Shown here piece after piece: positions 1 to 35,239 of a stretch of DNA of 35,239 nucleotides. How positions within the stretch are numbered: the stretch's first letter is position 1; each line of letters begins with the position of its first letter. The translations under genes and the position numbers were made by a program. The notes under the pieces were generated by a model. The model saw only the letters and a program-made list of their open reading frames with translations, did no database searches and was not told the DNA's origin. Location of the stretch: positions 1 through 35,239 of IMG/VR virus record IMGVR_UViG_3300008261_000191; one strand, 5' to 3'. The stretch is from a virus.

Positions 1-714
1 TGTTATTGTAGCCCAATTTGCTCTACCATCTGATGTTACACTTTTTAAAAATTTACCAATTAATTCTGAACCATCAACAAGTTGTATTGCATATCTATTT
101 GCTGTTGTTGATTGTGCTTCAAAATATCCACCAATAGCAGTACCATTTGAACCTATATTATTATTGTTTGCAAATCCTGCTACTCCTATTGCGCCTTGTG
201 AAACACCACCTGATGCAAAACCATCACAATTAGCTGTTCCAATTATTGCATAATTTTTTGGTGAAGTTCCTGATAAACTTTTAGTATTTTCAGAAGATAA
301 TGTAGTAGTTAAATTTGAATTTTTAATAGTTAATAAAGTAAAAGCTTCTATTGCGCTATTTATAGAAACATTAGTGCCATTATCTTGAATTAAACTACTT
401 GTTAAAGTATTTAAATCAGTAAATTTTGAAATATAATTTGCTGTTCCAGCACCATCAATTTTAGAATCTAAAGCACTTTGTAAATCTGTCTGTGTAGATA
501 ATGTTCCAGTAATTGAACCCCAATTAATTGAACTAATTGATGCGCTAAAAATACTTAATACATTACCTGTATTATCTTTATAATATATTAAATTATCAGC
601 AATATTTTTAAAATAAGTATTATTGCTAATACTTGGATAATCAGCAGAACTATCACATTCTATTGTATAATCAATTCCATTACCACCTCTAACAATTTTA
701 TTTCTAATTGCCAT
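1..714 (-). CDS. Tail fibre protein, N-terminal part (runs off left edge)
   Basis: An open frame starts at ATG 714 and stays open to the window edge, giving about 238 codons of a longer gene. The product starts MAIRNKIVRGGNG and is rich in Ser, Thr, Asn, Gly and Ile, as phage fibres are. Near the edge it carries a module (NRYAIQLVDGS, then KFLKSVTSDGRANWATI) that closely matches one in the large fibre encoded at 1052-6784. A Gly-rich stretch (GGVSQGAIGVAGFANN) precedes that module. The start lies 2 nt after the preceding stop, so it is probably cotranscribed with the fibre operon. It is likely a second receptor-binding or accessory fibre. The C-terminal, specificity-determining part is not in view. 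Confidence 0.75.
   Translation of the reverse strand, partial: MAIRNKIVRGGNGIDYTIECDSSADYPSISNNTYFKNIADNLIYYKDNTGNVLSIFSASISSINWGSITGTLSTQTDLQSALDSKIDGAGTANYISKFTDLNTLTSSLIQDNGTNVSINSAIEAFTLLTIKNSNLTTTLSSENTKSLSGTSPKNYAIIGTANCDGFASGGVSQGAIGVAGFANNNNIGSNGTAIGGYFEAQSTTANRYAIQLVDGSELIGKFLKSVTSDGRANWATIT
4..99 (-). repeat. Fibre repeat module D
   Basis: This is the copy, in the partial fibre gene, of a roughly 30-residue module with the core pattern G-x-x-x-x-x-K-x-L-x-S-x-x-x-x-G-x-A-x-W. It matches module C (4532-4627) both in protein and visibly in DNA. It joins two neighbouring fibre genes by homology. Confidence 0.6.
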
Positions 715-716
715 AA

Positions 717-1040
717 TTATATATTTACTGGTATTTGATTTTCAATTAATTGTTTAACTTCTAAAATTTGAATATATAGATTATTATGATTAATTTCTAT
801 ATCGTTAATAGTTATAATAGTTAAATCTTCATCTTTCATACAAAGTATTCTTGGCTCTGACAAACTTTGGTCTAAAGTTAATTGAACTACTACCCTATCA
901 AATACTATTTTATAAGCTAATTCAAATTCTATTCTTAAAGGTATTAATTCTTCCATTACATCAACAGTATAATGCACATCTTGATACATAGTTGTTGTTG
1001 TATTCTCATTAAAATCTATTACTATATTTTGTAATTCCAT
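717..1040 (-). CDS. Small protein between fibre genes, unknown function
   Basis: This 107-residue protein is not a family I recognise. It is acidic and rich in Ile, Val, Leu, Asp and Glu, with no signal peptide, membrane segment or cysteine cluster (one Cys). Predominantly beta strands look likely, for instance in the stretches ELIPLRIEFELAYKIVF and LTIITINDIEI. It lies 11 nt downstream of the 1910-residue fibre and 2 nt upstream of the next fibre. That position suggests a fibre-associated adaptor, small tail protein or fibre chaperone. The role is inferred from position only. The ATG start is the first available and fits the tight spacing. Confidence 0.6.
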   Translation of the reverse strand: MELQNIVIDFNENTTTTMYQDVHYTVDVMEELIPLRIEFELAYKIVFDRVVVQLTLDQSLSEPRILCMKDEDLTIITINDIEINHNNLYIQILEVKQLIENQIPVNI

Positions 1041-1051
1041 ATTATTATTAA

Positions 1052-4000
1052 TTATTCTACATCAATATCATCTATTATTACTCCACCAGTTGAATTTGTT
1101 AAAGCAAAACTATTATATCTAATATTTGTGCTTGTTAAATTAGTTAATGTTGACTGTGTAAAAGCTGTACCTGCAATGTCCGATTCTATATAAAAATAAG
1201 TATCTGTTCCTGCTGTATCTTGTGATGCAGTTATATCTAATGTAGCACTTGCATTTATTAATGCAGCCATTCTTTGTGCTAATAATGCTGTTGTATTGTA
1301 AGTTGCAGTATTTGATTCAGTAAAAGTTTCATTTCCACCTGTACCATCGTTTAAAGTAATTGATGTTGAAGCAACTGCTGTAACAGTTAATTTATTTTTT
1401 TGTTTTTTTGCAGTTAATAAGCCGCCATTTTCTGCTCTATTTGTAGAACAACCACCTGATAAAACTTTAACAGATAAACCTGCTGATGTAACTAATATTG
1501 GACTTACCTCTGTATTATTAGTTAATAATGTTGCACCATTTAATATTAATTTACCACCTGCATATTTAACAACACAAGCATCTAAAACACCTGATATAGT
1601 ATTTGATACTCTACTTCTTATATCTAAAATTCCTGAATTTAATAAAAATACAGAATAACCACCAGTTGCGGCAGCAGTCATTGTCAAATCAGCATTAACT
1701 ATTAATCTGCCACCTGCTATTGTTAAATTTGCACCATGCAAATGATTAAAAGAAAAGTTCCCTAATATTTCAAAAGTTCCACCAGTAACATTACAATAAA
1801 AATAGGTATATCTTGGAAAAATTCTAACATATCCACCGCTTATTGAGTGTGTTGGTGCGCCACCCCCTGTATCTTCAACAATACATTCTATATTACCTGC
1901 ACTACAAGTTATTGTGCTATACACACTTCCTTTAAAATTCCCACCTGTTTGAGTAATATTTGAAGCAATACCATTTACAAAAACATTTCCACCTGCATTT
2001 GTTACAGTACCACAATAACCATTAATCATATAAGTACCCCCACCACTTGCAAAGTTTAATGCCCCTATAGATGGAACATTAAATGTTACTGTATTACTAT
2101 AACCGCCATTATAAGCACTTGCCGCACTACTTGTTATTGTTCTTCCATTTAAATTCATTTGAATAGAAATAGAATTTGTCATAGTTATTGCATTAGTGCT
2201 TGTACTACTAATATTATTAAAATAAAAATTCAAATTCCATGCACCTGCTTGACCTGAATTTATTACCGCACCTGCCGATGATGTTGCATTTCTAATTCTT
2301 ATATTTATTTGAATACCACCAAGTTGAGAAGCTGTACCAATTAAAAAACAGTCTGATGTTGAATTTGTTAAATCTAATGCTTCAAAATTAAATGCAATAT
2401 TACCTGAATTATTATTAAATATTCTACCTGCATTAGTATTTTTAACAAAAGAAGCATAACCATAAACATTAAATGTAGTTAACCCGGTTGTGTTAAATAT
2501 ATCACCAGCACTTGATTTAGTTATAGTTGTATTTGGATAAAAATACCAATTAATGCCATTTTTTGCTATTCCATTAGTTGCAGTTGTTGTAACAGTATAT
2601 GAGCCGCTAAAAACTATAATTGTATCTCCGCTTAATGAAGCAGATAAAGCAGCCTCTAATGTTAAAAAAGGTTTTGATAAATCATTTCTTGCTCCTGTTG
2701 AATCATTACCAGTTGTTGAAACATAAACTAAATTTGTTGTAATTGCGCCACCTATTGTTAAATCACCGCTTCCAAGTAAACTGTTACCATTAACAGTTTT
2801 AATATTTGTTCCACTAACAAGCGTGTCTTGTTTAGCATTTAAAGCCGTTTGCGTTGCTGTACTTATAGGTTTGTTAGCATCGCTTGTATTATCTACATTT
2901 GATAAACCTACATCTGATTTAGATAAATCAATATTACCGCTACCAAGTAAGCTTTGACCCTCTAATGTTTTTATGTTAGTTCCGCTTACTAAAGCATCTT
3001 GCTTTGCATTAAATGTACTCCAATCTGTAGAAGTTAAAAACCCTTTATTTGTTGATGATGCCGATTGCCCGTTAGCATAATCAATAGATATAACTCCAGC
3101 AGCTGAATTAAAATCTGAAGCAGTAAATGTAGCTGCTCCCTTGGTAGCCCCATCGGCAACCGCGTCAGCTATTGATAATGTTCTATTAGTAGATAAATCA
3201 CCACCGCCTGACAATGGTGCTGATGTTGATATTGTAGTTGTTTGATTAACAGGTGTATAACCTAATACAGTTTCAATAGATGCTGTTTTCCATAAATTAT
3301 TTACTGTATCTCTATATAATACACCATTACTAACATATGATGGTAATGATACATCATGTAATTCATGTAATTCATAACCATTTTGTACCTTAACAAATAT
3401 CTCTCCTGTTGAAGCGTTCTTTTTAGTAACAATACCAATAAACACCATGTGATTAGGTGCAACAGGTTTATTAGCTAATCCAAATAATAAATTTCCATCA
3501 TCACCTAACCAAACAGGATCACCTGCTGAACCTGCAGCAGATGTATCTATACCACTTAATAAACCTTCTGTAACAACTGCACCTTGATGATTTAATGCTC
3601 CATCTTCAGTTACTAATCCCATTGTTTTAGAAGAAGTAGATTCAGTAGAATAATCTGCTTTAGAAACAATCATATTTGTACCATCAGCAGAACTTACATA
3701 AACAGCTTGTCCTTTTGTTAAAGCTACACCATATTTTACATCATGTTGAACTGTACTAATTGATGTAGGTGCAGGTTGTGTATTAGATATTGTAAATGAT
3801 GGATATGTTCCTGTAATACTAATTCCTGTTCCTGATGTTAATCCAACAATTTGGTCAGGTAGTGTATTAGTTATTGTAAAAGAAGGATATGTACCACTTG
3901 TAGAAATACCAACACCATTTGTTAATGATACAACTTGATCAGGTGCAGTATTTGTAATTGTAAATGAACCACTTGTTGTAATAGGGTTAGTACCACTAAT

Positions 4001-6784
4001 GCTAATTCCTGTTCCACCTGTAGCGCCTACACTTGTTACTGTGCCTAAATTACTACTTACTTCAATATATGTAGAACCTGACCATCTATATATTTTATTA
4101 TCATTTAATGTAATATATATTTTTCCTGTTGTACCAATTTCAGGAAGTGAAGCATAATCTGCATACTCTAATACATCATCTACATAACTTGGTAATTGAG
4201 TTGCAGGAACTTTTCCTGTTGAATCTAATGATGCATATCCATTTATTGCACCTTTATTAACTGTATCTTCTTTTAATGCTAATGAATCAAAAACAGCATC
4301 TGATGTTATAGGATTTAAACTTCCATTTGTTGGTGTTGTATCAAATGTTAAAGCATTTTGCTTATTGTTAAAAGTATTCCAATCTGTATTAGATAAAAAA
4401 CCAGACTGAATAGATGATGCTTGTAATATTGATAAAGTTAAATCTGAAGATAAATTACCGCCACCTAATAATGGTGATGTTGTATTTATTGCTCTTGTTG
4501 ATGATACAGCATTTGTTACATCTGAAACATTTATTGTTGACCAATTTGCTTTACCATCAGTTGTAACAGATTTTAAAAACTTATTTAATCCTTGTGTGCC
4601 ATCTAATAATTGTACTGAATATTTATTTGTTGCTAATCCTGCTTCAAAAACACCACCTATTGCAGTTGCTCCACTATTTGCGCTCAATCCATATACAGCT
4701 ACATCAGATGCATATGCGTAAACAGCATAATTATCTGCTTCAACATATACTCCAATTGGTGTTCCAATACCTGCAATATTTAATTTATAATTAGGATCAA
4801 CAGGTGCGCTAATAGAAATATTTGTGCCATCATCATATATACTACCATTTTCTAATTTATAAAGATTAGAAAATCTTGGAACTCTACCAATAGAACCACC
4901 ACCATACAATAAAGTACCTGAATCATCAACAAGAGTATATGCTCTTGCAGCAGTAGGTGTACCTGATAATGACATTTCATAAATACCTGATTTAAAAATT
5001 AAATTTGAACCAAGTAATTTTATACTATTAGTAGTAGTATTTCCATTATCTGTTATAGTTTGTAAATCACCAGGAACTGATGGTACTTGCCAAGAAGCAT
5101 TTCCACTTGCATCTGAAGTTAATATTTTATTTAAACCAGGTGTTCCAAATGTATATTTAAATTGTGATGATACAGTTAAACTACCTATGTCATTTATAAT
5201 TACAGCAAGAGGATTAGATACAGAACCTGCAGTTAATAAATTATTACCACCTATAGAACTATTATATAAATGTAATCTACTTGTTATAGATGCAGGATTT
5301 CCAATTGCTAAATTATTGCCATCATTTTGAACAACTGAATTTTTAACCCAATTTGTACCATTATATCTTAAAGTATCTTTATTTGTTGCACCACTTACTT
5401 GTACATCAAATAAATCATCAAAATAACTTACAGTACCTGCAATAGATACTATTATATTACCCGCTGGATCACTTGTTGTTGTTACACCACTTCCTATAAA
5501 ATTTAATGAAGATAATGTATTGGCTTTTACAACACCTTCATCATAAGTAATAATTGAATTAGGTAATAATTGCCATGAAGCTTTTCCTGTACTATCTGAT
5601 ACTAAAACTTTATTTACACCTTGTGTGCCATCAACAAGTTTAAATGAGCCTGATACTGTCAATGCAGTAGTTAAATCAGGTAATGAAGTACCAATACCTA
5701 CAGGTTTAGTATTATAATAAATATGTGTTGAAGTATCAGTCCATATATTTGAAAATGATGCTACTGCTAAATCAACATACTCTTTATCTACTAAACTTCT
5801 ATTTGTATATATAGAATGAAAATTTGCATTGTAATCTGCTTTTGTTGTAAAATCAACTTTTGATATATCTACATTAACAATCTTTTCATCAAATATAGAT
5901 GCATCAATAATTCTATCACCATCAATATAATCAGTAATTCTTAAATCAACTGATGATGTTATGTTAGTTGCATTAGTTACAAATTTCCATAAAGGAACAT
6001 ATGAAATTGGTACAACAGGTGCAGGGTCTCCATTATTAACAGGAATTACAACTAAACCTGAAGTAACTAATGTATTTACATATACATAAGAATCTTTATT
6101 AGCTGTAAGTGTTAATGGAGTATAACTTGTTCTTACTGTTGTTTCGCCATTTGCTGTTGCTCTACCTGAAGCTATTACTACAGATAAATTACTTTCACTT
6201 CCTTTACCAAATGAATCTAATGAACTTAACCAAACATGAGGTTTTGTTCTTTCAATTTCAAATAATTTCCAATCAGGTAATGGTAAATAGTTACCTGTAA
6301 TACCTGCGCTTACTTGACTTTGTAAATCACAAAATAATGTGTCAAGATATATTAAGTATTCAGTTAGTGTAGGATTTGATACTAATGGTGCAGTACAAGT
6401 TAAAGATGTATCTATAACTTCTATATTATCTGATGTTAAACTATTTAAAGAATTATTAATAGTTGTAATAGATGATAATATATTTGTTATAGATGTAGAT
6501 AAACTTCCTAATGCTGTATTAACTGTATTACAATTAACATTTAAAAGATTTATAATTTGATTCAATGTCATTCCATTAGATACACCAATACATGACATAG
6601 AAACACCATCATAAATAATTGCTGATGTTAAATTTGTTCCAGAAGAAGAAGATGATTCATTGCAGCAATTTGTTGTACTTTCTACAACAAAATCACCATT
6701 TAAATTTGGAGTACAACTTGTTGATTCTGAACCTGATGATTGATTATTAAAACTTCCATCAGTTTCTACAATAAAATCACCCAT
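1052..6784 (-). CDS. Large modular tail fibre / receptor-binding protein
   Basis: This 1910-residue protein most likely forms a long host-binding fibre. The N terminus (residues 1-80) has a duplicated GDF[IV]VE motif at residues 2-7 and 30-35, a CC pair at 40-41 and the segment YDGVSMSCIGV; this is probably the virion anchor. Residues about 85-125 look like a trimeric coiled coil. The middle holds NK-x-L...G-x-A-x-W modules, PSFTI(T/S)NT repeats and classic phage-fibre segments such as DVGLSNVDNTSDANKPIS and SGTNIKTVNGNSLLGSG. From about residue 1350 (VYVSTTGNDSTGARNDLSKP) the pattern fits a right-handed parallel beta-helix of short Gly/Asn/Ser-rich rungs up to about residue 1780. A separate globular C-terminal tip of about 120 residues follows. 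No catalytic residues for polysaccharide cleavage can be assigned, so depolymerase activity is possible but unproven. Confidence 0.88.
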   Translation of the reverse strand: MGDFIVETDGSFNNQSSGSESTSCTPNLNGDFVVESTTNCCNESSSSSGTNLTSAIIYDGVSMSCIGVSNGMTLNQIINLLNVNCNTVNTALGSLSTSITNILSSITTINNSLNSLTSDNIEVIDTSLTCTAPLVSNPTLTEYLIYLDTLFCDLQSQVSAGITGNYLPLPDWKLFEIERTKPHVWLSSLDSFGKGSESNLSVVIASGRATANGETTVRTSYTPLTLTANKDSYVYVNTLVTSGLVVIPVNNGDPAPVVPISYVPLWKFVTNATNITSSVDLRITDYIDGDRIIDASIFDEKIVNVDISKVDFTTKADYNANFHSIYTNRSLVDKEYVDLAVASFSNIWTDTSTHIYYNTKPVGIGTSLPDLTTALTVSGSFKLVDGTQGVNKVLVSDSTGKASWQLLPNSIITYDEGVVKANTLSSLNFIGSGVTTTSDPAGNIIVSIAGTVSYFDDLFDVQVSGATNKDTLRYNGTNWVKNSVVQNDGNNLAIGNPASITSRLHLYNSSIGGNNLLTAGSVSNPLAVIINDIGSLTVSSQFKYTFGTPGLNKILTSDASGNASWQVPSVPGDLQTITDNGNTTTNSIKLLGSNLIFKSGIYEMSLSGTPTAARAYTLVDDSGTLLYGGGSIGRVPRFSNLYKLENGSIYDDGTNISISAPVDPNYKLNIAGIGTPIGVYVEADNYAVYAYASDVAVYGLSANSGATAIGGVFEAGLATNKYSVQLLDGTQGLNKFLKSVTTDGKANWSTINVSDVTNAVSSTRAINTTSPLLGGGNLSSDLTLSILQASSIQSGFLSNTDWNTFNNKQNALTFDTTPTNGSLNPITSDAVFDSLALKEDTVNKGAINGYASLDSTGKVPATQLPSYVDDVLEYADYASLPEIGTTGKIYITLNDNKIYRWSGSTYIEVSSNLGTVTSVGATGGTGISISGTNPITTSGSFTITNTAPDQVVSLTNGVGISTSGTYPSFTITNTLPDQIVGLTSGTGISITGTYPSFTISNTQPAPTSISTVQHDVKYGVALTKGQAVYVSSADGTNMIVSKADYSTESTSSKTMGLVTEDGALNHQGAVVTEGLLSGIDTSAAGSAGDPVWLGDDGNLLFGLANKPVAPNHMVFIGIVTKKNASTGEIFVKVQNGYELHELHDVSLPSYVSNGVLYRDTVNNLWKTASIETVLGYTPVNQTTTISTSAPLSGGGDLSTNRTLSIADAVADGATKGAATFTASDFNSAAGVISIDYANGQSASSTNKGFLTSTDWSTFNAKQDALVSGTNIKTLEGQSLLGSGNIDLSKSDVGLSNVDNTSDANKPISTATQTALNAKQDTLVSGTNIKTVNGNSLLGSGDLTIGGAITTNLVYVSTTGNDSTGARNDLSKPFLTLEAALSASLSGDTIIVFSGSYTVTTTATNGIAKNGINWYFYPNTTITKSSAGDIFNTTGLTTFNVYGYASFVKNTNAGRIFNNNSGNIAFNFEALDLTNSTSDCFLIGTASQLGGIQINIRIRNATSSAGAVINSGQAGAWNLNFYFNNISSTSTNAITMTNSISIQMNLNGRTITSSAASAYNGGYSNTVTFNVPSIGALNFASGGGTYMINGYCGTVTNAGGNVFVNGIASNITQTGGNFKGSVYSTITCSAGNIECIVEDTGGGAPTHSISGGYVRIFPRYTYFYCNVTGGTFEILGNFSFNHLHGANLTIAGGRLIVNADLTMTAAATGGYSVFLLNSGILDIRSRVSNTISGVLDACVVKYAGGKLILNGATLLTNNTEVSPILVTSAGLSVKVLSGGCSTNRAENGGLLTAKKQKNKLTVTAVASTSITLNDGTGGNETFTESNTATYNTTALLAQRMAALINASATLDITASQDTAGTDTYFYIESDIAGTAFTQSTLTNLTSTNIRYNSFALTNSTGGVIIDDIDVE
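4532..4627 (-). repeat. Fibre repeat module C
   Basis: This module in the 1910-residue fibre reads NKYSVQLLDGTQGLNKFLKS, then VTTDGKANWSTI. It is the closest relative of module D in the neighbouring fibre gene and shares the DGTQG-(L/V)NK core with module A. Confidence 0.6.
5079..5171 (-). repeat. Fibre repeat module B
   Basis: This divergent copy has the core FGTPGLNKILTSDASGNASW. It shares the G-x-NK-x-L-x-SD-x-x-G-x-ASW pattern with module A. The boundaries are approximate. Confidence 0.55.
5561..5653 (-). repeat. Fibre repeat module A
   Basis: This is the first copy in the fibre, reading SGSFKLVDGTQGVNKVLVSD, then STGKASWQLLP. It is one of four related modules across the two fibre genes. 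Confidence 0.6.
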
Positions 6785-6809
6785 ATATTTTAAGACAAAT
6801 TATAATTAA

Positions 6810-7226
6810 TTAAAAACCACTTACAATATCTACTATGATTGATTCACAGTTAGATTTAATTGAAGTTCCTGTCTTATAAACTGTAATTTCTTGCGTTAAC
6901 ATAATACCTTTAGCATCAACAATAGTACATCTAAATTTTACATTTACATTTACAGGAAAATTATTTACTAATGTAGAAATTGAATTTGGTGAAACAATTT
7001 CTAAAGAAGTTCCATTGTTGGGAAAATTTACATTATTTGTAAAACCATTTTCTATACATTCCCAAAATATAGAAGCAGGTGTAGTTATATTTGTTACACT
7101 TGCAGTTAATTGAACGCCATTATATTTATATTGGTCTGTAAAATCACAATTACAAGTTGTTGAGTAATCTTCTAAATCAAATCTCCAACAAAAATCTCTT
7201 GATATTAATTCTACTAAATTTAACAT
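6810..7226 (-). CDS. Cys-containing small tail-tip protein, unknown
   Basis: This 138-residue protein is not a family I can name. It has six cysteines, including a CNC motif near residue 26, spread over a beta-rich Ig-like-looking chain (VQLTASVTNITTP, FWECIENG, VNVNVKFRCTIVDAKGI). The pattern of an internal FxC and a strand-turn-strand with RCTIVDA resembles a small Ig-like domain, but this is weak evidence. It is the last of three consecutive small Cys-rich genes placed between the giant virion protein and the large fibre, 25 nt upstream of the fibre start. A role as a fibre-docking or tail-tip component is inferred from position. Confidence 0.65.
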   Translation of the reverse strand: MLNLVELISRDFCWRFDLEDYSTTCNCDFTDQYKYNGVQLTASVTNITTPASIFWECIENGFTNNVNFPNNGTSLEIVSPNSISTLVNNFPVNVNVKFRCTIVDAKGIMLTQEITVYKTGTSIKSNCESIIVDIVSGF

Positions 7227-7237
7227 AATAAAATATA

Positions 7238-7609
7238 TTAATACATACCTGAAGGCATTTCACTACAAGGTATTGTAACATTTGTTCTTATTTGTGTTAC
7301 AGCAACACCACCTGATGTAGATAATACTAATGTAGGTTGTGTATATGTTTCTATAGTTGGCTCAATACATTCTTTAGTATTAGTTTCTATTGTGCAATTA
7401 CATAATCTAACAGAATCAACAATACAATCTATTTCGTTTTGCGTTAAACTACAATCACAGACTAATATCCAATATGAATATGCTAATCTTAAATCATTAT
7501 TTACTTTTTCAGGATTAACACCAATTGATAAAAAATGATTTTTTTTAATAGCCAATTTAACTAAAGTATCTTTAATTAAATCAAATAATTCTGTAGAGTT
7601 TAAAGCCAT
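7238..7609 (-). CDS. Cys-rich small structural protein, unknown
   Basis: This 123-residue protein has seven cysteines, including CDC and CNC motifs at roughly residues 51-72 and further single Cys residues towards the C terminus. The N-terminal half is helical (ELFDLIKDTLVKLAIKKNHF); the C-terminal half looks beta-rich. No signal peptide is present. It begins 2 nt after the stop of the upstream Cys-rich gene and ends 11 nt before the next, so the three are almost certainly cotranslated. The clustered Cys could bind metal, or could form disulfides in the mature virion; the sequence does not decide between these. The function is unknown. Confidence 0.65.
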   Translation of the reverse strand: MALNSTELFDLIKDTLVKLAIKKNHFLSIGVNPEKVNNDLRLAYSYWILVCDCSLTQNEIDCIVDSVRLCNCTIETNTKECIEPTIETYTQPTLVLSTSGGVAVTQIRTNVTIPCSEMPSGMY

Positions 7610-7611
7610 AA

Positions 7612-8313
7612 TTAACAGTTACAATCAGTGCAAAATGAACTGCACATATTTGAAATTCTTGTTAAAGTTTCATTAGCACATTTAAAACTATTATTTTGAA
7701 ATGCTAATAAAGCTGTATTCATATCTATTACTAATTCGCTAACAGCAAAATTATAATCATCTTTACAATCACAATTATTTTTACATCTTAAAAGCATTAA
7801 AGATTTAAGACATTGTTTAACATCATGATATAATAAAAAATTTGAAGTTACAGTAACACTATATGTCGGATAAATTGATGGTGAAGCTGTATATGTTGTT
7901 ATACCTGATATTCCTACAAAAATATCACCTGGATTATATGCTTCAGTATTATATACAAAAAAACCTGTACCTGTTACAGTATAAGTAACACCAGGTTCTA
8001 TTTGTCCTGAAACTTCTTTTACAATATATTTTAATTCTAATTGATATACACCGTTTTCAAATCTTGTCATACCAAAATCAGCAGGCAAAAATGTTGTTGT
8101 ACCATTTGGTGCTGTATTTTGTGTAGGCAAATAAGTATTTACAACATTTTTTATTTCATCACTTGGTGTTGTAAATTTAAATTGTGTGTCAACAACTTGC
8201 GTATATGCAGGTGTTCCATCATAACCTGTACTACCATTTCCTGTTGTTTCAGTAAACAATAAAGACAAACCATCTTGTGCTTGTACTATTGTATATGTAG
8301 GGATAAAAGCCAT
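7612..8313 (-). CDS. Tail-associated protein with Cys-rich C terminus
   Basis: In this 233-residue protein all nine cysteines fall in the last 67 or so residues (CKNNCDC ... FKCANE ... MCSSFCTDCNC). The first 165 or so residues contain none and form a Thr/Tyr/Gly-rich beta-type region. Proteins with a helical C-terminal C-x-C tail of this kind occur next to fibre genes in Bacteroidota phages, as far as I recall; no named function is known to me. It is the first gene after the giant polymerase and has a candidate promoter just upstream, so it may open the adsorption module. It probably docks the fibre or forms part of the tail tip. Confidence 0.65.
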   Translation of the reverse strand: MAFIPTYTIVQAQDGLSLLFTETTGNGSTGYDGTPAYTQVVDTQFKFTTPSDEIKNVVNTYLPTQNTAPNGTTTFLPADFGMTRFENGVYQLELKYIVKEVSGQIEPGVTYTVTGTGFFVYNTEAYNPGDIFVGISGITTYTASPSIYPTYSVTVTSNFLLYHDVKQCLKSLMLLRCKNNCDCKDDYNFAVSELVIDMNTALLAFQNNSFKCANETLTRISNMCSSFCTDCNC

Positions 8314-8329
8314 ACTATTATTTTTATGT

Positions 8330-8337
8330 CAAATATA
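8330..8337 (-). promoter_or_regulatory. Candidate TAnnTTTG promoter element
   Basis: The minus strand reads TATATTTG here, matching the Bacteroidota primary-sigma -7 consensus TAnnTTTG. It ends 16 nt before ATG 8313, inside the 34-nt gap that separates the giant polymerase gene from the fibre module. A TTG lies about 15 nt further upstream, closer than the usual -33 spacing, so the upstream half is weak. An identical octamer precedes the first gene of the window. Confidence 0.35.
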
Positions 8338-8347
8338 ATGATTATTA

Positions 8348-11300
8348 TTATTCAATTACTGCTTTAATTGGCTTACTAACTAAATTTTTATAAGGGAAAA
8401 TTGGTATACCTTTAACCTCTAAAGCTACTGTCATTGCTTGATCTAAACCTTTAACAAATTTACCATCTGACACATTAGTTAATGATTCAGAAGCAAGATT
8501 ATAAGTGCTATAAATTGGATGATTAACTTTATACCAAGGTTTGCCTGTCAATACTGCTCCTGTTACTTCACCTGCACCATAAAAGTTACTCATTAAGTTT
8601 ACAATAGACATTTTAGCTACATCAGTTATAACATCTTCATCATCACTATTACCCATTAAAACATATTTAATTTTATCAATTACAGCTACACCTAATGAGT
8701 TTACACCGCCAACCATAATTAATGTAGCTTTTAATTTCTTTTTAGCTTGTTCATCTTCCGGGTCAGTAGCATATTCATTATAAGCTTCAATTAACATATT
8801 AGCATTTTTACTTCTTTGTGAACTAAATAAAGTAAATAATCTAACAAGTAAATTTTTGCTTCTACCTAATGGTGTCCTTTCTATAATACCATAAGTAGGT
8901 TGCGTGTCATTTGTTACTTGCTCAAATCTTTCTTTTATTAATTCTTTTTTATTTTCAGCAGTTTCATTTGGATATTTTTCATTGATTTCATCTTTTGCTC
9001 TTGCATATATCATCATTACAGTTGCTATATCCATAATTTTAATCCACTCCATAAATTTAGTAGGATCAACATCTATTCCTATAAATTTCTTTTTAGTTCC
9101 TTCATCACTATATGGATTCATTTCATGATGTCTCATTTCTCCCTGCTCTCTATCTAAATAACCTTTAACTCTTTGTCTAAGCATTGGACTTAATTCCATT
9201 GCTTCTTTAATTAAAGGATGATTAATATCAAGCTTTCCAACACTCCAGTCTTTTCCAAATTTAACATTTGTAACATCTCCTGCTATTTCTTTTCCAATAT
9301 TAATATACTTTTTATCAAAAATAACATTGCCAAAATGTATTGCTGCAGGTACAATAGATATTGATTGTTTTATTGCAACAGATGGATTTAAACCTAATAC
9401 AGCAATTTGAAAGTTATTTAAAAATGATTGTATATATTTATTAAGTTTTGTATCTGTAACACCTCCAAGTAAAGAATAATCTTGTATATCTGTATTTAAT
9501 TGTGCAAGATAATCTACAATAGGTTTATGTTCAGGTTTTTTATCTAATGAAGAAATTAATTTTCTCATATTAGATACAGGTATTGCATAACCATAATAAT
9601 TAGATGATTCTCTAATAAAATATTCTGTAGTTTCAAAAGCATCAGATATTCTTAATGATGGTTTATTTTCTAAACTAACTGCTCTTTGTTTTAAGAATCT
9701 AAAATCTTCTATTCTTTTTGTATTTAATCTTTCTTCAATAGATGATTTTTTACCTGTAGTAATTGGATAATAATCAGCATCTAATTCTAATCCTATTCCA
9801 AGATGTGCTTCCATAACAGGTGAAATCATTTTTCCTGATTCTCTAAATACATTAGATAAACCAACAGCATATTTATTATATTCTGAAGATTCAAATTTAT
9901 TTTTAAAATCTATCCATTCATCATACCCAATACTATATTCTTCATTTGATTGTAATACATCTGAACTTGTACTTTTTAAATCAATATCACCAAAATTAAC
10001 AACAAAATATTTCTTTCCATCTTTAGTATAACGAACATAATTTTTTTGAACATGATCTTGATTTAACATTTTATATAATTCTATTGCTCTACCAACAGGA
10101 ACTTTAAATGTTTTTGCATTTAATGTAACATCAAAAGTTTTCAATTCTGACTCATCTTTTTTCATTATTGTAGAAATTTCTGCTAAATCAGATGACATTT
10201 TAGATTTATCTGTCCAAATATTTCTAACTAAATCATGCAATTTTTCTTGATATAAAAAATGCTTTTCTTCACCAACTTTAAATGCTTTATAAATTAAACT
10301 ACTAAAAAATCCATCTTGTTTACCATTAATTATTTTAGCAAATACTTTAGGCAATAAAGAACCATATAAATATTCTTTACCAAATTGATTAGATATTATT
10401 TTTCTAAATAAATTTCCTAACGATTTATGAGTTCCAAAAAAGTTAGTTCTTTTATTAGTTTCTTGATTAATTTTAGATTCTATATCTAAATTAACTTGTG
10501 TATTATCTACACCTTTTACAGTATTATCATCTAAAAATAAATAAGTATCTTTTGTATTATAAAGATGATTTAAAACAGAATAAGCATCAAGAAATCTTTT
10601 AAATTCTATAAGTACATTTTCATCAGCAACAGATTGTTTTCCAAGTAATAAATTAGCAATTTGTTGTGCTATATCTGTATTAAAATTTAAATCAACAAAA
10701 GCAGATATATCACCCGATTGTCTATCTCCTTTTAATTCTGAAAATCTTTGTTGAGTTTTTAAAACAATATCTTTTGCTATTTTATTTATTTTATCTTCAA
10801 TTGCTTTTTTTAATTCTGGTGGCGCAGTATCATAATTGTCAATATCAAATAAATCATATGCAGCTTTTGTTTCAATAATTAATCGCTGTCTAATTTTATT
10901 ATAACCAACAGATGTTTGAATATCTTTTATTTGATTAACATTAGTATCAAATTCAACTCCATCAAATACATTTTTATTATTATTAATATTTTGTCTTGTT
11001 GAATTATTTGAATTAGCCATTTGATATTGTATATGCATAGCACCAATTTCTGTAAATGTTCCAGCATTATCATCTATAGGTGCATAAAATATAACTGTTT
11101 CATTATTACCTAATGCTACCTCATATTTTTTATAATTACTATATGCACTATATTTTTTTGCTAATAAAGATGCTTTAGGATAGTCTTGTTTTAAAACACT
11201 AAACCAATCTTTCATGTTATTTGGAACTCTAAATTGTAAAGTAGGTTTTTCAAATTTATTTGATTTATCTTTTATAATAAATCCACTATTTACTAAAAAT

Positions 11301-14300
11301 CCTGATTTAGTTAATTTAGAAATTACATTCTTTTGTTCTACTGAATAAACATCATTAGCTTTAATTACATCATAAACATTATTTACAGCGCTTCTAATTG
11401 CATCATAACTTTTAGATATAATATTTTTAACTTTTTTATCATTTTGTACATCTAAATTAATGTTTTGGTCATTAATCAAAATGTTAGCTAATTCTGATAT
11501 TTTCATATTTGGATTTAATTCTGAAGGTATAACATCAGCACTTAAACCAAATAATGATTTAATTTCATTAGCAATCCATACTAATAAATCTTTAGCTTTT
11601 TCAAGTAATGTTTTAGATTTAATTTTATTATCAGCAGTTCTTCCTAATAATTCAACTAACGCTTCCATTTCTTGTTCTTCTTCAGATAAATTAGAATATT
11701 TTTCTTTTACATATTTTAATATTTCTTTTCCATCTTCAGATAATTTTAATTCATTAATTAATGAGTTATATAATTCAATATTAGAATCTTTAATAACATT
11801 AATAAATGGATGTGCAAACTCATGAAATGGTGTATCAGATTTTACATATGCTTCATTAATAATAACCTTGTTATTTTTTCTATCAAAAGCACCTGCAAAT
11901 TTTTGATTTGGATCATTAATAATTTCAAACTGAACACCAAACTTAGATGATAATCTTCTTAAAATTCTTTTTAATCCTTGTATGCTTTTACTAATATTAT
12001 CACTTACTTGAAATTGTTCACTTCCATTACCTTTAATATTACCTGATGATTTTGAAATAGTATTAAATAAGTATTTAGAATTAGATAAATCTTCATTTTC
12101 TTTTACAAATTTAATTACTTGTTTTCCAACAATTTTAAAATCACCTACTTCAGATATTTCACTTGCATTTTGTTTTTCTAATGCAAATGGGGTATAAGTT
12201 TTTTTAACTTGAACAGGAATATTAGGATTATATTTACTTTCATAAATCAAATTAGCTACTTGATTTTCTACATCAACTTTATATAATAATTTAGATTTTG
12301 TTGTAGCATTTTCAACTTTGAAATATTTAAATCCTTTTAATTCTTGTTTTAATTTTATTTGTGTTCTGTTTTCATTTGGATTTATACCATATGATAATGC
12401 AGAAGGTAAAAGTTTAACAGATGATATATTATCTATTACTAAAGCATCATAAAAATCTTCATTCATTTTAAAATCTTTAGATGCTTCAATGTAATTTTCA
12501 AATACATAATCAGGTAATAAATCAGTTATGTTATTAGAACCTTTCATTAATCCATTTTGATATATTGCATATTCAATAAGATTGTTTTGAATATCTTGTG
12601 GCAATTGATTGAAAAGTTCTGTTATTTGTTCTTTATCTACATTTATTCCTGCATCAGTATTAATTAATCCATTTGGTACAATAGACATATTATCTGGATT
12701 AATTCTTACTAATTTAAACCAATCATAAATTAATTCTTGTGCATCATCAATTGTAAAATCAGAATCTATTTCATTTTCATCACTTAATGAATTATAAACA
12801 GCAATTGGATTTACATCTGCAAATATTTTATTAATAAAACTATTAAAATAAAACATTGCAGATTCTTTACTTTGAAAATTTAATTTACTTGTTTTTTGTG
12901 CAATATAAGCTGTAGCTGTTTTACTTACTAAATCTGATTTTTTAGTAGTATCAATTTCCAAACTTGCTAAAGTTCTACCAAACTCTTCAGAATTATCATT
13001 TAAATTAGAATAATTATTATATACTTCTTTTAATGTATTTAATGTTTCTTTATATGTTATCATTAAAGGTCTATTTAATACATTTTGAAAGTTTAGATAA
13101 TTTATTTTTCCTAACTTATCATAACTTCTTAATATATTATTTAATTCAATTAAGTTTGAAGGCATTTTAGCATCTAATTGAACTACAGATGTTAATGGTG
13201 CTAATCTCATTGATTCATCATATATAGACCAAAATTGATTTACTATATCTCTATATGTTGTGCCATTAAAAGTTTTTTCAACATTGTTTTCATATTTAGC
13301 TTTAGAAGCTTGTTTAATATCTAATAATGAGCCAAATACTTTTCTGTTATTTAAAAACATATTTCTAATATCACTAATAGGTTCACATTTTAAGAACTCC
13401 ATTATTTCAACATCAGAATATCCTAAACCAAGTAATACATTTACAACACCAACATTTTCTCTAATGATGCCTGTTTCATGCATTCTATTTTCTTTAGTAT
13501 CATCTAAAGCAAGTTGTAAAAATTCTGCTGCAAAAGCTTTACTTTTTGATGTAAATGAATCAGCAGATTTTGCAAATACTTTAATAGGCTTTGTTAATTT
13601 TACATTTGCTAATGTTAATATATCATTTACTTTTGAACCTACTGCAAATGCGCCTATTAATCTTGAACTTTCTTTTAAACTTGCAGATTTTTGCACTAAA
13701 CCTTCTATACCACCTATATGTTTAAATTGAACATTATAGTTTGTAGATTTGTTCGTAGTGTCTATTGCTTTTTTTAAATTCTCTACATCTAATTCTTGTT
13801 GATATCTATCCCAAACTTTAGAATCTGTCATCATTTCCCATAAATCTTCAAACACTTCATTTTCTAATAATTCAATTCTTGATTTAGGTGTTTTATTTAA
13901 TTTAATAGTAAACAATGTATCTCCATCATTATCTGCATTTGATTGATAAATCCATTCAGGTGCTACCTCAACAACATTATTTCCTTCTTCTGTAAAACCA
14001 CTTACAGTAGCAACAATATTAGTCATAAAGTCACTATTTGGAATTCTTGATAATATTAGTCTATCACCTATTTCTGCAAAACCTTTTGGAACTTTTACAG
14101 TTGCAGGTTTAATTTTATCTTTAGATTTTTCCATCCAAGTTAAGCTATCATCATAACAAACTGATTGAGATAATTTAGCACCTGGCAATTTGTATTTTGT
14201 TGTTTTTGTAAATACAGAAGATATATAAGATTGAACTTTATGATAAATATCATAGTGATCTACTTTATCAATTCCTGTTTCTTGTTTACCTTTTATAAGT

Positions 14301-17300
14301 TCAAGTATTCTTGTGCCTAATGATTTATTATTTAATCGTGAAAATTTTTCAACATCAGAAATAACTTTGTTTTTATTTTCTAAATATTTCTTAGCTTGTT
14401 TTTGTTTTAAATTAGTTATTTCTGATAATTTAGATTCAATTCTTTGAACATATTGCGGTTGATGTGGAGCAATCTTTAATAATTGTGTACTTAAACTTGT
14501 TTCTTCTTCTTCTGAACTTACATCTTTATTAATATTAAATTGAACACCAAAATTTTTAGGCACAAAAGAATAACTTGCTTCTAAATTAGGATTAGATGAA
14601 TTATTAATTAAGTCATTTAAATCATAAATTGTATTTGGTAATTTAGATTTAATTGCAGAATCAAACACAATAAATATTGGCGTATTTGGATTATTTTCAG
14701 ATAAATTTTTTAATGCTAAATTTATGTCTGCTTTTACTTTATCTTGTGCTTCAATATCTTCTTGTGTTCTTCCTTTAAATGCTATTGTTGTTGTTTTAAT
14801 ATCTATTAAATCACCATCAATAATATCATTTAATCTTGGTTTAAAAAAGTTTTTATAGTCAATTAAAGCACCACCAGATTGTTGAATTTTTTCTGCTACA
14901 AAATCATTACAAAAAGATTGAGAATTAGATGCACCTTTTGCAATATCTTTAACAACAAAGATTTTTGCTTTTTTATTTCCAAGATATAATGAAGGTACAG
15001 GTGAAGTCATACCTGCTCCACGCTTTTCTCTTTCATCTATTTTTAAATTACCATTTTTATCTGTTTGTATATTGTTTAAATTACCTGTAACAAACTGAGA
15101 AGTATGTATTCTATGAATAGCATCATTTAAAACATATAAGGTAAATATTTTATTTAATACTAAATTTTCATTTTCTAACTCTGCTTTATTTTCTGCTACC
15201 TTATCAATTTGTTCAATAATTTTATTTTTAATTGAATTTTTAATTTCTTGTGGTAATTGATTATATACCTTAATTAAATATTCTTTATCTTTTTGTACTT
15301 GCTCTATTGTAGGTATAACTTTTCCAATTAACTGTGGATTATATTTAGATTTAATTTCTTCTAATAAATTAACCAATTTATTTGCATCTCTTAAAATTGG
15401 AACATTAATTAAAGCTTGAAAATCTCTTGCACCTAAAACACCCAATGTTTGATTATAACTATCTGAAAATAAATAACCATTTAAAAATTGAGAAAAGTGC
15501 CAAAATGCTTCATCATCTTTATGAATAGCACTCCAATCTTTTGCAATAGCTTTATCATTTTCTAAATATTCAAATCCATCTGTATGAGATATAATAGGAA
15601 TAAATGTATCTGTTAATTTTTGAAAATGCTCACTATATATTTTACCAAGGTCTATTGATTTTAATCCTTTAAACATTGGTAAACTTTCTGCTTTTTTAGT
15701 TGCATTAGAATCACTAAAAGTATCAGTAAAAAATTTATGAAGTAAACCAGGTATTCTATATGCTCTTTGTAAATTACCTAATACATTTTTAAACATTGAT
15801 GTATCAGCTAAATTAGATTTATAATTATACGCAGCAGTTCTTAATGAATTTCTTATAGTTCTATAATCATTACTTAATAATGCTTCTGCAAATTGAATAT
15901 AAGCTAATTGAGCATTTTGTTTTGATGTATCAATATTATTTTTATCTAATTTACCTGAAACAAACATATCAGGTGTAATATCATATTTAGTTAAAACTCT
16001 TATACTTTGTTGTAAACTTAAAAATGATTTAGACAATTTTTGTCTATCTAATTTTTGTTTAAATGCTTTTTTAATAGCATTAACTTCTATTTCAATATTT
16101 TGAATTGCATTTTTTCTTATAGCTTTAGCTACATCATTTACATCTGCAACAGATTTATTTAAAATAAAATTATCTACAATAGATTTTATTAATTGTTTTG
16201 GAGTAAATAATTTAAATGATTCTTTTGTTTCAATTGATTTTTCTGTAACAGATAATTTTAAAAAATTAATTTTTTTAATGTTTTTTAATTGCTCTATAAC
16301 AGGATTTGCAATTGAATCAGGTAAAGTTATTAAAGCGTTATATAAATGCTTAGCAATAACTTTATTTACATTAGCATGATCTAATTCAGCTCTTTCTTTC
16401 AATCTTTCTAAGAATCCTGATTTAGATTTTGTATTAGTATTTATTGCACTTACAATTCCATAGATATGATTTGCATCTATTTTATAACCTTCATAACTAT
16501 ATAATAGATTTAATATATCTCTAACATTAGCATCTATATCATCCTTTTCTATTGTATCAAGTGTATCATCAATAAATTTATCTTTTTCTTCATCAGTTAA
16601 TTTATCATAATAACTATCGGCAACAAAATCTTCTAAAACTATTCCATTTAAATGATTTAAAGCATTTAAAACATAAGTTTGATTTTTTTCTACAAACTCC
16701 TGTAATGATAACTTTGGATATGCAGCAGAAGATAAATTAAATAATACATCTCTAAAAACTGCTTTAGTAAATTGAATATTACCTTTTAATTTTCCTTTAT
16801 CTTTTTTATAAGCTAATGCTGTTAAAATAAAACTATTACGAACAATATTAAATCCTTTATCTTGTTCATATGATATTTGTTGCTCTTTTCTACCAATTAA
16901 TAATGATTTATCAACATTAGGAATTTTATTATAAGCTAATTTCATTGCAATTATATTTGCAATATCTTCTGCTTTAGCTGTACCTAATACTGCTTTTAAT
17001 CTATTCCAAAAGAATTTTAACCAATCTAATATTTTTTCAATAGTAGTGCCATCTAATTTAGTAGTTATAACATCTAACGATTGTTCACCAACTAATTGAA
17101 TTAATGCTTCTTCTAATAATTCTTCTTCATTATAATTAGGATATCTTTCTTTAGCTTCTGAATAATATTTTGTTTTCTTTATTAATTCAGTACCATTTTT
17201 ATAAATATTTGAGTTTTTAATTAATGGAACAATTAAATGAGAAAACTCATGAAGTATAGTATCTTGTCTTGCTTCATTTTTATTAATCTGTATACCATCT

Positions 17301-20269
17301 TCACTTAACTGACCTAATAATGTTATACCTTCATCAGTAGCTAAATTTTCTAATACCTCAACAGGTATTGATGGGTACATTCTTTTTAATTCAGATAATA
17401 TATTATTAAATAGTTCTGGATTATCTACTATCCTTTGTTTTTCACTACTTAATTGTTTTTTCTTTTTAGTATTATTTAAATCTTGAAATAATGCTGATGT
17501 GTTTAAAATATTATCTAATTCAGCTTTTTGTTCATCTGTTAATTGATTTTGTATATTCATTAAATCATTAATTTGATCTAATGCAGATAACTCTAATGTA
17601 TCATTAGTACCTTCAGGTTCTGTTGTTTTTTTAACTTCAGTTTTTTTAGACTCTTGATATGCAGCAGAAGATTCACTTAATTTAGAAGCTTGAATAAATT
17701 CTTCTGTTGGAATTTGCATAAACTGTTCTTTAGTTCTTTCAACAGTTTGTTCACCTAAAAATTTTTTTCTTTTATTATAAGAATTTAAAGCGTGTGACCA
17801 ATCAGAATAATATTCTTTTATTACATTTTCTTTTTCTTCAAATGCTTTTTCATCTAAAGGTTTTTGTTCAGATTGAATTTCTTCTGTTGATATTACTTCA
17901 GGTGTTGTAGTTGTTTTTTCTTGAATAGGTTCTAATGTTCCTACTTTTTCTGTTGTTGTTTCTTTTCCTGCAACTTCTTCAATAGGCGTAACTTCAGACT
18001 TTCTCGCTGTTTCGGTTGGTTTACTTTGCTTTTCATAATTAACTTGTTTTAATTGAAAGTTTTGTATTTCAGATTTTGCTTCACTTAATATATCAATAAC
18101 AGAATCTATTTGTTCTGTAGTATGGGTTCTATTTGGTGAATTTCTATAAGCTTTTAATTTTTTAAATTGATTGTCTAAAGCTGTTATTGATTCTTCTATT
18201 TGAACAGGGTCAACAGGAATATTCATATCAATCCTATCTATAGTTTTATCAACTATATCAGGCATGTCATCAAATAATTCAGCATCACTTCCTAAGTCCG
18301 TTCTAATAGCTTGTATTTGCGCTATTTCTGCATCTCTTAATCTTCTTTGTTCAGCTATAGCATCTTTTACTTGTTCCTCTGTATTTATAATTGGTTCTTC
18401 TTTTGTTTCAAAGATTCCTTTAACTGCTTCAACACCTTTGCCAATTGTTTCCTTAACAGTATCTAATAAACCTTTTTTCTTTTCTTCAGCTTGTATAGTT
18501 TCTTGTGATGCAGGTGGTAATTCTTTTAAAACATCAAATATTCTATAATTGTTTAAATCAACTGTATTATTAGTTTTATTAATATCTTGAATTGCTCTAC
18601 CAACTTCATCTAATCGTTGTTTCTGCCTTACTATTTTAAGTGCATTTAAATCTTCTAACTCTTTAGGTAATACTCCTTCAATAGATGTTTGTTCAATTTC
18701 ACCTCTTAAAGTTTTAGCAAAATGTCCAAGACTAAATATTTGATGTCTTGCAGATGCGTTTGAAATATCTGATAAATTAGTTTTAGAAACCATTTCAGCA
18801 GCACTATCTATTATAGAGTTTAATTCTGCTTTATCTTCATCAGGATTAGATAATGTAGAAACAACATCTTTCATTTTAGAAACTTCTTGTTCTAATTTTC
18901 CATTTTGTTTAGCAATATCTAAAGCTTGTGTAATTGTATTTGCTCTTAATCCTTTAACACCTCTTGATGTCATAGAAAAAGAACCACCAATTAATCCACC
19001 ATAAAATCCTTCTTCTAATGCTTGTTTAAATGAATCCCATGAGGTTAAATCAGCACCAAATTTACCTTTACCAACTTCTGCTTCCTTATCAGCAAAATGT
19101 TTATCGTAAACTTCTTTACCTGCTGTTTCTAATAAAGATTGTAAAAATTCAGTTCCAAATTCAGCACCTGCACCTTGTAATGCCTTAACACCATAATCTG
19201 CTGCTCTTACTTTTAACTCTTTTCCTAAACCACCAATAATACCTTTTTTACCTAAATCTTTTGCATACTGTTCACTTAAATCACCTAATGCAACTTTTAA
19301 TGCTCCTGATGAAAATTCTTTACCACTTACACCTTCTGTTAATATTTTACCTAATGATGCTTTTAAAATATCTTTTTCTATTTTACCTGATGCAGCTTTT
19401 AATCCTGCACCTAATGCAGCATCCATACCAGCTTTTTCAAGTAAACCTATCATTGGTGCTAATGTTAACCCTAATGCTGTTGCTTTTTGAACATCAAGAC
19501 CATTTTCAATACCTGCATCTACAATAGAAGGAAAAGCAGTAATAGATGAAGCACCAAATGCTAATGCACCTGAACCACCTGTAAATGCTCCAATACCTGC
19601 AGCTGTTAACATTGGAATTAAACTTCCAACACCTTGACCTAAACCTGCTGATAATGACCTTATATCTCCTGTATCAAAAAAACTTTTTTGACCCATTTGA
19701 GAAACATACATTTCATTTCTATCTGCCCATTTATCAGTTTCTTTAATCCAATTATCTGCCCATTCTCCTGCGCCAAATTGTTTTGCAATTGAAGGTATAA
19801 CATATGAAGTACCTTTAGCTGTACCAATAGCACCCATATTATATGCGGCAGATTTAAAATCATCCCAAGCACTACCTTCATATTTATCATAATGAGGAAC
19901 AATACTTTCAGGCAAATTTGCAGCAATATCTAAAGCAGGTGTCGTTTCTCCAAGTCTTTTTACATTTTGCTTTTGAATAACTTCATCAAGTATTTCAGCA
20001 GGATTACCATATGCTTTTAAATCATCTGATATTTTTTGCTCTAATTCAGGAGTTAAAATAGTTTGTTGAACAGGTTGTTCAAATTGAGATAATTTTGGTA
20101 ATGGTATATTACTAATACTTACAGATGGTTGCACTTGTGGAGTTTCATTTTTAAATTCAAATGGTTTCTCTTGTTGCATACCTAAAGATGGATTACTTAA
20201 TAATTCTTGTTGTAAATCATTAATATAATTTAACTTTTGTTCTGCTGATGAATTTATTTTTTCAGGCAT
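8348..20269 (-). CDS. Giant virion RNA polymerase fused to two zincin-like domains
   Basis: This 3973-residue protein is probably injected with the DNA to transcribe early genes. In order it shows: Gly/Ala-rich hydrophobic segments (about 205-250 and 263-292); a charged coiled region; a disordered Thr/Glu/Lys linker (about 745-830); an HEFSH zincin motif (1007-1011); the polymerase core, with LPG (2028-2030), R-x-P (2075-2077) and DNDGD (2113-2117); a second zincin motif, HEFAH (2816-2820); and a C-terminal region with LNPSVAIKQS (about 3625) and a hydrophobic tail that resembles large polyvalent phage proteins. DxDGD is the metal-binding signature of two-barrel RNA polymerases, and crAss-like phages such as phi14:2 carry a virion polymerase of this class. 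It is much larger than the roughly 2200-residue phi14:2 protein. The start at 20269 lies 8 nt after the preceding stop. Processing into smaller chains is possible but not shown. Confidence 0.85.
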   Translation of the reverse strand: MPEKINSSAEQKLNYINDLQQELLSNPSLGMQQEKPFEFKNETPQVQPSVSISNIPLPKLSQFEQPVQQTILTPELEQKISDDLKAYGNPAEILDEVIQKQNVKRLGETTPALDIAANLPESIVPHYDKYEGSAWDDFKSAAYNMGAIGTAKGTSYVIPSIAKQFGAGEWADNWIKETDKWADRNEMYVSQMGQKSFFDTGDIRSLSAGLGQGVGSLIPMLTAAGIGAFTGGSGALAFGASSITAFPSIVDAGIENGLDVQKATALGLTLAPMIGLLEKAGMDAALGAGLKAASGKIEKDILKASLGKILTEGVSGKEFSSGALKVALGDLSEQYAKDLGKKGIIGGLGKELKVRAADYGVKALQGAGAEFGTEFLQSLLETAGKEVYDKHFADKEAEVGKGKFGADLTSWDSFKQALEEGFYGGLIGGSFSMTSRGVKGLRANTITQALDIAKQNGKLEQEVSKMKDVVSTLSNPDEDKAELNSIIDSAAEMVSKTNLSDISNASARHQIFSLGHFAKTLRGEIEQTSIEGVLPKELEDLNALKIVRQKQRLDEVGRAIQDINKTNNTVDLNNYRIFDVLKELPPASQETIQAEEKKKGLLDTVKETIGKGVEAVKGIFETKEEPIINTEEQVKDAIAEQRRLRDAEIAQIQAIRTDLGSDAELFDDMPDIVDKTIDRIDMNIPVDPVQIEESITALDNQFKKLKAYRNSPNRTHTTEQIDSVIDILSEAKSEIQNFQLKQVNYEKQSKPTETARKSEVTPIEEVAGKETTTEKVGTLEPIQEKTTTTPEVISTEEIQSEQKPLDEKAFEEKENVIKEYYSDWSHALNSYNKRKKFLGEQTVERTKEQFMQIPTEEFIQASKLSESSAAYQESKKTEVKKTTEPEGTNDTLELSALDQINDLMNIQNQLTDEQKAELDNILNTSALFQDLNNTKKKKQLSSEKQRIVDNPELFNNILSELKRMYPSIPVEVLENLATDEGITLLGQLSEDGIQINKNEARQDTILHEFSHLIVPLIKNSNIYKNGTELIKKTKYYSEAKERYPNYNEEELLEEALIQLVGEQSLDVITTKLDGTTIEKILDWLKFFWNRLKAVLGTAKAEDIANIIAMKLAYNKIPNVDKSLLIGRKEQQISYEQDKGFNIVRNSFILTALAYKKDKGKLKGNIQFTKAVFRDVLFNLSSAAYPKLSLQEFVEKNQTYVLNALNHLNGIVLEDFVADSYYDKLTDEEKDKFIDDTLDTIEKDDIDANVRDILNLLYSYEGYKIDANHIYGIVSAINTNTKSKSGFLERLKERAELDHANVNKVIAKHLYNALITLPDSIANPVIEQLKNIKKINFLKLSVTEKSIETKESFKLFTPKQLIKSIVDNFILNKSVADVNDVAKAIRKNAIQNIEIEVNAIKKAFKQKLDRQKLSKSFLSLQQSIRVLTKYDITPDMFVSGKLDKNNIDTSKQNAQLAYIQFAEALLSNDYRTIRNSLRTAAYNYKSNLADTSMFKNVLGNLQRAYRIPGLLHKFFTDTFSDSNATKKAESLPMFKGLKSIDLGKIYSEHFQKLTDTFIPIISHTDGFEYLENDKAIAKDWSAIHKDDEAFWHFSQFLNGYLFSDSYNQTLGVLGARDFQALINVPILRDANKLVNLLEEIKSKYNPQLIGKVIPTIEQVQKDKEYLIKVYNQLPQEIKNSIKNKIIEQIDKVAENKAELENENLVLNKIFTLYVLNDAIHRIHTSQFVTGNLNNIQTDKNGNLKIDEREKRGAGMTSPVPSLYLGNKKAKIFVVKDIAKGASNSQSFCNDFVAEKIQQSGGALIDYKNFFKPRLNDIIDGDLIDIKTTTIAFKGRTQEDIEAQDKVKADINLALKNLSENNPNTPIFIVFDSAIKSKLPNTIYDLNDLINNSSNPNLEASYSFVPKNFGVQFNINKDVSSEEEETSLSTQLLKIAPHQPQYVQRIESKLSEITNLKQKQAKKYLENKNKVISDVEKFSRLNNKSLGTRILELIKGKQETGIDKVDHYDIYHKVQSYISSVFTKTTKYKLPGAKLSQSVCYDDSLTWMEKSKDKIKPATVKVPKGFAEIGDRLILSRIPNSDFMTNIVATVSGFTEEGNNVVEVAPEWIYQSNADNDGDTLFTIKLNKTPKSRIELLENEVFEDLWEMMTDSKVWDRYQQELDVENLKKAIDTTNKSTNYNVQFKHIGGIEGLVQKSASLKESSRLIGAFAVGSKVNDILTLANVKLTKPIKVFAKSADSFTSKSKAFAAEFLQLALDDTKENRMHETGIIRENVGVVNVLLGLGYSDVEIMEFLKCEPISDIRNMFLNNRKVFGSLLDIKQASKAKYENNVEKTFNGTTYRDIVNQFWSIYDESMRLAPLTSVVQLDAKMPSNLIELNNILRSYDKLGKINYLNFQNVLNRPLMITYKETLNTLKEVYNNYSNLNDNSEEFGRTLASLEIDTTKKSDLVSKTATAYIAQKTSKLNFQSKESAMFYFNSFINKIFADVNPIAVYNSLSDENEIDSDFTIDDAQELIYDWFKLVRINPDNMSIVPNGLINTDAGINVDKEQITELFNQLPQDIQNNLIEYAIYQNGLMKGSNNITDLLPDYVFENYIEASKDFKMNEDFYDALVIDNISSVKLLPSALSYGINPNENRTQIKLKQELKGFKYFKVENATTKSKLLYKVDVENQVANLIYESKYNPNIPVQVKKTYTPFALEKQNASEISEVGDFKIVGKQVIKFVKENEDLSNSKYLFNTISKSSGNIKGNGSEQFQVSDNISKSIQGLKRILRRLSSKFGVQFEIINDPNQKFAGAFDRKNNKVIINEAYVKSDTPFHEFAHPFINVIKDSNIELYNSLINELKLSEDGKEILKYVKEKYSNLSEEEQEMEALVELLGRTADNKIKSKTLLEKAKDLLVWIANEIKSLFGLSADVIPSELNPNMKISELANILINDQNINLDVQNDKKVKNIISKSYDAIRSAVNNVYDVIKANDVYSVEQKNVISKLTKSGFLVNSGFIIKDKSNKFEKPTLQFRVPNNMKDWFSVLKQDYPKASLLAKKYSAYSNYKKYEVALGNNETVIFYAPIDDNAGTFTEIGAMHIQYQMANSNNSTRQNINNNKNVFDGVEFDTNVNQIKDIQTSVGYNKIRQRLIIETKAAYDLFDIDNYDTAPPELKKAIEDKINKIAKDIVLKTQQRFSELKGDRQSGDISAFVDLNFNTDIAQQIANLLLGKQSVADENVLIEFKRFLDAYSVLNHLYNTKDTYLFLDDNTVKGVDNTQVNLDIESKINQETNKRTNFFGTHKSLGNLFRKIISNQFGKEYLYGSLLPKVFAKIINGKQDGFFSSLIYKAFKVGEEKHFLYQEKLHDLVRNIWTDKSKMSSDLAEISTIMKKDESELKTFDVTLNAKTFKVPVGRAIELYKMLNQDHVQKNYVRYTKDGKKYFVVNFGDIDLKSTSSDVLQSNEEYSIGYDEWIDFKNKFESSEYNKYAVGLSNVFRESGKMISPVMEAHLGIGLELDADYYPITTGKKSSIEERLNTKRIEDFRFLKQRAVSLENKPSLRISDAFETTEYFIRESSNYYGYAIPVSNMRKLISSLDKKPEHKPIVDYLAQLNTDIQDYSLLGGVTDTKLNKYIQSFLNNFQIAVLGLNPSVAIKQSISIVPAAIHFGNVIFDKKYINIGKEIAGDVTNVKFGKDWSVGKLDINHPLIKEAMELSPMLRQRVKGYLDREQGEMRHHEMNPYSDEGTKKKFIGIDVDPTKFMEWIKIMDIATVMMIYARAKDEINEKYPNETAENKKELIKERFEQVTNDTQPTYGIIERTPLGRSKNLLVRLFTLFSSQRSKNANMLIEAYNEYATDPEDEQAKKKLKATLIMVGGVNSLGVAVIDKIKYVLMGNSDDEDVITDVAKMSIVNLMSNFYGAGEVTGAVLTGKPWYKVNHPIYSTYNLASESLTNVSDGKFVKGLDQAMTVALEVKGIPIFPYKNLVSKPIKAVIE
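11570..11962 (-). other. Zincin-like domain 2 within giant protein
   Basis: Residues about 2770-2900 hold HEFAH at 2816-2820 and a downstream M-E-A-L with E2869 as candidate third zinc ligand. After HExxH the chain continues with an IKDSN motif and ends with a Trp-containing amphipathic helix (LLVWIANEIKSLFG). The layout mirrors domain 1 throughout, which supports a duplicated gluzincin-type metallopeptidase fold. Activity is not proven. Confidence 0.65.
13895..14212 (-). other. RNA polymerase beta-prime-like double-psi barrel
   Basis: Residues about 2020-2125 contain three landmarks in the order seen in cellular beta-prime. The first is KYKLPGAKLSQSV, comparable to the Gly-Arg-Ser barrel strand. 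The second is LILSRIPNSDFM, comparable to the R-x-P-T-L-H strand. The third is NADNDGDTLF, comparable to NADFDGDQM. The three Asp residues at 2113, 2115 and 2117 are the expected Mg2+ ligands. Confidence 0.85.
16955..17392 (-). other. Zincin-like domain 1 within giant protein
   Basis: Residues about 960-1105 hold HEFSH at 1007-1011 and a downstream EEAL with E1054 as candidate third zinc ligand. An IKNSN stretch follows HExxH, and a Trp-rich helix (ILDWLKFFWNRLKAVLG) closes the domain. It is related in sequence to domain 2 on the other side of the polymerase core. Confidence 0.65.
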
Positions 20270-20277
20270 ATAAGTAA

Positions 20278-21276
20278 TTATTCTACTTGTTTATTAATAA
20301 TATTAAAAATTACAGATGGGTCAACACCATATTTTTTTGCTAATTGATTAACAACATTGTCATTTTTATCTTGTCTGTATTGACCATATGGATTACCATA
20401 ATTTGATTGCTGATATTTTTCTGTCATAGGCAATGGTGCGCCTTGTGGTGCTAATACAGTTGCACCTGAATATTGTTCGTATTCTACTGAACCAACTGAT
20501 TGTCCTGTTTTAATACCAGCTTTTGTATTAATTAAATCTGCTGAATAAGCATCTGTAGGAACTCTAAATCCTACTTTAATTCTATATTTATCATTTGCCC
20601 AATCAGTATCTATTCTTTCAGCACTTTTATTTTCTTCCCAAGTTTTATCTAAATAATCCCATGCACCAAGAATACTTCTTTCTATATTTAAATCTTCTGC
20701 TTTATCTTCATCAATTTCTAATTCAGCAATCATATAAGGAATTGACTTACCTGTTTTTGGGTCTTTAACTAATTGTATATTACTATATACATTTTTTAAA
20801 TCATATTCATTAGGTGAAATTCTTAAACCCTTTCCATCGTTCATGTTAATAAACATTTCAGAATTTAATTTTCCACTCCAACTACCATCAACATTTTCTT
20901 TTAATCCCATAACATCTAAAGCTGCTCTTTGAACATCTTTACTTAAAGGATTAGAACCAATTATAATTTTTCTTTCTCTATTTCCTTGTTGATCTTCCCA
21001 AGTAGTATGTCTTATGTTTTGTTCTGAAAAAGATAATTTATCTCCTGTCAATGCCATTTGCCATACAGGTGCAAATAAATTAGCTTTATTTAAAGCTGAT
21101 GAATATTTACCATTTTTATCACCATACATTCTTTCAATACCTTTCCAATCAAAATCATCTATACCCCACCATAAATTAGTAAAACCATCACCTCTATTAG
21201 CTTTATTTGCTCTTTCTCTTGCAATCTCTGGACTTTGACCTTCAGCTATTAAAGCTGCTTCTAATTCAGCAGTAGA
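20278..21276 (-). CDS. Virion cargo/ejection protein, 3' part (frame-broken)
   Basis: The open frame extends 49 codons upstream of the first ATG (21129) to an in-frame TGA at 21277-21279. Those codons look fully protein-coding (for example AALIAEGQSPEIARERANKA and LWWGIDDFDWKG) and contain no ATG, GTG or TTG. This indicates that the segment is the continuation of the upstream gene in the -1 frame rather than an independent gene. From ATG 21129 the product would be 283 residues; fused to the upstream part it would be about 489. The C-terminal half has a Gln/Tyr/Asn/Gly-rich segment (about residues 230-250 of the 283) and ends in a small helical domain. It sits between the lysozyme-bearing protein and the polymerase, so it is probably an internal virion protein ejected with them. 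The family is not recognised. Confidence 0.65.
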   Translation of the reverse strand, partial: STAELEAALIAEGQSPEIARERANKANRGDGFTNLWWGIDDFDWKGIERMYGDKNGKYSSALNKANLFAPVWQMALTGDKLSFSEQNIRHTTWEDQQGNRERKIIIGSNPLSKDVQRAALDVMGLKENVDGSWSGKLNSEMFINMNDGKGLRISPNEYDLKNVYSNIQLVKDPKTGKSIPYMIAELEIDEDKAEDLNIERSILGAWDYLDKTWEENKSAERIDTDWANDKYRIKVGFRVPTDAYSADLINTKAGIKTGQSVGSVEYEQYSGATVLAPQGAPLPMTEKYQQSNYGNPYGQYRQDKNDNVVNQLAKKYGVDPSVIFNIINKQVE

Positions 21277-21746
21277 TCACCTTGCATTACAGTAACTGAT
21301 GTTTTTTTAATTAATTTTCCTTCTGATAAATCTTTTGCATATGCATCAATAATGTTTTTATTATATAATGCATTATTATATTCTTGTGAATTTAAAACTG
21401 AATTTTTATAATCATTTAAAGTTTTAGCACCACCTGTTAAAAAAAATCGTTTAACATCACCACCATTTTCTTTAATGCCCTGATATACCATTTGTTTAGC
21501 TTGTTCTTCAACACTTTTAACTCTTTCTATATCTACATCGGAAAATTTGTTGATGTCTTGTCTAACAGTATTTAAAAAGTTTTCAGTAGCTTCTTGATTT
21601 TTAGCTTGCTCTAATGCTCTTTGTTCAGCCCTTCTTTCTAATTCGGCTTGATACTGAAGATTTTTATCGGCTTGTGCAACTTTAGTTTGATAGTTGCTAT
21701 TACCAACAATCTGATTAAAAAGATTTACATCTAAGTATTGATTCAT
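21261..21746 (-). CDS. Virion cargo/ejection protein, 5' part (frame-broken)
   Basis: This 161-residue frame is strongly helical. Residues about 25-55 look like a Glu/Gln/Arg/Ala coiled coil (LERRAEQRALEQAKNQEATE), followed by further helices. It ends GDLLLN and then TAG, the only TAG stop of any gene in the window. A coding-looking frame in -1 overlaps its last codons, starting right after a TGA at 21277-21279, and continues into the 3' part. Inserting one T to read GAT TCT would join the two smoothly (GDSTAELEAAL). It is therefore best read as the N-terminal half of one roughly 489-residue protein. Whether this is a sequence error, a real mutation or programmed frameshifting cannot be told here. 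Confidence 0.65.
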   Translation of the reverse strand: MNQYLDVNLFNQIVGNSNYQTKVAQADKNLQYQAELERRAEQRALEQAKNQEATENFLNTVRQDINKFSDVDIERVKSVEEQAKQMVYQGIKENGGDVKRFFLTGGAKTLNDYKNSVLNSQEYNNALYNKNIIDAYAKDLSEGKLIKKTSVTVMQGDLLLN

Positions 21747-21807
21747 AATTTTATATATCAGATTCTATAAATCTGCTCTAAATTAATAATTTTCAAAATT
21801 ATATATG
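21747..21807 (-). promoter_or_regulatory. 61-nt AT-rich gap with inverted repeats
   Basis: This is one of the two widest gene-free stretches in the cassette, lying between the lysozyme-bearing protein and the cargo gene. It contains a small hairpin (CAGATT/AATCTG, 5-nt loop, 21759-21775), a 17-nt AT palindrome (21786-21802) and one TAATTTTG match to TAnnTTTG (21794-21801). No U-tract terminator follows the hairpin. It may hold a weak promoter or an RNA-processing site, but such motifs are common by chance in DNA this AT-rich. Confidence 0.3.
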
Positions 21808-24800
21808 TTATTTTTTTAGAAATCTACTAAAAATATTTTTATTATCATTTTGTTTATTTTGTTCTTTTTCAGTAGCAATTTCTTCTTGTGCTTTTATAAT
21901 TTGTTCTGAAGTTCCACCCATATTTTTTACTAATGAAACATTATACATTTGATTTGCACTTTGTTCATTTTTTAATTGTTGATTCATTAACTTTTGATAT
22001 AATGAACTTGGATCTTCATAGTTTTTGTAATAAGAAATGTTATCTTTTATTTTATTAAATGTAGCACCAATTAATCCTGCTTTTAATGCTTGATTTCTTG
22101 CAGCAGGTTCAAAAACATTATTATTCCAAATCTTTTGAGTATATTCTTCATCTTTACTCAACCAATTAGAATAGTCAGTTATATTTTGCCTTCTTTGTGC
22201 AGCATCCATTGCTGTTAATTTTAAATCAGCATCATATTTCTTTTCTGCAGCACCTTGCAATGAACCTAATACAGCTTGTCCTGATGTACCATATCTACCA
22301 ATTAAAGCTACATTTGTTGCATATGTTCTTTCTGATTGTCTTTGATATAAATCTCTTTCAGATTCAGATAAACCAACATTTTGTCTTGCTTTTAAAATAT
22401 CTGTTTGTGCTACCCATGCATCAGATTTCTTTTGTTGTGGTAATGGTTTAGAAGCTTCATTATATGCTAATGCCATTCCTGTCATATCTAAAACAGTATT
22501 CCAACCACCAAGTTTATTAAAAGTTTCAACTAAACCTGATTGTTCTCTTTCATTATCTCTATCTGCTAAAATACTTTTTACTTGTGCATCAGACATTAGA
22601 GAAACAACATTATTAGTTTTTGTTTTTGTTTCTACATCAATATCTGATATAACATCATAATCTTTAGATTCTTGACCCATTAAATCTTCAAATTGTTTTT
22701 TTCTTTCAGATTGTAATGTTGAAGTCACATCTGTTTCATATGTTTTCCATTTAGCAATATCAGATTCAGGAACATAATCTTTATCTATAAATAAAGGTTT
22801 ATCTTTTTCTATTTTAATATTAAAATTTTTAGGTGGAGTATAAGACATTAAGTTTTTAGCAACATCTTCAGATTTAAATAGATATTTACTTGGGTCATCA
22901 TAAAAACCTGCTGCTGCTAATTTTTGTTCTGTTTCTTTTTGTTGTGGCGTTTTATTTTTATCACCAAATTTAATATCAGTTAATTCACCTTTTGCAGCTA
23001 AATTATTAACAGTTAAATTTTTGTAAACATCATTAATTGGTTTTGTTAATGTTTCAAAAGTTTCTAAATTTTTAGTATACTCATCAGTTGAAATAGAATT
23101 TTTTTGCAATTTTATTTCTAAAGATTTTGATGCTGCTTTTTTTAATTTATCAGATTCTAATTTAATAGAACTTGCAATTTTTTGATCTTGTTCTAATAAC
23201 CAAGTATTGTATCCTTTTAATACTCCTTCTAATTGATTTAAATTTTGATTAGAATATTTATCAAGATATACTATACTTTCACCTTTTTTCTTTGCTTCAA
23301 TTTGTTTAATTAATAAATCTCTATCTGCTTTTGCTTTTTTATATTTAGCATCTTGTTTTGATTCAAAAAAATTTTCTGTTGCAGATTGTTTTATAAATTT
23401 TTCAAATGCATCTAATTCTTTTGTACTATAATTAGAACCTCTTTTTGTAGCTTCTTGATATTTTTTATATTGTTCAGAATAAATTTGTCCTTCAGGATTT
23501 GTTTTAAAACCTTCAGTAATACTTTTATTTATTTCTTCTTGTGTTAAAGGTTTATTGGCTTGTAATGCTTTAATCATAGTGCTATAATTTACTAAAGCTT
23601 TATTACCATATTTATCACCTTCATAATAACTTTTATTAGAATCATCTTGTGGAATAGCCGCCCATTCTGCTGATAATCTTTTTACAAATTCATCTTCATT
23701 AATATTTCCTTTAACATAATCAACTGCACCTCTTTTTTTCAATAAATAATAAAATAACTTATCTTGATTTTCTTTTGTTAAAACAAATGTTTCTGGATTT
23801 TCACCTAAAGCTTTTAATGCTTCATCACCTGTTGAACCAATAATTTGATATGCACCAATAGCTTTATTTCCATGTTTTCTTCTTGCTTCAGCATAAGTCA
23901 TTTTAGTTAAATCTTCATCACCTTTAGATTTAACAACAGAATTATATCCTGCTGAACCAGCTTCTATTTTTAAAATTATTTTTTGTAAATTTTTAATAGA
24001 ATCATTTTTAGCAAGTAAATCAAAATCATTTAATCCTAAATTATTTGTTCCTGATTCAGCATATTGTGGACTTGAATTATTTCTATGATTTATTAATGAT
24101 TGTTTTACAAACTTTCCTAATAATGATAAATCATTTTTTTGTGCTAATTGTTCTATTTTTTTAGTTTCTTTTACTGAAAATACTTCTTCACCACCTTCTA
24201 CTTCTGCAATAACTTTTCCATTTTTATTTAAAACTTTAACTCCACCATCTTTATGACTTGGTGCTGAATTTGGTATTTTACCACCATTTTCAAAAGTAAC
24301 TGCATTTTCAAATGCTAATTCATTTCTTTTATTTTGAGACATAAAATCTTGTTCTTTATATGAATCTTCTTGTATTGCTTGTTCTAATTGATTTAAAGCA
24401 AATTTTGTACCTTCTTCAATAGCTGTTTGTTGTAATAAATCTTTACCACCTGAATTATACCAAGCTTTATTAAATTCAGCAATAGATATATTAGGGTCTT
24501 TAAATTTTAATTTAGATATATAATCTGCAGAAACTTGTCCTTTAGAACCTGATATAACATTTTTAATATTATTGTGTAATAATGCTTGTTGTTTTAATTG
24601 TGCTTCAGTTAATTTAAAAGCTTCTTTAACTGTAGGTTGTGTTACATTTTGTACAACATTACTTGCTTCAGCCATTGGCATTGTAACATCTTTAACAGGT
24701 CCAACATTTGATACTAATGCAGATGTTTCAGTTGCAGTAGATGCTAATGGTGGAATTGGTTTCATTCCTGCTAATCCTGTAGTTGCAGTATTAGTTACAG

Positions 24801-25281
24801 TTGTTGCTGTTGGTACTGTACCTGCAGTTCCTGCAACTGCTTTAGCCGCTGTTGTACCTGTTGTTGCAGCAGTAGTTGTGGCAGGTGCTGTACCTGCACC
24901 TAATAATGATGCACCACCTGCTCCTGCTAAACCAACACCTGCACCAATTAGTGTGTTTTTTAAAACATCACCTTCATATCTATCTACTACTTTTTCTTTT
25001 TCTGTTCCTTCTAAATTTTTTTGAGTTGCTCTTTGACCCAACATTGCACCTGTATTTAATGCAAGTAAACCTAAAGATGCTCCACCTGTAAATGGTGCAA
25101 ATCCTACTGCAGCAGCTGCAACTGCACCTTGAATTAAACCTGAACCTTTTAATCTATTTCCATATCTATCATATCCTGCAGATAATGCAGCAAGTCTTTT
25201 CATTCCAGATAATTTAACAAGTCTATCAGGTGATAAATTTTCTTGTTTTTCAAGTTCTAATATTTTATTAAAAGTAGCCAT
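21808..25281 (-). CDS. Ejection protein with lambda-lysozyme-like domain
   Basis: This 1157-residue protein probably enters the cell envelope during infection and opens peptidoglycan. Residues 48-82 and 110-130 are Gly/Ala-rich and hydrophobic, and 130-185 is an Ala/Thr low-complexity stretch; both suggest membrane insertion. An EGGEEVF segment follows at about 362-368. Residues about 425-575 resemble the lambda endolysin (GH104-type transglycosylase) fold: candidate catalytic E440 (KIEAGSAGYNS), AIGAYQI at 474-480, then LG, Q-D-x-L, KKRGA and an AEWAAIP motif in the same order as lambda. The rest is highly charged and helical, with many Lys/Gln/Glu. It begins 1 nt after the muzzle-like gene stops. 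Its place next to the cargo gene and the giant polymerase fits an ejectosome comparable to T7 gp14-16. Confidence 0.75.
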   Translation of the reverse strand: MATFNKILELEKQENLSPDRLVKLSGMKRLAALSAGYDRYGNRLKGSGLIQGAVAAAAVGFAPFTGGASLGLLALNTGAMLGQRATQKNLEGTEKEKVVDRYEGDVLKNTLIGAGVGLAGAGGASLLGAGTAPATTTAATTGTTAAKAVAGTAGTVPTATTVTNTATTGLAGMKPIPPLASTATETSALVSNVGPVKDVTMPMAEASNVVQNVTQPTVKEAFKLTEAQLKQQALLHNNIKNVISGSKGQVSADYISKLKFKDPNISIAEFNKAWYNSGGKDLLQQTAIEEGTKFALNQLEQAIQEDSYKEQDFMSQNKRNELAFENAVTFENGGKIPNSAPSHKDGGVKVLNKNGKVIAEVEGGEEVFSVKETKKIEQLAQKNDLSLLGKFVKQSLINHRNNSSPQYAESGTNNLGLNDFDLLAKNDSIKNLQKIILKIEAGSAGYNSVVKSKGDEDLTKMTYAEARRKHGNKAIGAYQIIGSTGDEALKALGENPETFVLTKENQDKLFYYLLKKRGAVDYVKGNINEDEFVKRLSAEWAAIPQDDSNKSYYEGDKYGNKALVNYSTMIKALQANKPLTQEEINKSITEGFKTNPEGQIYSEQYKKYQEATKRGSNYSTKELDAFEKFIKQSATENFFESKQDAKYKKAKADRDLLIKQIEAKKKGESIVYLDKYSNQNLNQLEGVLKGYNTWLLEQDQKIASSIKLESDKLKKAASKSLEIKLQKNSISTDEYTKNLETFETLTKPINDVYKNLTVNNLAAKGELTDIKFGDKNKTPQQKETEQKLAAAGFYDDPSKYLFKSEDVAKNLMSYTPPKNFNIKIEKDKPLFIDKDYVPESDIAKWKTYETDVTSTLQSERKKQFEDLMGQESKDYDVISDIDVETKTKTNNVVSLMSDAQVKSILADRDNEREQSGLVETFNKLGGWNTVLDMTGMALAYNEASKPLPQQKKSDAWVAQTDILKARQNVGLSESERDLYQRQSERTYATNVALIGRYGTSGQAVLGSLQGAAEKKYDADLKLTAMDAAQRRQNITDYSNWLSKDEEYTQKIWNNNVFEPAARNQALKAGLIGATFNKIKDNISYYKNYEDPSSLYQKLMNQQLKNEQSANQMYNVSLVKNMGGTSEQIIKAQEEIATEKEQNKQNDNKNIFSRFLKK
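23551..24009 (-). other. Embedded lysozyme-like (GH104-type) domain
   Basis: Residues about 425-577 of the 1157-residue protein follow the lambda R order: acidic catalytic residue in a helix end (E440), then G-x-YQ-I, an LG turn, Q-D, a KKRG helix and a W-x-x-[IL]-P motif before the last helix. It is a recognisable match by pattern, not confirmed by a search. Confidence 0.65.
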
Positions 25282-25282
25282 A

Positions 25283-28200
25283 TTACATTCGTTTTTGAAT
25301 TCTAAAAATTGAATCTACAGATGTTAAATTAAAAACTTTATTATCTGCATTTTTTATTACTAATTTAAAATTTAAAAAGTTACCATTTAAACGATTTAAA
25401 ATGTTTTTTTCTCTATATGGTACTTTTAGATTACCTAATTTATAATGTGCTCTATTACTTGTGCTATATCCATTATTATTAACTAATTCTTCACCTATAT
25501 TAACTAACTGTTCATTATTGTCAGTTTTTAAATAAAGCTTATCAATTATACTTAATGAATCTACACCAATATTTAAAGAACCAGTATCAAAAATTTTTGT
25601 AATATTTGGATATTTATTAATATTAAAACCTAATAAAGAATAAAATAATTTCTCATAATATTTACCCTTTACAGATTTAGTATGTAAATACAAATCATTA
25701 TTATTTGCATTATAATTTTGTGTCATAAGTTTATTACCATATGAAAATGCAAACTTTGGATAAAAAGTGTATTCACTATGAAATACATTTAAATCTTCAT
25801 TATAACTTATTGTAAGCGCATTAGAAGTACCCTGTAAAGTTGGTTGGTCTGTAATAAGATATTTTACAGTATTATCTGTATAAGGAGGTCTAATTGTAAA
25901 AAACACATCATTGTTTTCATAATCATAATAAGTAATTATACCTGCACCCCAATCAGAATTAGTAGAAATATAATCTTTATTAATTACACTATTTAAATAT
26001 GGTGCAATAAAAGAATGAATATTTCCAATATCCGATAATATATTTAAACCATCTTGACCAAATTTTAATAGTTTTGTTCTTAATGCATCAGCCCAATATA
26101 TTGCTCTATCAGTTGCATAAACACTATATTGATGTTGAGTTCCAAAAGTTTTAGAAATATAATCAATGCCATTCATTAATGTAGGTTCACCTAATGTTAC
26201 TTGCTGACCTTCATTTGCTGAAACTACAGCTCGTTCATTAATTCTTAATTTACCAAATGCATTTCTTTGTATTGAATAAGCATTATTAGCAAGTAAAGCA
26301 CTACCTACAATTTCACCATAAGATGCATCTAAATCAAAATTACTTAATTCTTCAAACTCTCTAAATCTATCAACTTTTTCAGAATAAGGTTTCTTTTCAT
26401 TTGACCAATGCCATCTTGTTGGAAAATCAAACTTAGCTATATAATCACTTGGCTGACTAAAAAAATTATATACATTATGTTTGTGAAACAAAATAGAATT
26501 AACATTAAATGTTTCATTTCTTGGTGGTTTAGCATTACCTCTTGGATAATATATACCATTAGCCATTTTAGTATTAGAAGGATCTTCACCTGCTAAATAC
26601 TTTGTTGTTTTAGTACCAACTGATGCATGAATAGGAAAGTTAGATTTTTCAGCTAACCTCATTGAAAGATTATATTTGCTTTCAATAGGTACATATGCTG
26701 CAACAGAATAGTCATCATGTATATTCATGTCATGTACACTTTCTTCTTCGCTTATGTTTGCAAAATCACCTTCATCATTTAGCCTATTAGAAGGCATTAA
26801 TCTACAATATCCAAAAAAATCTACATAACAATCACCACCAAATACTTCAACATTATTAAATATTTTTCTTCCTGTAGATGTGTTTACATGAACTAATATT
26901 TGAGAATTTATTTCTTGATAATGACCTGTTGTTTCAAAAATATTATTTTGTAAAGCTAACTTACTTAATCCACCATATTGTGCAGATATTTCTCTTTTTA
27001 AATTAACTATTACTTGTCCTGCTCTATATGATGGTGTAGTTCCACTTGCATGATGATCAAATAAAATAAATGGTTTATCTAATTTTGCAAATAATGAATA
27101 AGGAAAATTCATTGCATTTAGCAATTGTTTTTCTTCACCTGTTGCAGAACTGAAAGTAAATGTATTATAATATTTAAATGGATAACTATTATCAGGACCA
27201 CCCATTGAAGAAATCATTGAAAAATATTTAGAACCTTCAATTGGTTTATCCCAACCAACAGACATTAATATATCTATAGAATAAGATTCATTATAATAAC
27301 CTCTTGTAGAATTAGACCATGTTTGACCTGGCTGTTGAAAATATGCTGTATTTTGCTGATTATAAAATTTATGTATATGATGGTCTTGTGTCCAATTTAT
27401 ATATGATTGATTTAACTGACCTGAATATGAACTAAAAGCTGTAGATGCAATTTTAATTTTATCTGTACCTTTATTAATACTTGGTACAGTTTGCGTAATC
27501 ATATAATCAGGAAAATCAATTGTATAATATTGTGGTGCTAATGTAATTAATCTTGATTCATCTGTTTCTTCTCCTTCTGCTGTATCACCACATAAAATAT
27601 CTACAAGTTTTTGATTGTAAAAATTTGAGTTGTATATTTCAAGTGATGGAACCCATGCATTTGGAAAAGGTGCAACAATATTAGTTACAGTACCTTCTTG
27701 ATATTTTCCTCTATAAACGCATTGGTTAATAATACCTTGCATTTTTATAGTTTCGTTAGCTTCATCTCTTGGAACTCTTACAATCTGAAACCCACTAACT
27801 TTATCTTGTATATCAGTAATATCAATACCACTAAACATTACACCCATAGTCCTTGCATAAGCAATATTAGGATATGTACCGCTATATTTTGGCACATTCA
27901 TATATTGGTCTTGTTCTATAAGTAAATCGCTTCCTATAGTGTTAAATTGGTAATTAGTTGATGTAGCAAATTTATAATATGGTTCGCCTGAAGATATATT
28001 GTATACAAAAGAACCTGATGCTATTGTTCCATCTTCACGAAGCCTTTCCCATGTTAATGTAGGATTGCTTGTACTATTATTTTGAAATTGTGATGGAAAC
28101 TTAACATCAGCAAGATGTGTTGCAAATAATGGATTTCCTTTTTTGTCAAAAAATACAATACCAAATCTATATTTTTCATCTCTAAAATATCCAGAATATA

Positions 28201-29452
28201 AATGCTCAACTTGTGTTCCTCTAAAAGTTGTAAAATCGTTTACGATATCATAAGATTCATAAAATGGTACACCTAATTCAGTTGTATATTTTAATCTATG
28301 TGTGTAACTTGTTTTTGCAGTTGAACCACTAATAGGTAATCCATTTGAATTATCTAAAGAATTTATGGAATTATTATCTGATTGAATAGCTCTAAAAGTA
28401 GCTTTTACTTGCAAACCTGACAATACGCTATCAGGTAAAACAAAAACATTTGTTGTTTCAGTATTACCAAGCCATAATCTATTATCTTTTATAAATATTT
28501 CTTTTGCTTTTATAATAGATTCTTTTCTATCAGATATAGTTGTAATTTCTACAGGAACTCCACTATTAGTTATAGAAGAATGTTTAATTACTATTGTAGA
28601 TTGACCATTAATTAATTCATCATAAAATATAGAAGCTGATTCAACTGTGGCATTTGTTTTAGAATATAAAAATGCAACTTGTATAGATTTAAATCTTGTA
28701 TCAACTTTTTCAATTTGTAAATTAATAGATTTACCTGATGGTTGTTCTGTACTACCAAATCCAAACTCATTAGAGTCAGAACTTCCTGAAGGTATATCAT
28801 TTGAATTAATAACAAAATGTCTTGTAACAGGAATCCATGGTGTTTGATAACCATCTTCAGAAACACATCTATATGTATATTGATATTTTCCTGATAACAA
28901 ACTACCATCTTTTGTAACTGATTTTAATTTTATAATTCCAATATTAAAATTAGAACCAATACTCATAGCGGCAACACTTGGTGTTACAGCAGTAAATGTT
29001 CCATTTTCATCTTTAAAAGTAAATGATCTTGGCTCATTATAATCATCTGTAAAATATACTCTATTTAAACTTGAACTTTCTTCTAATGAAACAGCTTTGA
29101 TTCTATATGAAGAATTAAAATTAAAATCTGTAGAAGTATATAATGATGTTTGAGATATTGAATTATTATTTGGATTTAATTTACAAACAATAATTTTTCC
29201 AAAACCTGATGATTCTGAATATAAAAATAAAACAAACTTTGTAGCAAAATTACAATGACCTAAACAAGTATATCCATTAGGTAATGAAGTAATTAAAACA
29301 TTTCCATCTGCATTTTGCCATGATAAAGTACCATTTTCATTATAAAGTAATTTACCATTAATGCTTAAATTATATGTATTACTCTTTGATATTTTTGGGT
29401 CTAAATCATTTGATAAACCACCTTCAAATGAGTTTGTTACTCTTTCAGCCAT
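25283..29452 (-). CDS. Muzzle-like / tail stabilisation protein
   Basis: This 1389-residue protein is mostly beta. Its N-terminal part (FEGGLSNDLDPKISKSNTY) is followed by propeller-like blades. A fibronectin-type stretch (LLSGKYQYTYRCVSEDGYQTPW) lies at about 185-210, and another blade-like motif (SVYATDRAIYWADALRTKLL) near residue 1105. Its length and position, directly after the last ring-like protein and before the ejection proteins, match the large muzzle or stabilisation protein that caps the tail of crAss-like virions such as phicrAss001. Its role would be to close the tail and hold cargo until infection. It overlaps the upstream gene by 1 nt (TAATG) and is separated from the downstream gene by 1 nt, so it is cotranslated with both. 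Confidence 0.7.
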   Translation of the reverse strand: MAERVTNSFEGGLSNDLDPKISKSNTYNLSINGKLLYNENGTLSWQNADGNVLITSLPNGYTCLGHCNFATKFVLFLYSESSGFGKIIVCKLNPNNNSISQTSLYTSTDFNFNSSYRIKAVSLEESSSLNRVYFTDDYNEPRSFTFKDENGTFTAVTPSVAAMSIGSNFNIGIIKLKSVTKDGSLLSGKYQYTYRCVSEDGYQTPWIPVTRHFVINSNDIPSGSSDSNEFGFGSTEQPSGKSINLQIEKVDTRFKSIQVAFLYSKTNATVESASIFYDELINGQSTIVIKHSSITNSGVPVEITTISDRKESIIKAKEIFIKDNRLWLGNTETTNVFVLPDSVLSGLQVKATFRAIQSDNNSINSLDNSNGLPISGSTAKTSYTHRLKYTTELGVPFYESYDIVNDFTTFRGTQVEHLYSGYFRDEKYRFGIVFFDKKGNPLFATHLADVKFPSQFQNNSTSNPTLTWERLREDGTIASGSFVYNISSGEPYYKFATSTNYQFNTIGSDLLIEQDQYMNVPKYSGTYPNIAYARTMGVMFSGIDITDIQDKVSGFQIVRVPRDEANETIKMQGIINQCVYRGKYQEGTVTNIVAPFPNAWVPSLEIYNSNFYNQKLVDILCGDTAEGEETDESRLITLAPQYYTIDFPDYMITQTVPSINKGTDKIKIASTAFSSYSGQLNQSYINWTQDHHIHKFYNQQNTAYFQQPGQTWSNSTRGYYNESYSIDILMSVGWDKPIEGSKYFSMISSMGGPDNSYPFKYYNTFTFSSATGEEKQLLNAMNFPYSLFAKLDKPFILFDHHASGTTPSYRAGQVIVNLKREISAQYGGLSKLALQNNIFETTGHYQEINSQILVHVNTSTGRKIFNNVEVFGGDCYVDFFGYCRLMPSNRLNDEGDFANISEEESVHDMNIHDDYSVAAYVPIESKYNLSMRLAEKSNFPIHASVGTKTTKYLAGEDPSNTKMANGIYYPRGNAKPPRNETFNVNSILFHKHNVYNFFSQPSDYIAKFDFPTRWHWSNEKKPYSEKVDRFREFEELSNFDLDASYGEIVGSALLANNAYSIQRNAFGKLRINERAVVSANEGQQVTLGEPTLMNGIDYISKTFGTQHQYSVYATDRAIYWADALRTKLLKFGQDGLNILSDIGNIHSFIAPYLNSVINKDYISTNSDWGAGIITYYDYENNDVFFTIRPPYTDNTVKYLITDQPTLQGTSNALTISYNEDLNVFHSEYTFYPKFAFSYGNKLMTQNYNANNNDLYLHTKSVKGKYYEKLFYSLLGFNINKYPNITKIFDTGSLNIGVDSLSIIDKLYLKTDNNEQLVNIGEELVNNNGYSTSNRAHYKLGNLKVPYREKNILNRLNGNFLNFKLVIKNADNKVFNLTSVDSIFRIQKRM

Positions 29453-30174
29453 TAAAAGAAATTTTTATTTGGTAAAGGTAATAATTGATGATATATACTT
29501 GCTATATATTCTAATTGTTTAGGGTCTGGCATTTCATCTTCACCTCTTGCTTGACCACATAGCCAATGCCATCTTTTTTCTAATTCAGCATATACATGAT
29601 GAGAAATTTCACCATTTATATATTCTGATAATTTAATTTTCCAAACAATATAAGCAGTAACAGCCATTTGATGTGACTCTCTTATTAATGGAAATCCATC
29701 TTCATCAAGTTCAAATGATAAATAAGCAATTCCTACTTTTGTTCCATCAGGTATTCCTGATAAATTAATATAACCATTATCAATTGACATTTTAAATGTT
29801 TTCATTTCTGTTCCATCGTATCCAAACGCAGTTTGTCTTGATGCATCCATTGAAAACATATTTGTATTATCACCTGATAAATTAGGCGATGTATTATTAA
29901 AAAATCTAAAATCTCGATTTGTAACTTCAGGATATGTATCGCCTATTTTTAAAGCAATAAATTGATAAAAATCTTTTGGTAATTTAACTTGTTTATTTTT
30001 AACTGTTAACTCACACTCATTTCTTTTAAAAGTATCATAACTGCCAATAAACAATTCAGCTTCATATGCCCATTCAATAATATAATCAACTAAATGATTT
30101 ACTTCTTTTAATTGTAAATCTCTAATTACATTAGAAATTATTGTACCTACTTTAATTTTATTTTTGTTGCTCAT
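29452..30174 (-). CDS. Ring / connector protein (P22 gp4-like type)
   Basis: This 240-residue protein has an N-terminal helical part, then the segment VKLPKDFYQFIALKIGD (about residues 60-80), and ends with a Trp-rich helix (RWHWLCGQARGEDEMPDP) and a short LLPLP tail. LP-x-DF strands after a helical start are typical of portal-proximal adaptor and tail-accessory proteins. The C-terminal ARGEDEMPDPKQLEYI segment looks like a conserved crAss-like family signature. It overlaps the zinc-ribbon gene by 17 nt and the muzzle-like gene by 1 nt. The expected role is a dodecameric ring joining portal and tail. Confidence 0.7.
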   Translation of the reverse strand: MSNKNKIKVGTIISNVIRDLQLKEVNHLVDYIIEWAYEAELFIGSYDTFKRNECELTVKNKQVKLPKDFYQFIALKIGDTYPEVTNRDFRFFNNTSPNLSGDNTNMFSMDASRQTAFGYDGTEMKTFKMSIDNGYINLSGIPDGTKVGIAYLSFELDEDGFPLIRESHQMAVTAYIVWKIKLSEYINGEISHHVYAELEKRWHWLCGQARGEDEMPDPKQLEYIASIYHQLLPLPNKNFF

Positions 30175-30337
30175 AATTAATCCATTTATTTTGTGGACAC
30201 TTAGCTTTATTTAGTCTTGCTTTTATTTGTAAAAAACAACCACAAACTTTACATCTTGTAAGTAATGAATCAAATTGTGGACATTCATTACAAATGTCTA
30301 ATCTTTTTTTGTATTCTTTATCTTCAACAAAAAACAT
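30158..30337 (-). CDS. Small zinc-ribbon-like protein
   Basis: This product of about 59 residues has the pattern C-x2-C, then C-x2-C-x-C, then C-P (ICNECPQFD, RCKVCGC, AKCPQNKW). This is a compact zinc-binding signature seen in a family of short phage proteins ending in CP-x-x-x-W. I start it at ATG 30337, 2 nt after the upstream TGA. A TTG two codons earlier would overlap that stop. It ends inside the next gene with a 17-nt overlap. Its place among connector genes suggests a structural or assembly role, but similar proteins have no established function that I know of. Confidence 0.65.
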   Translation of the reverse strand: MFFVEDKEYKKRLDICNECPQFDSLLTRCKVCGCFLQIKARLNKAKCPQNKWINYEQQK

Positions 30338-30339
30338 AA

Positions 30340-30825
30340 TCAATTATTATATTCAGGATAATCAGCTCCGTATTTAAATATTTTATTAATTAATTTTATT
30401 CTCCACTTCTTTGCAAATTTTATTTTATAATTAATATAACTTATTGGTTTATACCAATTTAAAAAATAAACATAGCCATCAGTTTTAGATAAATCAATAT
30501 TTTTAACAAATGTTAATTTATTATTTACTTTAATAAATCTATAACTTTTAGGAACATAAACATCAGGTATAATTTTTCTAATATTTAACTCGCCAAACCT
30601 ATAAAGTTTTACAGTTGCATATTTGTCTATTATATGTGTAAAGATAATAAAAAAATAGGCTCTTGTAATTTTTACAAACTCATTATATTTAATTGCTTTT
30701 ATATTGTTTTTTTTGCAATCAGCATATAATTCATCTTTAATATTTAAGTATACAGAAAGATTAGTATCAAAGCCATTACTTTGTACTTTGTACAGCTTCT
30801 CCCACACCGTTGTTTGTTTCATCAT
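30340..30825 (-). CDS. Uncharacterised basic protein of connector module
   Basis: This 161-residue protein is rich in Lys, Ile, Tyr and Phe. A hydrophobic helix-like stretch near residues 50-65 (TRAYFFIIFTHIIDKY) is followed by RFGELNIRKI and a basic C-terminal half. ATGs at 30825 and 30822 are both possible; either overlaps the end of the preceding connector gene by 47-50 nt. It uses the only TGA stop seen in the window. Neither the family nor a function is recognised. Its fixed place between two ring-like proteins suggests a structural or assembly factor. Confidence 0.6.
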   Translation of the reverse strand: MMKQTTVWEKLYKVQSNGFDTNLSVYLNIKDELYADCKKNNIKAIKYNEFVKITRAYFFIIFTHIIDKYATVKLYRFGELNIRKIIPDVYVPKSYRFIKVNNKLTFVKNIDLSKTDGYVYFLNWYKPISYINYKIKFAKKWRIKLINKIFKYGADYPEYNN

Positions 30826-31456
30826 TTGGCATTCTAATTAAATTAAATTCTTGACTTAAAATTAATTTAACCATATCAGCAATCATATATTCTGGAAATG
30901 GATATTGTGAATCATCTGTAATACAATCACCACCACATTCATCAGCTACTTTAGATGCTTCAAATGGATCAGCAAATAATCCTCTTACATTAATATATTG
31001 TATATCTTCATTTATAGGTTCTAATATATGAATATAATCACCTATCATATATGCATTTTTTAAATGCTTGCCAAATTTTTGAAATTTACTAAACGATGCA
31101 ATTTCAGGTTCTTTGTAAATTATTGGTGTTATTTTATCAGCTAAACCAATAAATGTTAATGCTTTTTGTTTTGGTAATTCAACAAGTTTTGGAATTTTTA
31201 CTCTTTTAATTTTTCTTCCAAAAACAACTTGTGTACTATCAGCAACATCTATTGTTTCTAATTTTAAAGTACCTAAATCTTGAATCAATTGTCTATCAAT
31301 AGGTTTGTTACTTTTAAAATATTCATAGATTAATTTTGAACGATAGTAATTAATCCAAAATCCTACTTGTCTTTCGCTTAACCTATCATCATCAGAAGAT
31401 ATACCACCTCTAATAATATTTATTATGTTAAACTTTAATTCGTTAAATGTTGCCAT
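30776..31456 (-). CDS. Ring / head-tail connector protein
   Basis: This protein of about 226 residues starts at ATG 31456 (MATFNELKFN). A longer frame from 31498 would have to read through the terminator hairpin and is rejected. An N-terminal helical region (LSERQVGFWINYYRSKLIYEYF) leads into a beta region and a C-terminal motif (QYPFPEYMIADMVKLILSQE) typical of adaptor rings in Bacteroidota podoviruses. A Cys-x3-Cys pair lies nearby (ECGGDC). The start follows the U-tract of an intrinsic-terminator hairpin by only 5 nt, so its expression must depend on read-through or on processing. It likely forms one ring between portal and tail. Confidence 0.7.
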   Translation of the reverse strand: MATFNELKFNIINIIRGGISSDDDRLSERQVGFWINYYRSKLIYEYFKSNKPIDRQLIQDLGTLKLETIDVADSTQVVFGRKIKRVKIPKLVELPKQKALTFIGLADKITPIIYKEPEIASFSKFQKFGKHLKNAYMIGDYIHILEPINEDIQYINVRGLFADPFEASKVADECGGDCITDDSQYPFPEYMIADMVKLILSQEFNLIRMPNDETNNGVGEAVQSTK

Positions 31457-31461
31457 AGTAT

Positions 31462-31496
31462 AAAAAAAAAGGGTAGGCAGAAAATTCCACCTACCC
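31462..31496 (-). terminator. Intrinsic-terminator hairpin between connector genes
   Basis: On the minus strand GGGUAGGUGG pairs with CUGCCUACCC over 10 bp (two G.U wobbles) around a 6-nt loop, followed by nine U. On the plus strand the two wobbles become C.A mismatches and there is no U-tract, so the signal is oriented for minus-strand transcription. It is unusually GC-rich for this DNA. The next ATG begins 5 nt after the U-tract. Confidence 0.85.
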
Positions 31497-31519
31497 AAAT
31501 TTAAAAATTTAATTTGAAA

Positions 31520-32134
31520 TTATTCTTGTTCTTTAATCTCATTTTGCTGAAAAGCATATGTTTCTTGACCAATTGAAAATAATAGTTTTCTTACAGCTAT
31601 ATTAACAATTTCATCATGAGTATGCTCAGGCAAATTGAGAACATCATTAGGTTTATTTGTACCATCAATAACATTTGGTTTTTTTAGATATGTTAATGTC
31701 CATGCTTTTGCAGCAGTTTCACTTTTTATTAAAAAACCTAATGGTGTTGTAATGTACAACGGAAACTTATTTGATGCTTTGTTAAAAGGGTCTTTTAATG
31801 TTTTGTAATAATCATCAATTTGTATAGGTTTAATAGATACATCTTCTATTTTAATTGAATTACATTCATATATTTCAAATACACCTACACAGGCTAATGC
31901 AAAATAAAAATCAATAGGCAAAGGAATTAAGGCTGTATTTCCATTTTTATATGTAATTAATGTCCTTAAATCTTCTCTGCGTTTTTCATTTTTTTCAAAC
32001 TCTGAATACCTACTTTTAACAAACTCATTTACAGCCATATTCAAAAAGATGTCTTTTTCCTGTGGTTGAAACCAAGGTAAGTTATGCTTATCAAGCAAAA
32101 CATCAATTCTTTCGTGCATCTGTATATGATTCAT
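31520..32134 (-). CDS. Connector / head-completion protein
   Basis: This 204-residue protein is helical at the N terminus (IDVLLDKHNLPWFQPQEKD, then NMAVNEFVKSRY). A strand region with ALIPLPIDFYFALACVG (about residues 70-90) follows. The LP-x-DFY motif also occurs in the 240-residue connector, suggesting a shared adaptor fold. The start shares its A with the stop of the upstream gene (TAATG), indicating translational coupling. It is the last gene before the terminator hairpin. The expected role is a portal-proximal ring or head-closure protein. Confidence 0.65.
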   Translation of the reverse strand: MNHIQMHERIDVLLDKHNLPWFQPQEKDIFLNMAVNEFVKSRYSEFEKNEKRREDLRTLITYKNGNTALIPLPIDFYFALACVGVFEIYECNSIKIEDVSIKPIQIDDYYKTLKDPFNKASNKFPLYITTPLGFLIKSETAAKAWTLTYLKKPNVIDGTNKPNDVLNLPEHTHDEIVNIAVRKLLFSIGQETYAFQQNEIKEQE

Positions 32135-32799
32135 TATTTCAAGCTATTAATTTCTTTTTTAATTGATGGTAATAAATCTTCATTTGCTTTAAACCATAAA
32201 AGAACTTCATCAATGTTTAATCCCATTGTTATATCTCTATACTTCCAAGCACCTGTTCTTTCAACTGTAAAGATACCATTTTGTTTTCCTTTATAGGCTA
32301 TTTGTTTAAATATTCTATTTGGGTCATTCCATGAATCTAAAAATTGCCTTGGTGATTCTTCAGCATAATTATATATCTGTGATTTAACAACTGATTCAAG
32401 AACATTTAATGTATTGATTCCTAATAGTCTTGCAAAGTCTGCAAGTTTATCACCTCTTAATTCTTTAGCAATAATTAAAGCATCTAATGTAAGTTCTTTC
32501 TTATCAATAGTTTGCTCTGCAATTTCTTGTCTATTAACTAAAATAATTAATGGATTTGAACCTTTAACATATATTGGATGATCTTTTAAATGCTCATACT
32601 CTAAAACATCATTTTCATTATTTAAATTTAATGTTTTATGTGCAGTGTATTTAACAACTCTGGAATTACCAAAGGCATCTTTCAATGCCCTTGGTTTTCC
32701 TAATTCATCAATATAATCACTTAATGTAATTGAACCTGTTCTTTTTGGATTAGTAAATGTTACATCTACTTCTCCTGTATACTTTTTTGTCTTTTCCAT
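32134..32799 (-). CDS. Capsid-adjacent structural protein, unknown
   Basis: This 221-residue protein sits directly after the major capsid protein and is coupled to the next connector gene. It has a beta-rich N-terminal third (KYTGEVDVTFTNPKRTGSI), a stretch LNLNNENDVLEYEHLKDHP, and then a mainly helical C-terminal half with charged helices and an NAED-like tail (WFKANEDLLPSIKKEI). I do not recognise a defined family. Its position suggests an auxiliary capsid, vertex or head-assembly protein. Confidence 0.65.
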   Translation of the reverse strand: MEKTKKYTGEVDVTFTNPKRTGSITLSDYIDELGKPRALKDAFGNSRVVKYTAHKTLNLNNENDVLEYEHLKDHPIYVKGSNPLIILVNRQEIAEQTIDKKELTLDALIIAKELRGDKLADFARLLGINTLNVLESVVKSQIYNYAEESPRQFLDSWNDPNRIFKQIAYKGKQNGIFTVERTGAWKYRDITMGLNIDEVLLWFKANEDLLPSIKKEINSLK

Positions 32800-32826
32800 T
32801 TCTTAATCTTAAACTTAAATTATAAA

Positions 32827-34197
32827 TTACGCAAAAGTTAACATACCACAAGAAAGAGGATTTCTTACAACTATACCTGATTCTGATAAAACTTCACAAG
32901 TGAATGAATCACGAGAGTTAGAAGCTATCATTGATTTTTGGTCAAATGGATTTACCATACCAGGGATATATTTAACAATCATACCTCTATCAATTCCTGC
33001 AGCACCTTTTACTTTTACCTCAACATTGGCAACACCATTAGTTACACCCATATTCATAAATACCATTCTGTAAGATTCTTTAGGGAATCCAGTAGTACCA
33101 TTCATATCAAAATGTAAGTTTGGATCATCAAATAATGGACAGTGTACTAATGTAATTTTATGTCCAAGAGCAACATAAGTTGTAAAGTTTGCACCTACAG
33201 TTACATTTCTTCCTGCATCTAAATCATAAGCAAGTGAAGAACCACTTTGAATATGATTAACCATGGCTTTATGGAAAGCTAATCTACCAGCAGTTCCTGT
33301 AAATACCATAAACTCATTATTTTTTACACCTGCATTAAGAGATAGTTGAGCAATAAATTCTGCAATTTTTGCTTCATCTAAAGCATTAGTTGTAGTATTA
33401 TAAGTAGCAGTATTAGCAGAACCTATTTGAGCAAGAATACCATCACCTGATAATAATTTTTTACCACCTTGTGTAATTTGTGCTACACCTGAAGTATTTG
33501 CAGAAGTCTTACCATACCAACGAGATAATTCTAATTGATATAAATATTCTTCCATTACTAAATTTTGGTCAGTAAAATACCAAAGTCTTTGACCATTGTT
33601 TTCAATCCAAGTAATATCAGTTAAAGCAGAACCTGAAATTGATTTAGCCTTACGAGTAATGGTTAAGTAATTTACATACCAATCTGGGTAAACATGGTTT
33701 TCAAAACCTTGTGTTGAACTTTCAGGAAACATTGAACCAACAGTACCAAGCTTAGAACCTGCTAAAATTGTGTTTGTATTAACACTTGGTGCAGTTCCTG
33801 CAACAAATTTAAAACCATAAACATATGGCGCAGAAGTAGGAACGGTTGTTACAACAGCAACATGACCAACTGCAAATTTTACAACATCATATAAGTTTAG
33901 GTAGTTTTCATCTAAAGTAAGAGAAAATTCAACATCTAAACCAGGAGTTGCATTAGCACCTTGAACAGTTACAGTTGATGGTCTATTTAATCTTCCAAGA
34001 ATAGCCCATTTAAATGAGTTATCACCAATTAATTCTTCTTTAGCAAATCTTCCTGTACCTTCAAGAAAATAAGATAAAGAGTATTGAGGATATTGTCTAA
34101 TTAAAGCCTTGCTAATTTCAGGATATTTAAGCAAGTTAGTTACAAGAGCATTTTGCTCAATTGTTTCTTTTCCGTATGTACCAGAGTAATATTTCAT
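32827..34197 (-). CDS. Major capsid protein (HK97-fold type)
   Basis: This 456-residue protein builds the icosahedral shell. It has a helical N-terminal arm (TIEQNALVTNLLKYPEISKAL), a Gly/Ala/Thr-rich middle, and typical shell-protein segments such as EFMVFTGTAGRLAFHKAMVN and TLVHCPLFDDPNLHFDMNG before a C-terminal KYIPGMVNPFD region. Length and layout are close to crAss-like capsid proteins (usually about 490-500 residues), slightly short. The preceding gene is a likely scaffold, as expected for capsid operons. No protease gene is visible in this module. The ATG 34197 start follows an A/T-only leader without a Shine-Dalgarno sequence. Confidence 0.82.
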   Translation of the reverse strand: MKYYSGTYGKETIEQNALVTNLLKYPEISKALIRQYPQYSLSYFLEGTGRFAKEELIGDNSFKWAILGRLNRPSTVTVQGANATPGLDVEFSLTLDENYLNLYDVVKFAVGHVAVVTTVPTSAPYVYGFKFVAGTAPSVNTNTILAGSKLGTVGSMFPESSTQGFENHVYPDWYVNYLTITRKAKSISGSALTDITWIENNGQRLWYFTDQNLVMEEYLYQLELSRWYGKTSANTSGVAQITQGGKKLLSGDGILAQIGSANTATYNTTTNALDEAKIAEFIAQLSLNAGVKNNEFMVFTGTAGRLAFHKAMVNHIQSGSSLAYDLDAGRNVTVGANFTTYVALGHKITLVHCPLFDDPNLHFDMNGTTGFPKESYRMVFMNMGVTNGVANVEVKVKGAAGIDRGMIVKYIPGMVNPFDQKSMIASNSRDSFTCEVLSESGIVVRNPLSCGMLTFA

Positions 34198-34213
34198 TTT
34201 TTATAAATTTTAA

Positions 34214-35197
34214 TTAATAATTGTTTTCTAAAAATTTGTTAGGATTAAATGCACCCGTTTCAGGGTCAGGTATTCTTGTTGTTCGATTTGTTTCAGGATT
34301 AACTAATTTATCAATAATTTTAGCTTTACCTTTTTCAAATCCATTTGATTTAAAAGCTTTTAAAATAGTTTCTCTATTTCTCCAAAGCCATGCTGCACTT
34401 GCTATAGATTCTGCATCTGAAGTTATTTCATCAAAGAACTTGCCTTCTTGAATATAATTAAAATGCTCATCTTTTTGTTTTGAGTTGATTTTGCCACCAA
34501 ACATATTATCAGTCTTTGACAAATAATTTTTTAGTTCAACTCTTGCTGCTTCCGCTTCTTCATCATTCATTGATGATTCATTAGTAGAAGTTTTATATGA
34601 TTGTTTTTCTATCTGTATAGCTTCATCTAAAATTTTTCTAATCTTACGAGATTCTAATTTTAAAGTGTTATTTTCAATTAATGTATCTATTGTATCTTCA
34701 ATTTCTACATCATTATAACCTTTAGCTTTTAATTCTTCTCTCATTAAATTTTCATCACTCAAATCTTTCCAAGATTGAAACTGCTGGATTTTTTCATTAA
34801 TATATCCATTTTGTGCAGCTTCTTTTTGTGACTTTAATACATTTTTAAAATCTTCAATTGATTCTATTTCAGAATATCCTAATTCTTCAGCTAATGTTTT
34901 CCATGATGTATCTGTTGAAACAGTTTCTTCAGTATTTGAAGTTACATCATTAGTTGTTTCATTATTTGTAGAACTTTCAAAATCCCAATCTGAATATTCT
35001 TCATCAGAATTATTTTCTAATTCTTTATAAGTTTCAGTAGAATCAGTTGTTTCTTTTGCTTTATCATTTACTTGCGTTACAGAATCAGTAATTTGGTCAT
35101 TAACAGCTTCAGGATAACTTTCTAATAAGAAAGATGCTGAATCAAATTCATTTACCAATGCTGAATCTTCTGTATTTACTTTATCATTTTCTTGCAT
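34214..35197 (-). CDS. Putative scaffold / capsid-assembly protein
   Basis: This 327-residue protein is strongly acidic in its first 120 residues (many Glu, Asp, Ser and Thr) and then highly charged and helical, with coiled-coil-like runs (KIRKILDEAIQIEKQSYK) and a basic C-terminal segment (FKSNGFEKGKAKIIDKLVN). That disordered-acidic, helical, basic-tail layout is typical of phage scaffolding proteins. The gene lies 16 nt upstream of the major capsid protein gene. It could instead be another internal head protein. A candidate promoter precedes it. Confidence 0.6.
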   Translation of the reverse strand: MQENDKVNTEDSALVNEFDSASFLLESYPEAVNDQITDSVTQVNDKAKETTDSTETYKELENNSDEEYSDWDFESSTNNETTNDVTSNTEETVSTDTSWKTLAEELGYSEIESIEDFKNVLKSQKEAAQNGYINEKIQQFQSWKDLSDENLMREELKAKGYNDVEIEDTIDTLIENNTLKLESRKIRKILDEAIQIEKQSYKTSTNESSMNDEEAEAARVELKNYLSKTDNMFGGKINSKQKDEHFNYIQEGKFFDEITSDAESIASAAWLWRNRETILKAFKSNGFEKGKAKIIDKLVNPETNRTTRIPDPETGAFNPNKFLENNY

Positions 35198-35217
35198 ATT
35201 ACATAAATTTTATACAA

Positions 35218-35225
35218 CAAATATA
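35218..35225 (-). promoter_or_regulatory. Candidate TAnnTTTG promoter element
   Basis: The minus strand reads TATATTTG, matching the Bacteroidota -7 consensus TAnnTTTG, 20 nt before ATG 35197. The 42-nt region to the window edge contains no gene. The expected -33 element would lie outside the window. It is the same octamer as at 8330-8337. Confidence 0.35.
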
Positions 35226-35239
35226 AATATATTTTATAT

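Follow-up and report, generated by a model that had tools for sequence, protein, structure and literature searches.

A divergent crAss-type two-barrel RNA polymerase between duplicated zincin-like modules in a 3973-residue phage protein

A 35-kb virus contig from IMG/VR with 27% GC (35,239 nt, analysed as a whole and called the window in the following) contains one open reading frame of 3973 residues, which raises the question whether it encodes an RNA polymerase, of which type, and how the phage might use it. With regard to the frame itself, the first-pass annotation, which had reported a single ORF with a series of polymerase landmarks, proved right: the ORF is real and runs on the minus strand from ATG to TAA, and LPG (residues 2028-2030), R-x-P (2075-2077) and DNDGD (2113-2117) lie where they had been placed. 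The ORF and its polymerase features are as follows.

8348..20269, minus strand: giant RNA polymerase ORF, 3973 aa (open reading frame)
12830..15832, minus strand: two-barrel RNA polymerase core, residues 1480-2480 as aligned and modelled (profile and fold)
14795..14842, minus strand: invariant K1810 and K1825 of the first (beta-like) barrel, aligned with phi14:2 K1012 and K1027 (family and profile alignment)
13895..14188, minus strand: second (beta-prime-like) barrel, about residues 2028-2125, with G2030 and R2075-x-P2077-x-S2079 (alignment)
13919..13933, minus strand: D2113-N-D2115-G-D2117, metal-binding loop (motif and conservation)

DNDGD is the sole DxDGD of the 3973-aa chain, and shuffling the chain yields a D.DGD pattern in 5% of cases, i.e., the motif by itself is weak evidence. 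The landmarks are strong because they are conserved within a family of 17 members. The giant protein itself yielded no relatives when used as search query; these were reached via a capsid protein search, which provided 80 IMG/VR loci, and by using the C-terminal three quarters of the protein as query against 29 of their contigs. Homologues were present in 10/29 contigs, and a profile of these homologues found more members, including a more distant subfamily. In full-length members, DxDGD is located around 2100-2700, and nearly all of them also have HExxH around 940-1460.

Invariant in the 17 members, which show 18-25% identity to the window protein, are K1749-R1750, K1810, K1825, K1874 and Q1929 as well as G2030, R2075, P2077, S2079 and D2113-x-D2115-G-D2117. 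This also holds for D107 in the numbering of the core (residues 1480-2480), where full-chain positions result from adding 1479 (e.g., K331 is K1810 and D634 is D2113). Of LPG, G2030 alone is conserved in the window and 16 relatives. Given that most of the chain lies outside the core, one may think of a catalytically dead polymerase fold that serves as a structural or tape-like protein. We consider this highly improbable, since no catalytic residue of either barrel varies at the stated divergence.

Single-sequence searches with the polymerase region found nothing in Pfam, PHROGs, NCBIfam and PDB, and translated BLAST (tblastn) gave no match for it in 50,697 annotated phage records. Profile-profile comparison, in contrast, clearly relates the protein to phi14:2-type polymerases, as had been proposed: the 17-member family profile matches that of 11 crAss-like polymerases (phi14:2, crAss001, Carjivirus, crAss002, Rudgehvirus, cr1_1, cr50_1, cr106_1, cr128_1, Dulem 41, Fpv1) at 99.8% with E 5.6e-28 over 753 columns that cover both barrels, while the reversed profile and an unrelated crAss profile, used as controls, both stay at 0.1%. 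The alignment is in register, i.e., K1810/K1825 are opposite phi14:2 K1012/K1027 and D2113/2115/2117 opposite D1361/1363/1365. The 11-polymerase profile retrieves PDB 6vr4 at 1.7e-286. The family HMM matches polymerase ORFs in 10/14 crAss-like phage records (E 2e-14 to 5e-5), among them crAss001 gp50, phi14:2 gp077 and Carjivirus gp44, and has no match in cr10_1, cr60_1, cr113_1 and Fpv1.

The predicted fold agrees with this relation. For the AlphaFold2 model of residues 1480-2480 (pLDDT 73.7, pTM 0.74), the top PDB match in Foldseek is 6vr4, the phi14:2 virion polymerase (E 7.8e-20, TMq 0.65), followed by the two-barrel polymerases of Thermus phage P23-45 and P32/P74; the best BFVD matches are crAss polymerases. 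A T7-like single-subunit fold, which N4-type polymerases have instead of the two barrels, was not encountered, i.e., every significant fold match of the core is a two-barrel polymerase. Profile and fold support the ORF as a divergent relative of the crAss-like, phi14:2 gp66-type two-barrel RNA polymerase, which crAss-like phages from gut and sea package and inject for the transcription of their own genes. In a tree of the core, all family members separate from the 11 crAss polymerases (100/100); the family forms the sister group of all sampled Crassvirales polymerases.

The proposed crAss-like late-region setting is likewise borne out, both by muzzle and capsid proteins over the curated Pfam cut-offs and by a collinear gene order. 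The neighbours of interest are the following.

32827..34197, minus strand: major capsid protein (Crass_capsid), 456 aa (Pfam E 6.5e-42, over cut-off)
25283..29452, minus strand: muzzle protein (crAss_MUZ), 1389 aa (Pfam E 3.8e-110, over cut-off)
21808..25281, minus strand: putative C1 cargo/ejection protein, 1157 aa, with a lysozyme-like stretch (position and PHROGs match)
20278..21746, minus strand: putative C2 cargo gene with broken frame, ORFs 21261-21746 and 20278-21129 (position)

The major capsid gene, the next two genes, the ring/hub genes and the muzzle gene are collinear with crAss001 and phi14:2, and as in these two phages, two cargo-like genes come between the muzzle gene and the polymerase. 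The products gp076-078 of phi14:2 are annotated as structural by MS (record annotation), and crAss001 gp47, gp49 and gp50 are present in virions (PMC10172136). A non-virion polymerase that is made during infection for middle or late genes would be compatible with homology alone, which cannot distinguish the two kinds, and P23-45 has both (PMC10770324). We nevertheless regard it as very unlikely, since the gene directly follows muzzle and cargo genes as those of virion polymerases do, its N-terminal module is common to the virion protein gp078, and its C-terminal module resembles injected polyvalent proteins.

Some observations concern the neighbours themselves. The C2-position gene just upstream of the polymerase is read in two frames (161 and 283 aa), while in relatives it is a single ORF of about 500-630 aa; the cause is a sequencing error or a real disruption. 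The lysozyme/endolysin-like stretch of the 1157-aa C1-position protein spans residues 466-592 (phrog_34252), and the protein has no detectable match in crAss001 or phi14:2. The product of 1052-6784 in the window is fibre-like, 1910 aa long, and has a match of peptidase type (phrog_15439) mid-protein; its relatives among the fetched loci are few.

The first-pass annotation had also described most of the chain as lying outside the polymerase core, with hydrophobic and disordered regions on both sides. The proportion is correct, i.e., the core makes up about 1/4 of the chain, but the remainder is not mere hydrophobic or disordered filler, since it holds conserved and partly duplicated modules.

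18860..20269, minus strand: N-terminal module, residues 1-470, with hydrophobic segment 213-254 (profile relation to the phi14:2 gp078/crAss001 gp47 N-terminus)
17477..18859, minus strand: variable E/K/P/T-rich linker, residues 471-931 (composition and relatives)
16727..17476, minus strand: zincin-like module 1, residues 932-1181, with H1007-E-x-x-H1011 and invariant E1054 (motif and conservation)
11540..12037, minus strand: zincin-like module 2, residues 2745-2910, with H2816-E-x-x-H2820 and invariant E2869, paralogue of module 1 (motif and profile)
8351..11539, minus strand: C-terminal helical module, residues 2911-3973, phrog_28077, polyvalent-like fold (PHROGs and fold)

Hydrophobic segments do occur on both sides of the core (213-254 as well as 3622-3640 and 3846-3868), but low-complexity sequence is found mainly on the N-terminal side, with an E/K/P/T-rich stretch at 701-900. 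The linker measures 461-885 aa across relatives. Residues 1-470 align in hhalign with the N-terminus of the virion protein gp47/gp078 (94.1%, E 1.3e-7), and the same module is also present in the giant polymerase ORF of cr1_1 (E 3.6e-18). It may have a role in packaging or in passage through the membrane or during injection. The polymerase ORF at L115:6778-17580 carries additional domains inserted on both sides of the core, namely a ParB-like one in the linker and, after the core, a cpYpsA SLOG domain (E 6.5e-23).

The polymerase core is placed between duplicated HExxH zincin modules. By profile, module 2 matches module 1 at 98.1% (E 9.7e-14), i.e., the two are paralogues, and it also directly matches residues 939-1428 (iE 2e-6). 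HExxH is kept in nearly all members (L123 is without the first), and 43-49 residues further on follows a conserved Glu that is probably the third zincin ligand. Compared with curated families, the modules reach SprT-like at E 0.11, below the cut-off. They may process the chain, as has been proposed for zincins of polyvalent proteins and N4-type polymerases (PMC5512222). The 4509-aa polymerase ORF at L139:2390-15919 has HExxH solely after the core (3442), which suggests that a zincin may stand on either side.

The C-terminal 1060-1100 aa (approximately) match phrog_28077, and the model of residues 2774-3973 (pLDDT 60.8) resembles the C-termini of phage polyvalent proteins with BFVD E-values down to 4e-16. 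That is, features of polyvalent proteins are present, namely several unrelated enzymatic domains including a zincin in one chain and a polyvalent-type C-terminal fold (at a pLDDT of only 61); the curated polyvalent-associated Pfam domain has no match in the chain. We also considered that the C-terminus corresponds to the crAss subunit gp49/gp076, such that all three crAss polymerase proteins would be fused. This was rejected: no profile link between module and subunit was found (0.7-0.9%), and enriched profiles gave no support.

In a sister clade, zincin 2 and the C-terminal module are encoded by a separate adjacent ORF of about 1100-1200 aa, whose start lies anywhere from 17 bases ahead of the polymerase ORF's end to 26 bases past it. 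One continuous ORF is found in the window, L108 and L109. The core tree joins these three in one clade (100/99) and the split members in another (100/98); several end branches are long, and the order within the fused clade is unsure. Since most relatives encode the C-terminal part by a gene of its own and a neighbouring window gene has a broken frame, the joining of polymerase and C-terminal module could be taken for an assembly artefact. The same fusion is, however, present in two independent contigs (L108, L109) at about 30% identity and within the same well-supported clade, which is why we rejected this explanation; its probability is next to nil.

Our preferred reading is that a crAss-type polymerase is very probably packaged in the virion, ejected, and used to transcribe the first phage genes. 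It builds on the observed homology of both barrels, the conserved catalytic residues, the fold, the gene neighbourhood and the conserved flanking modules, while packaging, ejection and early transcription are drawn from homologues and by analogy with phi14:2 (PMC10136315), N4 and P23-45 (PMC10770324). The polymerase would be made late in infection and stored in the capsid as cargo. It would then leave through the muzzle, partly unfolded and either ahead of the DNA or along with it, and would refold to transcribe the first phage genes without the host polymerase. We infer that the 3973-aa product is a virion protein; a number of crAss-like polymerases have shorter or divided genes, such that the chain may not be intact at this length in the virion. 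A further point against this reading is the C-terminal module, for which profiles detect no relation to the crAss subunit gp49/gp076.

The chain could also be a precursor that is cut by its zincin-like modules in the capsid or after injection, such that the polymerase acts as a separate piece. We take this as possible but lean against it. It would be in accordance with a core flanked by duplicated HExxH modules with a conserved distal Glu, with the sister clade, whose separate adjacent gene for the C-terminal part indicates that separation is tolerated there, and with the zincin processing proposed for polyvalent proteins and N4-type polymerases (PMC5512222). On the other hand, no cleavage site or product was seen, and gp96 of P23-45, also with a metallopeptidase domain, is full-length in virions (PMC10770324). 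Slightly more doubtful is a self-processing injected polyprotein with a crAss-type polymerase between duplicated zincin proteases and a polyvalent-protein C-terminus. If true, cleavage by the zincins, either while the chain is packaged or once it has entered, would free the polymerase from injection and effector modules.

Coming back to the packaged and ejected polymerase as the favoured reading, the closest comparison is phi14:2 gp66 (GenBank gp077, PDB 6vr4). Both carry the two barrels in a single chain with the catalytic residues in register, have the fold in common, and are encoded after muzzle and cargo genes. The phi14:2 protein differs in its length of 2180 aa, in DFDID versus DNDGD of the window, in being without HExxH in the same chain, and in N- and C-terminal partners that are separate genes (gp078, gp076). 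The window protein is indeed nearly twice as long (3973 vs 2180 aa), as had been pointed out, but this does not distinguish it, since crAss-like polymerase ORFs of 4070-4774 aa are found in GenBank. Giant crAss polymerases of up to about 6000 aa are a known hallmark (PMC10136315).

Other systems share further parts of the architecture. Carjivirus communis gp44 (4070 aa), crAss002 gp33 (4245 aa) and the Rudgehvirus protein (4098 aa) are likewise giant single-ORF crAss polymerases with a further subunit, but their N-terminal partner is a separate gene, and the ORF ends of crAss002 and Rudgehvirus match the gp49/gp076 subunit, which the window C-terminus does not. In the Suoliviridae cr1_1 (4551 aa) and cr50_1 (4774 aa), HExxH also precedes the polymerase in one chain, for cr1_1 together with the N-terminal module; unlike in the window, the third large protein is a separate gp49-type gene. 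P23-45 gp96 (5002 aa) combines a two-barrel virion polymerase with metallopeptidase and membrane domains in one giant virion protein (PMC10770324), but there the polymerase is clamp-less and forms the N-terminal part of the tail tape measure; its fold similarity to the window core is weak (E 1e-4). The N4-type virion polymerase is alike in its working, i.e., a giant injected chain with polymerase and zincin modules (PMC5512222).

In what could be found, new are the lineage, the zincin duplication that flanks the core, and the polyvalent-type C-terminus that replaces gp49 and is fused in one clade only; single members may have been described earlier among environmental crAss-like contigs. The known range of the crAss-type virion polymerase is widened by this lineage, whose branch lies beside all named Crassvirales families sampled. 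The core appears to stay constant while the parts next to it are swapped, i.e., a gp47-like N-terminus, the zincins, and a C-terminus of gp49 or polyvalent type, in fused or split form. The roles of the flanking modules, especially of the zincins, can thus be tested by comparison.

L132, L134, L137 and L138 make up a third, separate IMG/VR subfamily, in which the polymerase is encoded by a single ORF of 3916-3969 aa. Like the window protein, they join zincin 1 and polymerase in one ORF of about 3950 aa, but end in a gp49-like C-terminus (98.8%, E 4e-17); their N-terminus is weakly gp47-like (64%). Finally, a 2482-aa structural protein of the Tenacibaculum phage Gundel_1 (Pachyviridae; L161:8005-15453), which is without the DxDGD motif, carries a zincin that shows a weak relation to module 1 (iE 0.005) and has a fold similar to the C-terminal model of the window.

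Follow-up and report, generated by a model that had tools for sequence, protein, structure and literature searches.

How would the tail genes of a phage be transcribed when a strong terminator-like hairpin stands only a few nucleotides before the first of them? This question is raised by a stretch of 35,239 nucleotides (IMG/VR virus record IMGVR_UViG_3300008261_000191), called the window below, which is a fragment of an environmental crAss-like phage, related to crAssphage of the gut. How phages of this kind control their late genes has been little mapped so far, and our literature search, covering mainly open-access papers, found no report of the element described here at the junction before the Ring-2 gene.

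Gene context of the hairpin

Two gene runs meet at this junction: a head run composed of a 327-aa gene, the capsid gene, a 221-aa gene, and the Ring-3/4 gene, and a tail run of Ring-2, Ring-1, muzzle and on. The hairpin sits between the last gene of the former and the first gene of the latter, and the Pfam matches of both neighbors bear out a sequence-only reading of this DNA, which had placed it between two connector genes. The ATG at 31456 is likely to be the Ring-2 start, because the CrAss_Ring_2 match begins at residue 11 and the N-terminus M-(A/P)-T-(L/F) recurs in most relatives. The features around the junction are as follows.

32827–34197, minus strand: major capsid protein gene, further upstream within this gene run (Pfam Crass_capsid, E 7e-42)
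31520–32134, minus strand: Ring-3/4 gene, 204 aa, last before the hairpin (Pfam CrAss_Ring_3_4, E 8e-10)
31471–31496, minus strand: putative terminator hairpin, 11 bp (stem call, folding, and strict scan; position kept in relatives)
31462–31470, minus strand: U9 tract (sequence; most relatives have one, a minority short or displaced)
30776–31456, minus strand: Ring-2 gene, 226 aa, first after the hairpin (Pfam CrAss_Ring_2, E 5e-31)
29452–30174: Ring-1 gene (Pfam CrAss_Ring_1)
25283–29452: muzzle protein gene (Pfam)

A terminator-like hairpin directly before Ring-2

The hairpin, GGGTAGGTGGA-ATTT-TCTGCCTACCC (31496–31471, minus strand), consists of a stem of 11 pairs, including six G–C and two G·U, and a tetraloop; the GC-rich stem with nine U described in the sequence-only reading is present, with 11 bp in place of the 10 bp given there. 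On the 3′ side, the stem is followed on the minus strand by U9 (31470–31462), ATACT, and the ATG at 31456, so that the ATG is 5 nt from the end of U9 and 14 nt from that of the stem. On the 5′ side, the Ring-3/4 stop codon ends at 31520 and the stem begins 23 nt further on, within a gap of 63 nt between the two genes. The minimum free energy (MFE) of the hairpin is −18.3 kcal/mol (z, −3.3) on the minus strand, whereas the plus-strand fold is weaker (−13.3 kcal/mol), because the two G·U pairs become A–C mismatches there; the strand specificity previously ascribed to these wobbles is thus confirmed by folding.

A strict scan, requiring a stem of 10 or more perfect pairs (six or more of them G–C) and at least seven T in eight, returned one site on the minus strand of the window and none on the plus strand, and none of 200 dinucleotide shuffles of the complete minus strand contained such a site. 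The hairpin with its U9 also ranks top among the terminator-like sites of the whole window, in good agreement with the earlier claim of a strong terminator placed 5 nt before a structural gene. With a stable G+C-rich stem and a U tract directly after it, the element is, judged by sequence, probably an intrinsic terminator in a variant arrangement that corresponds to neither the T7 nor the T4 case considered below. A nucleotide search of known phages with this region of the window gave no match, and an E. coli-type promoter scan of the window gave no more hits than shuffled sequences and was uninformative.

A precedent is found in phage T7, in which genes 11 and 12 are expressed only through read-through of Tphi (PMC5592923); Tphi is at 24210, 18 nt before gene 11 at 24228. 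As in T7, the putative terminator of the window lies after the capsid region and close before the ATG of the first tail gene. The main alternative to the explanation we propose below, and the model of the sequence-only reading, is a T7-like leaky terminator without a local promoter, at which a fixed read-through fraction would supply the lower-copy tail proteins. We consider it a serious possibility that is nevertheless somewhat doubtful. The strong hairpin with U9, after which the window has no promoter box, is in line with it, and the upstream stop codon, 23 nt away, may lower termination efficiency via ribosome coupling (PMC4824070).

Conservation of the hairpin among relatives

A search of viral contigs with the capsid protein gave 80 loci, down to 50% identity, in 53 of which the Ring-2 start could be placed; the terminator scan covered the DNA after the capsid gene. 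Under the strict definition, a terminator site was found directly before Ring-2 in 44 of the 53 loci, and a hairpin is still there in the other nine. The U tract is good in two of these nine, and weak or displaced in seven (L022, L025, L027, L037, L039, L041, and L042). At the other intergenic junctions of the scanned stretch in the same loci, no strict terminator was found; a few additional matches fall within genes. Separately, L026, L028, L030, L032, and L035 have a strong conserved hairpin, GGATGATGAGGG...GCTCTCATCGTCC, followed by TTTTGTT, which is located ~180–210 nt past the capsid stop codon, within the coding region of the next gene.

Each of the 32 representatives with mutual similarity below 85% has a hairpin directly before Ring-2, with MFE z-scores of −2.3 to −7.5 against shuffles and the stem usually ending 12–19 nt before the ATG. 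The stems are unrelated between lineages (GGGTAGGTGG, AGCTCGC, GGTGGTGG, AAAGCCTGTG, and others) and cannot all be aligned together; covariation was counted in one sub-lineage only, where paired changes occur at columns 15–35 (T–G/T–A to A–T) and 17–33 (G–C to A–T). Conservation of the position together with complete turnover of the sequence argues strongly for selection on the structure itself. The comparison with relatives that the sequence-only reading had named as a check thus shows the position of the hairpin kept, with compensatory or complete change of its sequence.

Among cultured phages, phi14:2 has a hairpin with TTTTATTT ~19 nt before the ATG of its Ring-2 gene g074 (Ring-2 profile, E 4e-27), and long hairpins precede Ring-2 in crAss001, DAC17, cr112_1, and cr116_1 (MFE of the gap, −24 to −30 kcal/mol). 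The U tracts at Ring-2 are mostly short in the Steigviridae. Scans of viral contigs with Ring-2 proteins gave only four loci for the crAss001 query and one for the phi14:2 query. No terminator hairpin was found directly before Ring-2 in the Suoliviridae (cr10_1, cr1_1, cr50_1, and cr118_1), FpV4, and ProJPt-Bp1; in cr10_1, cr1_1, and cr50_1, a short gene run leads up to Ring-2, and a terminator is located ~16–22 nt ahead of its first gene.

Because the U tract is weak or displaced in 7 of the 53 loci and mostly short in the Steigviridae, the hairpin may not always terminate. It could instead serve mainly as a 5′-leader or an RNA-stability or translation element of Ring-2, as would be consistent with its being kept in these seven loci and in several Steigviridae with short U tracts, and with a hairpin–ATG spacing of about 12–19 nt in most loci. 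We regard this role as improbable, since a canonical U tract is kept in most lineages, the start codon region takes no part in the stem, and the stems, at 11–15 bp, fall short of the length of a classical RNase III site. RNase III processing was judged unlikely on this ground.

The position inside the late gene cluster, where a read-through switch would be useful, is also compatible with a regulated attenuator, relieved late by a phage antiterminator or an alternative RNA fold. However, the local ensemble contains no competing fold (the centroid is the MFE structure), inspection of the gap in the different lineages revealed no conserved antiterminator sequence upstream, and a search of Rfam with the element matched no family; an attenuator is thus very improbable.

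Candidate promoter boxes at the junction

The late genes of crAss-like phages have been attributed to the host RNA polymerase (PMC10136315). Sigma-A promoters of Bacteroidota carry the box TAnnTTTG (TAHHTTTG) at −12 to −5, with 4–5 nt to the start (PMC6847099, PMC9723704, PMC7366714), and little or no −33 signal, that of F. johnsoniae being unclear (PMC6847099). In the phage group studied here, the density of TAnnTTTG is 5.10/kb on the sense strand of gaps, as against 0.74/kb on their antisense strand and 0.78/kb in coding sequence. The box is therefore enriched ~7-fold in gaps, on the sense strand only. The gaps of the window (469 nt) contain four sense boxes and no antisense box (expected, 0.41; P about 0.0009). 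Candidate promoter boxes of the window are as follows.

35218–35225, minus strand: TATATTTG box, 20 nt ahead of the 327-aa gene, the one upstream of the capsid gene; candidate head-operon promoter, conserved in most relatives
31496–31503, minus strand: TAAATTTG, match to the sigma-A −7 box TAHHTTTG; candidate promoter (sequence; group-wide sense enrichment)
28330–28337, minus strand: TATATTTG, 16 nt before the 233-aa gene; candidate late promoter
21794–21801, minus strand: TAATTTTG, before the 161-aa gene; candidate late promoter

At the Ring-2 junction of the window, TAAATTTG lies at the 5′ base of the hairpin and includes the stem's first G. Its predicted start is near 31491, inside the 5′ arm, which would give a 35-nt leader; RNA from this start folds at −6.2 kcal/mol, as compared with about −17 kcal/mol for the full hairpin. 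The presence of TAAATTTG in the gap could be due to chance, and its conservation in L010/L011, the sole closely related lineage, counts as weak evidence. We also considered a promoter downstream of the hairpin of the window and rejected it, since no TAnnTTTG occurs in these 14 nt.

Many relatives carry the box directly past the U tract, ahead of the ATG, and in nearly half of the environmental loci examined, the box or its A-ending variant is found exactly at −12 to −5 from the Ring-2 ATG. Taken literally, this position would put +1 on the A of the Ring-2 AUG, i.e., predict a leaderless mRNA. TAnnTTTR occurs near the Ring-2 ATG in 18 of 34 clusters at 90% protein clustering (mean of shuffles, 1.7), and the strict box in 5 of 19 clusters at 70% (null, 0.14) and 1 of 6 at 60%; as the relatives are not independent, kinship inflates these counts and cluster-based significance is overstated. 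In six of the seven Steigviridae sequences examined (crAss001, cr112_1, cr116_1, DAC17, L128, and L129), the box is in the 3′ arm of the hairpin. No −33 element was seen with the boxes. A hairpin but no box is found at the Ring-2 junction of L018, L022, L025, L036, L037, L039, and phi14:2.

The conclusion of the sequence-only reading that the site leaves no room for a promoter, and hence that read-through is obligatory, is not supported as stated. A box needs 8 nt plus the 4–5 nt to the start. Many relatives accommodate it in the space between U tract and ATG, most of the examined Steigviridae have it within the 3′ arm, and that of the window sits where the 5′ side of the stem begins. These boxes also weigh against the T7-like leaky terminator: the site in T7 has no promoter and is read by the phage's own RNA polymerase, whereas here the host polymerase is likely to act and a sigma-A-type box is often present, as in many relatives, most Steigviridae examined, and the window, albeit there at the 5′ base of the hairpin rather than after it. 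On the other hand, the chance of a box in a single 63-nt gap is about 5% and some lineages have no box, so that read-through stays alive as an explanation for the lineage of the window.

Terminator-only junctions, without TAnnTTTG, are found in crAss001 behind its capsid gene and ahead of gp37 and the TPR gene region (L121, 8952–9022 and 12462–12532), with equivalents in L124 and L123, and are candidates for T7-like leaky terminators. Because crAss001 has them, read-through junctions seem to exist in the order, a point in favor of the leaky-terminator alternative.

A proposed superposition of terminator and promoter

The best explanation for the junction, which we hold to be slightly on the probable side from the sequences compared, is an operon-boundary terminator between head and tail genes, combined with a nested or abutting host sigma-A promoter. 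The terminator would mark the border between the head operon (327-aa gene to Ring-3/4) and the tail operon (Ring-2 onward), and the promoter would be so placed that new transcripts begin within or past the hairpin. Transcripts of the head operon would carry both arms of the stem, so that the hairpin folds and they mostly stop at the U tract. Those from the local promoter would lack all or half of the 5′ arm, could not form the full hairpin, and would carry the tail genes. In the window, TAAATTTG would direct a start at ~31491, and in many relatives the box past the U tract would produce a leaderless Ring-2 mRNA. In nearly all relatives with a box, the predicted start is past the beginning of the 5′ arm, and the full hairpin would thereby be lost. 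The closeness of hairpin and ATG would be explained without read-through, because the local transcripts would start past the beginning of the 5′ arm.

A comparable loss of a hairpin is known from T4 gene e and I-TevI, of which the late-promoter transcripts lack the 5′ part of a hairpin carried by upstream transcripts (PMC3014915). The predicted starts in the window and in nearly all box-bearing relatives would act in the same way; however, the T4 hairpin hides the ribosome binding site, whereas the stem of the window ends 14 nt before the ATG. With Bacteroidota sigma-A promoters, the boxes share the sequence, the sense orientation within a gap, and the spacing to the predicted start, but here they are superposed on or abut a terminator, and many relatives are predicted to be leaderless. 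The operon-boundary terminators of crAss001 likewise consist of a hairpin and a U tract in late-region gaps, some with TAnnTTTG; terminator and box are separate at its other boxed boundaries and overlap at Ring-2.

More generally, we put forward, as a tentative proposal falling short of an even chance, that a gap of ~60 nt conserved in crAss-like phages superposes the head-operon terminator on the sigma-A promoter of the tail operon, with the start past the beginning of the 5′ arm, and that the tail-operon mRNA of many environmental lineages has no leader and starts right at the Ring-2 AUG. If this is true, one short element marks the border of the head and tail operons across several lineages, and a precise start site, inside the hairpin or at the AUG, is predicted for crAss001 and DAC17, comparable with phi14:2. 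The tail operon would then provide a natural example of a late operon without a leader, in a phylum that has few such mRNAs; leaderless mRNAs or those with very short leaders account for ~4–6% in B. thetaiotaomicron and F. psychrophilum (PMC9723704, PMC7366714).

Other observations

Elsewhere in phi14:2, TAnnTTTG boxes are found 5 nt before the ATG of g070 and g068 (L119, 21232–21239 and 24434–24441), and predict almost leaderless mRNAs. In the window, the 161-aa and 283-aa ORFs (minus strand, 21261–21280) look like one gene broken by a frameshift, either a sequencing error or a real shift: the downstream frame is open from ~21279, and the sequence that leads up to its first ATG, at 21129, is coding-like.
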